Of a DNA stretch of 64,000 nt, positions 1-64,000 are shown piece by piece. Location of the stretch: assembly GCA_010365115.1 (NCBI GenBank), contig JAAFGX010000008.1, forward strand, positions 1-64,000, written 5' to 3'. The notes under the pieces were generated by a model, which worked only from the letters and a program-made list of their open reading frames with translations, made no database searches and was not told the origin of the DNA. The DNA is from Paludibacter sp. (GTDB lineage Bacteria; Bacteroidota; Bacteroidia; Bacteroidales; Paludibacteraceae). How positions within the stretch are numbered: position 1 is the first letter of the stretch; each line of letters begins with the position of its first letter. The position numbers were made by a program, and so were the translations under genes.

Positions 1-234
1 ATGTCGACCCTGCCTGCCGCAGGCAAGTGCGTCTAATGGAACATCCCGTGTAACGGGATTGTACTGTTTATTTCTCCCGTGTGACGAGATCTCCGCTATG
101 CTACGATATGCCTTCCGCTAGCGGAATCTCGAAATACTCGATCGGCATTATACCAAAGTTGACTTTGGGCTGAAATATAAATTCATTTGGTATAATAAAT
201 CGTTTAGATTTAATGGAAATTTGAACTTAACCCA
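1..234. repeat. GC-rich short palindromes, no gene seen
   Basis: This leader holds several short inverted repeats that are richer in G+C than the surrounding DNA: a 7-bp stem with a 3-nt loop at 43-59 (arms ATCCCGT/ACGGGAT), a perfect palindrome TTCCGCTAGCGGAA at 113-126, and a 9-bp inverted pair at 149-157 and 186-194 (TATACCAAA/TTTGGTATA). Such patches are common between genes in Bacteroidetes and often belong to dispersed repeat families, but no second copy of these occurs in the window. No convincing coding region was seen. Confidence 0.5.
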
Positions 235-717
235 ATGGAACCAGACAAAAACTGTCCCTATTTTGATGTCAAAAACACAATGTGTTTACGCAATGAATAT
301 CATATTAAGGAAGCTGCAACGATGTCTAACAATTCTGACCAATTTAATTCAGAAATAAATCTTCACATAATCAAATCAGTAGAAAAAAGCAAACTCCGTT
401 ATAGCAAAAAGATACTAGACGAAAATTACATAACTCGCAAACTCATTGAAATATCTGAAAACACACCTCTAATATTCGGCAACCTTCTCAAATTCAAGGC
501 AAAAGCGAGACCAAGATATAAATTGAAATTTTTTTATAGAATTGAAATCACCGAGTCTGAATTCATAAAACTTTTGAAAATCAATAAACGTACGGCCCAT
601 CTACTGAGGAATGATGGATACATCAAATCAAGCGGTTTGTTTGGTTTCGACCTATATTACTTAACCGACATTTATAAATTCTTAAAAGAAAATGCCAAAA
701 ATCAAAATAGAAAATGA
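235..717 (+). CDS. Small hypothetical protein with possible HTH
   Basis: A 160-residue protein with no signal peptide, rich in Lys, Asn and Ile. The family is not recognised. The C-terminal third (about residues 103-155) runs FIKLLKINKRTAHLLRNDG, then a Gly/Phe turn and YYLTDIYKFL. This resembles the winged HTH of MerR/excisionase-like proteins (helix, arginine-containing recognition helix, short wing, final helix). That is an inference from pattern only. Its stop overlaps the ATG at 714 by four bases, but the downstream reading frame is a decayed gene fragment, so the overlap may be accidental. An internal ATG at residue 29 is an alternative start. Confidence 0.45.
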   Translation: MEPDKNCPYFDVKNTMCLRNEYHIKEAATMSNNSDQFNSEINLHIIKSVEKSKLRYSKKILDENYITRKLIEISENTPLIFGNLLKFKAKARPRYKLKFFYRIEITESEFIKLLKINKRTAHLLRNDGYIKSSGLFGFDLYYLTDIYKFLKENAKNQNRK

Positions 718-1117
718 TTACAACTATACTAAACATACAAGATGCCTGGAGAGGGAAAGTCGCTGAGCACATTGTTGCACAGGAAATTATAGCAGCAGAA
801 ACACGTGTTTCAACTCACCGGCAGTATTGGGTACGAGAAAAATACCAATCTTCAGCCGAAGTGGACTTTATTATAGAATTCCGGGGTAAAGCAATACCAA
901 TTGAAGTGAAATCGGGCAACAACTCTCATTTAAGGTCACTTCATCAATTTATGAATCGCACCAATCATGATATTGCAGTCCGAGTTTGGTCAAAGCCATT
1001 CTCTATTGAAAATGTGTAAAGACGATAGAAGGAAAAAACTTCCGTCTATTCAATGTGCCGTTTTACTACGTGGGTGTTCTTGAAAGCCTGTTAAAAATAC
1101 ACAACACAGAAAGTTAA
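714..1117 (+). pseudogene. DUF4143/AAA ATPase C-terminal remnant, frameshifted
   Basis: The open frame to 1019 encodes the C-terminal nuclease-like part of DUF4143-containing AAA ATPases: WRGKVAEHIVAQE, then SSAEVDFII, then PIEVKSG, then SLHQFMNR. The N-terminal P-loop ATPase domain and the start of DUF4143 are absent, so the gene is 5'-truncated. The frame stops at 1017-1019, but the next frame continues the family sequence from 1016 to a stop at 1115-1117 (VKTIEGKNFRLFNVPFYYVG). The junction reads AAT-GT-GTA-AAG, so a duplicated GT dinucleotide (a 2-bp insertion) explains the shift. Known family members act as ATPases of unclear function; this copy cannot make a full protein. Confidence 0.75.
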
Positions 1118-1118
1118 A

Positions 1119-3278
1119 TCATTGTTTAATACTCTTTAAATTCCAAATACCTTTCTTGTTTTCTAATATTACAAACGACTGATGTTTTATTGATTCTTGA
1201 ACACTTATTGTTCCATCCTCAGCTATTTGTAGCATCCACTTCTCATTTCTATCAGTACTTTCAATTGAATACGAATTGTTCTCAAATTTACTTTCCCAAC
1301 CTGCTATTCCAGCAAAATCATCAATAGCTAAAGCATGTACAACTGTTCGGTTTAAAGTAGGTTTTTGCTCAACCCAGCGCATTAGTATTGCCGAACCTGG
1401 CTTTCCTTCAGTCCATTGCCCTGAAAGTGTGTGATATGCATCGTGCATAAGGGCATAAATTGGTCCAACCCTGTTATCTTTGGCAAAGTGAGTAATTTTT
1501 ACTCCGGCATCGCCTCGTCTGGCTGTAATCATATTCTGACTATTTAATTGATAATCCAACAATCCATCCCGATTATTAAGCAAAAAGTTCCAGGTTGTTT
1601 TCAGTGGCTCATCCGATTTAATATGATCAACAATAAACAATGCATGTGAACCACATAAAACGAAGAAACGTGTGAAAGTGCGTAATGGTGCTCCGTAAAG
1701 TTGTGCTGCATCTGCACCTATAACTGAAACATCTCCCACTTTAGACGCAATTAAGCGTTTCCCTCCAATATCAATTGGCTCACCGGCAATAAGCTGCCCA
1801 TCTTTATGAACTAACGGACGGTTTGTTCCACCTTTTTGAATGAGTGAACGTGAAGGCGTAGTTTCTGTTTTTACTGTTTCAAAAGTACAAGTATTATGAA
1901 AAGCTGAAGTAACGTCCAAATCACGATTCAGATTTCGATAGCAGGTATGTCCGGGATCGACGAGCAAACGCTCTTTATTATAAGCCAAAATAAAACTATT
2001 GATATCGCCATGCAAGTGAGCCGAAGCATGACGTGGTTCAGCAGGAATACGTACTCCAAGTGAAATCAAACCGCCCCATTTGTCGCGGGCAATGGCGTCT
2101 CCTCCTGAGAAAGAAGTTGTAATAGGCAATTTTGCTTCTATTGGTGAAATAGCAGGAGCGGCATCTGCCAACATAATTACTGACAGGAAACCAAAACCGT
2201 TCACAAAACCGAAACTGGCTAAATCGTGTGGTCCAGGTTCATTTGCCGGAAAATAAAGTGTATCGAAAAGCCAACGGGCAAGTCCGGCTTGCTGCGGCAT
2301 TTCTTTTCGTCCTCGAGTTGCAATATGAATTAATAAATCGCCAGAAGGACGAAAAATAGAGCCGCTATCGCCAAAATTCATACTTTGTGACCAGTCCATA
2401 ATTGGCCATCCCGAAAGTGGTTTGCGATATAAAAATGCATAAGAAGCCCAGTTTACAATACGTCCATAAGGCTCCAAGGTCATTTGCCTTGAAGGATTGT
2501 AACGTTGAAATGCTTCCTGAGCAATCATCAATGAATAAGCTGCATAATTACCATATTGCAACGATTCGCCATAACTTCCATCTTTTTGAAAGTGATCAGC
2601 TGCTATCGGAATCCACAAACTAGCTTCAGCAAGGGCTTTCTCGTCGCCCAACACCGCTGCTGCAACTGAATATCCAGCTAATAACACACAATTCCAGTTA
2701 TGAAAAAAATTAGATCTATCTAAATATCTTTTGCAAGGTAACATCCCTTTTTCACGCAACGCTGTTTTAATTTCTTCCCGTTCTGTTTCAGTAAACAAAT
2801 CCGAGGCAAGATCGTAAGCAATACCAATGCCCCAGGCAAGGTGCCCAGTTTCCAATCCGCCAACCATTTCACCGCCACCACTGTAGCCACGAAAACCAGG
2901 ACCAGCCCAATCGGCCACTGGTCTGCGAACAATGTCTAACACAACTCCACGCAACCATGCATCAACAGCCGGGGTAGGACGAACTGCATGAATTAAAGCT
3001 GCATCTGTCAGATATTCTGCAGCATGATGCCACCACTCGGTAGTTGCCGTTTTATCCGTCAGACTTGGGGAGATAGCTCGTTTAGCTACACGTGCTTGCA
3101 TAGCCGAAAGAAGTTGAGCTGTTGGGGATGTTGATGGTTGAGCTAAAATACGAGCCTTTTCTACATCAGTAAGAAATATACTGGATCTAGCAGAAACAGC
3201 ATTTTGAGCAACCAAATAATTTGGGATTGCAGTCATAATAAATGCTGCAATATAAAATATCGAAAAAACTTTCTTCAT
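1119..3278 (-). CDS. Heparinase II/III-type polysaccharide lyase
   Basis: A 719-residue exported protein (signal peptide about 1-24, ending LVAQ-N). Residues about 70-380 form the helical toroid seen in heparinase II/III, alginate and related lyases, with NFFHNWNCVLL at 190-200 and DGSYGESLQYGNYAAY at 233-248. The C-terminal beta-sandwich domain starts near 390 and carries the family motif HLHGDINSF at 421-429, followed by LLVDPG. In this superfamily an Asn/His/Tyr set abstracts the C5 proton of a uronic acid and leaves a 4,5-unsaturated end. Substrate cannot be told (alginate, glycosaminoglycan-like or other). It is the last gene of the minus-strand run, after RraA-like and VOC genes and GH105 enzymes, which fits removal of unsaturated uronates. 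Not resolved to a PL family. Confidence 0.8.
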   Translation of the reverse strand: MKKVFSIFYIAAFIMTAIPNYLVAQNAVSARSSIFLTDVEKARILAQPSTSPTAQLLSAMQARVAKRAISPSLTDKTATTEWWHHAAEYLTDAALIHAVRPTPAVDAWLRGVVLDIVRRPVADWAGPGFRGYSGGGEMVGGLETGHLAWGIGIAYDLASDLFTETEREEIKTALREKGMLPCKRYLDRSNFFHNWNCVLLAGYSVAAAVLGDEKALAEASLWIPIAADHFQKDGSYGESLQYGNYAAYSLMIAQEAFQRYNPSRQMTLEPYGRIVNWASYAFLYRKPLSGWPIMDWSQSMNFGDSGSIFRPSGDLLIHIATRGRKEMPQQAGLARWLFDTLYFPANEPGPHDLASFGFVNGFGFLSVIMLADAAPAISPIEAKLPITTSFSGGDAIARDKWGGLISLGVRIPAEPRHASAHLHGDINSFILAYNKERLLVDPGHTCYRNLNRDLDVTSAFHNTCTFETVKTETTPSRSLIQKGGTNRPLVHKDGQLIAGEPIDIGGKRLIASKVGDVSVIGADAAQLYGAPLRTFTRFFVLCGSHALFIVDHIKSDEPLKTTWNFLLNNRDGLLDYQLNSQNMITARRGDAGVKITHFAKDNRVGPIYALMHDAYHTLSGQWTEGKPGSAILMRWVEQKPTLNRTVVHALAIDDFAGIAGWESKFENNSYSIESTDRNEKWMLQIAEDGTISVQESIKHQSFVILENKKGIWNLKSIKQ

Positions 3279-3420
3279 TGTTGTTTTTTTGAGTTGTGTT
3301 TTTCAAAAAATAATTTAAAAATCAGATTTAAAAAAAAATATAACAGAATAGCTAAGTAATTGGAAGAATATATTGTCGTAAATGCATCTTTCTATTGTAC
3401 AGACTATCAGCCTTGTATTA

Positions 3421-3470
3421 AATTATGAATTGTGCATTATCAATTATTAATTGTCAATTATCAATTAGTC
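3421..3470. repeat. ATTATCAATTA-type AT-rich repeat
   Basis: Just downstream of the VOC gene the plus strand reads a chain of imperfect direct and inverted copies of AATTATCAATTA / TAATTGTCAATTA. The arms can fold on themselves. Simple AT repeats of this kind recur in Bacteroidetes intergenic DNA; the role is unknown. The surrounding 3279-3475 gap contains no gene. Confidence 0.4.
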
Positions 3471-3475
3471 ACAAA

Positions 3476-4000
3476 CTACTCGGCACTAATAAATTCAACA
3501 AAATTACCATCAGGGTCTTGAATCAGAACAAATTGGCGTTTTGCATCCAGCATTGTGGGCGTTTCGCCTAATGTTTTAATTCCATTTTTTGCAATTCGGT
3601 CAAGCAAGGGCTTCAACGATTTTACAAAAATAGTCAAATAACGAATTCCATTAGCATCCGAAACGGAAGTTTGTTTTGATAATTTTGTTTTTTTGCCGTA
3701 CGACAACAATTTGATTTCTGTTGCGTTTTCTACATTTTCAAGTTTCAACACTTTGATTGAAAGCGTTTCTCCTTTGGTCAAACCCATACGTTTTGCTTTG
3801 GCAGAGTCGACAAATAAATCACGAATAACTACCATGCCCACCACTTTTGTGTAAAAATCAATCGACTTATTCAAGTCCTCAACCACCACGCCAACAGAAA
3901 TGGATGTACGGGAAAATTCTGAATTTGGTTCAATTGCAGAAGTTGGATTTGCAAAAAATAACGCAAAAATAACCGCTAAGTATTTTAATATTTTTTTCAT
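3476..4000 (-). CDS. Exported VOC (glyoxalase/dioxygenase fold) protein
   Basis: A 174-residue protein with a clear signal peptide (about 1-22, FFANPTSA-I) followed by one glyoxalase/bleomycin-resistance/dioxygenase (VOC) unit: VVVEDLNKSIDFYTKVVGM at about 38-56 and the terminal strand FVLIQDPDGNFVEFIS near 157-172. VOC enzymes are metal-dependent and usually cytoplasmic, so export is unusual. It lies between an exported RraA-like protein and a heparinase-type lyase, all on the same strand, which suggests a step on a product of uronate cleavage outside the cytoplasm. That role is inference. The usual metal ligands (His, Glu) are only partly evident: Glu near 169 fits a ligand, but no first-strand His is obvious, so it may not be catalytic. 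Confidence 0.75.
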   Translation of the reverse strand: MKKILKYLAVIFALFFANPTSAIEPNSEFSRTSISVGVVVEDLNKSIDFYTKVVGMVVIRDLFVDSAKAKRMGLTKGETLSIKVLKLENVENATEIKLLSYGKKTKLSKQTSVSDANGIRYLTIFVKSLKPLLDRIAKNGIKTLGETPTMLDAKRQFVLIQDPDGNFVEFISAE

Positions 4001-4059
4001 ATGTTGGAAACAGAAGACAACAAACCGATTTACACCAGTTCAATGTTTTCATTCGTTTA

Positions 4060-5040
4060 TTAGAAATTACGTTTTTGTAAGAATTTGTCTAATTCTGTTC
4101 TTGTCATTGGCAATTTGCCTTTATATGTATCCAACCAGACATTAAAATCTTTTTTAATATCATCCGACCATTTACTATCAATAATTCCGGCTGTATATTT
4201 TCCTTCTTTTATACGTTGTTGACCGAAAATATCAAAAAGCGCGGTGACTTCACCAGTCAAAACAATATGTTCGACCAAGTGTGCAGGGATAAAAATAACG
4301 CCGTCTTTCTTAGCCAAAACAGCATCGCCCGGCAGCACAGTTGCTTCGCCAATACGGATAGGAGCATTGATAGTTGTTAGCAATGTTTTGCGCATATAAG
4401 AAGGGTCAGTGCCTTTTACCCATAAATTAAATCCTTTGATATTACGCAAATCTTCGGTGTCACGAATATGACCGTAAACAATAGCTCCACGGTGTGAGCG
4501 AGCCCAAACACCATTTCCAAGATTTGACCCAACCACTGTTCCATAGGATTGTTTGTTATAACCATCGGCTACATAAAAATCGCCTTCAATCAGCGTTGTC
4601 ATTGCCCAAGATACGGTGCGGCGTTGTTCCCACATGCGACCTTCTTTTTTACCTTGCTCAATCACCTGATTTTCTAAATCGGTACGAGCTGGCATAAACT
4701 GAGCTGTTACAGCACGGCCTGTCATAATATAGTTGTCGTTTTCGTTTAACAGTTTCCAGTTACCTTCAAATTGATTGAAATAACCCAGATTAATCAATTC
4801 AGCCCAGGCCTCTTCCAAGGTGATTTTTTTCAATCTCTCTAATAAATTATCCGATACTTTTGGTCGGCCATCGGCAAAACGTTCGCCAGTCCATTCAACA
4901 GTTAGAGCTTTTATATACTCAGGTGATGAAGCAACATTTTGTGCTTTTGCAAACATGCAACTCATAAAAAGAATTGCTACTAAAATAACTTTTGTCTTCA
5001 TAATTTTATTTGTAATTGATTTGTTTTCTATCATTTTCAT
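4060..5040 (-). CDS. Exported RraA-like family protein
   Basis: A 326-residue protein whose centre matches the RraA / HMG-CHA aldolase-like fold: GDFYVADGYNK, then VVGSNLGNGVWARSHRGA and IVYGHIRDTEDL (substrate-binding Arg and metal-binding Asp of the family), then VLPGDAVLAKKDGVIFIPA. Family members are class II pyruvate aldolases, oxaloacetate decarboxylases or RNase E inhibitors; all studied ones are cytoplasmic. Here a signal peptide is present (MKTKVILVAILFMSCMFAKAQ). The longest frame begins at 5040 and overlaps the GH105 stop by 4 bp; an internal ATG at 5001 gives a cleaner signal peptide and may be the true start. Position between GH105-DUF4861 and VOC suggests work on a keto-acid or unsaturated uronate product. 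Function is inferred. Confidence 0.8.
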   Translation of the reverse strand: MKMIENKSITNKIMKTKVILVAILFMSCMFAKAQNVASSPEYIKALTVEWTGERFADGRPKVSDNLLERLKKITLEEAWAELINLGYFNQFEGNWKLLNENDNYIMTGRAVTAQFMPARTDLENQVIEQGKKEGRMWEQRRTVSWAMTTLIEGDFYVADGYNKQSYGTVVGSNLGNGVWARSHRGAIVYGHIRDTEDLRNIKGFNLWVKGTDPSYMRKTLLTTINAPIRIGEATVLPGDAVLAKKDGVIFIPAHLVEHIVLTGEVTALFDIFGQQRIKEGKYTAGIIDSKWSDDIKKDFNVWLDTYKGKLPMTRTELDKFLQKRNF

Positions 5041-6995
5041 GGGTATCTTGTTGTAATCGATGTATTGAAATCTGCTTTTTTAGTTTCTTTCATTATATAC
5101 TTATTCCAGTCGGTATTGGATTTGAAATACCTGCTTTTTTCCCATCCTGCTCCGGCATAAAAGCTAAATGGAACATTTGTTCTTACTTTTATCAAAATGA
5201 ATTCATCTCCTTTGTAAGACGCAAAACCTACAAAGTTTTTTGGATTTGCCAACACAGCTGATCCTAAACTTCCTTGCGTTGGATTTATTTGTTCCCAAAC
5301 GGATAGAAATGCTTTCTTTTCGTTTTTATAAATTGATGGTTTGCCAAATGTGGTCACACCTATGGCAACAGTTAGTTCCTTATTTTCAGGACTTTTCAAG
5401 GTACTGGTTACTTTAAATAGATTCGTTCCATTTTCCATTTCAATATACTTCTGCTCAGTAATTTGCATTTCAGGAACATTCCATGTATTGTAATTTATTT
5501 CAAATTCAATCTTATCTTTTTGATTTTTGATAATTTTATATGTATCATAAGACTCAGCAGCATACGGTTTTCCATCTATCCAAATAGCGATTCCTCCACA
5601 ACCACGCAATTTACCCATGTCGTAAAAATCGCAACCTTCGCCACGGTCAACGTGGTAATCTTTTCCTTCGGCATTCAACTTGTACCATTTATCCAAAATT
5701 GGGTAATCCACTTTTTTCGCCCAAATATCAACACCACTGCCCACTTTTGCTCGAACTGCAGGTCCAAAAACCCGATAAGCCATGCGGTCATTCTCCCAAG
5801 CCACATCCCGTCCACGAGCTGAAGTTACATAGGTTCGTGGGACGCTTGGGTTATCTATAACTGAGTAAAGCCCAAGTCTTTTCAAAGGAGTAATGCTATC
5901 AATTCCCATTTTGGCAGCCTGCGCATAAGCAAGCACTACCGGACCAAATGCATGATGATCATTGAAGGCCCAAGGTCTCGCTTCATACTCTTTTTTGGTG
6001 CCTTTTCCCGGATTTAAGCAACTAAAACAAGTATGGCTCACCGAACCATCGCTGCCAATATAAGATGTATATCCGCTTAATCCAAGTTTGAAGTTACTCA
6101 TATATTTGTTATCCATCAGCCCTTTTTCGAGCATAATTCCTAAGCCATAAAGCATTAATCCACTCCCTGAAGTTTCTACATACGATTTTGGATTGGTCAT
6201 TTCCTGATGCCACAATCCTTCTTTGTTTTGATAACGAAGTGAGGCTGTAAAAAACTGTTGAGCAAGTGCCACCACTTCTTTGCGTTTTGGATGCGATTCG
6301 GGTAAATCTCTTACCAGAGAAGCAATTGCAAATGCGCCCCAACCATTTCCACGACTCCAGTTATCCTGCGAAAGTACTCCAGGAGCTGTAAATCCTCTGG
6401 CTTGATGCAGCAACCCAGTTTTATTATCTTTCAGTATTTTGAATAATTCCAATGTTTCTTTGACGGCCATATCAACATACTCCTGATTGCCCGATTTCAA
6501 ACCCGAATATAACAAGTAAGGAGTAACTGCAAAAGCTACATCAATAAATATCTGATCATTTTTTGCCCAAACAGCAGTCAGGATTCCTTCCGGAGAACGT
6601 TTTTGATTTTTCATCATTTTCGAAGCTGAATTTTCAACTTGTTCATCCAATTTATCAGTAACTCCCTTCCATGCTAAAAATGCAGCCCCCGAACCGCCTG
6701 CTTCGTAGGAGATAAGACTGCCTTTTGCTTTGATTTCACCATTGCCAAATTTCTGATAGATTCCAATTACTCGATTTTGCAACGCTTCATTTCCTTTTAA
6801 CAAAGAAAACTCACTCATTCCATGCAACATCAACGTACCTGCATAAAAGTCAAGTTCGGTATGTTTTAGTCCTTGTTCAAAAACTGATTTTGTTATATCG
6901 CTGGCGGATAGTGCTTTGTTAGCTTGCCCAACAAGATTTCCATTCAATATTAAAATTGAAAAAAGGCAAAGAAAAGAAATTTTAATTTGTTTCAT
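5037..6995 (-). CDS. GH105-DUF4861 unsaturated uronyl hydrolase fusion
   Basis: A 652-residue exported enzyme (signal peptide 1-23, LVGQ-A). Residues about 30-365 are a GH105/GH88 (alpha/alpha)6 barrel: DQIFIDVAFAVTPYL at 147-161 with the catalytic Asp region, WSRGNGWGAFAI at 213-224, YQNKEGLWHQ at 255-264 and ETSGSGLM at 274-281. Residues about 385-650 match DUF4861, starting ENDRMAYRVFGPA and with DRGEGCDFYDMGKLRGCGG near 450-468. GH105 enzymes hydrate the 4,5-unsaturated uronic acid left by lyases. DUF4861 is of unknown role and often linked to pectin or ulvan loci. It overlaps the downstream RraA-like start (ATGA). It suits the lyase at 1119. Confidence 0.85.
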   Translation of the reverse strand: MKQIKISFLCLFSILILNGNLVGQANKALSASDITKSVFEQGLKHTELDFYAGTLMLHGMSEFSLLKGNEALQNRVIGIYQKFGNGEIKAKGSLISYEAGGSGAAFLAWKGVTDKLDEQVENSASKMMKNQKRSPEGILTAVWAKNDQIFIDVAFAVTPYLLYSGLKSGNQEYVDMAVKETLELFKILKDNKTGLLHQARGFTAPGVLSQDNWSRGNGWGAFAIASLVRDLPESHPKRKEVVALAQQFFTASLRYQNKEGLWHQEMTNPKSYVETSGSGLMLYGLGIMLEKGLMDNKYMSNFKLGLSGYTSYIGSDGSVSHTCFSCLNPGKGTKKEYEARPWAFNDHHAFGPVVLAYAQAAKMGIDSITPLKRLGLYSVIDNPSVPRTYVTSARGRDVAWENDRMAYRVFGPAVRAKVGSGVDIWAKKVDYPILDKWYKLNAEGKDYHVDRGEGCDFYDMGKLRGCGGIAIWIDGKPYAAESYDTYKIIKNQKDKIEFEINYNTWNVPEMQITEQKYIEMENGTNLFKVTSTLKSPENKELTVAIGVTTFGKPSIYKNEKKAFLSVWEQINPTQGSLGSAVLANPKNFVGFASYKGDEFILIKVRTNVPFSFYAGAGWEKSRYFKSNTDWNKYIMKETKKADFNTSITTRYP

Positions 6996-7068
6996 GATAT
7001 ATTCATTTATTCAGTATTTATTCAAATTTTGCTTTTATCGTAAGTCATTATAGAAAAACCCTCACTTT

Positions 7069-7212
7069 TTATTTTTTGACTAATTTGGTATACGACACCT
7101 TTTTCCCATTATTCATAGCCACAATATAGATTCCTTTTGAGAGATCGTTAATGTCAACATTCACGCTCCTACTTTCGGCAATTATTGTTTATTTTGACTG
7201 ACCGTTAAAATT
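7069..7212 (-). pseudogene. T9SS sorting tail cut off by two ochre stops
   Basis: Directly after, and in the same frame as, the stop of the GH88/105-like gene (7213-7215), the minus strand encodes NFNGQSK, a second TAA, then TIIAESRSVNVDINDLSKG and IYIVAMNNGKKVSYTKLVKK before a TAA at 7069-7071. This is a textbook type A T9SS C-terminal sorting tail (IDIxNxxGQ ... INDLSKGIYIV ... KLVKK) with the start of the tail, GEIDI, still inside the ORF. Two sense codons have become TAA. The upstream enzyme therefore ends before its sorting signal and should not be exported through T9SS unless the stops are read through. Confidence 0.85.
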
Positions 7213-8817
7213 TTAAATATCAATTTCCCCGATGAACTTACTATCAGTTTCAACTGTAAATCTATTAGATTTATCCAGCAAATCAATATTAAATTTTAAT
7301 TGAGCAAGTAATCCCATTCCAAACTGCGAGATAACACGATAACCATTTGCTTGCAAAGCCTCACCACCTCTGTTGAGTTGCGAAATATTGGTAAGAAAAC
7401 CATCAGGTGTTATAGATTTAGTCAAAGATTGATTCGTAAGTTTTATTTTTGCAATATACGATTTATCTAACAAACTAAGCTGAACTCCTTCGGCAATGGC
7501 AGTTGCAATACCGGCTGAAGCAGAAGCATCCACACCAGTCTCCGGACGGTCGATATAGCTATACCATAATCCTTCTGAACTTTGATAGCTAAGGGCAGTT
7601 TTTGCAACCTGCTGAAATTCATTTATTACTGAATCAATGCCTTCTAAATTTTCAAAATGACCTTTTTGGAGTGTTTTTATTGTTTTCACCATCCCTAATA
7701 AATACCAAGTTACCCCTCTTCCCCAATTAGCAAATGCACGATGCCCATCAAACGTTGAACGCTGATAAACAATATTATTAATATGCAAAAGTTTAATACG
7801 AAACAACAACTGGTTGAGGGCTTTTTGAGCCAACTCACCATCATTTCTCTGCACAGCAATGGCAGCCAGTGGATACGAAATGCAATAACATCCTTCGGTT
7901 GTTAGTTCATTCCAACTCGCTATTTCTCCGCTTACTAATTCTTTCTTTTTCAAATAATCCAGCGCTATTTGAACAGATGGATGAGTTGGATATAGATTGG
8001 CAATGGCAGCGAAAGGAAGAAAATCCTCAATACTATTGAGCGTTCCATCGCGGGGCTCGGTCATTGGATTCTCAAAACGAAAGCCTTTTTGGGAATCCAA
8101 AAAACAGGCAAGTTGCTTTTTCAAAATAGTTTGGGCTTTTTTATCTCCCTGCATCGACCTTTCCAAAAGTGCATCCATCACACAGCCACTTATCCAACCA
8201 AATGGCGCTATCGAATTCATTGATAGCATATTATTTTGGAAAGCATCATTTTTATCAATGTCGGACTGAATTAAAATATGTGGTTGCAGTCCTTTACTAT
8301 CAATTCGCTTTTTATCAGGCAGAAAAAACCAGGCATCTGTCTTTCCTTTCACCATTTGTAAAGCAATACCATTTGCATTTATTTCATTCAAATAAATTGA
8401 TTCAATTGCAATCTGAAACGGTTGAAAGGGATGAGAGTATCGTATATCAAACTGTCCAATTATTTTTCCTGTAGCAGGAAGGATTGCATTTATCAGAAAC
8501 TCTTCTCTGAAATCTATTGCAGCAGTTATCCGTAACCAAAGGCGTTGCGAATCAGGTTTCAGTTTTGGAAAATTCAATTGAGTGATTGCTCCATTCGACG
8601 CAACAGGAAAAGCTTTCCAGTCAAGTGGAATGCGTTTCGTTGTTGGAAATTGCACATCAGGAGATTGCAAATCAAGAGCTACAACACGACCGGCATTGCA
8701 TTTCCCTTGTGATTTCGCTGAAGTAAATTCAACTAAAAAAAACAAGGATAACAGAACTATAATACGTATTGAAGTTGGATAATTCACACTCACCAGTCTT
8801 AACAGTTTATTTATCAA
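7213..8817 (-). CDS. GH88/GH105-like glycoside hydrolase, tail-truncated
   Basis: A 534-residue protein. Residues about 40-200 look like a beta-sandwich; 205-510 form an (alpha/alpha) barrel with NWGRGVTWYLLGMVKTI at 364-380 and YQSSEGLWYSYIDRPETGVD at 411-430 followed by ASASAGIATAI, the pattern of GH88/GH105 unsaturated uronyl hydrolases. It probably removes unsaturated glucuronyl or galacturonyl ends in the periplasm or outside. The only start available in frame is TTG at 8817, since an upstream stop lies 24 bp away; a hydrophobic stretch follows (IIVLLSLFFLVEFTSA). The last residues are the beginning of a T9SS sorting tail broken by nonsense codons (see 7069-7212). Exact GH family is uncertain. 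Confidence 0.7.
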   Translation of the reverse strand: MINKLLRLVSVNYPTSIRIIVLLSLFFLVEFTSAKSQGKCNAGRVVALDLQSPDVQFPTTKRIPLDWKAFPVASNGAITQLNFPKLKPDSQRLWLRITAAIDFREEFLINAILPATGKIIGQFDIRYSHPFQPFQIAIESIYLNEINANGIALQMVKGKTDAWFFLPDKKRIDSKGLQPHILIQSDIDKNDAFQNNMLSMNSIAPFGWISGCVMDALLERSMQGDKKAQTILKKQLACFLDSQKGFRFENPMTEPRDGTLNSIEDFLPFAAIANLYPTHPSVQIALDYLKKKELVSGEIASWNELTTEGCYCISYPLAAIAVQRNDGELAQKALNQLLFRIKLLHINNIVYQRSTFDGHRAFANWGRGVTWYLLGMVKTIKTLQKGHFENLEGIDSVINEFQQVAKTALSYQSSEGLWYSYIDRPETGVDASASAGIATAIAEGVQLSLLDKSYIAKIKLTNQSLTKSITPDGFLTNISQLNRGGEALQANGYRVISQFGMGLLAQLKFNIDLLDKSNRFTVETDSKFIGEIDI

Positions 8818-8926
8818 ATATCTATTACTAAGAAAGTCTTACTAACAATCTTTATAAGAATAAGAGCCAGAACTCTGTTCTTTTTATAATCATAAATCAA
8901 TTCTAAGCGTTTAACGCTGACAAGTC

Positions 8927-10732
8927 TTATTTCAATTTCACAATCACTGGTGAACTTAATTTATCAAAATGAATTGTCACTTTTTTTACTCTGTTTTTCG
9001 TTTTCACAGTTACTTCATACGTTCCGAAATGTCCTCTCGATTCAATTGTTCCATTATCATTTGTTTTTCCATCAAACGAAGTTTTCCATTTTTTTGTTAC
9101 CAATTCCCGCCAAACAGCGGCATTTGGCTTTTCACTCCAATCAGTACGCAACATGGCGGCATCTGGTTTCCATTGTTTCGGTTCCCAAAATCCCCAAACA
9201 ACCAATCCGGTAACAATAGGATGACTATAACAAGCAATCAAAAAATCGCGGGTATAATCTGCCTGAAGCTCTTCATCTGTTGTGTTAATATCAAACTCTG
9301 TAATCTGAACCGGAAGTCCGGTTGGCAAAAACAGATCAAGATCTGAAATTACACTTGCCGGACTACGTGGTACACGACCCACATGTCCTTGAATTCCTAA
9401 TGCATCAATAGGAGCACCTTTTGCTCTAAATTTAGCTACAGTGTCAAGATAAGTTCTGATAAACTGCGGACTAGTGACATTATTGAGCATAGCATATTCA
9501 TTCATAAACAATTGAGCTTTAGGATCTATCTCGCGAGCAAGTTTATACCATCTAACAGCCTCGTCAGCAGGTAAGTACTTAAACATATCACGTTCGTGTA
9601 TCACTTCATTGATAACATCCCAAGCTATAACACGCCCTTTAAAATATGTCATTTTATCGCGTATTTCATTTTCTATTGCTTTACTAAATGCGGCAGTATC
9701 TTTTTCAGCCAAATCTTTTAATGATTGTGTATTAAATTTCCACCCTGGCCACACCAAATTATGTCCCCGTTGGCGGAATTTTTCCTTCTCTAGCCATTCA
9801 AAAGCTCGTTTTGTTTCAGGCTGGATTGTTGGATTTGTCCAATTCGGGCTTTTAAAACCGTTTTCAATGACAGCCGTATTAAAAAATTCTTTGAGATATT
9901 TTTTATAGTTCGCTGAATTGGGTAAATCCGTAGCAATCAATTTTTCATAAATAGCTGTTCCCCAGACAAAATCGGATTGAATCATTTTCACATCTACATT
10001 TGCATCTTTCACAGCTTTCCCATTCTTATCGAGAACCTGAACAACAAAAGCTGCAGTGCGTATCTTCTCAATACGTTCAAAAGCTGCATCACGCCATGGT
10101 GCATTTGCCTCACGTCCATCGTAGGTAAATCGGGTTGTTGGCAATTGCACAATAGTAGTTTTTTTGCCGAAATTTAAAACCTCAATATTGGCAACCTCTA
10201 CTTTTTGTGCCAATCCCCCAAAAGAAATACAAATTTCAGACTCTCCGGGCTTCATGTCTTCTGTTGCTTCAAATGGTATTTCATAGGTTTTCCACTCCGG
10301 ACCGGCAGCAAGTTCAGCTACAATTGATCGCTCACCCTTCGTTTTTTGAACATAGAAAAATATTACAGCATCACCCGATTCTTGTTTAGCATAGATACTC
10401 CGCATGGATAATCGAGCTAACATCACATCACCTTTTTTTATAAGGGAAGTTCCTTTCCAACAAGTATTGACATCATAACGTGATTTAGAGGGTGTAAAAA
10501 TTTCTGCACTAAACACTTGAAGTTTATTATCAGATAGACGTACAGAAAAAGTATTCGGTATTTTTCCATCCCAGTTATCATTAAATTTATATTCTTTATC
10601 AGCAGTTAAAGGAAAAACTTGTTCAGGCTGAAGCGATTGTAAAGTCGGGGTTAACGGTAAAACTTCCTGTGCATAAATGCCTGAGCAAATTGCGAAAGAC
10701 AAAAGCAAGTAGATAGAAATTAGTTTTTTCAT
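8927..10732 (-). CDS. GH10 endo-beta-1,4-xylanase
   Basis: A 601-residue exported protein (signal peptide 1-21, GIYAQ). Residues about 30-190 form a CBM-like beta-sandwich (jelly-roll style, with WKTYEIPFEAT), and 210-545 the GH10 (beta/alpha)8 barrel. GH10 landmarks: RGHNLVWPGW at 322-331, the acid/base in WDVINE (Glu376), FMNEY at 409-413 and the nucleophile in QITEFDIN (Glu479), then VVWGFWE. The enzyme cleaves internal beta-1,4-xylosidic bonds. A short C-terminal beta domain follows (about 550-601). Its neighbour on the same strand, upstream, is a PA14-containing GH3 of beta-xylosidase type, which supports xylan or a xylose-containing glycan as a target. Confidence 0.92.
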   Translation of the reverse strand: MKKLISIYLLLSFAICSGIYAQEVLPLTPTLQSLQPEQVFPLTADKEYKFNDNWDGKIPNTFSVRLSDNKLQVFSAEIFTPSKSRYDVNTCWKGTSLIKKGDVMLARLSMRSIYAKQESGDAVIFFYVQKTKGERSIVAELAAGPEWKTYEIPFEATEDMKPGESEICISFGGLAQKVEVANIEVLNFGKKTTIVQLPTTRFTYDGREANAPWRDAAFERIEKIRTAAFVVQVLDKNGKAVKDANVDVKMIQSDFVWGTAIYEKLIATDLPNSANYKKYLKEFFNTAVIENGFKSPNWTNPTIQPETKRAFEWLEKEKFRQRGHNLVWPGWKFNTQSLKDLAEKDTAAFSKAIENEIRDKMTYFKGRVIAWDVINEVIHERDMFKYLPADEAVRWYKLAREIDPKAQLFMNEYAMLNNVTSPQFIRTYLDTVAKFRAKGAPIDALGIQGHVGRVPRSPASVISDLDLFLPTGLPVQITEFDINTTDEELQADYTRDFLIACYSHPIVTGLVVWGFWEPKQWKPDAAMLRTDWSEKPNAAVWRELVTKKWKTSFDGKTNDNGTIESRGHFGTYEVTVKTKNRVKKVTIHFDKLSSPVIVKLK

Positions 10733-10822
10733 TTTTTATTATTTTTTTTTAAGAATAATACTTATTTATAAAAATATTGTTACATACAACTCAAAAAAAA
10801 GACAAAAGCCATTTTTTAATGC

Positions 10823-13444
10823 TTATTTGCTTGATATTGAAATTGTTTTCGAAACAACACTACCTTCGGACATCGAATTTACTGAAGGTTGACCTCCCCC
10901 AACTGAGATTTCAATATTTTCATCAACAAAATATTGTTTTCCATTTTCATCAATTAGAGCTAAATCGATAGCTGTCAAAACAAAAGAAACTTGTTTTGAC
11001 TCACCCGCTTTCAAATGAATTCGTTCGAAACCTTTCAAAGCTCTGATAGGTGCTTTCACTCCTTCTTTTTTATGAGAAATGTAAAGTTGAACAACCTCGT
11101 CACCAGTAACTTTGCCCGTATTGGTTACAGTTGCTTGCACCGTAATTGGTTCATTTGTTTTTGAAGAAGCAGGTAATTCTACATTGCTGTATTTGAATTT
11201 GGTATAACTCAAGCCAAAGCCAAAAGGAAATAATGGTTCACCTTTGAAATAGCGATAGGTGCGATTATCCATACGGTAATCTTCGAAATCGGGAAGGTCG
11301 TTCACGCTTTTGTAGAAAGTTACCGGCAAACGTCCGGAAGGGTTGTAATCGCCAAACAGCACATCGGCAATTGCTTGGCCACCAGCCTGACCGCCATACC
11401 AAGCCTGAATAACGGCTGGTAAATTGGCTGCTTCCCATTCAAAACCCATTGCACTTCCCGACATATTTACAAATACAACTGGCTTACCATTAGCTTTCAA
11501 TGCCTTCATGGTTTCGGTTTGTAAAGCCGGAAGATTTAAATTTGTACGGTCGCCGCCTTTGAAACCATCCACCGACACCGGCATTGATTCGCCCTCGAGT
11601 TGAGCTGAAATTCCACCTACAAAAATAATTGCATCGGCACCTTTCACTTTTGCAGCTAATTGAAGCGGCGTAAGTGTTTCAATATAACCCATATCAAATT
11701 TCACTTCGGCATTGTCGTTAAATTGAACATACTCAATTTTCAACTCGTATTTTTTCCCTTTCTCAGCTTTTAAAGCATAATACGAATTTTTCAAATCCGT
11801 TTCAATCACTTTTTCTCCGTTAATGAATAGTTTTGCACGATCGTCGCCACTTAAACAAAATGTTACATCGCCTGATTTTTCAGGAATAAAGGTCGTTTCC
11901 CAACGTGCTGACATATCACGAATAATAATCTTATTGTCAATACTATGACCATCGCCCCATTTAAAATCTACTTTTTTGTCAACTCTTTTCAATAAAGCAT
12001 TATCAGCAAATTTTGCGTTTTGGAAATATGAAGCACTAAAACCTTCCTGACCATTAAATTTAAATAATCTGACATTGTAATTTGACTTAAATACTTTATT
12101 ATCAACCAAATTTAGTCCTTGTTCGAAAATTACTTTTTTCCCCATTTTTTGTTTTACACCCTCCAAAACCGTGGAAACATGCGTAGGGTAACCGTAGTAA
12201 TTGGATAACATCACCATTTTATCGTTTGCATTAGGGCCTACAATAGCTATCTTTTTGAGTTTTTTGCTCAATGGTAAAATATTGTTTTCATTTTTCAATA
12301 ATACAATGGATTGTTGCGCCATTTTGAGTGCGTGTGCTTTATGCGCATCATTTTCTAACACCGAAATATCTGTTTTTCCCAAAGGAACAAGCTCATTGTC
12401 ATCAAACATTCCCAAGCGGAAACGAATCATAAACAGACGTTTAACAGAAGTTGTGATTTTATCTTCCGTCAATAATCCTTGAGTCAACGCATTTTTCAAT
12501 GCCTTGTAAGTCGGGTCGCTAGAGCATTCGCAGTCAGTACCGTTAATTACAGCATCAGCGGAAGCCAATTCTCTTGTGGCATGGGTTTTATGCGTTTTCC
12601 AAAAGAATGAAATACCGCCACAATCGGAAGTTACATAGCCTTTAAAGCCCCATTTATTACGAAGAATATCTTGCATCAATTTTTCATTACCACAGCAAGG
12701 TTTTCCTTCAAACTGATTGTAAGCACACATGACGCCACTCACTTTAGCATCAACAATCAGATCGCGGAAAGCTGGCAAATAAGTATCCCACAAATCGTAT
12801 TTCGATACCTGGGCATTATAAGTGCTTCTGTTCCATTCCGGACCGCTATGAACTGCAAAATGTTTGGCACAAGCCGATGCTTTTAGGTATTTAGGGTCAT
12901 TGCCTTCCAAACCAGTAACAAATGCTTTACCCAATGAGCCGGTCAAAAATGGATCTTCACCATAAGTTTCCTGTCCGCGTCCCCAGCGTGGGTCACGAAA
13001 AATATTAATGTTGGGCGTCCAATAAGTCAAACCTAGATAGATGCCAGTATTCCCTTTTTTCTGTGAATCGTTGTAAATGGCACGACCTTCGACAGCACAA
13101 TAATCGGCCATGGTGTGCATAGCAGCTGCATCCCAGCCGGCGGCCATGGCAATGGCTTGTGGATAGGAAGTTACATTATAAGGGCTACGGGCTACGCCGT
13201 GCAGTGTTTCATTCCACCAATTATATGCAGGAATTCCCAATCGGGATATTGCAGGCGCATTATTTACCATTTGACCAATTTTCTCTTCCAGCGTCAATTG
13301 TGAAACCAAATTATCAACACGTTGCTCAAAAGTCAATGAAATGTCCTGAAATGGATATTTCTCTGCTTTTACGGCAGTGAATAAGTTTAAAAGTACAACT
13401 ACAAATACTGTTAGCTTAAAAGTGAATTTTGAATTTCGTTTCAT
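10823..13444 (-). CDS. GH3 beta-xylosidase-type enzyme with PA14 insert
   Basis: An 873-residue exported enzyme (signal peptide about 1-27). N-terminal GH3 barrel about 38-345: YGEDPFLTG, ACAKHFAVHSGPE with the Lys-His pair, and the nucleophile Asp274 in GYVTSDCGGI. The TSDCGG context is typical of beta-xylosidase-like GH3 members. The C-terminal alpha/beta sandwich is interrupted by a PA14 domain at about 465-590 (SGDDRAKLFINGEKVIE), which in relatives shapes substrate size preference. A FnIII-like GH3 tail closes the protein. Next in the operon is GH10 xylanase, 90 bp away, so trimming of xylo-oligosaccharides is likely. Confidence 0.9.
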   Translation of the reverse strand: MKRNSKFTFKLTVFVVVLLNLFTAVKAEKYPFQDISLTFEQRVDNLVSQLTLEEKIGQMVNNAPAISRLGIPAYNWWNETLHGVARSPYNVTSYPQAIAMAAGWDAAAMHTMADYCAVEGRAIYNDSQKKGNTGIYLGLTYWTPNINIFRDPRWGRGQETYGEDPFLTGSLGKAFVTGLEGNDPKYLKASACAKHFAVHSGPEWNRSTYNAQVSKYDLWDTYLPAFRDLIVDAKVSGVMCAYNQFEGKPCCGNEKLMQDILRNKWGFKGYVTSDCGGISFFWKTHKTHATRELASADAVINGTDCECSSDPTYKALKNALTQGLLTEDKITTSVKRLFMIRFRLGMFDDNELVPLGKTDISVLENDAHKAHALKMAQQSIVLLKNENNILPLSKKLKKIAIVGPNANDKMVMLSNYYGYPTHVSTVLEGVKQKMGKKVIFEQGLNLVDNKVFKSNYNVRLFKFNGQEGFSASYFQNAKFADNALLKRVDKKVDFKWGDGHSIDNKIIIRDMSARWETTFIPEKSGDVTFCLSGDDRAKLFINGEKVIETDLKNSYYALKAEKGKKYELKIEYVQFNDNAEVKFDMGYIETLTPLQLAAKVKGADAIIFVGGISAQLEGESMPVSVDGFKGGDRTNLNLPALQTETMKALKANGKPVVFVNMSGSAMGFEWEAANLPAVIQAWYGGQAGGQAIADVLFGDYNPSGRLPVTFYKSVNDLPDFEDYRMDNRTYRYFKGEPLFPFGFGLSYTKFKYSNVELPASSKTNEPITVQATVTNTGKVTGDEVVQLYISHKKEGVKAPIRALKGFERIHLKAGESKQVSFVLTAIDLALIDENGKQYFVDENIEISVGGGQPSVNSMSEGSVVSKTISISSK

Positions 13445-13479
13445 CGGTTGTGTGATTTTTAAAAAAATATGTTGTTAAA

Positions 13480-13510
13480 AGTCCCCCTTGGGGGATTTAG
13501 GGGTTTTTTT
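13480..13510. repeat. CCCCCTTGGGGG intergenic palindrome
   Basis: Between the two GH3 genes the plus strand reads GTCCCCCTTGGGGGATTTAG followed by GGG and a run of T. The C5/G5 arms at 83-87 and 90-94 of this 13400 block form a compact hairpin. This exact kind of phrase recurs as a dispersed repeat in many Bacteroidetes genomes. On the plus strand it is followed by a T-tract, but both flanking genes run on the minus strand, so it is more likely a repeat or mRNA-stabilising hairpin than their terminator. Confidence 0.5.
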
Positions 13511-15708
13511 TATTCTAACTCAAACTTTACTTTCTGATTTCCAACATGAATATAGAAATCACCAGTTTCCACAAAGCGCTTTCCTGTTCCATCAGTATAA
13601 CTCAAATCACGCATTGGGTCAATCTCAAATTTAAAAGTAGTTTTATCGCCTGCATTAATTTCCTTTTTTTTGAAGTATTTTAGTTCCTTCATCGGACGTG
13701 AAATGGAACAAACCGGATCGGAAATATACCACAAAACAGTTTCTTTTCCTTTTACTGCTCCGCTATTGGTTACAGTAACTTCAATGGTTAGTTTTTCGTT
13801 TTTAGTGATTTTTTTTGCAGAAAGTTTAGCTTCATCATAACTGAATGTTGTATAGCTTAACCCATGACCAAACCAATACATCGGTTCAACTGGAATGTCC
13901 TGATAATCACCCATAGCCTGATATGGACGAGCACTTTGACGCATATTGTAATACATTGGAATTTGTCCGGTAGTAAGCGGGAAAGTGATAGCCAGTTTTC
14001 CTGAAGGATTTACCCTGCCCGATAAAATACCAGCCAAAGGTGTCCCACCGGCAATTCCCGGTTGCCATATCTCCACAATGGCATCAGCCAATGGTTCGAG
14101 GCGAACCAACTCCAACGGACGACCATTTGACAAAACCAAAATGATTGGTTTACCTGTTTGTTTCAGTTTTTCAACCAATTTTTCTTGAATAGCTGGCAAA
14201 GCAATGGTTGAGCGGGAAGCATTTTCGCCACTCCAGGTTTTTAATTCGCCCAAACAAACCAAAATAGCATCCGAACCATTCGCCGCAGCAATGGCTTCCT
14301 CAAAACCTTTTTCGTCAGTTCCTTCAAATCCGCAACCGTATGCATAATTCAACTGAATTTTTCCGCTGAATTCTTTCTCCAAGCCTTCGAAAATTGATTC
14401 CACATCATTTGCTTTTCCGTTAAACGACCACGAACCCAACATATTCTCTTTGTCCTTTGCCATTGGTCCGATGACCGCCAATTTTTTAATATTACCTGAA
14501 AATGGTAAGGCTTTTTTTGTATTTTTAAGTAACACCATCGACTCCTCAGCCAATTTCTCAGCCAAAGCCACATCTTGTGGCTTTAAATAACGTTCATTTT
14601 CATCCAACACTTTGGTGTAAGGTTCATCAAACAAGCCCAAACGGAACTTTACACGCAACACACGGGCAACAGCATCGTCAATCTTTGCCATTGGAATTTT
14701 CTTTTCGGCAACCAATTTTGGAAAATATTCCAGATAGATATTATCTCTCATATCCATTTCTATTCCCGCCATAAAAGCCTTCAAACCAGCTTCAGCAGAA
14801 TCTTTTGCAACTCCCTGATAAACAAGTTGCGCTACTGCATTCCAATCAGCTACCACAAAACCATCATGTTTCCATCTATTTTTCAAAATTTCTGTCAGGG
14901 TATAATGATTGGCTGTAGCCGGTACGCCATTCAGGTCGTTAAATCCACTCATCAAGGTTGCAGCACCAGCTTTTACACAAGCTTCGTATGGTGGCAAATA
15001 GGTTTCCCAAAGAGATTGAGCCGAAATATTGGATGACCGATAATCACGTCCACCTTCGGACATTCCATACCCAACATAATGTTTTAAACAAGCTGCAATT
15101 GAATAGGGGTCTGAAAGATTTTTCCCTTGATAACCTTTTACAGAAGCAACACCAAAAACAGCATTCATGTAAGGATCTTCGCCGTATCCTTCAGACACGC
15201 GCCCCCAACGTGGATCGAGGGCCACATCAATCATCGGTGAAAAAGTCCAGTCGACACCCGACAATACCGATTCTTTTGCTGCAACTCCACAAGCTTTAGT
15301 CACCAATTCGGGATTAAATGTACAAGCCTGTGCCAACGAAATAGGATAAACTGTACGAAAGCCATGAATAACATCAAACCCAAAAAGAATGGGAATTCCC
15401 AATCGAGATTCTTCCATGGCTTTTTTCTGAATTTCATTGCGCAAAACTGGATTTGCACTGAAATAAATCAACGAACCTATTCCGGCAGGTAATTTCTTAA
15501 CCTCTGGTCCAATGTTGTTTGGATTGTTGTTTTCGCCAAATGTATATTGATTCAACTGAAGAATCTTTTCTTCGAGTGTCATTCGTTTGACTAAATCCTT
15601 GATACGAGATTCAATTGGTTGTTTTGCATCCTTATATTTTGGTAGTTTATTGGCACTAACACCGAATATTATCAAAAAGGAAATTAATGCAGATTGAAAT
15701 AGTTTCAT
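13510..15708 (-). CDS. GH3 beta-glucosidase, BglX type
   Basis: Two-domain GH3 enzyme of about 732 residues. The frame stays open to a TTG at 15729, but ATG at 15706-15708 gives the better signal peptide (MKLFQSALISFLIIFGVSA) and is chosen. Counting from the TTG, the barrel carries RVSEGYGEDPY near 178-187, CLKHYVGYG near 214-222 and the nucleophile Asp295 in GFVVADWNAV. The alpha/beta sandwich (about 390-600) and FnIII-like tail (650-735) are present, including WFGHGLSYTTF. Probable beta-glucosidase acting in the periplasm; specificity for glucose over xylose is inferred from similarity to BglX-like sequences. It lies just after GH31 (spacing about 28 bp). Confidence 0.88.
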   Translation of the reverse strand: MKLFQSALISFLIIFGVSANKLPKYKDAKQPIESRIKDLVKRMTLEEKILQLNQYTFGENNNPNNIGPEVKKLPAGIGSLIYFSANPVLRNEIQKKAMEESRLGIPILFGFDVIHGFRTVYPISLAQACTFNPELVTKACGVAAKESVLSGVDWTFSPMIDVALDPRWGRVSEGYGEDPYMNAVFGVASVKGYQGKNLSDPYSIAACLKHYVGYGMSEGGRDYRSSNISAQSLWETYLPPYEACVKAGAATLMSGFNDLNGVPATANHYTLTEILKNRWKHDGFVVADWNAVAQLVYQGVAKDSAEAGLKAFMAGIEMDMRDNIYLEYFPKLVAEKKIPMAKIDDAVARVLRVKFRLGLFDEPYTKVLDENERYLKPQDVALAEKLAEESMVLLKNTKKALPFSGNIKKLAVIGPMAKDKENMLGSWSFNGKANDVESIFEGLEKEFSGKIQLNYAYGCGFEGTDEKGFEEAIAAANGSDAILVCLGELKTWSGENASRSTIALPAIQEKLVEKLKQTGKPIILVLSNGRPLELVRLEPLADAIVEIWQPGIAGGTPLAGILSGRVNPSGKLAITFPLTTGQIPMYYNMRQSARPYQAMGDYQDIPVEPMYWFGHGLSYTTFSYDEAKLSAKKITKNEKLTIEVTVTNSGAVKGKETVLWYISDPVCSISRPMKELKYFKKKEINAGDKTTFKFEIDPMRDLSYTDGTGKRFVETGDFYIHVGNQKVKFELE

Positions 15709-15736
15709 TATGAATAAATTATTTTTCAATTAAAAA

Positions 15737-17356
15737 TTACATTCTTGTAAAATACACCAACCTATTGAGTGGTACATTCATTTTTACGGTTTTACCGCCT
15801 TTGTATTTTTTACCCAAATCGTCAACCCAGGAACCTTTTGGCAATTTCACATCACGAGATTCGCCTTTATCCACCATTGGTGCAACCAAGTATTTGTCGC
15901 CCAACATAAACTGGTCGTCGCACGAACTGAAACCCTGATTTGGGAACGAATATTCCAAATGACGAACAATAGGTTCACCGTCTTTTGCCGCTTTTTGAGC
16001 CAATTCGTAGATATAATCGCCCATTTTGGCATGCAACAATGCGGCATCTTGTACGATTTTTAAATGCTGAGCGTCCAACACTCTCCAAGGTGCAACTGAG
16101 AATTGCATCATTGGCATCAGGGCTTGTATCTGAGCCGAACGAACCATCAACTCCTGATCAAATGTTTTGTAATCGATATTCTCAAAGTCACCCAACAAAC
16201 CACCACCAATCATATCGGGGCAAGTGAACGCATGTCCAATTAAACCAGCAGAAAGCATATCAGGGACAAGCAGTTTTATATCGTCCCACGAGTAGCGTTT
16301 GTCTTGCAGACGTTGCGCCAATGGTTGACCACCATTTTTCCATCCTGCACGAAACTCATTGAAATCGAATGCTGTGCCTAATTTTCCAAACATTTCGGTT
16401 TGCAAACAAGGCTCTGTATTGGTATCTTCGTTGGGAAAAATACGAGAACCTTTGGCATAAAAATCAAAATCGGCAGCATCAAATTTAAAACCATCAATAC
16501 CGTATCTTTCTTGCAAACTTTTCAACTTAGTTTGCATCCATTCCAACGCTTTGGGATTGGTCAAATCCAAACAAGCACTGTAACCGTTCCACCATTTAAT
16601 TAGTGCGGGAGCTTTGCTGCCTTTTTTCAAAATCAAACAATTTGCTTGGGCCAACTCTCTATATTCCTTGCTGTCGGGACTTACAAATGGTGTTACCCAT
16701 AGCATTACTTTAAATCCTTTGGCATGAAGATAATCCATCATTCCTTTTGGATTGGGGAAAGTGGTTGGATTAAACTCGTAGTTTCCATAGTAATGGGACC
16801 AATTGTCGTCAATCATAAACACACCCACGGGAAAACCGTTTTTCATCACATCATCAGCATATTTAATTACATCTTTTTGGTTTTGATCTGTCCCCAATTC
16901 AATCCATGTGTTGTATTGTGGTATTTTGAACATCAATTCGTTGGGTGTTTTCCCTGAGGCAGGGAAGAATTTTGCTTGTGCCGACATGTAAGCCTCGCGC
17001 AAGGTTTTTCCCCCCACGGCGGATTCTATTTTTTCAACATCGGAGGATAGTATGATGTTTCCATCTTTAAATTCGAACACAAAGGGGGCGTTGCTCCAAA
17101 CATAACGTCCTTTATTAGACATCAATAGCGGAGCTGCTTGATTGCCACGATTGTCGGTTCTCAAATCATTTCTCTTTTCGTTGGCAGCATAAGGCTGAAA
17201 CGTAATGTCTTTTAGCGGCGTGTTGCAAAAGGCTTTGGCGGTATATGCACCGTACCATTTTTCACCTTCCAACGATTTAATTTCAGACATAAATTTTTGG
17301 GCAAAAATACTTGTAGTAAAAACGAACAACAGCACTGCCAATAGAGATTTTTTCAT
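15737..17356 (-). CDS. GH31 alpha-glycosidase
   Basis: A 539-residue exported enzyme (signal peptide 1-19, TTSIFAQ). Short for GH31, with only a brief N-terminal beta domain (to about 140). The barrel shows GVFMIDDNWSHYYG at 178-191, the nucleophile in IDGFKFDAAD (Asp293), and GHAFTCPDMIGGG at 374-386 with the candidate acid/base region. C-terminal VAPMVDKGESRDVKLPKGSW matches the proximal beta domain of GH31. Family activities include alpha-glucosidase, alpha-xylosidase and sulfoquinovosidase; the sequence does not settle which. Between a DUF5696 enzyme and a GH3 beta-glucosidase, alpha-xylosidase or alpha-glucosidase would both make sense. Confidence 0.88.
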   Translation of the reverse strand: MKKSLLAVLLFVFTTSIFAQKFMSEIKSLEGEKWYGAYTAKAFCNTPLKDITFQPYAANEKRNDLRTDNRGNQAAPLLMSNKGRYVWSNAPFVFEFKDGNIILSSDVEKIESAVGGKTLREAYMSAQAKFFPASGKTPNELMFKIPQYNTWIELGTDQNQKDVIKYADDVMKNGFPVGVFMIDDNWSHYYGNYEFNPTTFPNPKGMMDYLHAKGFKVMLWVTPFVSPDSKEYRELAQANCLILKKGSKAPALIKWWNGYSACLDLTNPKALEWMQTKLKSLQERYGIDGFKFDAADFDFYAKGSRIFPNEDTNTEPCLQTEMFGKLGTAFDFNEFRAGWKNGGQPLAQRLQDKRYSWDDIKLLVPDMLSAGLIGHAFTCPDMIGGGLLGDFENIDYKTFDQELMVRSAQIQALMPMMQFSVAPWRVLDAQHLKIVQDAALLHAKMGDYIYELAQKAAKDGEPIVRHLEYSFPNQGFSSCDDQFMLGDKYLVAPMVDKGESRDVKLPKGSWVDDLGKKYKGGKTVKMNVPLNRLVYFTRM

Positions 17357-17474
17357 AAATTTATTTTTTAATTATTATTTACAATATAATGGTTGTAATG
17401 AGCCAACTAACTACAGAAGCAGTATTTTGAATTTCGATTACGCATGATAGTTTTATAAATTGACTTTAATGTTA

Positions 17475-19373
17475 TTAGAAAATTATATATCCTTTTGGCT
17501 TAATCTCTTTACCTTCGAAAGAGTATGAAATTTCACCAAAATTTACAACAATACGTTTCCCTGACGAGAATACTGATTCCTGTACTTTGTGGTCGGTTGT
17601 GACAAATCGGTGCGAAAGCATTTCGTCGTAACAAATTTGTTGTAACCAAGGGCAAACTTTATTATAACTTTCAACAAAAGTCTTTTTAAAACTGTCCCAA
17701 CGATCACGGTCAATACTCCAAAGTGGTGCGCTTCCGTAAAGCATGTTGAATAAGTCTTTTTTCCACCATATTTCAGGATTGTGATGGTTAGAATCCTCCC
17801 AACGCCACGAAGTCACAATGGCATCGTGATAAACCAATTCAAATAGGGGTACACGGGTATATTCGTTTATCGAAAATTTGTGATAAGTATCAGGGGCAAC
17901 GCTTGTACTTAACTGAATAGAAGGTCGTTGATTATTTTTCCAGTCGCCGTGATAATAAATTGTTCCTTTTTTCTGAATATCCGAATCGAACCATGTGCGC
18001 TGCAATGTCATCATTCCGTGGCAATAAACACTGTTAGAACCCAAATAATCGGCTCCCCATTCTCCGCCAACATAGGTGTTATATTTATCTGCAATCAGTT
18101 TGTAATTGTAATTTACCGCTTCGGCAAATTGCTGACGGGTAAGTGGATGTTTGTCGGAATAACACTCAAAAAGTCCATTGGCCTGATAAACGTCCAGAAA
18201 ATATGTTTCGTGAGGGAATTCCTTCATAGCCCGATCTATGCGTTTAATTATTTCAGGGCGAATAGCTACCGGACAACTGGTATGCCCAAATTGATTAGAT
18301 TCCGTTCTACCATCTTTGGTTCTTAATGCTAGCTGATTAAATAACCCCGGATAAGATGTGTGCGCCAAGCGCATTGGTCCATTTAAATCTACGTGATTTG
18401 AAACTGTATCTCTGAGTTTTAAATCAGTAAACAATTCATAAGCCCCAGTACCATAACCCATCACTTTTAAGCTGTCGTCATAACCAACCACCGGATAAGG
18501 CGTATGATTCGCATCCCATAAAAATAAAGCTTTATCAATTCCAGAGGCTTTCAATTCTTTGGCAAAACTCACTTCACGACCTGTATCCCACACATAAATA
18601 TGAGGTGCACCCAGCATTTTTTCTATTGCAGGACGTTTTTTTTGATTTTCCTTCAATGTCACAACATTGTTTTTCTTCCAAATGTAATCACGATAAGATT
18701 TACATTGAGCTACATATCCACCTTTGTCGAAAAACACGTATTTAACCTTGCGATCGTAACCAAAATTTCCCAAAGAAGCTTTCCAAACAGGGCGAAAACT
18801 TATCAGTCCATTCTCGCGAATTGTTTCCAAAGCCGCATCGTAAGGCGTCTCCAGAATTGCCATATATCCCGTCTTGAAATCTGTATCGGTTACGCCCATC
18901 CAAGACATGGATAGTCCACCACCGCAAAAATAAGTTCTGCCATTTCCCAATGGATATTCAGTATCATCAACCGGAAGTAGCATACCTTCACCATCCGTTT
19001 GGAGCAGATAATGATTTTTATTAGGTGATTTAAAGGCTGATGGAAATGAAAAATCTTTCACTTGTGTTTTTGGATTAGCCGAAATTGAAAAAACAACTTC
19101 CGATTTTTCGTTCAATTCGATAGTCGAAACCATTTCAAACGCACCTTTCAAATACAATTTCAAAGAGTTCTTATCTTGGGTAACTTTTTTTAATTCAAAA
19201 CCCTTAAATGGTGTTTGTTCCCATACTTTATTACAACGTTTATCTACCACTTTCAAGCTCAGACTGTTGTCGTCGATTGTTAGCATCAGGTTGTTGTCCG
19301 ACAACTTCCATTCTTTCGCCGAAAGAGTTTGGAAAGTTAGTAAAACAAGGAAGAAAATAATGTATTTTTTCAT
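17475..19373 (-). CDS. DUF5696 / GH101-like putative glycoside hydrolase
   Basis: A 632-residue exported protein (signal peptide 1-19). N-terminal beta-sandwich about 20-215, then a predicted (beta/alpha)8 barrel. The stretch ETYFLDVYQANGLFECYSDK with HPLT (389-412) resembles the conserved core of GH101/GH129 and DUF5696 proteins, where the Asp is the nucleophile (here Asp394), and GGEWGADY at 436-443 offers a candidate acid/base (Glu438). Those families act on alpha-GalNAc or alpha-linked sugars, but this branch has no assigned substrate that I know of. It sits between GH92 alpha-mannosidase and GH31, all exported, so an alpha-specific exo- or endo-hydrolase is the best guess. Assignment is by motif, not by alignment. 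Confidence 0.6.
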   Translation of the reverse strand: MKKYIIFFLVLLTFQTLSAKEWKLSDNNLMLTIDDNSLSLKVVDKRCNKVWEQTPFKGFELKKVTQDKNSLKLYLKGAFEMVSTIELNEKSEVVFSISANPKTQVKDFSFPSAFKSPNKNHYLLQTDGEGMLLPVDDTEYPLGNGRTYFCGGGLSMSWMGVTDTDFKTGYMAILETPYDAALETIRENGLISFRPVWKASLGNFGYDRKVKYVFFDKGGYVAQCKSYRDYIWKKNNVVTLKENQKKRPAIEKMLGAPHIYVWDTGREVSFAKELKASGIDKALFLWDANHTPYPVVGYDDSLKVMGYGTGAYELFTDLKLRDTVSNHVDLNGPMRLAHTSYPGLFNQLALRTKDGRTESNQFGHTSCPVAIRPEIIKRIDRAMKEFPHETYFLDVYQANGLFECYSDKHPLTRQQFAEAVNYNYKLIADKYNTYVGGEWGADYLGSNSVYCHGMMTLQRTWFDSDIQKKGTIYYHGDWKNNQRPSIQLSTSVAPDTYHKFSINEYTRVPLFELVYHDAIVTSWRWEDSNHHNPEIWWKKDLFNMLYGSAPLWSIDRDRWDSFKKTFVESYNKVCPWLQQICYDEMLSHRFVTTDHKVQESVFSSGKRIVVNFGEISYSFEGKEIKPKGYIIF

Positions 19374-19425
19374 TTGGAAATTAGTTTTATTACAAAGGCT
19401 ATTTTTGATTTTTGGATTTAATATC

Positions 19426-21651
19426 TTAATTGGATTTATTGATAAGCTTATCTGTCATATCAAATTCAATGATTGCACCATTGGCTATATCGGAATGATT
19501 AAACCAAAATTTATTCCATGGTTTTCCATTTATCATTACAGATTTAACGTATATGTTTTCTGGGGAAGCGTTAGGTGCTAAAACAGTGATCGTTTTTTTG
19601 TTCGACATGGTCAATACTACTTTTTTGAACGAAGGTCCTGTTAAGTAATAAATATCCTGACCAGCGTTGGGGAAAAATCCCATTGCGGAAAAAATATACC
19701 AACTGCTCATAGCACCACTATCTTCATTCTCCATATATCCTTCTTCGGTAAAACGCTCTTTCATCAATTTACGCACATAAAAACTTGCTAAATCAGACCG
19801 ATCGGCATAATGAAAACTCTGAACAGCTAGAAAAGCTGGTTCGTTTCCATAATCAATCAGGTTATTTTCGAATGCATATTGAAGCTTTTGCGCAAACAAC
19901 TTTTTCCCACCCGATAATTCTACCAATTTTTCAAATTGATGAGGAACAAAATAGGAATAAGTCCACGCACTGCCTTCATAGAAATAGTTTTTCCATGAAC
20001 CCCATTTTTTTTTCAAATCAATGGGAATGAAATCGCCATTTAATTTACGCGGAACAATAAAACCTTTATAACCATCACTTTCTGCATTTGGATTCCAAAG
20101 ATTTATCCATTGAGTACTGCGATCATTGTACTTTTTATAATCATCCTGCATTCCTAATCCCTTTGCCATTTGACCAAAACAAAAGTCATTATAGGCATAT
20201 TCTAAAGTGGCTGAGCAACTCATTTTTCCGGCAGGAATCCAGCCAAGTGATTTATACATTTTACTGCTGTCTGGTTTACCGTAACTCATACCGTTTCGTT
20301 CGTTATCGGCTTGAAATTTCATCAATTTATAAGCTTCTTTCCAATCAACGCCAGGTATCCCTTTTGCATAAGCATCAGCTATAATATTGTCGATATTATT
20401 TCCACCCTGATCATCGGCCTTGTCTTTGCCTGCCACATAAGCATCTTTTACCATGCCATTTTTCTTAAATCGTGCAATAAACGAATTAATAGTACCACTC
20501 ACCATTTCCTGATTTGTAAGCACTTTTAATGGATAAAGCGTGCGCCAAGTATCCCAAACCGCCAAATGATCATCCCAAACTGGTACATTTTTATCAAATC
20601 CCACCATATCATTTGTACGATTGCGTGGCATGATGGAAGCATGATAACAAGCTGTATAAAATATCCGTTTATCCTTTTCGCTTCCGCCTTCTACTTTAAT
20701 TTTAGCAAGTTCGTTGTTCCATACTTTTTTTGCATTCATCTTGACTGCATCAAAATCCCAGGCTGGGATTTCATTATCGAGCCAAGTAGTTGCTTGCTCA
20801 ATACTTACAAACGAAACTGCTATTTTAAAAAAAACAACTTCGTTCTTTTTGGTTTTATATTGTACGTATGCACCTATGCGATCATTTGGTTGGAGAGATT
20901 TTTCGGTCATTTGACCTTTGTTGATTATGCCATTCAACCACGTTCCTTTTGAAGCGGGTGCTTTGCTCAATCTGGCACAAAAATATATCTTATATTTACC
21001 ATCCGAAAAACCACCAGAATATTCTCCATATCCTTTAAATTCATTACCTTTTTTATTGGAGAATGTAACAGTTCCATCCTCAAAACGTGCAAATTTGCCT
21101 TTCATCGTAGTGGCTATATCAATAATGCTATGGCTAACATCAAGCAAAAGACTTGCACTGTCGGACTTAGGAAAAGTTAGGCGATATATGGCTGAATGAA
21201 TTGAAGGTGTAATTTCAGTTTTAATTCCGTATCTACTTAAGGTGACGGAGTATTGAAAGGGCGTTGCTGATTCGAGTTCTTTAGGGGAGTCATGTTCCGT
21301 TTCGCCAACAGACAGACCAACTTGAGGAGAGATAAGAAAATTGCCATATTTTCCCCATCCCGTTCCGCTTACATGCAATTGCCCAAAACCACGAATGGGC
21401 TGTCCCATTATGTAACCATCCATATCCCAGTTAATATTGCCCGGCGCTGTTTGAGGACTAGGATTTATAGAGCCTTGAGGCAATTGAGGTCCGAGTATAC
21501 AACTACTATTCTTATCACGTACACCAATAAAATTATCAACATAATCAACCAATGACTTGGTAGTATTTTGAGCAACTAAATTCAAATTTAGTGATAAAAT
21601 AAAAACTGTTACAAAAAACATTTTGAGAAGCGAGTTTAATGATTTTTTCAT
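19426..21651 (-). CDS. GH92 exo-alpha-mannosidase
   Basis: A 741-residue exported enzyme (signal peptide about 1-28, LNLNLVAQ). GH92 hallmarks: VDYVDNFIGVRD at 35-46, GPQLPQGSINPSPQT at 54-68, GFGQLHVSGTGWGKYG near 88-103 and the C-terminal catalytic stretch NEDSGAMSSWYIFSAMGFF at 642-660 with its acidic base pair. GH92 enzymes are calcium-dependent inverting alpha-mannosidases (1,2-, 1,3-, 1,4- or 1,6-). It begins 300 bp after the surface lipoprotein gene and opens the enzyme part of the locus, indicating alpha-mannose side chains, or N-glycan or mannan material, in the target glycan. Confidence 0.93.
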   Translation of the reverse strand: MKKSLNSLLKMFFVTVFILSLNLNLVAQNTTKSLVDYVDNFIGVRDKNSSCILGPQLPQGSINPSPQTAPGNINWDMDGYIMGQPIRGFGQLHVSGTGWGKYGNFLISPQVGLSVGETEHDSPKELESATPFQYSVTLSRYGIKTEITPSIHSAIYRLTFPKSDSASLLLDVSHSIIDIATTMKGKFARFEDGTVTFSNKKGNEFKGYGEYSGGFSDGKYKIYFCARLSKAPASKGTWLNGIINKGQMTEKSLQPNDRIGAYVQYKTKKNEVVFFKIAVSFVSIEQATTWLDNEIPAWDFDAVKMNAKKVWNNELAKIKVEGGSEKDKRIFYTACYHASIMPRNRTNDMVGFDKNVPVWDDHLAVWDTWRTLYPLKVLTNQEMVSGTINSFIARFKKNGMVKDAYVAGKDKADDQGGNNIDNIIADAYAKGIPGVDWKEAYKLMKFQADNERNGMSYGKPDSSKMYKSLGWIPAGKMSCSATLEYAYNDFCFGQMAKGLGMQDDYKKYNDRSTQWINLWNPNAESDGYKGFIVPRKLNGDFIPIDLKKKWGSWKNYFYEGSAWTYSYFVPHQFEKLVELSGGKKLFAQKLQYAFENNLIDYGNEPAFLAVQSFHYADRSDLASFYVRKLMKERFTEEGYMENEDSGAMSSWYIFSAMGFFPNAGQDIYYLTGPSFKKVVLTMSNKKTITVLAPNASPENIYVKSVMINGKPWNKFWFNHSDIANGAIIEFDMTDKLINKSN

Positions 21652-21951
21652 AAATACTGTTGATTTTTTTTGTTTTCAATACATTTTTAATGCGAAACAA
21701 ATTGAATACGGTCTTTATAATACGATGTTAATAATTAATGAGTGTTTTTTCACCGTCCAATAAAAAATGACTCTTATCAGCCATCTTGCTATCTCATTAT
21801 CATTATTTTTATAACAATTATGAGAATAATTACCTATATATGTTTAAAGAGGCTACTCTCAATTTCATAATTTATTTGAAATAAGAATAGCCTCTTTTTA
21901 CATTTGCTCACAAAATAAAAGAGCTAAACACAATCAATTCACCTAAACAAA
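21652..21951. other. 300-bp gap before GH92, mostly empty
   Basis: No gene is seen. The gap carries one strong stem-loop (21846-21899) and AT-rich DNA. It separates the Sus transport genes from the degradative genes, so it is the natural place for differential expression or a second promoter, though no clear TAnnTTTG box was found on the minus strand. Confidence 0.5.
21846..21899 (-). terminator. Stem-loop after surface lipoprotein gene
   Basis: Ten-bp perfect outer stem, AAAGAGGCTA (21846-21855) with TAGCCTCTTT (21888-21897), plus an inner ATTTCA/TGAAAT pairing. Minus-strand genes end just before it at 21952. In the minus direction only three T follow, so it is a weak intrinsic terminator; partial termination or RNA-end protection would lower expression of the enzymes relative to SusC/D. 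Confidence 0.55.
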
Positions 21952-23031
21952 TTACTTCACAACAATAGCCACAGTTTTTGTAACCGTGTTTGCCGGAGTT
22001 GCATTATCGGGCACAGCTGTAAGTTTTACACTGTACGTTCCAGCGGTTGCATATACGTGCGAAGGTGATTTTTCTGTAGAAACCGGAGTTGAGTCACCAA
22101 AGTCCCAAGTATAAGAAACTGAATTCAAGGATTTATTTTCAAAGTTTATCTTTTTGATATTATCCGCAGCTACCGAATAAATAAAATCCGGAATGGCTTT
22201 CATCGAAATAACAATGGCTGTAGGCAATGTATAACTAATCTTATTTACATCACCTAATACGCCTGTAACAGTTAGTTTAGCCGTATACGTACCGGAAGCA
22301 GCATAAAAATGGACCGGTGCTTTCAAGGTGTCGGTTTGTCCGTCACCAAAATCCCAATTATACTTAATACCAAAAGCTGAAGTATTTTTAAAGCTAACCT
22401 TAGCTTTGTTGGCTGCATCAATGGTTGATGTAAAAATGGCTGTAGGTGTAAGAATTTTGGTGCTAATGGTAATAATCGCCATTTTCAACAACGGATTTAC
22501 TTCTAAATCTGATGAGGTAATGCCAACTCCCAAACCAATTACGGCATCGGGGAAACTACGCAGATAAGGTAAATCAATTTCAAGATCAAAGTCACTTGTT
22601 TGCTGTCCCGAAGCTACATTTACCGAAGCCACCACACTGTATTTATCAGCAGGAATAGCAATTGTTGTAGCCGGAATAATCGGAGTCGTTTTAGCCTTCA
22701 GAATATTGATAGTATCTGTATTTACAGCAATTGTGGCTGTAATCATCTTGGTTTTATCAAAACCCGCACGATATACGCTTAATGGAATAATAAACTTATT
22801 ACGTACCATATCAATTTTGAACCGATAAGCCTGACCCGATGTTGGTAGAAATTCTACTCGTTGCGGCACATCGGTAATGGCAAAGACGCCATTGCTGGCA
22901 GCAGGCAAATACAGTTTTGCAGCCACATAATCGGCATCTTTGATTTGATCGTAATTACACGAAGTCGACATCACTCCGAATCCAACCAACACTAATGCAA
23001 CTTTAAGGATATTTTTTATATTTTTTTTCAT
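21952..23031 (-). CDS. DUF1735/PKD surface glycan-binding lipoprotein
   Basis: A 359-residue lipoprotein: signal peptide with lipobox GVMSTSC, lipid-modified Cys25 followed by NYDQ. Residues about 35-190 look like DUF1735 (common in surface proteins of Sus loci). Two PKD domains follow, at about 195-278 with WDFGDG at 226-231 and about 280-358 with WDFGDS at 309-314. Placement directly behind SusD 2 (37 bp) is typical of SusE/F-like surface glycan-binding proteins, which hold the polysaccharide at the cell surface next to SusC/D. PKD modules most likely act as spacers or binding arms. No catalytic motif. Confidence 0.8.
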   Translation of the reverse strand: MKKNIKNILKVALVLVGFGVMSTSCNYDQIKDADYVAAKLYLPAASNGVFAITDVPQRVEFLPTSGQAYRFKIDMVRNKFIIPLSVYRAGFDKTKMITATIAVNTDTINILKAKTTPIIPATTIAIPADKYSVVASVNVASGQQTSDFDLEIDLPYLRSFPDAVIGLGVGITSSDLEVNPLLKMAIITISTKILTPTAIFTSTIDAANKAKVSFKNTSAFGIKYNWDFGDGQTDTLKAPVHFYAASGTYTAKLTVTGVLGDVNKISYTLPTAIVISMKAIPDFIYSVAADNIKKINFENKSLNSVSYTWDFGDSTPVSTEKSPSHVYATAGTYSVKLTAVPDNATPANTVTKTVAIVVK

Positions 23032-23068
23032 ATCAATTATGAATTATAAATTATTAGTTATCAAATAA

Positions 23069-24826
23069 TTACCAAAGTGGATTTTGTGACCATGATTTCA
23101 TTTTAAGCAATTCCGATTGTGGAATTGGGTAAAAATACATTTTTTCAATAAATACTCGGTCTTCAACAGCAACTTTGCTATAAGTAAACGAAGTTGGTGC
23201 AACCGCAGTATTTGGAGCAATATCAACACCATATAGTTTTGCATTCAAAACAGTAGGAGCTATCATCCATCGGCGTAAATCCCATATTCTGTGGCCTTCA
23301 AATGCCAACTCTATCTGACGTTCATGACGGATAATATCACGTATTGCTGATTGTGAACCTGCTGGAATTCCCGGCATAGCAACACCTACACGACTACGAA
23401 CTTTATCCACATAGATTTTAATATCGGCATGTCCCTGACTATATTCATTTAACGCTTCAGCATACCATAAATACACATCAGCCAACCGAATTAAACTCCA
23501 GGAATGAATACTGGTTGTATTGAGATTCAAATCAACATTTTCATCCACATATTTTTTCAGATAATAACCTGTTTTAGATGCAAGATTTACCCCTTTACCA
23601 TCTTTCCCGCCAGTCCACAACTCAATAGAACGTGCTTTAAAAGTGCTATTATTCACCACCACTGTCATAAATAAGCGTGGGTCACGAGCAGTTGCACCAG
23701 TTGTAGCATACGGATTGGCAGCATGTGTAGGATTAGACCAATCAAACGGTTTAGCCACTGTTGCGCTTTCTTTTATCTCATACGCATTCACTAAGTTTTC
23801 GGATGGAGCATTACCACTTTTCGCTAAGTCAAAACCAATAGGATAAGAGGCCTTTTCAAAATCGTTACTAGCAGCATTTCTTCTCACAAAAATATTTTCG
23901 GCATTATTATACGATAGCGCACCCTGAAACATTTCGCGGTATTTGCCAGTTAACAAATAGCCTGTACCAGTTAAGTCAATCACGGCTTTGGCAGCATCAG
24001 CAGCGGCTTTCCAGCGTGCATTTCTTACTACTGTATTTGCACCATCGGGCAACGAAATATATTCAGCATGTGCATATCCACCAGCCCACGAAGGCGTATT
24101 CCACAAATCGGAAGCAGCATACAACAATACTTTGGCTTTGAGTGCTAAAGCAGCACCTTTTGATATTCTACCAAGCTCAGCACCAGAAGGTTTTATAGGC
24201 AAATTTGCAGCAGCAGAGTCGCATTCGGCAGTAATATAACGAATACACTTGGCTAACGAATCGCGCTGAACAGTGCTTGCATCATCTTCCAAATTCATTA
24301 CTGTAGTAATAATCGGAATGCCGCCATAGCGTTTGATTAATTCGAAATTATAGAAAGCTCTCAAAAATCGACCTTCATATTTCCAACGAATAATATCGGC
24401 TACTTGCGTATTGTATTGTGCTAATTTAGCAGGATCGAGTTTTAACGGATCCATATTTACATTATCGGAATTAGCAAGAAATAAATTAATGTTTCGGATT
24501 GCTTTGAAGTATTTTGCCCACACATTATCTGGGTTTGATACCGCATCCCAACTTCCAATATTAAAATCTTGAATACTAGATGTTTCGAGTGTATTTTCTG
24601 CTTCGTCACTTGCTGAAGCCGACATTGCACCATCAATTTCTAAAAAACCACTTGGCAAATCAGAATACATGGCATTTGCGCGTTCTTTGGTAAGAGAGTA
24701 AATTGAATTTACCTGTTCTTCATTCCAAGTTGTAACAACCTCTCTGTCCAATTGATCACATGCATTCAGCATTAACACTGAAATTATTGCAACTAAATAG
24801 AATCTATTTTTTTTCATCATTTTCAT
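23069..24826 (-). CDS. SusD/RagB outer-membrane lipoprotein (pair 2)
   Basis: A 585-residue SusD-like lipoprotein with lipobox MLNAC (Cys23); MKKNRFYLV at 24817 is an equally good start. The TPR-containing SusD fold shows in FLRAFYNFELIKRYGGIPI, ISKGAALALKAKVLLYAASD and, near the end, IRHERQIELAFEGHRIWDLR plus the closing FYPIPQSEL. SusD caps the SusC barrel on the cell surface and delivers oligosaccharides. It ends 37 bp before the PKD lipoprotein and starts 15 bp after SusC 2. Confidence 0.95.
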   Translation of the reverse strand: MKMMKKNRFYLVAIISVLMLNACDQLDREVVTTWNEEQVNSIYSLTKERANAMYSDLPSGFLEIDGAMSASASDEAENTLETSSIQDFNIGSWDAVSNPDNVWAKYFKAIRNINLFLANSDNVNMDPLKLDPAKLAQYNTQVADIIRWKYEGRFLRAFYNFELIKRYGGIPIITTVMNLEDDASTVQRDSLAKCIRYITAECDSAAANLPIKPSGAELGRISKGAALALKAKVLLYAASDLWNTPSWAGGYAHAEYISLPDGANTVVRNARWKAAADAAKAVIDLTGTGYLLTGKYREMFQGALSYNNAENIFVRRNAASNDFEKASYPIGFDLAKSGNAPSENLVNAYEIKESATVAKPFDWSNPTHAANPYATTGATARDPRLFMTVVVNNSTFKARSIELWTGGKDGKGVNLASKTGYYLKKYVDENVDLNLNTTSIHSWSLIRLADVYLWYAEALNEYSQGHADIKIYVDKVRSRVGVAMPGIPAGSQSAIRDIIRHERQIELAFEGHRIWDLRRWMIAPTVLNAKLYGVDIAPNTAVAPTSFTYSKVAVEDRVFIEKMYFYPIPQSELLKMKSWSQNPLW

Positions 24827-24841
24827 TATTTAATCGAGTTA

Positions 24842-27655
24842 TTACTTGAATTGAACTTTAAGACCAATGCTTACACTTTTAGTAGCAGGATAGCCAATGC
24901 CGATTTCAGCATCTCTGAACCCTTCTAATTTATCAAAAGCTAATAAATTTGTACCATTAAGGAAAAAACGCACATTTGACATCAATAATTTATTGCTAAT
25001 ATTAGTTGGCAAAGTATATCCAATTTCAACATCACGCAATTTAATAAAACTACCATCGCGTATCCATAGTGTTGAATAACGATAATTGTTATCATTGTTC
25101 ATTGTAGAAAGACGTGGATAAGTAGCTGTAGCAGCAGTTGTAGGTGTCCAACGGTTCAAGGCAATCTCGCCAACAGTACCATTGTTCTGGAATGCATAAA
25201 TATCGTTTCCGCCGAATGAAACCGTACGATTACTAACTCCTTGAAAAAATAGATCTAAATCAAATCCTTTGTATTGAGCTCCAAGACGTAGTCCTGCAGT
25301 CAAATTTGGTAAATAGGATCCGCCAATTGCGACTGCATCGTTTGCATCAATCTTTTTATCATCGTTTTGATCAACATACTTCACATCACCAGGTTGTACA
25401 GCAGTCCAGTTTTGTTTTGGACTAGCAGCAATATCAGCAACATCTTTAAAGAATCCTGTAGCTACTAATCCAAAAGGTTGATCAATGGATTTTCCTGTCT
25501 TATTTTGGTAATCGAAAAGGTTGATAGCTTCTGCACTATATACTATTTTGGTATTGTACGACCAAACAGTTGCTTCAGCGTAGAATTTAAAATCTGGATT
25601 GAACTGTTTGCTGTATGCAACTTTTGCCTCAAATCCCTGATTATTTGCCTTCCCTTGATTCAAATATGGTTTGGCATAACCCATAAAATCTGGTGATGTA
25701 CTGTTTGGTTGAATCAATATGTCGTATCTATCGCGATTAAAGATATCCAGCGAAACATTGAAGTCTTTGAAAAGTGTAGCTTCCACTCCAATATTCATAC
25801 TTTTTTCCTTTTCCCAGGTAACATTCGGATTGGCAGCACTACCTTGTATCAGCGAACTATAAGTAGTTTGGGGGTCACCAAAATAATAGCTTGAAGTATT
25901 GTTGTAGTATTGTTCATACATAAATGCATTTGCTCTGGGTGAACCAGTGGTTGCATACTGATCATTTCCGACCAAACCATACGAGCCACGTAGTTTCAAG
26001 AAATTAAGGGCTTTATTCCCTTTTAGAAAACTTTCGTTAGAAACAATCCAACCCAATGAAACAGCAGGGAAATATCCAAACTTTTTGCCCGGATATTTTT
26101 CAGAGCCCATATAGGCCATAGAAACTTCGGCAATATAACGTTGATCATAGGCATAAGTTGCTCTTCCACTTACGTTCATGTGAACATTTGGAAAATTATC
26201 ACCACTTATTGTGTATGTATCCTGATTATACATTGTCATAGCACTTATTGCATGTTTTCCAAAAGTTCTATCATAATTTAAGAACCCTTGAAAAGTAGTA
26301 TTCCGATATTGATCCGAAGCACCTTCGCTAGGAACTAATCCTGTGCTAATTCCAAAAGGAGTATAAGCAATAGTTCCCGGAGCTTCCTGGATTTGGAAAC
26401 TGCTATATGTTCTTGTTAAATTAGATTGACTAAGAAAATAGCTATTGAAGGATACGCGTGCAGATGCACTCAAACCTTTAGTAAGCATATCTAATTTTTG
26501 TGTCAACCCAACAGTTGTTTGCAGAGTTCTACCATTAGAAGTGAATTTACCATTATTTACCAAATCGCCTAATGGATTACTATACAATTGATTTCGACTG
26601 AATGTTCCATTAGGATTGTAAACAGGAAAAGCATTTGGAGCAATTTTGGTAATTGTATTAAAAGTACCGTACGTTGAAAGCGCACCAGGATTTGCCTGAT
26701 CAACTACTGTTCCACCAATAGTTACAGCAGCTGAAAGTGTCTTATTCAAATTTATATCCACATTCGAACGAAAATTCACTCTGCGATACGAACCGTTTAC
26801 ACTAAATTCTGACATATCACTGGTATTTTTATATAAACTACTGTTGCTTTGTTGGTTCAACATAACGTAGTATTTTACAGCACTGTTTCCACCTGTAAAA
26901 TTCAGGTTGTAGTTGGACATGGGAGCATTTTTACGCAACACTTCATTGTACCAATTCACATTTGGGTGAAAATAAGGGTCTGAACCATCCTGATACTTAT
27001 CCAAATCTGTTTGTGTATATTTTACAGATTTTCCATCATTCAGAGAAGCCTCATTATACAAACGTGCATAATCATAGGAACCCAATAATTTAGGTAATGA
27101 TGATGCACTTTGCAAACCATGCTGTGTGCTGAAAACTACTTTCAATTTACCACTCTCACCTCGTTTAGTTGTTACCAACAAAACGCCATTTGCTCCACGC
27201 GCACCATAAATGGCTGTTGCCGAAGCATCTTTCAGTAAAGATACCGATTCAACTTCCTCATCTGTTAAATCGTCATAATTTCCCTGAACGCCATCAATTA
27301 ACACCAACATTTGTCGGCCACCTACACCAAAAGTATTGATACCTCTGCCGTAAATTGACATGTTTTCGTTTCCCGGTTCTGTACTTCCTGTAACCACAGT
27401 CAATCCGGGAAGTTTACCTTGAAGACGTGTTGTAAAGTTGGGTGTAAATTGTCCCTGAATATCAGTTCCTTTCACTGTAGAAATAGCTCCGCTGACCATC
27501 CATAATGGCTGTACTCCATAAGCAATAGTGACATCTTGCTTTTGTATCACCGAGTCGGTTGATAATTTTTGAGCGTTTATAGTTGTATTAAAGCATAAAC
27601 TGACAACTACTATCAATACTATACTTAGCTTTAATTTATATCTCATAAGTTTCAT
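24842..27655 (-). CDS. SusC/RagA TonB-dependent transporter (pair 2, short form)
   Basis: A 937-residue outer-membrane transporter with signal peptide (about 1-28, NTTINAQ). After only about 30 residues comes the plug domain (LQGKLPGLTVVTGSTEP, GRGINTF, MLVLIDGVQG, VSLLKDASATAIYGARGANG), then the 22-strand barrel, ending in an aromatic-type VSIGLKVQFK. The N-terminal carboxypeptidase-regulatory-like domain found in most SusC, and in its neighbour at 29470, is missing, and the TonB-box region is divergent (VTIAYGVQPLW). It imports oligosaccharides with SusD at 23069. Spacing to SusD 1 upstream is 26 bp. Confidence 0.93.
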   Translation of the reverse strand: MKLMRYKLKLSIVLIVVVSLCFNTTINAQKLSTDSVIQKQDVTIAYGVQPLWMVSGAISTVKGTDIQGQFTPNFTTRLQGKLPGLTVVTGSTEPGNENMSIYGRGINTFGVGGRQMLVLIDGVQGNYDDLTDEEVESVSLLKDASATAIYGARGANGVLLVTTKRGESGKLKVVFSTQHGLQSASSLPKLLGSYDYARLYNEASLNDGKSVKYTQTDLDKYQDGSDPYFHPNVNWYNEVLRKNAPMSNYNLNFTGGNSAVKYYVMLNQQSNSSLYKNTSDMSEFSVNGSYRRVNFRSNVDINLNKTLSAAVTIGGTVVDQANPGALSTYGTFNTITKIAPNAFPVYNPNGTFSRNQLYSNPLGDLVNNGKFTSNGRTLQTTVGLTQKLDMLTKGLSASARVSFNSYFLSQSNLTRTYSSFQIQEAPGTIAYTPFGISTGLVPSEGASDQYRNTTFQGFLNYDRTFGKHAISAMTMYNQDTYTISGDNFPNVHMNVSGRATYAYDQRYIAEVSMAYMGSEKYPGKKFGYFPAVSLGWIVSNESFLKGNKALNFLKLRGSYGLVGNDQYATTGSPRANAFMYEQYYNNTSSYYFGDPQTTYSSLIQGSAANPNVTWEKEKSMNIGVEATLFKDFNVSLDIFNRDRYDILIQPNSTSPDFMGYAKPYLNQGKANNQGFEAKVAYSKQFNPDFKFYAEATVWSYNTKIVYSAEAINLFDYQNKTGKSIDQPFGLVATGFFKDVADIAASPKQNWTAVQPGDVKYVDQNDDKKIDANDAVAIGGSYLPNLTAGLRLGAQYKGFDLDLFFQGVSNRTVSFGGNDIYAFQNNGTVGEIALNRWTPTTAATATYPRLSTMNNDNNYRYSTLWIRDGSFIKLRDVEIGYTLPTNISNKLLMSNVRFFLNGTNLLAFDKLEGFRDAEIGIGYPATKSVSIGLKVQFK

Positions 27656-27681
27656 ATTTTTCGATTAGAATTAGTTAGTGC

Positions 27682-29457
27682 TTAATAACCAGGGTTTTGA
27701 ACTAAATAGCCTTTTAGTACTTCGCTGCGTAAAAACGGATGCAAGTACATTTTTGGATAGAAAGTACGATTTTCTATTTTTATAATTTCGTAGCTGTACA
27801 TAGTGGGTGAAGTTGAAGGTGTACCAATAAATTTGAATCCAAAGAAATCACCTTGCATTACGCCATCTTGTTCTGCTATTTTCCAACGACGGATATCCCA
27901 GAAGCGATGATCTTCGAAATACAATTCAACAGCACGTTCGTTTTGAACTCTAACACGGAATTGCTCTTTGGTAAGTCCACTTGGCAAATCTGGCTGACCA
28001 GAACGTGCTCTTATTGTGTTTACGGCTGTGTAAGCTTCTGCAGGAGGTGTCGAATTAAATTCATTTAATGCTTCAGCATAATTTAGATAAAATTCACCCA
28101 ATCTAAACAGAATGTCATTTGGCATGGCTTTTTCGTTTGGACCTGTTCCCATTGACATACTTTGTGGTATAAATTTCATAACCCACATACCTGTATAAGC
28201 CGGATTGGACTTTACCGCTTGTGCACCACCTTCATCAGCTCGCACCGGATTTATTTGGTCGTTCCATTTTGTACCTACCGAAGCTACCGATTGCATATAA
28301 CGGCGGTCGATGGATGCAAACGCTGCCATAGCATCAGTACCAGTATTTTCCCAAACCATTGTAGTTCCATCTTGTTTTTCGTATTTTTTTACAAAGTTTA
28401 CAGTCATCTGGTTACCTATATTCCAGCCTCTACTATCAAAACCAGCGGGGATCATCAATTGCCAAGGACCGATTTGGAAAACTGTCATCTCACCGTACAT
28501 TTTATTAGCAAGTATCACTTCAGCATTATCATTTTTTTCAAAAACAAAGCGGTAATTCGCATCAACTCCTTTATCGGCTATTAAGCTTACTCCATTTCCT
28601 GTAGCCCAGTCAATTACATCTTTTGAAGCGTCTGCAGCAGCTTTCCATCGGTTATTGTCAACATCACCATAGCAAATCAAGTTATTATTTGCAGGATCAT
28701 CCATCGAAATATAGGGGGTAACAGTATTGAACAATGGACTGGAAGCATAAAGCAATAATCTTGATTTCAAGGCCATAGCCGCACCTTTGGTAATACGTCC
28801 TCTCATTGAACTTGGATATGTGTTTGGTAAAAAACCAATTGCCTCATTGCAATCATTTTTAATACTTTCTACGGTTACACTCACTGAACTTCTTGGAATA
28901 GCAAAATTATCACTTACTTCCAATTTGCTATCTATAATGGGGATTCCACCATAACGCTTAAACATTTCAAATTTATTCAATGCACGTACAAAAAGAGCTT
29001 CTCCTTTTATTTGATTAATGTAATCAGGTGCTAAACCCGGAACCGCACTAACACGCGTCATTAAAATATTAGCTTGCCGAATAGCTACAAACCGAGCACT
29101 GAATCGTTTATCTTCCTTCGCTGTAATATTTTCAGCAGTAATATCACCCGCATTAAAAGCTTGCTGATCAACCCAGGTTTGTCCGGACTCTGCCTCATCA
29201 CAAGCTGCTGCCGAAGGGGCCATCAGAGATCCGCCAATAATTGTTGGAGCAGCCTGACGACGTGGTAAAATTGAGTGAATACCATAGCGATACATAGCAG
29301 CCACGGCTGTTTCAACCTGAGTTTTTGAAGAAAAAATAGTGTCGGCTGTTACATCTACTCCCGGCGCTTTGTCTAAAAAGTCGCCCATCATTCCTTCACA
29401 TGACGGTAGCGAAAGAACAAGTACAAATGATACAATTATATAAATTATTTTTTTCAT
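27682..29457 (-). CDS. SusD/RagB outer-membrane lipoprotein (pair 1)
   Basis: A 591-residue lipoprotein with lipobox SLPSC (Cys20). SusD signatures are ALFVRALNKFEMFKRYGGIP, ITKGAAMALKSRLLLYASSP, FRLGEFYLNYAEALNEF and VQNERAVELYFEDHRFWDIR. It is the surface lid of SusC pair 1, 12 bp downstream of that gene. Only moderate resemblance to SusD 2 is evident by eye, so the two pairs probably bind different parts of the glycan rather than being a fresh duplication. Confidence 0.95.
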   Translation of the reverse strand: MKKIIYIIVSFVLVLSLPSCEGMMGDFLDKAPGVDVTADTIFSSKTQVETAVAAMYRYGIHSILPRRQAAPTIIGGSLMAPSAAACDEAESGQTWVDQQAFNAGDITAENITAKEDKRFSARFVAIRQANILMTRVSAVPGLAPDYINQIKGEALFVRALNKFEMFKRYGGIPIIDSKLEVSDNFAIPRSSVSVTVESIKNDCNEAIGFLPNTYPSSMRGRITKGAAMALKSRLLLYASSPLFNTVTPYISMDDPANNNLICYGDVDNNRWKAAADASKDVIDWATGNGVSLIADKGVDANYRFVFEKNDNAEVILANKMYGEMTVFQIGPWQLMIPAGFDSRGWNIGNQMTVNFVKKYEKQDGTTMVWENTGTDAMAAFASIDRRYMQSVASVGTKWNDQINPVRADEGGAQAVKSNPAYTGMWVMKFIPQSMSMGTGPNEKAMPNDILFRLGEFYLNYAEALNEFNSTPPAEAYTAVNTIRARSGQPDLPSGLTKEQFRVRVQNERAVELYFEDHRFWDIRRWKIAEQDGVMQGDFFGFKFIGTPSTSPTMYSYEIIKIENRTFYPKMYLHPFLRSEVLKGYLVQNPGY

Positions 29458-29469
29458 ATTCCTGATTTA

Positions 29470-32400
29470 TTAGAATTTAACGTTAAAGCCAAAGTTAATT
29501 GTTCGTGTCAACGGATAGGGATCCAGATTAGCTATTGAAGCTGCAGCCGATTCAGGATCTACACCTGGCAACATTTTATCCCACGTGATCAAATTACTTC
29601 CATTAGCATAAAAACGTAATGAGGTTATTTTTATCTTACTCAATACTTTTCTAGGAATAGTATAACCAATTTCAGCATTTTTCAAGCGCACGTAACTGGC
29701 GTCTTGAGTCCATAGTGTAGAATTATTATAGTTTGTTTGGCTATTCACATATCCAGTATTGAAATGCGGAAACTGAATTGGCAAACCTTGATTATAACGC
29801 TCTTCGCTCCAACTATTTACCATATAATCCATGGCTGTACGATTTTCAAGAAATGGCTGTGTATAACTTCTTGAGTAAGCAATAGACACATTAGTTGCAC
29901 CTTGAAACAAAACGGAGAAATCGAATCCTCTATAATCAGCACCTAACGACAATCCGAAAATTTTCTCCGGGAAGTTAGAATATCCAATTGGCACTTCATC
30001 ATCGCCACTTATTTTGCCATCACCATTAATGTCCACGTATTTTACATCTCCCGGTTGTATTTTATTAGAAGAATAAGTATAAAAAGGACGTTTTGCATCG
30101 TTTACTTCTTCCCAAGTATTGAAAAATCCATCAGCAACTAAGCCAAAATTCTGCCCGAAAGTCTGACCTGTACGGTTTTGATAACTATAAGCTCTTGGTG
30201 ATTCATCCATATACTCAATAACGTTACGGGCATAAGTATAATTAGCTTTTACCCAATAATTGAATTTGCCAATTTTATTATTTAAGGATATCTCAGCTTC
30301 AAACCCTTTATTGTTCATTTTACCAAGATTATAGGCAGGCAAATTTGCACCTGAAGTAATCGGAGCAGTATTTCTGTTGGCCAGAATGTTACTACGGTCT
30401 TCGTTGAAATACTCAACAGTTGCTTTAAATTTATCTTTCCAAAATGCTAAATCGACACCAACATTGGTTTTGCGTGCTTTTTCCCAAATCAAATCGGTAT
30501 TTCCTATTTTACCTTCCAATCCAGCCTGATATCCGGTTTGATTAGAACCGTATTCACCAAACTGATAAAAATTTGCAGTATACGTATAGGAAGCTTGGCG
30601 ATATAAAAACCGATCTCCACCAATTTTATCGTTACCAACTTCACCAAACGAACCTCTGGCTTTCATAAATGTAAGTACATTATTTTTTGGGAAAAAGGGT
30701 TCGTCAGAAACTACCCAACCCAATGAAAATGCAGGGAAAAATCCAAATCGTTTTCCGGGAGCAAAGTTTTCAGTACCATTATATCCTAAATTTACTTCGG
30801 CTAAATAACGGTTTTTGTAATCGTAAGTAGCACGACCCACTAATCCTTGATAGCCATTAGGAACACTAAATGCTAAATCTGGATCATATCGTTTACTCTC
30901 ATTATAAAGAACCATGCCTGTTACCGAGTGATTGCCAAAAGTACGTTTGTAATCAAATCCAAATTCTACATATTCTTTTCTGTTTTTATCAAACCTCTCA
31001 CTAAATGCAAATCTATTTTCATCCGATAATGGAATAAAGGCAGGAGTTTGGTCAGCCAATCGAATAGCTCTGTACTTTACTGGTTCTTTTCTGTAAACAA
31101 TATTTTGTGAGTTATAATTATTATACGAAACAGTTGCATGGGTTGACAATCCCTTGGTTATAAAACTCATATCATAATTAAACCGAACTGAACTATTCAG
31201 GTAATTTCTGTAATTTTTTTGCAAGCCTGTACCAGCATTAAACAACACCCCAAGCGGACTTGAAATATTAGGTTTATCCAATCGAAGTAATTTGCCATCG
31301 GTTATCAAAGGAGTCCACACCGGATTTCCGGCATAAACAGCTTCAAAAACTGATCGTACATCAACATTGGTACCTGAACGTTCTTCAATTTGTGAGGATA
31401 AGTTAACACTGGCTGTAAGTCGCTTAGTAATTGTGAAGTCAAAATTGGAACGAATATTATACCGATCATATTTCAAATTTGCATCGTAATCTGGAACCAA
31501 ATCGGTATGATTTATTAAACCTTCCTGATTGAAATAACCGACTGAAACAAAGTATTTCACTTTATCTGTACCGCCATTAATATTGAAGTTGTGTTGATTT
31601 TGACCTGATGTTTTATCAAACATATAAGTATACCAATCTACGTCCGGGTAAAAAATAGGATCATCGTGTAGACGGTAACGTTCAATTTCGTAGTCAGAAA
31701 ATACTGGCGTATTTGTTCCGGAAATATAACCATCGTAGCGTTTTGCTAAATTAAAACTAGTTGCATAATCGTAACCATTCATACTTTTACGCATATCAGT
31801 AAAACGTGAAGAAGCATGTTGATACGAATAACTCACCTGTGGTTTACCTTCGGCACCTCTGCGGGTAGTAATAATCATAACACCATTAGCACCACGCACA
31901 CCATAAACAGCTGTAGCAGAAGCATCTTTCAAGATGGATACAGATTCAATTTCGTTGGGGTCAATATTGTTATAATTGTCGGTTTCTATACCGTCGACCA
32001 TAATTAGTGGATCTTGTCCACCACCAAATGTACCAACACCACGAATACGCAAAGTTGATGCATCTTCGCCTGGTTGTCCACTTCGTTGTACTGACAAAAG
32101 CCCAGGCATACGGCCTACCAGCGCATTACTGATATTGGCTTGAGGTGTTTGCAGCAATTGAGCTTTCCCTACAATAGAAACAGCTCCCGTTACCGAAACT
32201 TTCTTTTGAGTTCCATAACCGACTACCACTACTTCCTCAAGCTTTTTTGTATCCTCATTGAGGATAATATTAAGATCGCTTGTGTTCTTTACACTAATTT
32301 CTTTTGTTTCGTAACCAATGTAAGTAACTACAAGAACAGGAGCTGTTCCTTTTGGTGAAAGGGTGAATTTTCCATTAGTATTAGTAATTGTCCCGTTTGT

Positions 32401-32604
32401 TGTCCCTTTTTCGAGAATACTTACACCAGGTAGCGGCCCTGAAACATCAGAAACCGATCCGTTTATTGTACTCAGCTTGGTTGATTGTGCAAGTATCTGT
32501 CCTGAACAGAATAAAAACAATACTATAAACAAAGTAATTGTATTTGTTTTAATAATACGAAATCTTTGCCAGTGCAATTTTGTTCTTTTTGTGAATAAAT
32601 TCAT
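29470..32604 (-). CDS. SusC/RagA TonB-dependent transporter (pair 1)
   Basis: Outer-membrane transporter of about 1044 residues. The frame is open to a GTG at 32637, but ATG at 32602-32604 (MNLFTKRTKLHWQRF) is preferred. Signal segment TNTITLFIVLFLFCSGQILAQ. It has the full SusC layout: carboxypeptidase-regulatory-like domain (ISVSD..GPLPGVSILEKGT, IGYETKEISV), TonB-box region (LEEVVVVGYGTQKK), plug (NALVGRMPGLLSVQRSGQPG, LIMVDGIETD, VSILKDASATAVYGVRGANG) and barrel ending FGFNVKF. It imports glycan fragments across the outer membrane with TonB energy. First transporter of the locus. Confidence 0.95.
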   Translation of the reverse strand: MNLFTKRTKLHWQRFRIIKTNTITLFIVLFLFCSGQILAQSTKLSTINGSVSDVSGPLPGVSILEKGTTNGTITNTNGKFTLSPKGTAPVLVVTYIGYETKEISVKNTSDLNIILNEDTKKLEEVVVVGYGTQKKVSVTGAVSIVGKAQLLQTPQANISNALVGRMPGLLSVQRSGQPGEDASTLRIRGVGTFGGGQDPLIMVDGIETDNYNNIDPNEIESVSILKDASATAVYGVRGANGVMIITTRRGAEGKPQVSYSYQHASSRFTDMRKSMNGYDYATSFNLAKRYDGYISGTNTPVFSDYEIERYRLHDDPIFYPDVDWYTYMFDKTSGQNQHNFNINGGTDKVKYFVSVGYFNQEGLINHTDLVPDYDANLKYDRYNIRSNFDFTITKRLTASVNLSSQIEERSGTNVDVRSVFEAVYAGNPVWTPLITDGKLLRLDKPNISSPLGVLFNAGTGLQKNYRNYLNSSVRFNYDMSFITKGLSTHATVSYNNYNSQNIVYRKEPVKYRAIRLADQTPAFIPLSDENRFAFSERFDKNRKEYVEFGFDYKRTFGNHSVTGMVLYNESKRYDPDLAFSVPNGYQGLVGRATYDYKNRYLAEVNLGYNGTENFAPGKRFGFFPAFSLGWVVSDEPFFPKNNVLTFMKARGSFGEVGNDKIGGDRFLYRQASYTYTANFYQFGEYGSNQTGYQAGLEGKIGNTDLIWEKARKTNVGVDLAFWKDKFKATVEYFNEDRSNILANRNTAPITSGANLPAYNLGKMNNKGFEAEISLNNKIGKFNYWVKANYTYARNVIEYMDESPRAYSYQNRTGQTFGQNFGLVADGFFNTWEEVNDAKRPFYTYSSNKIQPGDVKYVDINGDGKISGDDEVPIGYSNFPEKIFGLSLGADYRGFDFSVLFQGATNVSIAYSRSYTQPFLENRTAMDYMVNSWSEERYNQGLPIQFPHFNTGYVNSQTNYNNSTLWTQDASYVRLKNAEIGYTIPRKVLSKIKITSLRFYANGSNLITWDKMLPGVDPESAAASIANLDPYPLTRTINFGFNVKF

Positions 32605-32669
32605 ATAATTAATTTTATTAAATTTTCGTATGGTCACTTTAATTTTTTCAAATACAAAGGGTTTTCAGA

Positions 32670-32704
32670 ACAGGGATGATAGCTTTTTAAATTATCATCC
32701 CTGT
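32670..32704 (-). terminator. Stem-loop between propeller gene and SusC
   Basis: Perfect 12-bp stem ACAGGGATGATA (32670-32681) and TATCATCCCTGT (32693-32704) with an 11-nt loop, 22 bp after the stop at 32726. On the minus strand it is followed by TCTGAAAACCC, with no U-run, so it may act as a stabiliser or partial terminator rather than a classic intrinsic terminator. It would allow separate dosing of the secreted protein and SusC. Confidence 0.6.
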
Positions 32705-32725
32705 GTAAATCTGAATTTATTGATT

Positions 32726-34096
32726 TTATTCTGACAACAAAACCTTTGCTGCTTGATTGCTGATTTGAACTATGACAACTCCTTTTGCTTTTAGCGTAAC
32801 GAATTCATTATCTGAAGTACAAACACCTTTTGCTACCACCTGACCTAATGTGTTTACAATTTTATAGGCTGCTTTGTTGGATGATTTAATAACTAATCCA
32901 CCTTTTTTAGCATAAACACCTAGCTCGGAAGCTTGCACTGTTTTTACAGCCGAAGGAGTTATGTTTAAAGTTGTAGTTTCGGGAGTAAACGAAACACCTC
33001 TGAAACCATAATTTGCACCAGCAGTGGCAAGCACTGTAATTGTTGGGCTAGTAATTGCCTCATTGTATGCCTGATTATCTTTGAAAGAAATCACACTATT
33101 CCCTGATGAAATACCATTTCCATTTGTTGATGTAAACAAAACAGCTTTTCCGTTCACTACCATTCCTGTTAATTGAGAATATCCTCCGGCAACCGAAAAA
33201 GTAGCAGTTTTCATCCAAGCTGATGATCCATCCCAATAATATTTTTCGATACCATTAGCACCATGAGCAGCATAGATTACATCATAACCAGTTCCTTGAA
33301 AATCAACTGTAGGGTCTAAGTCCAACATTACGAAACCAACATAATCAGTCCAAGGAGTAAAGGGCATAGCAGTAGTTGAAGTAGCACCTGCGGCAGTGGG
33401 TAGTCCTGGAGTTGAAAAATCTATTGTGCCAGTAGTTACATCCATTGAATAAAGTTTATCTTTATACAATTTAAGCGAACGCACTGTATTTGTCATTGAA
33501 AATCCAGTTGGAGTAATAACTGTTGGGGCAGCTTCGGTAATATATAAAGCTGATTCAGATGAGTATTTTGCCCAAAAAGCACTACCATCAACACTAACTA
33601 CATTTCGAGGAGCTCCTGCGTTTTCACGCCCAGCTTTAGCGTCATCCTCAGCAATTAGAAATGAAAGATAAGATGGCTCTGCGTTTTTACCAACTTTCAA
33701 AATGGTTTTATTTCCATATCTATGAGCATTGTATTGGTTTTGACCTGCACTTCCAAGACCCAAATTTACCGGTCTGTCATAACCACCGGCCAATACATAC
33801 TTGCCATCTTGTGACAGGTCTAATTGTCCTTCTCCTTTAGAGTTTCCTAAAGTAAAAACAGGACTGTAGCTTCCACCAATAAGCGTATCGGTATTTAATG
33901 CAACCGAATTTAATGCTGTAGTTTGAGTAGTTTCAGGCTTAAATTCCAACAAACTTACAGGTACAGTTACTCCATTGCTTACAAGGGTAGTAGTACCATC
34001 ACCAATTCGTAAAACTACGATATTACCAGGCGTGAAATTTGTAGCCTGCACAAAAATTGCAGATGCTGCAATTAAGAACGTAAAAATTGTTTTCAT
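32726..34096 (-). CDS. Secreted propeller-like T9SS protein A
   Basis: A 456-residue exported protein (signal peptide 1-18, IFVQA-T) opening with NFTPGNIVVLRIGDGT. Repeated blades such as GQLDLSQDGKYVLAGGYD, SVDGSAFWAKY and GFVMLDLDPTVDF suggest a beta-propeller. The last 65 residues form a T9SS sorting tail (YKIVNTLGQVVAKGV, then LKAKGVVIVQI). It is a shorter paralogue of the protein encoded at 34179: same opening, same VMLDLDP and FRGVSFTPE segments, same tail. I do not recognise a named family; relatives with the NIVVLRVGDG opening exist in several phyla. Position ahead of SusC suggests a surface or secreted glycan-binding or depolymerising role, unproven. Confidence 0.75.
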   Translation of the reverse strand: MKTIFTFLIAASAIFVQATNFTPGNIVVLRIGDGTTTLVSNGVTVPVSLLEFKPETTQTTALNSVALNTDTLIGGSYSPVFTLGNSKGEGQLDLSQDGKYVLAGGYDRPVNLGLGSAGQNQYNAHRYGNKTILKVGKNAEPSYLSFLIAEDDAKAGRENAGAPRNVVSVDGSAFWAKYSSESALYITEAAPTVITPTGFSMTNTVRSLKLYKDKLYSMDVTTGTIDFSTPGLPTAAGATSTTAMPFTPWTDYVGFVMLDLDPTVDFQGTGYDVIYAAHGANGIEKYYWDGSSAWMKTATFSVAGGYSQLTGMVVNGKAVLFTSTNGNGISSGNSVISFKDNQAYNEAITSPTITVLATAGANYGFRGVSFTPETTTLNITPSAVKTVQASELGVYAKKGGLVIKSSNKAAYKIVNTLGQVVAKGVCTSDNEFVTLKAKGVVIVQISNQAAKVLLSE

Positions 34097-34130
34097 AATA
34101 ATAAATATTTAATTGTTAGTTTTTGTAATT

Positions 34131-34166
34131 ATAACTTTTCCAGATTATTAAATCTGGAAAAGTTAT
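34131..34166 (-). terminator. Strong stem-loop after propeller protein B
   Basis: Sixteen-bp perfect stem ATAACTTTTCCAGATT / AATCTGGAAAAGTTAT with a 4-nt loop, 12 bp after the stop at 34179. No U-tract follows in the minus direction. It matches the pattern at 32670 and 21846: a strong hairpin in each gap between PUL modules. Confidence 0.65.
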
Positions 34167-34178
34167 TTGAAATATTAA

Positions 34179-36191
34179 TTAATTGGTAAGTAAAACTTTT
34201 GTTACTTGTTTGTTTACTTGTACTAGGACAACTCCTTTGTTTTTCAAAGATACGAATTCATTATCGGAAGTACATACACCACGGGCAATTAGTTGTCCAA
34301 CGGTATTCATGATTTTGTATGATTCATTCTTTGCTGATCGGATAGAAAGGCCACCATCTACTTTAATTACTTTCAAATTTGATAATGTTGAATTATCAAA
34401 TCCAGTTGTATTACTAGGAGTGCCAGATTTAATTTGACTTGATGTTCCATCCCCATTTGTATTTATAGCTTTTATTTGAACATTATAAAGTGTCTCATTC
34501 GTTAAACCCGTAATTAATATTGGACTTGTAGTTTGTACGGGCGAACAGGTTGTAAATGTAGCACCGCCATCGGTAGAGTATTTGTAGTTAGTTATAGCCG
34601 AACCTCCATTATTTTCTGGAGTTGTAAAACTAACAGATAATTGAGTATTCCCTGGAGCAACAGCAATAGCTGTTGGGGCTGAAGGGACAATTTGTGGTGC
34701 GAATGCTACGCCTCTGAATGCATAATTTGTTCCAGCTGTTGCTAAAACCACACCAGGAGTTAATAATGAGGTCATAGAATTTGTTCTACCGCTATTATCT
34801 GTAATTGCAATTAATGTATTATTAGTAGCAGTTCCATTTCCTTTAAGTGCATAAATTACGGGGTTCCCATCACTATTCAACGCACCTGTTAACTGAGCCA
34901 ACTGAGGAAAATCTGTCATATTGTTGTAATGATTGTTTGAAAATGACCCCGTTGCTGTTGCTGTTGTTCCACTTACAGGATTTGCTATTGTAATAGGAGG
35001 AACTGCTGTAAAAGTACCTTGTGTAATAACAACATCTGTGACGACACCGCCTGTTAAAACTGAAGTTGCAGTAATTGCAGAATTTCCTACCAAAGTGTAA
35101 CCAACACCTTCTAAATTAGCATTAGTAGCAGTTGGAATAGTTGTTCCAGATGTTCCTGCAGTTGACACAAGAAAACTTTTACGTGATCCACTTGTAGTGA
35201 CAACATAATCATTTACTGCATATGCAGTATTTGGTGTCCATTCACCTCTACCAATTGTTACTGCTGGAGCAACAGTATAACCAGAACCACCATTTGTAAT
35301 ACTAATCTTGAAATGATATTGACTGTTTGCTGCCTTCCAGTCGGTTCCATTCCAATAATATTTTTCTAAACCCGAATTTACATTTGAAACGTAAACTACA
35401 TCAAGTCCTGTTCCGTTCCAACCAATACTTGGGTCTAAATCAAAAAACACAAAACCATCAGCACTTAAATTGGGACTTAATGATACGGCAGTAGTCATTG
35501 TTCCAGATGCAACTGTTGTTGATGTTGAAGTTGGCAGACCTGTGGGAGCGCTTGCTTGAGTATATGCATAAATATTGTCGAATCCACGCAATGCAAACAA
35601 TTGGTTGTTAAATATACCAGCAGTTCTTGAAGGACCTGAGGAGGTAATCTGAAAAGGAGCAGTTGTTAGTCCAAATCCCTGATAACCCATATAATTTGCC
35701 CCTGTGCCACTTGCAGCAGTTCCACCGTTCAACCAAAATTGTGAACCATCGTAGCTTGCACTTCCAAGCACATTTACCAACGTAGGAAACTTGGTTGAAT
35801 AATCAACTGTTCCAGCATTATTTATACGTGCTACAACTTTACCCCCTGCAGTGCAAGTTGCTGTGGCAGTAGTACTAACCTGATCGTAACCTACTATTGA
35901 TAAAAATCGTCCATCTGCTGACAGCATAACTTGTCCAGAAGTATTGGTTGTTCCATAAACCGTTAATTTATCTGTACCAGCAGATGAAGTAAGGTCAAAT
36001 GATTGTACCGAGGTGGTTTGAGCCGCAGTAGTTGGCAAAAACTCTAGAATACTCACGGGAGTTGCAACTCCAGACAAAGCAGTTGTACCACCAACACCTA
36101 CACGTGACACCACGATATTTCCAGGAATAAAATTACCTGCTTGCGCCATCAATGCAGCTGCGGCAAAAATAGAAAGTACTGTTTTTTTCAT
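34179..36191 (-). CDS. Secreted propeller-like T9SS protein B with FN3
   Basis: A 670-residue paralogue of protein A (signal peptide 1-18, AALMAQA-G; NFIPGNIVVSRVGVGGT). Relative to A it has two additions. The first is a block at about 300-425 with GGSGYTVAPAVTIGRGEWTP-type repeats (also TQGTFTAVPPITIANP). The second is one fibronectin type III domain at about 505-595 (PSAPTAIAVAPGNTQLSVSF ... TGLTNETLYNVQIKAINTNG). The T9SS sorting tail ends it (YKIMNTVGQLIARGV, LKNKGVVLVQV). It is the first gene of the minus-strand locus, facing the regulator across a 524-bp gap. Likely secreted or surface-anchored through T9SS; binding or enzyme activity unknown. Confidence 0.75.
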   Translation of the reverse strand: MKKTVLSIFAAAALMAQAGNFIPGNIVVSRVGVGGTTALSGVATPVSILEFLPTTAAQTTSVQSFDLTSSAGTDKLTVYGTTNTSGQVMLSADGRFLSIVGYDQVSTTATATCTAGGKVVARINNAGTVDYSTKFPTLVNVLGSASYDGSQFWLNGGTAASGTGANYMGYQGFGLTTAPFQITSSGPSRTAGIFNNQLFALRGFDNIYAYTQASAPTGLPTSTSTTVASGTMTTAVSLSPNLSADGFVFFDLDPSIGWNGTGLDVVYVSNVNSGLEKYYWNGTDWKAANSQYHFKISITNGGSGYTVAPAVTIGRGEWTPNTAYAVNDYVVTTSGSRKSFLVSTAGTSGTTIPTATNANLEGVGYTLVGNSAITATSVLTGGVVTDVVITQGTFTAVPPITIANPVSGTTATATGSFSNNHYNNMTDFPQLAQLTGALNSDGNPVIYALKGNGTATNNTLIAITDNSGRTNSMTSLLTPGVVLATAGTNYAFRGVAFAPQIVPSAPTAIAVAPGNTQLSVSFTTPENNGGSAITNYKYSTDGGATFTTCSPVQTTSPILITGLTNETLYNVQIKAINTNGDGTSSQIKSGTPSNTTGFDNSTLSNLKVIKVDGGLSIRSAKNESYKIMNTVGQLIARGVCTSDNEFVSLKNKGVVLVQVNKQVTKVLLTN

Positions 36192-36263
36192 AATAATAAT
36201 TTTTTTTAATGTAAATAGATTTGATTTGATTCATCAAGTTATTTGAGAACCGATTTGATTGTG

Positions 36264-36271
36264 CAAATCTA
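36264..36271 (-). promoter_or_regulatory. Putative -7 box of the PUL operon
   Basis: Minus-strand TAGATTTG matches the Bacteroidetes -7 consensus TAnnTTTG and lies about 73 bp before the ATG at 36191. A well spaced -33 TTG was not found (one lies 14 nt upstream), which would fit an activator-dependent promoter. Confidence 0.4.
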
Positions 36272-36676
36272 TAGTATTAAGATTTCAACGAATGAGAAAT
36301 CACGCTCATTTAATGGAAAAAATCGTTCATGTTCATTTTTTATGCTGAAAAATATAAAAGTGTATTCATTTTTTTATATGTATCAAAAAGTTATTTCTGT
36401 CAATATCAACTATTACCATCACCCGAAACAAGTACAACATTGCCATATGCTATAAAATCTCTTCGGATAATCGCTTAACCACTTTAGAAAATTGTTTCAA
36501 CAGGCATATTGAAACTATAAGAATTTACTAGTGTTTAATTTTTGTCATTTTGTAATTTAGAACAGATTGTATGAACTAAAAACACTTATGATTTTCTTAG
36601 TGTTTCCTTTCATAATTTCATAATACGTATTTTCTATAAAACACTTCAACCACATATGAATTAAGAAATAATTTTG

Positions 36677-36684
36677 TATCTTTG
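36677..36684 (+). promoter_or_regulatory. Putative -7 box of the regulator gene
   Basis: TATCTTTG, a match to TAnnTTTG, 31 bp before the TTG start at 36716. No strong -33 element was seen at the usual spacing. Confidence 0.45.
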
Positions 36685-36715
36685 TATCATTGTCTAACCA
36701 ATAAAGTTTAGTGTT

Positions 36716-39526
36716 TTGAAGAATACAATATTTCTTTACGTCATGTTTTTCTTCATTGGAATTCAAATGTCCAATGCAAAGATTATTCCCGTACAAGTCT
36801 TTGAATCGGGCGATTATAGCGGACTTGTGAAATGCATATTTCAAGATCATATGGGGTTTGTCTGGATTGGTAAAGAAAATGGATTGTTCCGATATGATGG
36901 ATATGAGCTGAGAACTTATAAGTCAAGATTGAGTGATTCAACAACAATCAGTAGCGATAATATTCAATCAATTGCAGAAGATGTTAATGGCAATTTATGG
37001 ATAGGCACTCGAAGTTCAGGATTGAATTTTTGGAATAGAAAAACCGCTAAGTTTACACGATTTATACATGATCAAACTAATCCTAATTCGATAAGTTTTA
37101 ATGAAATATATTCAATTTTGCCAGTTGAAAATGCCAATGTTTGGATTGGCACTGATGGAGGAGGTTTAAACTATTTTGATGCATCAACTCATAGTTTCAC
37201 TTCGTTCAAAGTTGGCAAAGCAAACAGCAAAGGTTTAACAAGCAATAAAATTCTTCAAATCATACCAGCAGGTAAAAACAAGTACTGGTTAGGAACGTGG
37301 GCACAGGGTTTATTCCTTTTTAATTCGGTGACAAAGCATTTCGATAAAATTGGAAAAAATACTTATTTCGAAAACAGTAATATTTATGGTTTATCAGAAG
37401 TAAAGCCCGGTATCTTATGGATTTCGACGGATAATAAAGGCTTACTATCTTATGATGTAAAGTCAAATTCATTTACAACCATAATTCCTCAAGCACCCAT
37501 ATTATATTTATCAACAATTACCACCACTTCAAAAGGTGAGGTGTATGTTGCATCAAATCAAGGATTGTTTTATTTTGAAACAATTACATCAAAACCTCAA
37601 TTGACTTACGAATTTCAATCACTTAATACAATTTTTCTGGACAACACTCAAACACTATGGGTTGGAAATAGGTCTGGTATGGTTGGGAAAATCAATTCAT
37701 TTAGGAAACAATTTCATTCTTTTGAACCTTTGGCTGTATACAACAACTCTCCAGTTTCCTCCATGTGCGCCGACCCCCATTCAGGTAATGTTTATTTTTC
37801 ATCTTACAATTATTTTATCCAATATAATCCTTCAAAAAAGGAAGTTAACGCAACATCCCTTCCAAAACAACCATGGTTCTCGCTTTGTAAGATTGTTGGA
37901 AAAAAAGATGAATTTATTCTAGTTGCTGGTTCATCTTTAGGGTTAAGAACTTATAATCGCATCACGAAGACATTGAAACCTTTAAAATTTGAAAGTAGTG
38001 CTTATGATTATATTCTTGACTATGATGTGAAAATGATTAGTCCTGATAGCTCTAATGGCTTTTGGGTAGGTGCACATACAGTTGCCTATAGGATACGTCA
38101 AGATGAAAAAACAGGTATTTGGAAGATTTTGAATGTAATTATTGGAGGTAAAGCAAAATTACTTACAGACTCGCATTATCCAACTTGTTTTATTGAGCAC
38201 TCTAATGGTGATTTTTTTATTGGTACTGCAGGTGCTGGATTAAATCAACTAACCCATTCTGGGAAACAAGTTAAATACCTAATGAGTAGCAATTCAAAGG
38301 AAAATGAATTATCAAACAATTTCATCGAAAGTATGGCTGTCGATAAAAAAGGAAATCTTCTACTTGGTACACAAGCCGGTCTTAATCGATTCAATGTGAA
38401 AACCTCAGAGTTTAGTAGATTGCTTGTGACAGATGGACTTGTTGATAATTGGATTTCGGCAATTAAAGTAGATGAAAAAAATAGGATATGGATTAGTACT
38501 AGAAATGGCATCTCGCGCATATCACAAGACTTTAAAACAATAAATTCATATAATACAAATGATGGATTAATATCTAACTTTTACCTCACAAAGTCTGTCG
38601 CAACTGACCAGTTTGGAAACATATATTTTGGCTCTACAAAAGGAGTCATATGGTTTCATCCTGATAGTATTTCTGATAATCCATACATGGCAAATGCTAT
38701 GATAGTTGGATTTGAAATTAATGAGAAAAATGTTGAAGTTTCAGAAAATTCGATTTTAAAGCAAAGTATTGAATTAACCAATGAAATAGTGCTAAAAAGA
38801 GACCAATCCTCGTTCTCATTTCAAATGGCGGCTTTAAATTTTTTAAATTCGGAAAAGAACAAGATAGAATATAAATTAGAAGGGTACGATGATAATTGGC
38901 AATTAGCAGGTGCTGATCAGAAAGCATCATACTCAAAGGTTTCATATGGAAATTATACATTTCGAGTGAGGGTATCAAATGATGATGGTGTATGGAATCC
39001 AGTACAAAGAATACTTTCGATTAAGGTAATAAAACCGTTCTGGATGTCATGGTATGCAATTCTTTTATATATTTTAATTCTGGCTGCTACATATTATTAT
39101 GTCCATCGCCGAATATTAAAAGAGTTGGATAAAAGATCAGAGTCAGGTAAAATTATAATTCAAAGCCCGATTAATCAAGAAGACACAGCTGATCAGAAAT
39201 TTATAAAGAAGGCATTTGAATTTATTATCGAAAATATTGATGATCATGAATTTGGTGTACTCCAATTAGCAGAAAAAATGAATTGTAGTCGACCTCAGTT
39301 ATACCGTAAGGTAATTGCTATTACTGGAATATCAGTCTCAGAATTTATTAAACAAACTCGTATAACTAAAGCTGCTCAATATCTACTTCAAAAAACTGGA
39401 AACATATCGGATGTAGCTTATAAAGTAGGGTTTGATGACCCAGGTTATTTTGGTAAATGTTTTAAAAAACATTATGGTGTTACTCCTGCAAGATATATTG
39501 CAGATCATGAAAATTCAGATAAGTAA
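36716..39526 (+). CDS. Transmembrane propeller-Y_Y_Y-AraC regulator, no kinase
   Basis: A 936-residue sensor-regulator. Start TTG (MKNTIFLYVMFFFIG) gives a signal segment; ATG at 36743 is an alternative. Residues about 30-700 carry two-component regulator propeller repeats (DHMGFVWIGKENGLFRYDG, DVNGNLWIGTRSSGL, DKKGNLLLGTQAGLNRF), then a Y_Y_Y domain (about 705-770, YKLEGYDDNWQ). One membrane helix at about 776-797 follows, then a linker of about 30 residues, and an AraC/HTH_18 DNA-binding domain (about 830-930, LAEKMNCSRPQLYRKV and VGFDDPGYFGKCFKKHYGVTP). The dimerisation/His-kinase, ATPase and receiver domains of hybrid two-component systems are all absent, so the layout is closer to SusR-like regulators. 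Divergent from the PUL, it should sense a periplasmic glycan fragment and activate it. Confidence 0.88.
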   Translation: MKNTIFLYVMFFFIGIQMSNAKIIPVQVFESGDYSGLVKCIFQDHMGFVWIGKENGLFRYDGYELRTYKSRLSDSTTISSDNIQSIAEDVNGNLWIGTRSSGLNFWNRKTAKFTRFIHDQTNPNSISFNEIYSILPVENANVWIGTDGGGLNYFDASTHSFTSFKVGKANSKGLTSNKILQIIPAGKNKYWLGTWAQGLFLFNSVTKHFDKIGKNTYFENSNIYGLSEVKPGILWISTDNKGLLSYDVKSNSFTTIIPQAPILYLSTITTTSKGEVYVASNQGLFYFETITSKPQLTYEFQSLNTIFLDNTQTLWVGNRSGMVGKINSFRKQFHSFEPLAVYNNSPVSSMCADPHSGNVYFSSYNYFIQYNPSKKEVNATSLPKQPWFSLCKIVGKKDEFILVAGSSLGLRTYNRITKTLKPLKFESSAYDYILDYDVKMISPDSSNGFWVGAHTVAYRIRQDEKTGIWKILNVIIGGKAKLLTDSHYPTCFIEHSNGDFFIGTAGAGLNQLTHSGKQVKYLMSSNSKENELSNNFIESMAVDKKGNLLLGTQAGLNRFNVKTSEFSRLLVTDGLVDNWISAIKVDEKNRIWISTRNGISRISQDFKTINSYNTNDGLISNFYLTKSVATDQFGNIYFGSTKGVIWFHPDSISDNPYMANAMIVGFEINEKNVEVSENSILKQSIELTNEIVLKRDQSSFSFQMAALNFLNSEKNKIEYKLEGYDDNWQLAGADQKASYSKVSYGNYTFRVRVSNDDGVWNPVQRILSIKVIKPFWMSWYAILLYILILAATYYYVHRRILKELDKRSESGKIIIQSPINQEDTADQKFIKKAFEFIIENIDDHEFGVLQLAEKMNCSRPQLYRKVIAITGISVSEFIKQTRITKAAQYLLQKTGNISDVAYKVGFDDPGYFGKCFKKHYGVTPARYIADHENSDK

Positions 39527-40139
39527 GAAAAAAAAATTTTTGCCGGTACATTTAAATTGAGATAAATCGCTCAACTTGGTTTTATAATCCATGTTGAGCG
39601 ATTTTTTCTATTATTTGAACTTTTTCTACTATCTACTACAGCGTTATTGAAATATATTTGCACTATTATAATTATAGTTTAGTACAGACTTTAGGCTAAA
39701 TGCACAAAACATAATAATCTTGATATTAACAAACGCTAATACTTGCAAATCAACGATCAAATTTAACCCCTTCGTATCGTTGCTCTTGTTTTCAGGACTT
39801 TTCTTTTCATGTAAGGACTGTAGAAGTAAAAAAACTCTGCAGAAATTTTAACTGGAGTTGATGAGATACCAGAAAATAGTATAGTTTTAATCGGATTAAA
39901 ATCATTGGTGACAAATAATGATAAGATGTAGAAATATTTTTGAGTTGGTTTTGCCAGATATGAATATTTTTTTCGAAAACATAAATTGTAGAAGAATTAC
40001 CTCAGTAAAACCTTCAGTAAAAACAAGTAATTGAAATCCTTCTTTCGTGGTTACAGTTGTTTTAAAGAACGTAGAGTTATTACTTAAATTCAAATGAATA
40101 AATTATGCAATCCATCTATATGTCTAAAACAATTTAATA
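39527..40139. other. 613-bp gap with terminator, no clear gene
   Basis: After the terminator at 39564 the gap holds AT-rich DNA with a possible -7 box TATATTTG at 39653-39660 and no TTG partner. A short open stretch around 39834-39926 (ILTGVDEIPENSIVLIG, no start codon) may be a decayed gene but matches nothing I recognise. The GH3 gene at 40140 probably has its promoter here. Confidence 0.45.
39564..39608 (+). terminator. Intrinsic terminator of regulator gene
   Basis: Twelve-bp stem AAATCGCTCAAC (39564-39575) / GTTGAGCGATTT (39593-39604) followed by further T. Located 37 bp after the stop at 39526. It is the best-formed terminator of the window. Confidence 0.85.
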
Positions 40140-42476
40140 ATGATAATCAATAAAAAATTTAAATCAGTTCTGATTTTATGCCTATGTTCTTTGTCAAGTT
40201 TGGCTCAAACAACTAAAAATAGCACTCCTCAATTGGGTAAAAACTCCATAAAAGAGCTAATTGCGGCCATGACGCTGGAGGAGAAAATATGGTTATTGAT
40301 GGGCAGCGAAGCTGAATTGAAAAAGCCAAAAGCTGATATCGCAGCATCAAACGGAATTATTGGTTTTACAGAAAAAAAAGTGCCTGGTGCTGCCGGAACT
40401 ACTTTTGCTATTCCCCGTTTGGGAATTCCGGCTATTGTGCTTGCCGATGGGCCAGCAGGTGTACGAATTTCCGCTACTCGTAAAGATGATTCAGCTACTT
40501 ATTATGCTACTGCTTTCCCCGTAGGCACATTATTGGCTTCCACTTGGGACGTGGATTTAGTTAACAAAGTTGGTACGGCTTTTGGAAATGAAGTACTGGA
40601 ATATGGTGTTGATGTTATTCTGGCGCCGGGTAATAATATTCAACGCAATCCTTTAAACGGAAGAAATTTTGAATATTACTCTGAAGATCCTTTGGTATCA
40701 GGAAAAATAGCGGCCGCTATTATAAACGGATTACAATCCAATGGTATTGGTACTTCTTTAAAACACTTAGCTGCAAATAACCATGAAACAAGGCGATTTA
40801 GCACTAATGCAGAAGTTAGCGAGAGGGCATTAAGAGAAATTTATCTTAAAGCGTTTCAAGTTGCTTTGAAAGAATCAGAACCGTGGACCGTGATGACTTC
40901 TTATAACAAACTGAACGGAACCTATACAGCAGAGAGATACGACCTGGTTACAGAGATTCTAAGAAAAGAATGGAATTATAAAGGATTGGTTGTAACAGAT
41001 TGGGGAGCAGCAAAAAACGTGGTTGATCAAATAAAAGCAGGGCATTCGCTAATTATGCCCGGTCAGTATTTTCAGGTCGAAGGGTTACAGTATGCCTTGG
41101 CAAATAACAAACTTGATGTTGCGGTAGTAGATCAACGCATTGAAAAATTTTTAGAATTGGTTTTGAAAACACCCACATTTAAAAACTATAAATTTTCTAA
41201 CAAACCAGATCTTAAAAATCATGCACAAGTTTCACGCCTTGCTGCAACCGAGGGAATGGTACTTTTAAAAAACACCAATAACACTTTACCAATTTCTAAA
41301 AATATTCGCACCATAGCCACTTTTGGAAACACCACTTATAACCTCATTACCGGAGGAACCGGAAGTGGAATGGTAAATAAAGCGTATATAATATCATTGG
41401 GACAAGGACTAACTACAGCGGGTTACACATTAGACCCTAAAGTAGAACAACTATATACAAAATACGTTGACAGTGTAGAGGTCAGCCGACCTACACCTAA
41501 AAACCCTGCTGCAGGAAGACCTCAAATACCTGAGCTTCAAATATCAGACGATTTTATCCTGAAACAATCGGTACAATCTGATATGGCGATGATATCTGTC
41601 GGGAAAAATGCCGGTGAAGGTGCAGATAGAAATTTAGATAACAATTATCATTTAATGGATTCGGAAATAAGCTTAATAAAGCGGGTTTACGAGGCATTTA
41701 AAGCCCAAGGAAAGAAAACAGTTGTAGTGTTAAACATAGGCGGTGTTATTGATTTGGCTAGCTGGGAAAATTATTGCGATGCTATATTACTTGCTTGGCA
41801 ACCCGGCCAAGAAGGTGGCAATGCTATTGCAGATATACTAACAGGGAAAGTAAATCCTTCGGGAAAACTGGCCATAACCTTTCCAGAAAAATATACCGAT
41901 GTATCTTCTGCTAAGAACTTTCCAGGTGCATCTGGGGTAGATCCCTTAAATGTTGTTTATGAAGAAGGAATTTATACCGGATACCGTTATTACGATACCT
42001 ACAAAGTAAAGCCTGCTTATGAATTTGGATATGGATTATCGTACACTACTTTTTCGTTGAATAATTTAAAATTGAATGCTAAGAAATTTAATAAAAAAGT
42101 AAAAGCAAGCGTAACTATAAAAAATACAGGAAATGTTGCTGGTAAAGAAGTCGTTCAGATTTATATAGCTGCTCCTTCAAAAAGTATTGATAAACCTGTG
42201 CAGGAATTACGAGCTTTCGCCAAAACTAAACTCTTAAAACCAGGGGAATCACAAGTGCTTAAGTTTACGATTACGGCTGACGATTTATCATCTTATATTC
42301 CAGAGCAAGCAGCATGGATTGCAGAGGCCGGGACTTATACGATAAAGGCAGGTGTTTCTTCTCAAGATATCAGAATGACAAGTACATTTTATTTAGTAAA
42401 TCAAATTATAACGGAGAAAGTTACTAACCAAGTACAGCCATCAAAACCCATTATTACTGAGTATATTGGAAAATAA
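40140..42476 (+). CDS. GH3 beta-glucosidase
   Basis: A 778-residue exported GH3 enzyme (signal peptide about 1-22, LCSLSSLAQ). Barrel motifs: VLADGPAGVR at 100-109, FEYYSEDPLVSG near 177-188, SLKHLAANNHE with its KH pair, and nucleophile Asp287 in GLVVTDWGA. Sandwich domain from about 360 and FnIII-like tail about 630-760 (EFGYGLSYTTF at the domain border). This is the thermostable beta-glucosidase type with the C-terminal FnIII, distinct from the BglX-like copies at 13510 and 52804. First gene of the plus-strand half of the locus. Confidence 0.9.
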   Translation: MIINKKFKSVLILCLCSLSSLAQTTKNSTPQLGKNSIKELIAAMTLEEKIWLLMGSEAELKKPKADIAASNGIIGFTEKKVPGAAGTTFAIPRLGIPAIVLADGPAGVRISATRKDDSATYYATAFPVGTLLASTWDVDLVNKVGTAFGNEVLEYGVDVILAPGNNIQRNPLNGRNFEYYSEDPLVSGKIAAAIINGLQSNGIGTSLKHLAANNHETRRFSTNAEVSERALREIYLKAFQVALKESEPWTVMTSYNKLNGTYTAERYDLVTEILRKEWNYKGLVVTDWGAAKNVVDQIKAGHSLIMPGQYFQVEGLQYALANNKLDVAVVDQRIEKFLELVLKTPTFKNYKFSNKPDLKNHAQVSRLAATEGMVLLKNTNNTLPISKNIRTIATFGNTTYNLITGGTGSGMVNKAYIISLGQGLTTAGYTLDPKVEQLYTKYVDSVEVSRPTPKNPAAGRPQIPELQISDDFILKQSVQSDMAMISVGKNAGEGADRNLDNNYHLMDSEISLIKRVYEAFKAQGKKTVVVLNIGGVIDLASWENYCDAILLAWQPGQEGGNAIADILTGKVNPSGKLAITFPEKYTDVSSAKNFPGASGVDPLNVVYEEGIYTGYRYYDTYKVKPAYEFGYGLSYTTFSLNNLKLNAKKFNKKVKASVTIKNTGNVAGKEVVQIYIAAPSKSIDKPVQELRAFAKTKLLKPGESQVLKFTITADDLSSYIPEQAAWIAEAGTYTIKAGVSSQDIRMTSTFYLVNQIITEKVTNQVQPSKPIITEYIGK

Positions 42477-42487
42477 AGGTTGGCTAA

Positions 42488-42838
42488 CCAGACGAAGCAA
42501 TAAGTATTTACAAACGCTCTGTTGGACTTTTTAGCCATGAACAACACAGTCCGATCATGTGTATTGGTCATAATATACCTGCGATTCTTGTTCGATGGGA
42601 AGAGCAAAGCACAAAAGGATATATGTGGAATACCATTGGGCTGCAAGAATGGTTGTTTGATTTTGATAAAGCTGAGGATATAAAAAAATATGTACCAGCT
42701 GTGCTTTTCATGGCTAAAAATCCTGCATGGGCAAAAGCAAAAGCTATAAAAGCTCGGAAATTTGTTGAGAAGAAGCAAAAAGAAACAATGAAGGTGGTTC
42801 GAATGGCCTGTTTGAAAAGTATGAAAAAATCACATTGA
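42488..42838 (+). pseudogene. C-terminal remnant of pyruvyl-transferase-like gene
   Basis: From a stop at 42485-42487 the frame reads PDEAISIYKRSVGLFSHE, HSPIMCIGHNIPAILVRW, KGYMWNTIGLQEWLFDF and a Lys/Ala-rich helix ending at the TGA 42836-42838. This matches the C-terminal part of polysaccharide pyruvyl transferase (PS_pyruv_trans) proteins that occur in Bacteroidetes carbohydrate loci. The N-terminal two thirds and any start are missing; the fragment begins right after the GH3 stop (42476). An ATG at 42557 could start a 93-residue product, but that would lack the fold. It ends one base before the ROK gene and keeps its old operon place. Confidence 0.65.
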
Positions 42839-42839
42839 A

Positions 42840-43757
42840 ATGAGAAAATTAGCTATAGGAATTGATATTGGCGGTACACGCACTAAGCTTGGATTGGTAG
42901 ATTTGGAAAAAGGAGAAGTATTGGAAATGCTTATTTCGCCTACCGAAACTAAAGATTCGGATAAGTTTCTGGAAATAATTAATTCAGGTATTGACCAACT
43001 AAAAACTGTTGCAAAAAGGGAACAATCAACCATTTTGGGGGTAGGATTTGGCGTTACCGGTTTTGTTTTTGACGACGGGATGGTTGATTCTACTTATGGC
43101 TTTCTTGATTTTATGGAAGATTATCCACTTTCAGAATATATTGAAAAATACAGTTCATTGTCTTGTCGCGCCGATAACGATGCACGGGTGGTAGCACTTG
43201 GCGAGGCGCTTTATGGCATTGGTAAAGGTCAAAACCGTGTGTTGGTGCTTACTTTGGGAACTGGGCTTGGCTTAGGCTTTATTGCCAATGGAAAATTTGA
43301 GACCAGCCTGCCTTATGCCCACATGGGTGGACATATCAGCGTAGGTCGCACCGACTTCAAATGTTATTGTGGAAAGAAAGGTTGTTTGGAAGCATTAGTT
43401 TCGGCTACTGGGATTGTTGATTCGGCAAAACGCATGGGTTGGGAACAAAAGTACCCGCATCTGGAATTGAATGTTCAAACTATTTTTAAGGCTGAACAAG
43501 AAGGAAATGTAGATGCAAAAGAAATTGTTACCGAATTTTTAGCTTATTTGAAAACAGGTATCGACAATTATATCAATCTTTTTGCACCCGACATGATTAT
43601 TATTGGTGGTGGCGTTTCCAAAGGAATGAAACCTTATTTGGATAAATTGACCCAAATAGATTTTCTTCCTCCTTACAAAAGTTACAAAGTAAAAATTGCT
43701 CTTTCGGAACTCGACGAGCATTCGGGTATTTTGGGAAGTGCAGCTTTATTTAATTGA
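42840..43757 (+). CDS. ROK-family sugar kinase
   Basis: A 305-residue cytoplasmic protein. ROK features: phosphate loop GIDIGGTRTKLG at 7-18, substrate and catalytic NDAR around 113-116 (Asp114), zinc-binding H161-x3-H165 with the Cys set FKCYCGKKGCLEA (Cys175, 177, 182). No DNA-binding N-terminus, so it is a kinase rather than a repressor. Likely phosphorylates glucose, N-acetylglucosamine, mannose or a similar released hexose. It is followed by a GH42-like gene (20 bp) and shares the operon with a SIS isomerase, which fits intracellular sugar entry. Confidence 0.9.
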   Translation: MRKLAIGIDIGGTRTKLGLVDLEKGEVLEMLISPTETKDSDKFLEIINSGIDQLKTVAKREQSTILGVGFGVTGFVFDDGMVDSTYGFLDFMEDYPLSEYIEKYSSLSCRADNDARVVALGEALYGIGKGQNRVLVLTLGTGLGLGFIANGKFETSLPYAHMGGHISVGRTDFKCYCGKKGCLEALVSATGIVDSAKRMGWEQKYPHLELNVQTIFKAEQEGNVDAKEIVTEFLAYLKTGIDNYINLFAPDMIIIGGGVSKGMKPYLDKLTQIDFLPPYKSYKVKIALSELDEHSGILGSAALFN

Positions 43758-43777
43758 TAGACTAAAAAATAATCCAA

Positions 43778-45796
43778 ATGAGAAAATTATTTATTTTGCT
43801 TTTTTGTTTTTTAATTCTTCAAACAGCGTTTTCAGCTGAAATAACATTGACTTCCAGCCCTGTTATTGGCGGTCAGGTTGTAATTGAAAAAGGACAAACC
43901 CGTGATGAAATTGACTCTTTTTTTGCAATATTGAAAAGGCAAAATATGAATTTTTGCCGTATCAGGATGTTCGAATCATACATGCGCGATGCGCAGGGTA
44001 ATTGGGACTTCTCTACCTTTGATATGGCTTTCGAAGCAGCCGAAAAATACGATATTACTATCATTGGAACACTTTTCCCAATGGTTGAATTTACAAATAT
44101 CGGAGGATTTAAATTCCCCGATAGTCAAGAACACTTGCAATCTGTAGCTGAGTATATTAAACAAATGGCAACACATTTCAAGAAATTCAAGTCACTCTAT
44201 GGCTGGGTGTTGCTGAATGAAATTGGAAGTGGTAAAGCTCCATTTTCCAAACCATTGACCATCCAAAAGTTTGCAGATTGGAACAAAGAAAATGCGTCCA
44301 GTGGATTTAATGCTGCGGGCAATCCAATTATGAAATTCGAAAGCGAACGTTTCTTGTTGGATTACAATACTTGGTATTTGGAATGGCTTGCCAAAGAAGT
44401 AAGAAAATACGACTCTACGGCTCATTTGCATGTAAATACGCATGCTATTTTCGATAACTTCTCGGAATATGCATTCCCGAAATGGAGAAAAACTTTGGAC
44501 AGCTTTGGTGGTTCAGCTCATGCCAGTTGGCATTTTTCAAAGTTTTCTCGCAATAAATTCCATTATGCTATGGCTGCCAATTGTCAAATTATGCGTTCTG
44601 GTGCCGGCGAAAAGCCTTGGATTTTGACTGAAATACAAGGCGGAAACAATATATGGAGCGGTGGAAAACCCATGTGCCCAACCAAAGAGGAAATAGAACA
44701 ATGGATGTGGACAATCATTGGATCTGGAAGTAAAGGAATGATTTTTTGGTCGTTGAATGTGCGTACGGGAGGTATTGAAGCCGCCGAATGGGGAATGTTG
44801 AATTTATTGAATCAACCAACAGACCGTTTGGTTACAGCAGGAAAAGTGGCTGGTGTTTTAAAAAATCGTCAGGATATTTTTTCTACCGCCACCGAACATG
44901 AATCGGGAGTTTCAATACTTTACACCCGCGAATCATTTTGGTGTGAGCAAAATGGGTTAACACCTGGAGCAAGCTATGCCGGCAGATTGCCAGGTGGTGG
45001 AATGCAATCGGCCATTGGCTTTTTCGAAACCCTTTCGCAAATGGGTATTCAAACCAATCTGAAATGCATTGACGAATATAATTTTGGTGCTAAAAGTAAC
45101 AAAGGGAAAGTAATAATTATACCTCATCAAATTGCATTACCAACTAACTTTATTGAACCATTAAAACAATTTGTAGCTACAGGAGGAACTTTATTGATAG
45201 AAGGATTAACCGCATTTTTCGATGAGAATATGCACAATCTAACAAATCTGAAATTCCCGTTAAATAAACTGTTTGGGGGCTTATTGAAAGATGTGCCACT
45301 TGTAGACAACAAGTTTAATATCATACCTTCAGGTCAAAAATCGGTTTTGCCAGCACATTTATGGGAAGGCCGTATTCAACTGGAAACAGCAAAACCTTTA
45401 GCTGTGAATTCATTGGGAGACGTTGTGGCCTCAACTAATAATTTTGGCGAAGGAAAAGTTATTTGGATTCCTTCATTAGTTGGCGTTGGTGCCCGCGAGG
45501 CCAATAATTATGCGCCATTATCGGAATTTGTGTCGCGCGAAGTAGTGAATCAACTTCCTACAAACACCCCACGGTTTAAAAACTTTTCGGAGGGCGTGTT
45601 GATGAAAGTGTTGAACACAAAAACAGGTTATGTGGTAGTTTTAATCAATAAAAATAAATTAGTGAAAAGCGTCGAACTGATAATGCCTAATGCTAAGCCT
45701 GTGAGCGTGTTGAATAAACAGTCTGATAATAAGGTGCTTTCAAATATTTATATGTTGCAGCCCGAAGAAACCAAAGTGATTGAGTACCGAAACTAA
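43778..45796 (+). CDS. GH42-like (clan GH-A) glycoside hydrolase
   Basis: A 672-residue exported protein (signal peptide 1-19). A (beta/alpha)8 barrel covers about 25-370 with two clan GH-A carboxylates: acid/base Glu148 in WVLLNEIGSG and nucleophile Glu285 in WILTEIQGG. A flavodoxin-like second domain follows (about 380-580, VIIIPHQIALP, VATGGTLLIEGL), like the trimerisation domain of GH42 beta-galactosidases, and a small C-terminal beta domain. GH42 (beta-galactosidase) is the closest by layout, but newer families with the same fold exist, so substrate is open. Confidence 0.7.
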   Translation: MRKLFILLFCFLILQTAFSAEITLTSSPVIGGQVVIEKGQTRDEIDSFFAILKRQNMNFCRIRMFESYMRDAQGNWDFSTFDMAFEAAEKYDITIIGTLFPMVEFTNIGGFKFPDSQEHLQSVAEYIKQMATHFKKFKSLYGWVLLNEIGSGKAPFSKPLTIQKFADWNKENASSGFNAAGNPIMKFESERFLLDYNTWYLEWLAKEVRKYDSTAHLHVNTHAIFDNFSEYAFPKWRKTLDSFGGSAHASWHFSKFSRNKFHYAMAANCQIMRSGAGEKPWILTEIQGGNNIWSGGKPMCPTKEEIEQWMWTIIGSGSKGMIFWSLNVRTGGIEAAEWGMLNLLNQPTDRLVTAGKVAGVLKNRQDIFSTATEHESGVSILYTRESFWCEQNGLTPGASYAGRLPGGGMQSAIGFFETLSQMGIQTNLKCIDEYNFGAKSNKGKVIIIPHQIALPTNFIEPLKQFVATGGTLLIEGLTAFFDENMHNLTNLKFPLNKLFGGLLKDVPLVDNKFNIIPSGQKSVLPAHLWEGRIQLETAKPLAVNSLGDVVASTNNFGEGKVIWIPSLVGVGAREANNYAPLSEFVSREVVNQLPTNTPRFKNFSEGVLMKVLNTKTGYVVVLINKNKLVKSVELIMPNAKPVSVLNKQSDNKVLSNIYMLQPEETKVIEYRN

Positions 45797-45900
45797 TATT
45801 TTGTTGCGTTTATTTTTAGCGCATAGTATCAATTTGACATTCAATATTTAAAAATCTGTTTTTCACAACAAATGATAAAAAAAACATTGAATACTACAAA

Positions 45901-46824
45901 ATGAAAAAATACTTTCAAGAAAGAATGTGGCTTGTGTTTGCCATTCTTGCAGCCCTTTGTTAGGGCGTTTGGGGCATATTGGCCAAGTTTATTTCCAGTG
46001 ATATCACTCCGTATGTAAACCATTTATTGTTTACTATTGGCATGTTATTCACCATTCCGTTTGTTATAAAAAAATGCAAACTAAAAGAGGCAAATCTTAA
46101 AGGTATTATTTGGGGTTTGTTGGCAGGAGTATTGGCAATAGTTGGTAATGTTGCTGTTTATCAGTCTTTTGCAAAAGGAGGATTGGCTGCGGTGGTTATA
46201 CCGGTAACCAATTTGTATCCATTGGTTACCATACTCATAGCCATATCGGTGCTAAAAGAAAAGATGCACTGGCTTAATGGAATAGGCATTTTGATAGTAG
46301 TTCCGGCCATTATTATGTTGTCTGGTCAATCTCAAATTTTCGATGAGCCGTCCTTATTTTTTGCCAATCTCGGATTGAAACTTTGGTTGATATTTGCTTT
46401 GGTAGCGTTGGTTTTTTGGGGATTGTTCAGTGCGGCTCAAAAGGTCACAACTAATTATATATCTGCCGAATGGTCCTATTTGAGCTTTATTGTCTCCTCG
46501 ATGTTGATTTCTATTGGATTCATGATTTTTGGACTGATTGATTTTAATTTCACGGCTCAAACACTTTGGGTTGGTTCGTTGGCCGGAATGTTGAACGGCT
46601 TGGGTGTGTTGGCAAGTTTTGCTGCTTATAGTGCCGAAGGGAAAGCATCGAAAGTTACAGCTATTGCCGGCGCATTACAACCGGTTTTTACCATTGCTTT
46701 AGCCATTGGTTTTTTAGGAGAAAAGCTTGGTTTAATAGAATTTATTGGTATTGGATTGGCCATTATCGGGTCGTTGCTTTTATCGGTTGAAAAACAAAAA
46801 GAAGTGCATCCCATCTCAAAATAA
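45901..46824 (+). pseudogene. EamA/DMT permease gene with in-frame amber codon
   Basis: ATG at 45901 starts MKKYFQERMWLVFAILAALC, then TAG at 45961-45963, then GVWGILAKFISSDITPYVNH and the rest of a ten-helix drug/metabolite transporter of the EamA family (two EamA repeats; second half from about WLIFALVALVFWGLFSAAQ). Relatives have LxWGxWG at this point, so TGG (Trp) to TAG is the simplest explanation. The remaining frame can only restart at TTG 45979, which removes most of helix 1. It may be a recent null, a read-through gene or a sequencing error. It lies in the sugar operon and would export or import a small metabolite. CE6-type gene follows by 5 bp. Confidence 0.8.
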
Positions 46825-46829
46825 TTATA

Positions 46830-47681
46830 ATGATAAAGTTAAAATATATTTTCAGTCTACTATTAATTTGCATTCTCTCGTTTTCTGTTTTTGGACAGAA
46901 AACTTCTGATGCGAATTTTCCTAAATGCACAAAGTATCCAAAGATTATTCCAGCAAAAAAAAATGTTTGGATATTCATTATGGCAGGCCAGTCGAACATG
47001 GCTGGTCGAGGTTTCGTTGAACCAATGGACACAGTTACAAATCAACGGATTTTGAGCATCAATACAAAAAGTGAAATAATTTTGGCAAAAGAGCCGCTGA
47101 ATTTATACGAATCACAAATGAAAGGGTTGGATTGTGGCGTTTCGTTTGCTTGTGAGTTGTTGAAATTCATTCCCGATTCGGTTTCCATTTTGCTTATCCC
47201 AACAGCTGTTGGTGGTAGTTCCATCGATCAATGGATTGGAGATTCATTGCACCGAAAAGTGAATTTGCGTAGCAATTTTCGTCAGAAAGTGGAATTAGCA
47301 AAAAACTTTGGTGAAATAAAGGGTTTGCTTTGGCATCAAGGCGAAAGCGATGCAAAACAGCTATTGGTCAGAACTTATGCGAAAAAACTGAAGGGTTTGT
47401 TCAGCGATTTCAGAAAAACTATAAATGATAAGAAACTGCCAATTTTGACAGGCGAAATCGGAACTTTTACTCCTGATAGCACATTTCAAAACGCAATTAA
47501 TAAAGCTATTGTAAGTAATGCTAAAAAAGACAAACATACTTTTTTGATTCAAACACGCGATTTTACCGATAAAGGTGATAAGTTGCATTTCGACTCAAAA
47601 TCGCAGCGGATAATGGGTGAACGGTTTGCCCAAAAATACTTAGAAATTATTAAATTAAAAATAAAACAGTTAGTACAATGA
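46830..47681 (+). CDS. CE6/SASA-type carbohydrate acetylesterase
   Basis: A 283-residue exported SGNH-fold esterase (signal peptide about 1-22, FSVFGQ). The block I nucleophile lies in IMAGQSNMAGRG (Ser55), glycine/asparagine blocks follow (VGGSSIDQW, GLLWHQGESD), and the His lies in GDKLHFDSKSQ near the end. The domain is shared by sialate O-acetylesterases and acetyl-xylan esterases of family CE6. De-acetylation would open the glycan to GH10 or GH3 enzymes. Its stop overlaps the SIS start by four bases (ATGA). Confidence 0.85.
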   Translation: MIKLKYIFSLLLICILSFSVFGQKTSDANFPKCTKYPKIIPAKKNVWIFIMAGQSNMAGRGFVEPMDTVTNQRILSINTKSEIILAKEPLNLYESQMKGLDCGVSFACELLKFIPDSVSILLIPTAVGGSSIDQWIGDSLHRKVNLRSNFRQKVELAKNFGEIKGLLWHQGESDAKQLLVRTYAKKLKGLFSDFRKTINDKKLPILTGEIGTFTPDSTFQNAINKAIVSNAKKDKHTFLIQTRDFTDKGDKLHFDSKSQRIMGERFAQKYLEIIKLKIKQLVQ

Positions 47682-48604
47682 GTAGTAAAATGCTTGCCGA
47701 AATCAATGAAATTCCTGTAAAAGCAGTTGAATTTCTTAATCAATCTCCGTCTTATACTTTACCTCTTGGTGTACCTTATTTGGGTATGGGCTCATCCTAT
47801 TTTGCACCATTGGCTTTCAAATACATGGGCATTAATATTCAAGCAGAAATCGCTTCAGAGTTTTTCAACTACCAAGAAAAAAACAGCAAGTTCCCTAATG
47901 GTGTAATTCTTTCGCAGTCCGGACGAAGCAGCGAAGCTATATGGTGTACGTCGCTTTTTGAGAAATTCATTGGACTTTCTAATTATACCCAAAATGCCTT
48001 GTGTACGGCTTCTAATGTTTCATGGTTTATTGATTTACTGGCTGGTGATGAGCTATATTCTTCATCTAAAACCTACATAAACACTTTACTTGCTCTGTTC
48101 AAAGGTTTTGGAATGGATGCCACTGATGCCATTGCACTTTTGGAAAAGAAGATGCCTGAATATGATAAAAAAGGAGAGGAAATGGCTAATCAGGTATTTG
48201 AATTGATCAGCAATAAACCAATACATGGCATTTATATTATTGGCAGCGGTCCAAATATTTCAACTGCATTAGAGGCTGCATTGATATTAAGTGAAAGTAC
48301 AAAACGGAATTTTCATGGGCTGCCGATGGCACAATACGACCATGGTCCGAAAGAAACTGCTGAGAATAGCATAGTGATTCAAATCATTTCCAAAGGTGCA
48401 TCTTATGAGCGGAGCCTGAAACTTTCAGACACTATTTCAAAAGCCGGAGCAACTGTCATTACAGTTGAAGAACCTAATGCGGAAGAAAATTTCTCCATTC
48501 TGCACAACATGGTACCCTTTAATTTTATGGCTTATTATCTTGCTGAAAAACTTAATATTGGAGAAACATTTTTGATTGGCGGAAAAGTAACTGAAACGGA
48601 ATAA
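47678..48604 (+). CDS. SIS-domain sugar isomerase/deaminase-like
   Basis: A 308-residue cytoplasmic protein with two SIS domains. First: GMGSSYFAPL at 36-45 and LSQSGRSSEAI at 78-88, the phospho-sugar Ser loop. Second: GIYIIGSGPNISTALEAAL near 198-216 and LPMAQYDHGPKE near 236-247. It resembles the isomerase half of GlmS and AgaS/FrlB-type enzymes that use amino- or amine-linked sugar phosphates; the glutaminase domain is missing. Translation is coupled to the esterase gene (4-bp overlap). With the ROK kinase it suggests an amino-sugar or ketosamine phosphate intermediate. Confidence 0.8.
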   Translation: MSSKMLAEINEIPVKAVEFLNQSPSYTLPLGVPYLGMGSSYFAPLAFKYMGINIQAEIASEFFNYQEKNSKFPNGVILSQSGRSSEAIWCTSLFEKFIGLSNYTQNALCTASNVSWFIDLLAGDELYSSSKTYINTLLALFKGFGMDATDAIALLEKKMPEYDKKGEEMANQVFELISNKPIHGIYIIGSGPNISTALEAALILSESTKRNFHGLPMAQYDHGPKETAENSIVIQIISKGASYERSLKLSDTISKAGATVITVEEPNAEENFSILHNMVPFNFMAYYLAEKLNIGETFLIGGKVTETE

Positions 48605-48629
48605 AATTAAAGTATTTAAAATTATACAC

Positions 48630-51233
48630 ATGAAAAAACATATAGCAAATTATTTAATTCTGGTCTTGATAATGACAGGTAATCTTTATGCACAGCAAAA
48701 GAGAATCTATCTGGCCAACGACGACCATACCGATTTTATGTGGACGGCCAACGAGGCAGTTTACGACTCGGCTTTCGTTCACATGCTCGATTATTACTTA
48801 GAAAAGATTGATTCTACTAAAACAAATCCGGACGATTTTCAGGCACGTTTTAACTGCGATGGAAGCTATTGGATGCAAGCATACCAAAAGTACCGTACGC
48901 CAAAGCAATTCGAACGATTAATTTCAGCTATTAAATCGGGTCATATCAGTGTTCCGTTGCACGCACTTATTAACTGCTATGGTGGAATGCCAACCGAAGC
49001 AGCCATTCGTGGAATGTATTATGCAGGCCAAATGGAGCGGAAATACGACCTGCGTTTCAGGATGGCAGGAAGCATGGAAAATAATACCATACCGCTTGGT
49101 ATGAGTTCTATATGGGCTGGTTCGGGCGCAAAATACAGTTGGTACGGCATTGGTGGATATGGCAGTCAAATGAGTTACGAATACCGTGCCGACCGTCGCC
49201 ACCAGTTGTATAATTATACAGGGCTGGATGGTTCATCAGTGCTGATGAAATGGTATATCTACGATGAAAGGAAAACTGCTCCGTTGGGTGGTTATGCAGA
49301 AACCCGTACAGCAATCCCATCGAAAAATGCTGTGAAAGAAATTAGTAGTATGATTCCCCGTCTTGATGCGATGTGCGATACGATTTCTCCAAACTCGAAA
49401 TATCCGTTTAATGCAGCGGCTGCATTTGGGTATGGGCACGACGACCTTGAAACCTATCTGTCGCCGGAGTTTATTCAGGTTGCTAAAAGTGGAACGACAC
49501 TAACCAGAAAGGTTCGTGTTTCAGTATTGGAAGATTTCTTTAAAGATATTGAAAAAAACTATCCTAAATTACCTTCTGAATCTGTGACTTACGGAAATGA
49601 GTGGGATATATTGACAGCCTCGATGAACGAAACCACAGCCAAAATGCGGCGCTCCACCGAAAAGCTCAGAGGTGCAGAAGCAATGGCGACAGTTGTTAGT
49701 TTGAAAAATCCTCATTTTGCTGATAAATTGATTGACATGCGGAATAAAGCATGGGACGCGTTTGGCTACTATTGGGAACACGACTGGACGGGCGACAGCA
49801 AGGTGGCCATGAAGGAAAGACCCGCATGGCAGATTAATCAGCAAAAGAACCTTAGCACTTATGCCGATACGCTTCAAAACCTTTCAGCTAAACTGCTGGG
49901 CAATCAAATCGGTCAATCTGTCAATCCACGCTTTTTCGTTTTTAATTCGTTGAGCTGGAGCCGAAACGATGTGGCGGATTTGGAATGGAAAGGCGAATAT
50001 CCGGTTAAAGTGGTCGATCTTCAGGCAAAAATGGAAGTCGCCAGTCAATTGATTACCAAAGGAGAAAAGAAATTTATCAGGATTTATGCTGAAAATATTC
50101 CTTCAGTAGGCTATAAAGTATTCGAAATCAAGAAAGAAAAACCTGCTGAATTTCCTTCTGTAATTATTGTCTCAGGCGAAACCATCAGCAATTCGTTTTA
50201 CAGTTTACGCCTTAGCCGTTCGGGTGCGATTACCGGAATTACCGACAAGCGCGCAAACAACAGGCAGTTGGTGAAATTTATTGAAGGCAGATACCTGAAC
50301 GACCTGGGAAGTGGAGACGTTGAAAGCGGAAAGCCGATCGAGGTCGAAAATGCAGGTCCGATTTCGGTCACTTTAAAGGCAAATTCCGATTTTCCTGTTA
50401 AGCATACCGTTAGGGTAACATTATATGCCAACAGTCCACGTATTGAAATTGAAAATAGCATTGATGCCAATTTTGGGGATGTAAAAACTTGGGCTTTCTC
50501 TTTCGACCTGAACAATCCTACCACCCGACATGAAGAATTGGGTGCTGTAATAACAGCTAAAACTGAAACCAACGGAGGAAATTACTCCTCTCAGAATGCC
50601 CGTTACGACTGGCAAACTTTCAACCATTTTGCTAACATGAGCGAATCGGATTATGGAGTAACCGTCTCGAACCTCGATTGCAGTTTCTTTAAATTGGGTA
50701 GAAGTTCGGTTTACACCTTAGACGAAAATGCATCGCAATTAAGCGCACTTGCTGGCGGACGGGTGGATAAAAAGTGGGAAGATGGCGGCTTTCTGGGCTT
50801 TCCGAACCAGAATGGCGAAACCAATTTCCAATACCACTTTGCGCTATCCACTCACCAGACTAGCTTTGATGCAGTTGGGTCCATGAAGTTTTCGTTGGAA
50901 CACCAGAATCCATTACTAACTGGTGAAGTTTCGGGCGGCAAATCGGCTTCAAAACAAAACGAGTATTCGTTGCTGACAGTTTCCGATCCGAATGTACTGC
51001 TTTGGAGTGTAAAACCTTCGGAAGAAGGTATTGAAAATGGTGTCATCGTCAGGGCATGGAACATGGGTTCATCAAAATCAAACCCTGAAATAAAACTAAG
51101 CCATAATATTGGCAGTGCTTGGAAAACCACACACATCGAAACCAATGAGAAACTATTAAATCCCATAAACGGAAAGCTTTCGGTAAGTTTTAACCCATAT
51201 CAGATGAATACTTACCGTTTGAAAATCAAGTAA
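48630..51233 (+). CDS. GH38-like alpha-mannosidase family protein
   Basis: An 867-residue exported protein (signal peptide about 1-21, TGNLYAQ). The N-terminal domain has the GH38-type zinc start NDDHTDFMWTA (Asp/His at 31-35) and FNCDGSYWMQAYQ. The middle three-helix bundle and the long C-terminal beta domains (about 420-867, FNSLSWSRNDVADL, IENSIDANFGD) match GH38 architecture. The segment where classic GH38 has the nucleophile Asp (DxFG) reads AGSMENNTIPLGMSSIW instead, so the active site differs or lies elsewhere. The gene is visibly richer in G+C than the genes around it. It pairs with GH92 in indicating alpha-mannose. Confidence 0.7.
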   Translation: MKKHIANYLILVLIMTGNLYAQQKRIYLANDDHTDFMWTANEAVYDSAFVHMLDYYLEKIDSTKTNPDDFQARFNCDGSYWMQAYQKYRTPKQFERLISAIKSGHISVPLHALINCYGGMPTEAAIRGMYYAGQMERKYDLRFRMAGSMENNTIPLGMSSIWAGSGAKYSWYGIGGYGSQMSYEYRADRRHQLYNYTGLDGSSVLMKWYIYDERKTAPLGGYAETRTAIPSKNAVKEISSMIPRLDAMCDTISPNSKYPFNAAAAFGYGHDDLETYLSPEFIQVAKSGTTLTRKVRVSVLEDFFKDIEKNYPKLPSESVTYGNEWDILTASMNETTAKMRRSTEKLRGAEAMATVVSLKNPHFADKLIDMRNKAWDAFGYYWEHDWTGDSKVAMKERPAWQINQQKNLSTYADTLQNLSAKLLGNQIGQSVNPRFFVFNSLSWSRNDVADLEWKGEYPVKVVDLQAKMEVASQLITKGEKKFIRIYAENIPSVGYKVFEIKKEKPAEFPSVIIVSGETISNSFYSLRLSRSGAITGITDKRANNRQLVKFIEGRYLNDLGSGDVESGKPIEVENAGPISVTLKANSDFPVKHTVRVTLYANSPRIEIENSIDANFGDVKTWAFSFDLNNPTTRHEELGAVITAKTETNGGNYSSQNARYDWQTFNHFANMSESDYGVTVSNLDCSFFKLGRSSVYTLDENASQLSALAGGRVDKKWEDGGFLGFPNQNGETNFQYHFALSTHQTSFDAVGSMKFSLEHQNPLLTGEVSGGKSASKQNEYSLLTVSDPNVLLWSVKPSEEGIENGVIVRAWNMGSSKSNPEIKLSHNIGSAWKTTHIETNEKLLNPINGKLSVSFNPYQMNTYRLKIK

Positions 51234-51280
51234 TAAAAGTCAGAATAGCTAAATAACTAAGTGATTTTAAAACAACAACC

Positions 51281-52681
51281 ATGAAACAACAATTTTTTAT
51301 TATTAGTATATTTTTGACTGTTACATTATTCGTTTCGGCCAACAATTGGTATGTGACCGGATTGGGTAACGATTCGAACGATGGGAAATCACTTGCAAAA
51401 GCATTCCTTACCTTACAAAAAGCAGCTGATTTGGTACAGCCGGGCGATGTAGTTTTGGTCGGTAAGGGAGTTTATACAAACGCCGATCAATCGGATGGAA
51501 GTGCCGTTTTAAATATTCATGTTTCTGGAAACGCTGATGCTTGGATTACTTGGAAAGCTATTAAAGGAGAAAAACCTGTTGTCAATCCCCGAGGCTGGGC
51601 AGGAATTCAAATTACGGGTTCGTACAATATTATTGATGGAATTAATGTAATTGGGAACAACGATTCCATTTTTTTGCTTCAAGCACAGGAAGACGCTAAA
51701 AAGCCAACGCCTAATTCCTATTTCAATTCCAATGGAATTTGTTTTGATGGAAGGAAGATGTCCGCTGATAAAAAGCCTCATCATCTGATTATTCGCAATT
51801 GCGAGGTGGCCAAATGCGCCGGAGGTGGTATTACGGGTTTAGAAATTGATTATTTAACCATTGAAGATTGCAAAGTATATGACAATGCCTGGTTCATGCG
51901 GTTTGGTGGTTCGGGAATTACCACATTAAATAACTGGGCCTTTGATGATGCGACGGGTTATCATATTATAATTCAACGTAATTATGTTTGGAATAACAAA
52001 ACCATGGTACCGTGGGACAGAATTCAAAAGTTGAGCGATGGAAATGGTATCCTTCTCGATGTTACTGACCAAAACCGACAAGGTGCAACAAACCCTAATG
52101 CCGATGTTGTAGCAAAACCGACTGCAACTGAAAATTCAACGGCAGCTCCAGCGACACCTGAAACAACCCCAAATACTGTTGTAGAACTTCCAAAACCAAA
52201 ACGTCCTGAATGGAAAGGCAGAGCACTGATTACCAATAACCTAAGTGCATATAATGGCGGTTCAGGGATACACGTTTTTCGCACAAAACATGTTGATATT
52301 ATTAACAATACAACGTATTGCAATGGCACTATTGTTGGTTATCAGGAACTTTTCCCTAACAACAGTGAGGATATTGTTATTTTAAACAATGTGATTGTTC
52401 CACGTCCGGGTGGAAAAGTAACATCGAACAATAAAAACAAAAATATTCGTTGGGACTACAACCTATATCCAACTGCACAAAATATTTTCAAAGGTGAGCA
52501 TGATATTGTCGATGATCCTAAATTTATTGATATTCAGTTCGATGTGACCAAAGGAAATTTCAACCTAGCAAAGGGAAGTGCTGGAATTAATTCAGGTAGC
52601 AATGATGTGGGTCAGCCAACCGATATAGAAGGAAAAAAACGTCCAACTAGTGGGCGCGACCGTGGAGCTTTTGAACAATAA
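51281..52681 (+). CDS. Parallel beta-helix protein with linker insert
   Basis: A 466-residue exported protein (signal peptide about 1-20). Opening WYVTGLGNDSNDGKSLAKAF and the GDVVLVGKGVY block are typical of DUF1565-like parallel beta-helix pectate-lyase-fold proteins; turns such as IIRNCEVAKCAGGG, DIINNTTYCNG and DIVILNNVIV follow. Between IQKLSDGNGILLDV and KGRALITNNLSAYNGGSG there is a low-complexity linker of about 50 residues (TAAPATPETTPN, then PKPKRPEWKG) that its paralogue at 56719 lacks. Probably binds or cleaves a pectin-like or other acidic glycan; catalytic residues not identifiable. Confidence 0.75.
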   Translation: MKQQFFIISIFLTVTLFVSANNWYVTGLGNDSNDGKSLAKAFLTLQKAADLVQPGDVVLVGKGVYTNADQSDGSAVLNIHVSGNADAWITWKAIKGEKPVVNPRGWAGIQITGSYNIIDGINVIGNNDSIFLLQAQEDAKKPTPNSYFNSNGICFDGRKMSADKKPHHLIIRNCEVAKCAGGGITGLEIDYLTIEDCKVYDNAWFMRFGGSGITTLNNWAFDDATGYHIIIQRNYVWNNKTMVPWDRIQKLSDGNGILLDVTDQNRQGATNPNADVVAKPTATENSTAAPATPETTPNTVVELPKPKRPEWKGRALITNNLSAYNGGSGIHVFRTKHVDIINNTTYCNGTIVGYQELFPNNSEDIVILNNVIVPRPGGKVTSNNKNKNIRWDYNLYPTAQNIFKGEHDIVDDPKFIDIQFDVTKGNFNLAKGSAGINSGSNDVGQPTDIEGKKRPTSGRDRGAFEQ

Positions 52682-52803
52682 ATAAACATAAACAATATTC
52701 AAAACAGATGTATATGAGTATATTAGTCTTTATGTCTAATTAGTGCGTAATAAATTTAGAGGAAAAAATAATTCGAATAAAATAAAACAAATAAAAAATA
52801 CCA

Positions 52804-55059
52804 ATGAAAAAAACAACAACTATCGTATTGCTTTTGCTTGCAGTAGCTAGCTTATCTGCGCAAAGCAAAAAACCTGTCTATCTTGATAGCACAAAACCTA
52901 TCGAACTTCGTGTTAAAAACGTATTGTCATTGATGACTTTAAAAGAAAAAGTGGGGCAACTCAATTTAGAAACCTTTGTAAATGAAAATGACACTAAAAA
53001 CGATTTGTCTGACAAAATCAAAAAAGGGGATGTTGGAAGCATATTGAAAAGCAATGGAGTTAAAAATAATCTTCGGCTTCAAAAAGTAGCTGTAGAACAA
53101 ACACGTCTTGGCATTCCACTTATGTTCGAAGAAGATGTTATTCATGGTTACAGAACCATTTTCCCCTCACCACTTGGTGAGTCGGCAAGCTGGAACTTAG
53201 ACAATATTGAAAAATCGGCAAGTATTGCAGCAAAAGAAGCATCGGCAAGTGGCATACATTTAACTTATGCGCCCATGGTTGATATATCGTACGACCCTCG
53301 TTGGGGTAGAATATTAGAGGGTGCTGGCGAAGATCCTTATTATGCGAGCTTTGTTGCAGCAGCAAGAGTAAAGGGTTTTCAAGGGACAAATCTTGCAAGT
53401 GGACAAAATGTAATGGCTTGTGTAAAACACTTTGCCGGATATGGTGCAGCACTGGCAGGTAGAGATTATAATATTGCAGATTTCTCTGAACGTACTCTAA
53501 GAGAAATTTATCTTCCACCTTTCAGAGCTGCAATAAATGCAGGGGTTGGTAGTGTGATGACTGCGTATTCAGCTTATGATGGTGTTCCAGCAACTGCTAA
53601 TAAAAAATTATTGATTGATATTTTAAGAAGAGAATTGGGCTTTGATAAGATGCTTATTACCGATTGGGCAACCATAAATAATCTTGTCAAAATTGGTATA
53701 GCTTCGGATGAGAAAGAGGCTGTTTTGATGGCTATAAATTCAGGTGTTGATGTGGATATGACTAGTGGTTTATATCTTAAGCATTTGGAAGCACTTATAG
53801 CTGAAGGTAAAATAAATATTAAAAGTATCGATAAAGCCGTAGAGCGTGTTCTTATTGCCAAATTCAAATTGGGCTTGTTTGATGATCCCTATAAATTTTT
53901 TAATGAACAGAGAGAAAAGGAAACACTTTTAAGTCCTGACCATCTTGAATTTGCGCGTAAATCAGCTCGTGAATGTATGGTGCTTTTAAAAAATGACAAT
54001 AAAATTTTACCATTAAATAAAAGTATAAAAAAGATAGCTGTTATAGGTCCACTTGCTAACCGACAAAAGGATTTGCTATCGTGGTGGGGAGGAAACTATT
54101 CACAAGGGAAACCCGATGAGGTGATTTCGGTTTTAGAAGGATTGAAAAAAAGTGTTAATTCTTACGTTGAAATAAATTATGCCGAAGGAGTAAAATTGGA
54201 TGGTTTTGATCCAAAGGGACTTGAGTTGATTCCCGAAGCTGTAAAATTGGCATCGGAGTCGGATTTAGTAATTTTAGTTGTGGGTGAAGAATATTGGATG
54301 AGTGGTGAAGGTGGAAGTATATCAAATATTAATTTACCCGGAATACAAGATGAATTAGTAAATGCAATTGCTAATACAGGGAAGCCAATAGTGAGCGTGC
54401 TTGTAAATGGTCGTCCGTTTGACATTCAAAATCTAACGAATAAATCCATGGCAGTGTTAGAAGCTTGGCAACCAGGGACAATGGGCGGTTTGGGCGTTGC
54501 AGATATACTTCTCGGAAAGTACAATCCATCAGGCAAGTTAACGGTTTCATTCCCAATCAATACGGGTCAAATACCAATTTATTACAATTACAAAAGGACA
54601 TCTCACGATGCAACAGGCGAAGCACTAAAAAATAGATGGGTAAATAAATACCTAGATATTCCAACTACGCCTTTATTTCCATTTGGTTATGGATTGAGCT
54701 ACACTACTTTTGTCTATTCGAATTTAATACTATCTAAACAAATTATTACCGAAAAGGATGAACTTGTCATAGATGTTGATGTAACTAATACAGGTAAAAT
54801 TTTTGGCGAAGAAGTTGTTCAACTATATATTGGCGATATTGTATCTTCCGTTTCAAGACCGCTAAAAGAATTAAAAGGATTTAGAAAAATCGGCCTGGAT
54901 CCAAATGAAAAAAAGGTGGTAAGTTTCATTGTCAAGAAAGACGATTTGTCTTTTTATAATCAAAACATGAAATGGGTTGCTGAACCAGGCAAATTTAACA
55001 TCATGGTAGGCGCATCCTCTGAGGACATTCGCTTAAATGGTTCTGTTGAATTGAAATAA
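52804..55059 (+). CDS. GH3 beta-glucosidase, BglX type
   Basis: A 751-residue exported GH3 enzyme (signal peptide 1-20, SLSAQ). Motifs: EEDVIHGYRTIFP at 109-121, ILEGAGEDPYY near 170-180, KHFAGYGAALAGRDY at 208-222 and nucleophile Asp287 in MLITDWATI. Full alpha/beta sandwich and FnIII-like tail (FPFGYGLSYTTF near the junction). Close in plan to the gene at 13510 but on the other strand and in the other operon, so it may process a different product pool. Likely a periplasmic beta-glucosidase. Confidence 0.9.
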   Translation: MKKTTTIVLLLLAVASLSAQSKKPVYLDSTKPIELRVKNVLSLMTLKEKVGQLNLETFVNENDTKNDLSDKIKKGDVGSILKSNGVKNNLRLQKVAVEQTRLGIPLMFEEDVIHGYRTIFPSPLGESASWNLDNIEKSASIAAKEASASGIHLTYAPMVDISYDPRWGRILEGAGEDPYYASFVAAARVKGFQGTNLASGQNVMACVKHFAGYGAALAGRDYNIADFSERTLREIYLPPFRAAINAGVGSVMTAYSAYDGVPATANKKLLIDILRRELGFDKMLITDWATINNLVKIGIASDEKEAVLMAINSGVDVDMTSGLYLKHLEALIAEGKINIKSIDKAVERVLIAKFKLGLFDDPYKFFNEQREKETLLSPDHLEFARKSARECMVLLKNDNKILPLNKSIKKIAVIGPLANRQKDLLSWWGGNYSQGKPDEVISVLEGLKKSVNSYVEINYAEGVKLDGFDPKGLELIPEAVKLASESDLVILVVGEEYWMSGEGGSISNINLPGIQDELVNAIANTGKPIVSVLVNGRPFDIQNLTNKSMAVLEAWQPGTMGGLGVADILLGKYNPSGKLTVSFPINTGQIPIYYNYKRTSHDATGEALKNRWVNKYLDIPTTPLFPFGYGLSYTTFVYSNLILSKQIITEKDELVIDVDVTNTGKIFGEEVVQLYIGDIVSSVSRPLKELKGFRKIGLDPNEKKVVSFIVKKDDLSFYNQNMKWVAEPGKFNIMVGASSEDIRLNGSVELK

Positions 55060-55203
55060 TTTTTTGTTTAAAATAATTTAGCAAAGTTTGAGACAAACCA
55101 CATACTCATATGTGTATGAAAAAGAATTGCTTAAAGAAAATATAAAAATTAGGTAAAGTAAATTTGTAAATAAATCAATAGCAATACTTAAAAATAAAAT
55201 GGA

Positions 55204-56619
55204 ATGAAAAAAGAAATTATAACAATCTGTGGATTCGTACTTATCACATTACTTTCCACTTTCGGCTGCAAAGACTCAAATGTAATACCAGATCCATTAC
55301 CAAAAGACACTACGACAGTAAAAAAAATTACGTGTTATTATGTTTCTACTACTGGAAATGATTTAAGTTCTGGTTCAAAACAATACCCTTTTGTATCAGT
55401 TAACAAAGCTGCACTTGTTGCTCAAGCTGGCGATACAATTGTTGTAAAAACTGGCACTTACAAACCAACAGCCATAATAACATTTGCAAATAGTGGCACT
55501 TCCACAGCTCCAATACTGTTGATGTCGGAAGAAAAAAATGGTGCTGTAATTGATGGTCAAACCTCCCTACCCACCATCGCTTCACGAGAAGGCCTCATCA
55601 TTATTTCAGGCAAAAGCAACATTATTATTGACGGCTTGCGAATAATTAATTCGGGTTTTTTTGGTATTTTGATAAGAGATAATGCTTCAAACGTAACCGT
55701 TAAAAACTGTTCCACCTACAATACAGGCGCTTCGGGTATTTGTGCAGCAAATGCATCATTTATAAAAGTATTAAACAATAGTGTTCAAAGAGCTTGTTAC
55801 GCTCCTGGCGGATTGACTGTAAACACCAGTGAATGCATTACAATGGCTTCGGTGAATACGTTTGAAGTAGCGTACAATACCGTTTTTGACCGTCTCATCG
55901 ATGTCAATAATGGTGGGGAGGGAATTGATATCAAAAATGCATGCAAGGATGGTAAAGTGCATCACAATATAGTATATGATTTAATTCGCGTTGGTCTTTA
56001 TGTTGATTCTTACAAAAGCGCACTCAATAATATTGAAGTTTATAGTAATACAGTATATAACTGTAGTAGCGGACTTAATGTGGCTTGTGAAGAAGGGGGC
56101 ACCAACACAGACGTTAAAGTTTATAACAATTTAATCTATAATTGTACAAGAACAGGTATTCGATTAGCTGGTTACTTGAGTGACGGAGCTATGTATAATA
56201 TTTCAGTTTACAATAATACAGTCAATAATTGTGGATACGGAGCTGGTCCATGGGAAAATTGTGGGATGTTGGTTGAAGCAAGTAATGTATTGAATACGAA
56301 TTTTATAATAAGAAATAACATCTTTTCAAATAATAAGATTCAAATTAGAACTAAAAACCAATCTTGGTTGACGTTAAATAATAATTTGATATTTGGGGCT
56401 AATGATGCTTCTGGAACTGGAACTAATACCATTATTAAAGATCCTTTATTTGTAGATGCATCTGCAAATAATTTTAGACTTAAAGTTGGTTCACCTGCAA
56501 TAGATAAAGCATCAGGCACACCATCTTCTTTGTTTGATTTCGATGATAATGCACGTCCTTTTGACGGTGATGGAAATGGAATTGCAGTTTCTGACATAGG
56601 CGCATTTGAATATAGATAA
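55204..56619 (+). CDS. Parallel beta-helix surface lipoprotein
   Basis: A 471-residue lipoprotein with lipobox LSTFGC (Cys22) and a Pro/Lys-rich tether (DPLPKDTTTVKK). From about 40 it is a DUF1565-like right-handed beta-helix: YYVSTTGNDLSSGSKQYPF, AGDTIVVKTGTYKP, NITVKN-type turns, VYNNLIYNCTRTGIR and FDFDDNARPFDGDGNGIAVS as a C-terminal cap (D-rich, calcium-like). Related to the two neighbouring beta-helix proteins but surface-anchored rather than secreted. Possible lyase or glycan-binding role; unknown substrate. Confidence 0.8.
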   Translation: MKKEIITICGFVLITLLSTFGCKDSNVIPDPLPKDTTTVKKITCYYVSTTGNDLSSGSKQYPFVSVNKAALVAQAGDTIVVKTGTYKPTAIITFANSGTSTAPILLMSEEKNGAVIDGQTSLPTIASREGLIIISGKSNIIIDGLRIINSGFFGILIRDNASNVTVKNCSTYNTGASGICAANASFIKVLNNSVQRACYAPGGLTVNTSECITMASVNTFEVAYNTVFDRLIDVNNGGEGIDIKNACKDGKVHHNIVYDLIRVGLYVDSYKSALNNIEVYSNTVYNCSSGLNVACEEGGTNTDVKVYNNLIYNCTRTGIRLAGYLSDGAMYNISVYNNTVNNCGYGAGPWENCGMLVEASNVLNTNFIIRNNIFSNNKIQIRTKNQSWLTLNNNLIFGANDASGTGTNTIIKDPLFVDASANNFRLKVGSPAIDKASGTPSSLFDFDDNARPFDGDGNGIAVSDIGAFEYR

Positions 56620-56718
56620 CAGATTTTCAGGTAAATTACTTATATAATTCACAATATTTACATGGCACTTTAAACAAATAAGGTGTATTTATTTTCATTA
56701 AAAACAAATTATTTTCTT

Positions 56719-58305
56719 ATGAAAACACTCTTCAGCAAAATCAATTGCATCGCGATTCTTTTAGTTGTTTTTTCAGTCGTTCCAACGTTTGCTACCAACT
56801 ATTACGTAGATGGGGTGAATGGAAACAACACAAACACAGGCTATTACTCCATTTTGGCAAAACAAACCATTCAATCGGCCGCTAACTTAACAAATCCGGG
56901 CGATACTGTTTTTATCATGAACGGAATTTACCAAGTCACTTCTGTAAATGGGAATGTTTTAAATATGACCCGTTCAGGTGCTGCAGGACAGTATATTACT
57001 TTTAAACCAATGGCAGGGCATTCTCCAAAATTAAAAGCCTCGGGTGGTGCTTGGGAAGCAATAATACTGGATGGTTCGTATGTAATACTAGATGGACTTG
57101 AACTTGAAGGTAATAATGCAAACCTTACGTATACAAATGCTTACCAATCGTGGCAAAACTACGAAAACAACATTAAAGACTGGTCGGTTATTTCTGGGTT
57201 CAACACCAATGGAATTTCGTTTGGAAAAAATGCAACGGTACACCATCTAATTGTACGCAATTGTAAAGTCCACGATTTTCCAGGTGCAGGTATGGGTGGT
57301 GGAAAAGTTGATTATGTTACAGTTGAAAATAATATTGTATACAATAATTCCTGGTACACTATGTATGCCACAAGTGGCATCTCTTTTCTTAATACAAAAA
57401 ATTACGACACCGAAACGGGCTATAAAATAATAATACGGAATAATATTGTTTACAACAATAAAACTACCGTTCCTTGGGAAAGAACAAACGCTTTAAGTGA
57501 TGGGAATGGTATTATTTTAGATGTGAATGTGGGCTATACCGGACGAACTTTGGTCGAAAATAATGTAAGTTACAACAATGGAGGTGGCGGTATACACGCA
57601 TTTAGAGCAAACCATATCGACATTATCAATAATACTGCCTATAACAATGGTACAGTAGTTGGATATCCCGAAATAGATGGTCAGCAATCTACCGATGTGA
57701 AGATATACAACAACATTATGTATGCGCGTACCGGAGGAAATTGCAACGGAAATGATGCAGGTGCAATTTATGACTACAACCTCTATTTCAACGGTTCTGC
57801 ATTTAAAAAGGGAGCACACGATATTACCGCAGATCCAAAATTTATAAATAAGGCATTGGATGGTACTGCCAACTTTCAACTGCAAAACACCAGCCCTGCA
57901 ATTAACAATGGAAGTTCTGTCGCCGGACAATTTACAGCCAATGATATTTTAGGGATTGCTCGTCCTGTAGGCTTCTCTAGCGATATGGGAGCATACGAAT
58001 ATCCCACTGTTAATCCAAACGGTGTTACTCAAATTGATGCTACTAATGATGACGTACATGTTTTTCCTAATCCTGCAAAAGACAAAATAACGGTTAGCTT
58101 TTCAGCAAGATCGGGAGCAAATGTTGCTATAGGTTTATTTGATTTACAGGGACGTTTGCACAGTGCAAAAAACTATACTGCTACCAATGAGGGCACAAAC
58201 TCGGTTGAATTTAGTGTTAATTCATTAAGAAGCGGTATGTATTTATTGAAAGTAACCGGCAATAGCGGTTTAAGCAAAACAACCAAGATTTTTATCAGGA
58301 ATTAA
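56719..58305 (+). CDS. Parallel beta-helix protein with T9SS tail
   Basis: A 528-residue exported protein. An upstream GTG at 56683 is in frame, but ATG at 56719 gives the natural signal peptide (MKTLFSKINCIAILLVVFS...FA-T) and is chosen. Beta-helix opening YYVDGVNGNNTNTGYY, then VPWERTNALSDGNGIILDV and GGGIHAFRANHIDIINNTA, all shared with the protein at 51281. The helix ends in GAYEYP, then a T9SS sorting tail of about 80 residues (VFPNPAKDKITVSFS, IGLFDLQGRL, LRSGMYLLKV). Secreted or surface-attached through T9SS. Last gene of the plus-strand locus. Confidence 0.85.
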   Translation: MKTLFSKINCIAILLVVFSVVPTFATNYYVDGVNGNNTNTGYYSILAKQTIQSAANLTNPGDTVFIMNGIYQVTSVNGNVLNMTRSGAAGQYITFKPMAGHSPKLKASGGAWEAIILDGSYVILDGLELEGNNANLTYTNAYQSWQNYENNIKDWSVISGFNTNGISFGKNATVHHLIVRNCKVHDFPGAGMGGGKVDYVTVENNIVYNNSWYTMYATSGISFLNTKNYDTETGYKIIIRNNIVYNNKTTVPWERTNALSDGNGIILDVNVGYTGRTLVENNVSYNNGGGGIHAFRANHIDIINNTAYNNGTVVGYPEIDGQQSTDVKIYNNIMYARTGGNCNGNDAGAIYDYNLYFNGSAFKKGAHDITADPKFINKALDGTANFQLQNTSPAINNGSSVAGQFTANDILGIARPVGFSSDMGAYEYPTVNPNGVTQIDATNDDVHVFPNPAKDKITVSFSARSGANVAIGLFDLQGRLHSAKNYTATNEGTNSVEFSVNSLRSGMYLLKVTGNSGLSKTTKIFIRN

Positions 58306-58534
58306 TTAGAAATATATGTTTTAGCTCCTTTAATATCAAAAATATCATCCCTATTATTATCACTAGTTCTCAAATAAATTAAGAGTCTATATCTTCTACA
58401 AATAAGAAATTATTTAGATTCTACTACTTAAGTTATATAGCTTATGAACAAGGCAAACGCATTAAAAAATAATTACAAAAAAGATATTAAATATCTGACA
58501 TAGTGTATATTAAACTTGTGTAAGTGAATTTTAT

Positions 58535-58571
58535 TTTAAATATCTATCTGATAATCAGATAGATATTTAAA
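58535..58571. repeat. 37-bp perfect palindrome (18-bp arms)
   Basis: TTTAAATATCTATCTGAT (58535-58552), one A, and ATCAGATAGATATTTAAA (58554-58571) are perfect reverse complements. The last base is the A of the ATG of a transposase-like fragment. Too AT-rich and without a T-tract for a normal terminator; it could be an IS end, a regulator operator or an RNA hairpin sequestering the start. Confidence 0.8.
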
Positions 58572-58747
58572 TGGAAGAAAATAAAATTTTGAAATTAGCA
58601 TGTACCATACCTAAACATAGAATCGATAGAAATAAACTTCATTTATCTACCGATATTGTGTTTATAATCTTTGCAGCATTAATTAGCGGAGCTGATACAG
58701 GGGTAACTACAACAGAAATAATATTTTATATTAGTAGTAAATCATAA
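58571..58747 (+). pseudogene. ISAs1-type transposase N-terminal fragment
   Basis: A 58-codon frame with IPKHRIDRNKLHLSTDIVF and IIFAALISGAD matches the DDE_Tnp_1-associated N-terminal domain of ISAs1 transposases (consensus IPDxR...K.H.L.DI...AxxxGAD...EI..F). The DDE catalytic part is gone; the following sequence has scattered stops. It is thus a dead remnant. Assignment is by pattern only. Confidence 0.5.
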
Positions 58748-58881
58748 AATGCTGAGATGTTTGGGAAGACAATTCGTTCGCACTAGAATATAGAAAATAA
58801 GATACATATCTTTCCCCAATTCCAGCAAGAGCCTCAATTATCTAACATTAACATGAAAATAATAGACAAGTATCTGAATTG

Positions 58882-58965
58882 TTAATAAGTTTTCAATTCT
58901 TTATCTATGTTTTCTTGGGTTACTATCAATTCATCCAATGAAAAGTATTTTCCGAGTTGACTCAT
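58882..58965 (-). pseudogene. M15-type peptidase remnant (endolysin start)
   Basis: Encodes 27 residues, MSQLGKYFSLDELIVTQENI and then DKELKTY before TAA, like the first helix of phage and prophage M15A D-Ala-D-Ala peptidases (YFSLxELxxSQ). The catalytic domain is absent and no continuation was found. It overlaps the stop of the holin-like gene by four bases (ATGA at 58962-58965), the usual coupling of a holin-endolysin pair. Confidence 0.5.
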
Positions 58966-59189
58966 GATTCTTTCTTTTTAAAAAATTGGAGAATAAAAGC
59001 ACACACGCCACCGGCAATGGCTATGTACTTGAGATAAATTGTCGGAATGGCATCTTTGAACTCGTCAGGGAGTGCGATGTAATACATGGGCAGTGCTGCC
59101 AGAGCACCAGAAAGGACTTGAAAGAATCGGGCGAAAGTAGGAGTATCCGCTTTCCACCAGCTGGGCAGTTTAAATAATATTTTTTTCAT
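58962..59189 (-). CDS. Holin-like small membrane protein
   Basis: A 75-residue protein from ATG 59187-59189 (MKKILFKLPSWWKADTPTFA); the frame also extends upstream to 59222. Two membrane helices: FFQVLSGALAALPMYYIAL and YLKYIAIAGGVCAFILQFF, then a short charged tail (KKKES). Typical of small phage or prophage holin-like proteins of Bacteroidetes. Translationally coupled to an M15 peptidase start that is now truncated, so the lysis pair is dead or the protein has no partner here. Confidence 0.6.
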   Translation of the reverse strand: MKKILFKLPSWWKADTPTFARFFQVLSGALAALPMYYIALPDEFKDAIPTIYLKYIAIAGGVCAFILQFFKKKES

Positions 59190-59222
59190 ACAGTTGATTT
59201 TTCTTGTGAAAATACAAGTCAA

Positions 59223-59639
59223 TCACCAGTTTAATAAATATATAAATAATGCTAAACAGTCCTTTTTGATGCTAAGGAACTAAAGATTGAAAATCCAATT
59301 TAGCTCTTTTATTGGGAATGGATTATTTTGAGTTACTTCAATAAAAGGAGAAAGTAATTAATTACTTGAAACAACAGCTAAAAATTGATATTGGATGCCA
59401 TTTGGAGAGTTTTTTTTACTAAAAAAGTGTATGTTGCCTGATATATATATTGAAGCCGTAAAACAACAATATGATTTGATTGATTCTGATCTTGATTTGT
59501 GGGACAAGCTAAGTCATTGATTATATAATACTTCAATTTGTATTTATTTGTGTTTTACGCAATATATTGTTTTACTATTGTTTTACTAATGCAAATAAAA
59601 AAGGCTTACAAATAAATGTAAACCTTTAATTTTCAGCAG
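59223..59639. other. 417-bp gap before tRNA-Pro
   Basis: Nothing firm is coded here. A 29-codon frame at 59431-59520 on the plus strand is too short and unlike any known family. The DNA lies just 3' of the tRNA gene, where integrated elements would begin, and together with 58306-58965 it forms a strip of degraded mobile DNA. Confidence 0.45.
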
Positions 59640-59715
59640 TCGGGATGACAAGATTCGAACTTGCGACCACTGGTCCCCCAGACCAGTACTCTAAACCGGG
59701 CTGAGCTACATCCCG
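59640..59715 (-). tRNA. tRNA-Pro (GGG anticodon)
   Basis: The minus strand folds as a cloverleaf: acceptor CGGGATG/CATCCCG with discriminator A at 59640, D arm with GCTCAG, anticodon stem CTGGT/ACCAG around loop CTGGGGG giving anticodon GGG, and a T arm with GTTCGAATC. CCA is not encoded. A -7-like TACTTTTG (minus strand, 59733-59740) lies 17 bp before it. Its 3' end faces the phage-like remnants at 58882-59189. Confidence 0.92.
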
Positions 59716-59732
59716 CTGATTTTTTATTGGCA

Positions 59733-59740
59733 CAAAAGTA
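59733..59740 (-). promoter_or_regulatory. Putative -7 box of tRNA-Pro
   Basis: Minus-strand TACTTTTG fits TAnnTTTG and sits 17 bp upstream of the tRNA. A -33 TTG at standard spacing was not seen. Confidence 0.4.
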
Positions 59741-59798
59741 ATTAAAATTCTTTTACGAGTAATTTTCAAATTGTTTTTTTTCTCGCTATTGGTTGCTT

Positions 59799-61226
59799 TT
59801 ACATTAAAGGACTGAAAAGTCTTGCAAAAGATTCTTTCATTTTTTGGCGTCGAGTCCGATTGCTCCAAACGTCTAAACTAAGTTCTTCGCATTTTTCCAT
59901 ATCTTCAAAAAAAAGTTTTTTTAAATGAAATGCAGTTTTCTTTTCGTATACAAATACATTGGCTTCAAAATTCTGAACAAAACTTCGTTCGTCCATATTG
60001 CATGAACCCACAATAGAAATAAAGTCATCAATAACTATTGCTTTGCTGTGAAGAAATCCTTCTTTATAACGGAAAACTTTAACGCCAGCTTCCAGAGCTT
60101 TTCCTAAATAACTACTTGTACTTGCATCGGAAAGTTTTGAATCAGATCGTAAAGGAATCATTAAACGAACATCAATTCCACTGAGTGCTGACATTTCAAT
60201 GCAAGACGCAATTACTTCAGTGGGCATATAATATGGAGAATGAATGTAAACATATTTTGTGGCTGACATAATGGCTGAGGCAATTCCCTGCATGATGGCT
60301 TCCCAATCGGTATCGGGTCCACTATTTACAATCTGAATCAAATTTCGATCAAATGTTTCAGGTTCAGGGAAGTATTTTTTTCCTTCAATTAGTTTTCTGT
60401 CTACAAAATACCAATCAATCATGAAGAGTAGTTGTAAACCATGAACTGCTGCACCTTCAATGCAAATAAAAGTGTCGCGCCAAATGCCTAATTTATTTCC
60501 GTAAATATATCGGTCAGCAATATTCAAACCCCCTGTAAATCCAGTTTTTCCATCAATTACAACCAATTTGCGATGATTACGATAGTTTATTTTACTGCTT
60601 CTGGATATTTTCCACCGAAAAGGCAAAAATGGACGCACATATACACCTGCATCTTTTAAGGAATTAAGATATTTTTTTGATAAATGAAAACTCCCCCAAT
60701 AATCATATATCATTCTTACACGGATACCTTCTTTTGCTTTTTGAATGAGTAATTCTCGTAATTTGTTGGCAATTATATCATCATCAAATATAAAAAACTC
60801 AATGTGAATATGATCTTTAGCATGTTGAATTGCGTTAAAAAGTGCTTCAAACGTTGTAATCCCAGTAGATAAAACTTCTACTTTGTTAAATGCATAACCA
60901 GCTGACTCACTATTTTTATATAATAGGTTGACTAAATTCAACTGATTGTTATCAATCAGATTCGAATCTAATTTATTTATGTCGAATAATGCAACTTGTC
61001 GTTCAGTAACCCGGCGGATACTTTTTTTTGAAATTATCTTTTTTTTCCTATAATCCTGTCCCAATAACAGATAAAAAAACATTCCCACAACCGGCAAAAA
61101 AAGCAATACCAAAACCCACGATAATGATTTCACAGGATTACGATTCTCCATCAATAAAACCGTTATGGTACTTATTGTTGTATAAACATATAAGATAATA
61201 ATAAAGATAGCTAAAATTCTTGTCAT
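59799..61226 (-). CDS. cls: Cardiolipin synthase (PLD family)
   Basis: A 475-residue membrane enzyme. Two N-terminal helices (about 3-25 and 35-55, VLLFLPVVGMFFYLLLG) anchor it; two HKD motifs follow, HRKLVVIDGKTGFTGG from 218 and HSKAIVIDDFISIVGS from 393. It condenses two phosphatidylglycerols (or PG with PE) into cardiolipin. Length and layout match bacterial ClsA. Stand-alone gene between tRNA-Pro and ribD, with about 60 bp to ribD. Confidence 0.92.
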   Translation of the reverse strand: MTRILAIFIIILYVYTTISTITVLLMENRNPVKSLSWVLVLLFLPVVGMFFYLLLGQDYRKKKIISKKSIRRVTERQVALFDINKLDSNLIDNNQLNLVNLLYKNSESAGYAFNKVEVLSTGITTFEALFNAIQHAKDHIHIEFFIFDDDIIANKLRELLIQKAKEGIRVRMIYDYWGSFHLSKKYLNSLKDAGVYVRPFLPFRWKISRSSKINYRNHRKLVVIDGKTGFTGGLNIADRYIYGNKLGIWRDTFICIEGAAVHGLQLLFMIDWYFVDRKLIEGKKYFPEPETFDRNLIQIVNSGPDTDWEAIMQGIASAIMSATKYVYIHSPYYMPTEVIASCIEMSALSGIDVRLMIPLRSDSKLSDASTSSYLGKALEAGVKVFRYKEGFLHSKAIVIDDFISIVGSCNMDERSFVQNFEANVFVYEKKTAFHLKKLFFEDMEKCEELSLDVWSNRTRRQKMKESFARLFSPLM

Positions 61227-61288
61227 GCTGTTGATTTATTATCAATGTTTTAACTTCAAATGTCTACGAATTTAATAAATGTGATTTT

Positions 61289-62347
61289 TTATGAAATGCT
61301 GATTTCTTTTGGATTTTTAAAAAACAACCATTCATGGTTTTCAATTGTAGTTGCCTTTATTGGTAAAAGTGATATGTTGGGAGCTGATATTCCAACTTCA
61401 ACTTTTTGATTGGAAACTTCCACATTAGCTTCATCCCATAGTCCCGACTCTATAAAATTGTTTAATAATTTGGCACCACCTTCTACGAGTACTGAATGGA
61501 TATTCTTTTCAACCAATTTCTGCAGAATAGTTTGTAATATGTTCTTGTCAAATTTAATCGACTCAAATTCAACGTTTTTTTGATTTGATTTTATTATATC
61601 TGTGAAAACAATTGTTGGAACAATTCCATCAAAAATATGATAATCAGTTGGAATTCTTCCCTGACGGTCAATGGCAATTCTAATTGGGTTTTTACCAGAC
61701 CAATTCCGTACTGTCAACGATGGATTGTCAAGCACAACAGTATTAGTACTTACCAGAATCGATTGATTCTCGGAACGCATTTTATGAGTTAACTGTTTGG
61801 TAATTTTATTCGAAATCTGTAATGGAGCTTGTGAGCTATCAGTTCTTACTCTATCAATAAAACCATCTTGTGTTTGTGCCCATTTCAATAAAACGTAAGG
61901 TCGTTTTTGTTCTTGAAAAATAAAGAAACGTTTATTTAACTCTCTGCATTCAACTTCCAATATACCACAGATAACTTCTATTCCAGCTTTTCGCAATATT
62001 TCAACTCCTCGCCCTGAAACTTTTGGATTTGGATCCAAAGTGCCAATTACAACCCTGGGAATTCCATGTCTCACAATTAAATCGGCACATGGTGGAGTTT
62101 TTCCATAAAAAGAGCATGGTTCCAGATTTACATACATCGTGGATTTTTTAAGCAATTCTTTATTTAAAACTGAATTTATTGCATTTGGTTCAGCGTGTGC
62201 ATCACCAAAACGTTGGTGATAGCCTTCTCCAATAATTTTATTGTCGCATACCAAAACTGCCCCAACCATTGGATTTGGAGCTACAAAACCTCCACCATAA
62301 TGTGCCAGTTGCAAACAGCGTTGCATGTATTTTAGTTCAAAGTCCAT
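61289..62347 (-). CDS. ribD: Riboflavin biosynthesis deaminase/reductase
   Basis: A 352-residue bifunctional enzyme. The frame reaches a TTG at 62353, but ATG at 62345-62347 (MDFELKYMQRCLQLA) is the right start. Deaminase domain 1-145: zinc motif HAEPNAI (His51, Glu53) and NLEPCSFYGKTPPC (Cys78, Cys87 as ligands). Reductase domain about 150-350: RPYVLLKWAQTQDGFI and VLVEGGAKLLNNFI. Catalyses the second and third steps of riboflavin synthesis from GTP. Divergent from prmC, separated by about 80 bp. Confidence 0.95.
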   Translation of the reverse strand: MDFELKYMQRCLQLAHYGGGFVAPNPMVGAVLVCDNKIIGEGYHQRFGDAHAEPNAINSVLNKELLKKSTMYVNLEPCSFYGKTPPCADLIVRHGIPRVVIGTLDPNPKVSGRGVEILRKAGIEVICGILEVECRELNKRFFIFQEQKRPYVLLKWAQTQDGFIDRVRTDSSQAPLQISNKITKQLTHKMRSENQSILVSTNTVVLDNPSLTVRNWSGKNPIRIAIDRQGRIPTDYHIFDGIVPTIVFTDIIKSNQKNVEFESIKFDKNILQTILQKLVEKNIHSVLVEGGAKLLNNFIESGLWDEANVEVSNQKVEVGISAPNISLLPIKATTIENHEWLFFKNPKEISIS

Positions 62348-62392
62348 AATCAATGTTTATTAAAATCAAACTTATTACTTCAATTCGTTTTC

Positions 62393-62423
62393 TTGTAACT
62401 CGTAACTAATTTTTCTATCTTTG
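62393..62423 (+). promoter_or_regulatory. Promoter of prmC, near-leaderless
   Basis: TTG at 62393-62395 and TATCTTTG at 62416-62423, 20 bp apart, match the Bacteroidetes -33/-7 consensus well. The start codon at 62431 lies only 7 bases after the -7 box, so transcription would begin at or near the ATG. Confidence 0.6.
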
Positions 62424-62430
62424 CAAAATT

Positions 62431-63282
62431 ATGCAAAATGTAATTCAACATATTCAATCTGAACTTCGGGGTCATTATCCTGAAAACGAAATTAAGAGTT
62501 TTTGTAATCTTATCATCCAAAAATTAACGGGATTTTCACGAATTGAAATTTTAGTTAACAAAAATACGAATTTTTCTGTTGAAAAACAGCAAGATGTTGA
62601 AAAAATTATTGAAAAATTAAAAAAACAGGTTCCCATTCAATATATTTTAGGCGAAACAGACTTTTATGGACATACATTTAATGTGAATGAATCGGTTTTA
62701 ATTCCTCGTCCCGAAACTGAAGAGTTGGTGGATTGGATTCAAAAAGATAATAGTTCAAATCAAATAAAAAACATTTTGGATATTGGAACAGGAAGTGGTT
62801 GTATCGCAATATCCTTAAAACATATTTTTACAAATGCAGTGGTTGATGCATTTGATATTTCAGAAACAGCTTTAGTAACAGCAAAATCAAATGCTCGGCG
62901 CAATAAAGTAAATATTAATTTTATAAAAGCCGATATCTTAAATGCACCAAAATTTAATAAAAAATGGGACATAATTGTTAGTAATCCGCCTTATGTTACT
63001 GAATTTGAAAAAAATGAAATACTACCCAACGTATTAGAGCATGAGCCGCATCTGGCATTGTTTGTTCCAGATAATGATCCATTGCTTTTCTATCGTAATA
63101 TTGCCAAATTCGCTCAAGAATATTTGGGTCAAAACGGAAAACTGTATTTTGAAATTAATCGGGAGTTTGGTATGGATTGTATGAACTTATTGACTAATAT
63201 GGGTTTTAGTGACGTAGAATTACGAAAAGATATTTCAGGAAATGATCGAATGATTAGAGCAATTCTTGATTCTGAATTATGA
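62431..63282 (+). CDS. prmC: Release factor glutamine methyltransferase
   Basis: A 283-residue SAM-dependent methyltransferase. N-terminal helical domain about 1-85, then IPRPETEELVDW at 91-102, SAM loop LDIGTGSGCIAIS at 116-128, and the catalytic NPPY motif at 185-188. It methylates the Gln of the GGQ motif of release factors RF1/RF2. Its stop overlaps the next start (ATGA, 63279-63282), forming an operon with an EamA permease. Confidence 0.95.
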   Translation: MQNVIQHIQSELRGHYPENEIKSFCNLIIQKLTGFSRIEILVNKNTNFSVEKQQDVEKIIEKLKKQVPIQYILGETDFYGHTFNVNESVLIPRPETEELVDWIQKDNSSNQIKNILDIGTGSGCIAISLKHIFTNAVVDAFDISETALVTAKSNARRNKVNINFIKADILNAPKFNKKWDIIVSNPPYVTEFEKNEILPNVLEHEPHLALFVPDNDPLLFYRNIAKFAQEYLGQNGKLYFEINREFGMDCMNLLTNMGFSDVELRKDISGNDRMIRAILDSEL

Positions 63283-64000
63283 TAAAACTGCATAAAGATC
63301 ACCCGTGGACTCATTATTTGTTGTTGCTATTTGGTGTTTTATGCATCTCATGGTCAGCAATACTAGTTAAAATTGCGGACATCAGCGGATTTGGCTCTGG
63401 GTTTTATAGGCTTTTATTTGGAACAATTGGTATTATTCCTGTTTGGTTATATTTCAAAAAACCAATTACTGATATTCGGGGAGTTAAAATAGCTATTATT
63501 TGTGGAATCCTCTTTGCTTGCGATATTGCATTGTGGAACTCTTCTATCATGCTTTCCAAAGCAACTATATCTACATTGTTGGCAAATCTGGCTCCAGTTT
63601 GGGTTGGAATCGGCGCATTACTTTTTATGAAAGAAAAACCCACAAAAATATTTTGGGTTGGAACTACCATTGCCATTTTTGGAGTCACAATTATCATTGG
63701 AATAAACGAAGTAGTGGAAGCTCACTTTAACTTCGGAAATCTATTGGCCATTGTTGCCAGTGTCTTTTATGGAACTTATTTAATTACAGTTCGAAAAGGT
63801 CGTAATTCACTCGATACTTTTTCGTTTACCACCATTTCAATGATAACTAGTACGGTAGTTTTAGGTTTAATTTGTCTGTTAGCATCAACTCCACTTTGGG
63901 GTTTTAACTCAACTACATGGCTTTCGTTGGTTGCCTTAGGATTAGTTCCTCAATTACTGGGTTGGTTGGCTATCAATCAGGCTTTGGGGCATATTAAACC
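63279..64000 (+). CDS. EamA/DMT permease, cut by window end
   Basis: The start is at ATG 63279, overlapping the prmC stop by four bases; the frame stays open to base 64000, so the protein is incomplete at its C-terminus (about 240 residues seen). Opening helix HYLLLLFGVLCISWSAILVK, then repeated hydrophobic helices typical of the 10-TM drug/metabolite transporter family, including the end of the first EamA repeat (WVGIGALLFMKEKPTKIFW). Substrate unknown. Distinct from the broken copy at 45901. Confidence 0.85.
   Translation, partial: MIKLHKDHPWTHYLLLLFGVLCISWSAILVKIADISGFGSGFYRLLFGTIGIIPVWLYFKKPITDIRGVKIAIICGILFACDIALWNSSIMLSKATISTLLANLAPVWVGIGALLFMKEKPTKIFWVGTTIAIFGVTIIIGINEVVEAHFNFGNLLAIVASVFYGTYLITVRKGRNSLDTFSFTTISMITSTVVLGLICLLASTPLWGFNSTTWLSLVALGLVPQLLGWLAINQALGHIK

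Follow-up and report, generated by a model that had tools for sequence, protein, structure and literature searches.

An RraA-fold protein with a signal-like N-terminus beside unsaturated uronyl hydrolases or lyases in a polysaccharide locus of Paludibacter sp. and in related Bacteroidota

The keto-uronates that arise from the combined action of polysaccharide lyases and GH105 hydrolases are generally described as being metabolized in the cytoplasm, and proteins of the RraA family are usually located inside cells. In the window, i.e., the whole analysed stretch of 64,000 nucleotides of Paludibacter sp. DNA, an RraA gene with a signal-like start neighbors that of an unsaturated uronyl hydrolase, and the question is whether the keto acid could be processed there ahead of uptake. 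The initial annotation had described five co-directional genes as an exported uronate-processing block, with signal peptides on the RraA and VOC proteins and a 4-bp overlap. All five ORFs, on the minus strand, are present at the coordinates of Table 1; their domains could be confirmed, and inspection of the sequences revealed signal-like N-terminal segments, taken as predictions only, on all five proteins. Corrections apply to the overlap, the second of two GH88/105 enzymes, the VOC protein, and the extent of the block, which is not self-contained. The five genes are the end of a larger polysaccharide locus, which continues into GH10, GH3, GH31, GH129-like, GH92, and SusC/SusD genes; domain annotation recognized no keto-acid carrier across positions 1119-36191.

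Table 1. Features of the locus and of the RraA site (positions within the window)
Feature	Coordinates	Strand	Basis
Heparinase II/III-type lyase, 719 aa, signal-like N-terminus	1119..3278	-	PF07940 (Hepar_II_III_C) 3.1e-08
VOC-fold protein, predicted exported, 174 aa	3476..4000	-	PF00903 (Glyoxalase/VOC) 2.8e-14
RraA-fold protein, predicted exported, 326 aa as annotated	4060..5040	-	PF03737 3.4e-20
RraA Arg193-Asp194 codons, RD pair of the RraA/HMG-CHA aldolase site	4459..4464	-	aligned with RD of 3NOJ
RraA Ser172 codon	4525..4527	-	Asp in 85/98 family copies
GH88/GH105 domain fused to DUF4861, 652 aa, predicted exported	5037..6995	-	PF07470 1.5e-42, PF16153 1.1e-51
534-aa protein, GH88-like C-terminal half, signal-like N-terminus	7213..8817	-	PF07470 2.6e-23, residues 347-502
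Rest of locus: GH10, two GH3, GH31, GH129-like, GH92	8927..36191	-	
Rest of locus, other genes: PKD protein, two SusD, two SusC-like, two DUF6383 proteins	8927..36191	-	

The 719-aa protein exceeds the PF07940 cut-off (33.9 bits against 24) and is a predicted lyase; it has a weak match (E 1.2e-4) to the solved chain 8khv around the NWN region and matched 0 families of NCBIfam. In the GH105-DUF4861 fusion, Asp152 aligns with Asp143 of YteR, which we take to be the catalytic Asp of GH88/GH105, and is kept in all four aligned fusions, that of the window included. A whole-protein search of the other 394 genomes, with at most three candidates scored per genome, gave no match across both domains of the fusion; three DUF4861 matches lie within open frames of about 748 residues, the rest of each frame being outside the comparison. 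As for the second GH88/105 enzyme, the family match of the 534-aa protein is confined to its C-terminal half, without a recognizable catalytic Asp: no Asp stands opposite D152 in a weak global alignment, and the local alignment stops short of the site.

The overlap of 4 bp between the RraA and GH105 genes (5037-5040) follows from the first ATG only; since the three nearest relatives of the RraA match from about residue 12-14, the gene more probably starts near 5001, which would put about 35 bp between the two genes. The AlphaFold model of the protein (mean pLDDT 89.9) consists of a core with N- and C-terminal extensions. It has the RraA fold according to Foldseek (5x15, E 3.8e-14, TM on target 0.90), which also matched it to 3noj (E 2.5e-13, TM on target 0.73, identity 19%), the top row by E-value being 5ir2. 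Regulation of RNase E was rejected as a role of this RraA in view of its signal-like N-terminus together with its glycan and sugar-acid gene neighbors.

An exported RraA is not peculiar to the window: our scan revealed a Bacteroidota family of at least 561 relatives, and the loci of the best 80 of these were examined. The resulting alignment comprises 98 copies, i.e., 97 from these loci and that of the window; one copy from L072 is missing owing to the ORF choice, L003 was omitted because its match holds a stop, and the tree was built without rows of 280 aa or less. Export was predicted by a home-made rule that asks for a hydrophobic stretch followed by a cleavage site of small residues and accepts as the start any Met up to residue 40. 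Of the 98 copies, 94, the window one included, satisfy it; one of the four others is truncated at a contig end. The Arg-Asp pair, formed in 3NOJ by R123 and the next Asp and in the window protein by R193-D194, is kept in 98/98 copies and in 42 of the 43 copies of a separately drawn set. Ser172 aligns with the Asp of the HMG/CHA aldolase located 21 residues before Arg123 of 3NOJ. The motif D-X20-R-D, which we take to be that of class II pyruvate aldolases of the HMG/CHA (RraA) fold, is therefore absent from the window clade in the 98-copy alignment, Ser172 replacing Asp, which may alter or abolish the binding of metal there.

The RraA family as a whole is not a lyase partner, and to this extent the first interpretation of the locus was not supported as stated; the main neighbor of the family is a sugar-acid dehydratase. 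Such a dehydratase, of the enolase superfamily, is present in 67 and a BASS transporter in 39 of the 80 loci (best 80 of 561), and 76 of the 85 Asp172 copies of RraA adjoin such a dehydratase. The best NCBIfam match of all four dehydratase representatives was galactonate dehydratase, under its cut-off; the BASS representative exceeds the Pfam SBF cut-off and has the ketopantoate transporter PanS as its second NCBIfam match, under cut-off. Export can be predicted with less certainty for the dehydratases than for RraA, because the RR pattern seen in 75/80 full-length sequences is a loose one and only 33 of the same 80 agree with a hydrophobic-segment rule, in part because long N-terminal leaders in many of the 80 shift the segment beyond the scanned part. 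In the separate set a dehydratase was found within 2.5 kb of 33/43 RraA copies and a BASS transporter near 23/43, and the DNA fetched around them held a window-type GH105, DUF4861, HepII, or PL8 in no case (0/43); this set overlaps the tree (the L171 sequence is identical to L070), and L169 is split and was left uncounted. The partner HMMs of the locus survey were built from few sequences and could let remote GH105 or lyases escape. Ser172 occurs in 2/43 copies of the separate set. Within the 80 loci it is found six more times outside the window clade (L106, L113, L119, L122, and two in L118), in three cases beside a dehydratase. L091 has an RraA copy adjoining a dehydratase and, at a distance of about 2.3 kb and in the opposite orientation, a gene more distantly similar to GH105.

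The window RraA belongs to a clade of seven (support 100/100 in the tree of relatives from the best 80 of 561), and in all seven the RraA gene directly adjoins that of a GH105 hydrolase or a PL8 lyase. The partner is GH105-DUF4861 in the window, L043, L044, and L045 (4/7), a tandem of two GH105 in L053, and PL8 in L046 and L047, where the ORF calls give it an overlap of 16 bp with RraA and the fetched DNA contains no window-type GH105; DUF4861 was undetected in L046, L047, and L053. Ser172 is common to the whole clade, and the record names of its members include Flavobacterium, Sunxiuqinia, Segetibacter, and rumen Bacteroidales/Bacteroidia. The RraA-GH105 coupling is thus a recurring one, and within the clade RraA genes are not scattered without relation to such enzymes, so that this part of the first interpretation, along with the predicted export of RraA, was borne out. 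As the seven form a single clade, few independent events may stand behind the pairing; for the same reason, a Fisher test of Ser172 against lyase/GH105 neighbors (9e-7), the positives of which all come from this clade, is no proof.

The part of that interpretation concerning VOC was not supported as it stood. The VOC gene occurs near RraA in just three of the seven clade loci (window, L043, and L044), the orthologs of the latter two also having hydrophobic signal-like starts, and was detected in no further locus among the 80 examined (best 80 of 561). VOC was rejected as a general partner of RraA: in 395 genomes, at E 1e-12, six further VOC relatives were found, and neither RraA nor GH105 was detected in the stretches around them. 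A fixed module of five genes was rejected as well; among the loci examined, the combination of GH105-DUF4861 with both RraA and VOC is limited to three, those of the window, L043, and L044, all of which also have a HepII/III-domain protein in the vicinity. The DNA fetched for L045 showed neither VOC nor a lyase of the HepII or PL8 type. The metal ligands of human glyoxalase I are presumably Gln33, Glu99, His126, and Glu172. In a weak alignment (E 3.5e-4) of the VOC protein with this enzyme, His126 is replaced by Tyr and Glu172 is retained, Glu99 falls within an insertion, and Gln33 lies just beyond the aligned part; none of the nine aligned VOC relatives has His or Gln at the first ligand position. 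Judging from these residues, the VOC protein would lack at least two of the four ligands and is probably an accessory rather than a glyoxalase.

We suppose, with a probability of roughly 0.42, that the block is the uronate-trimming end of the polysaccharide utilization locus and that the keto acid set free by GH105 is the substrate of its exported RraA. The heparinase-type lyase and the exported GH105-DUF4861 would produce 4-deoxy-5-keto-uronate (DEHU/DKI) outside the cytoplasm. As a 4-hydroxy-2-oxo acid, DKI is of the same class as the 2-keto-3-deoxy acids to be expected from the sugar-acid dehydratases that neighbor most other exported RraA genes. RraA is most likely a keto-acid enzyme, which would enolize a compound of this kind at its Arg-Asp site and then either cleave it (retro-aldol, to pyruvate and a C3 dialdehyde) or dehydrate it, the VOC protein being a probable accessory. 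Counted against this explanation were the Ser172 in place of Asp and its occurrence outside the clade, the PL8 loci without a window-type GH105, the locus L091, the origin of the pairing in a single clade, the lack of a recognized carrier, the inactivity of the related enzyme FlDet on DEHU, and the presence of homologs of both KduI and KDPG aldolase in the Paludibacter sp. genome.

These two homologs are also what an ordinary uronate locus would lead one to expect, in which the DKI released by GH105 is imported and handled in the cytoplasm by KduI, a reductase, KDG kinase, and KDPG aldolase, and a different exported compound (a lactone or an aryl acid) is the substrate of RraA and VOC, unless the two are passengers. 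The patchy occurrence of VOC within the clade agrees with this, as do the UxaC and SSF transporter genes downstream of RraA in L045; however, a passenger would hardly be kept beside GH105 or PL8, with Ser172 throughout, in seven of seven clade members from several families, and we consider such a locus somewhat unlikely. It seems highly improbable that RraA helps, in the manner of KdgF or KduI, in the ring opening or tautomerization of the unsaturated monouronate outside the cytoplasm together with a mutarotase-like DUF4861. The DUF4861 model (pLDDT 90.1) does resemble supersandwich folds, GalM and HI1317 among them, and the fusion with GH105 is found in more than half of the clade loci, but the TM values are low (on the query, no more than about 0.5), phosphorylases, lyases, and YidC are among the matches, and three clade loci lack a detectable DUF4861. 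As for an exported dehydratase/decarboxylase similar to FlDet, working on an oxidized keto-aldarate (KDGR type) and not on DKI itself, we regard it as quite improbable: no dehydrogenase able to make the oxidized acid was recognized in the block by domain annotation, and an oxidation that depends on NAD would not be expected in an extracytoplasmic setting. FlDet does set a precedent, being an RraA-family enzyme with such activity on a DEHU-derived acid, but it has 237 residues, against 326 here, where the core is extended at both ends (PMC8563752).

If the preferred reading, uronate trimming by an exported RraA, is extended to the whole family, Bacteroidota would break carbon-carbon bonds in keto acids from sugars before these enter the cytoplasm. 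Dehydratases or GH105 enzymes, themselves exported, would yield 2-keto-3-deoxy-type acids, which exported RraA aldolases would split into pyruvate and an aldehyde; the keto acid would be imported by carriers of the BASS type. In this scheme the window clade would be the branch that has turned to unsaturated uronates in place of dehydratase products. We deem this broader scheme clearly unlikely as it stands, the less certain export of the dehydratases having lowered our estimate. The recurring RraA-GH105 pair, set within a large family of exported RraA-dehydratase pairs, would place catabolic steps before uptake; in the clade, the pairing may hint at unsaturated uronic acids processed ahead of uptake, and the Ser/Asp172 contrast offers a simple handle on substrate choice. 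Among the papers listed in our literature search, no description of exported RraA in polysaccharide loci was found, the nearest being FlDet and a haloarchaeal cluster listing; no paper was found on RraA with polysaccharide utilization, on RraA with mandelate racemase, or on DUF4861.

Among known systems, FlDet of Flavobacterium sp. UMI-01 is a KDGR dehydratase/decarboxylase with a role in the metabolism of alginate-derived DEHU; it is cytoplasmic, active only on oxidized KDGR and inactive on DEHU, KDG, KDPG, and HOD (PMC8563752). Compared by description and not by sequence, it resembles the window RraA in its family, in a uronate lyase gene alongside (its own gene flanks that of an alginate lyase), and in its DEHU-derived keto acid substrate, of the kind proposed here for the window protein, and differs in its length, in an N-terminus at Met with no signal peptide removed, and in the lack of action on DEHU (PMC8563752). 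Most RraA homologs carry one of two motifs and are likely class II pyruvate aldolases, according to another study; the HMG/CHA aldolase treated there (3NOJ) shares the fold and the Arg-Asp pair with the window protein, but is an enzyme of aromatic breakdown, has Asp in place of Ser172, and is 19% identical in the structural match (PMC5065237). The dehydratase-paired exported RraA of the 67 loci share the family, the signal-like N-terminus, and the RD site with the window, yet have a dehydratase partner, often BASS, and mostly Asp172, whereas the clade has GH105 or PL8. The haloarchaeal mannan clusters with manD and RraA likewise have an RraA gene beside a sugar-acid dehydratase in a glycan cluster, but are archaeal and concern mannan, and the passage listing them makes no mention of RraA export (PMC10963439). 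Finally, the GH154/GDH and P29_PDnc uronate dehydratases are also extra enzymes coupled to GH88/GH105 in Bacteroidota loci; they act upstream and make the GH88/105 substrate (PMC12269599, PMC8511951), whereas RraA would act downstream.

The five open reading frames of the putatively exported uronate-processing block, proposed in the initial annotation, were borne out by the ORF check (see table). The block is the distal end of a large polysaccharide utilisation locus, because the genes upstream of it, encoding GH10, two GH3, GH31, GH129-like and GH92 proteins, two SusD, a SusC-like protein and SusC, run in the same direction, together with those of a PKD protein and two DUF6383 proteins. The SusC-like protein (937 aa) has Plug as its sole domain match, and the neighbouring SusC has a larger share of the usual domains. 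A regulator of the window carries Reg_prop, Y_Y_Y and an AraC-type HTH; Pfam detected neither a kinase nor a receiver domain in it, in contrast to the full hybrid sensor of L047, a related locus. Signal peptides had been claimed for RraA and VOC; signal-like N-terminal segments, judged by eye, are present on all five proteins. The reported 4-bp overlap holds with the first ATG of RraA but not with a likelier start: alignments to the three nearest relatives begin at about residue 12-14, which puts the probable start near 5001.

Coordinates of the features discussed
Feature	Location	Strand	Method
Heparinase II/III-domain protein	window:1119-3278	minus	Pfam
VOC protein	window:3476-4000	minus	Pfam
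RraA-domain protein	window:4060-5040	minus	Pfam
GH88/105-DUF4861 fusion	window:5037-6995	minus	Pfam
534-aa protein, C-terminal half GH88-like	window:7213-8817	minus	Pfam
SusC-like protein	window:24842-27655		
Regulator	window:36716-39526		Pfam
PL8-type lyase	L047:5468-8956		
PL8-type lyase	L046:6537-10031		
Hybrid sensor	L047:15845-19747		
RraA and UxuA-like genes (Mucilaginibacter record)	L118:7578-13023		

The predicted-exported RraA is a family with relatives across the order (10 of 247 genomes at E 1e-10) and the phylum (24 of 395 at E 1e-20), the window's own genome being included in both counts. A scan of named genomes gave at least 561 relatives, and the loci of the best 80 were analysed. 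Together with the window these gave 98 RraA copies, 94 of which have a signal segment by our home-made rule; Arg193-Asp194 is kept in all 98, and in 42 of the 43 copies of a second set drawn from the order-level and phylum-level genome searches. The structure predicted for the window's RraA (mean pLDDT 89.9) matches several RraA folds, among them RraAS2 (5x15; TM on target 0.90) and HMG/CHA aldolase (3noj; 0.73).

A lyase is not the usual neighbour of this family. Among the loci of the best 80 of at least 561 relatives, an enolase-superfamily dehydratase gene is present in 67, a BASS (SBF) transporter in 39 and UxuA-like genes in six. SusC also occurs in 39 of these 80, and some loci (e.g., L064, L066, L086) contain tandem double RraA-dehydratase pairs; in L118, two adjoining exported RraA genes are flanked by three UxuA-like genes. 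In the second set, a dehydratase lies within 2.5 kb of RraA in 33 of 43 copies, SBF is near 23 and one or the other near 39, while GH105 of the window type, DUF4861, HepII or PL8 was found in none of the 43 stretches fetched. Galactonate dehydratase is the best NCBIfam match, below cut-off, of all four dehydratase representatives. Export of the dehydratases is likely: an RR motif lies within the first 45 residues of 75 of 80 full-length copies, a grade set by the looseness of this pattern and by the hydrophobic-segment rule for the same residues, passed by 33 of 80 only. Nine of ten proteins of the UxuA-like cluster have an N-terminal RR motif. PMC10963439 describes a mannan cluster of haloarchaea whose listed genes include manD and RraA.

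Although the dehydratase is thus the family's usual neighbour, the proposed link of RraA to extracytoplasmic uronate handling has real comparative support in the clade of the window protein, as judged from gene neighbourhoods. In a maximum-likelihood tree of 118 rows, with bootstrap short of full settling, this protein groups with those of L043, L044, L045, L053, L046 and L047 (support 100/100) on a stem of 0.82 changes per column. GH105 or PL8 adjoins RraA in all seven members: GH105-DUF4861 lies immediately upstream of it in four, L053 has a tandem pair of GH105 genes beside it, and in L046 and L047 a PL8 gene overlaps it by 16 bp, as the ORFs were called. Outside the clade, in the loci of the best 80 of at least 561 relatives, the GH105 model matched one gene; it lies in L091, on the strand opposite to an RraA copy about 2.3 kb away that itself adjoins a dehydratase. 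The PL8-type lyases of L046 and L047 have about 640 N-terminal residues for which the L047 sequence gave a weak pectate-lyase-like Pfam match alone (E 0.39).

The VOC protein and the second hydrolase (534 aa) add little to the uronate-handling idea. Three loci, namely the window, L043 and L044, have VOC close to RraA, and the VOC model had no match in any other of the 80 loci (best 80 of at least 561 relatives); six other VOC relatives, found in 395 genomes (E 1e-12), lie in stretches where RraA and GH105 were undetected. At least two of the four glyoxalase metal ligands, at what we take to be their positions, are replaced in a weak alignment. The GH105-DUF4861 fusion and its three orthologues retain the GH105 Asp that aligns with YteR Asp143, whose counterpart in the 534-aa protein is not evident from the alignment. 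No match to the fusion was listed among 394 other genomes, with at most three candidates per genome scored; three DUF4861 matches lay in open frames of about 748 residues, the DUF4861 part alone being compared. The DUF4861 model is confident (pLDDT 90.1), and the supersandwich proteins that it matches at low TM include mutarotases.

An exported RraA fold with an Arg-Asp site would fit an enzyme enolising keto acids of the 4-deoxy-5-keto-uronate (DKI) / 2-keto-3-deoxy class, after which retro-aldol cleavage or dehydration would be the two likely outcomes. Against this, FlDet, a characterised enzyme of the RraA family, is reported to be inactive on DEHU, KDG, KDPG and HOD (PMC8563752), and the aldolase-aligned Asp is absent in the window clade. 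Import of the keto-uronate and its handling in the cytoplasm are possible, since the Paludibacter genome holds KduI and KDPG aldolase homologues.

Among the 98 copies (best 80 loci and window), RraA position 172 is Asp in 85 and Ser in 13, including all seven of the window clade. A dehydratase adjoins 76 of the 85 Asp172 copies (four of the remaining nine are at contig ends) and three of 12 Ser172 copies, the window left out. Ser172 is not unique to the lyase-linked clade, because it occurs in six other copies (L106, L113, L119, L122 and two in L118) and in two of the 43 of the second set, one of the two near a dehydratase. The HMG/CHA aldolase family has a motif with an Asp before Arg-Asp; lacking this Asp, the window clade departs from the family in one motif and is therefore not classed as a member. 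Position 172, which is Ser in the window clade, aligns with the HMG/CHA aldolase Asp 21 residues before Arg123.
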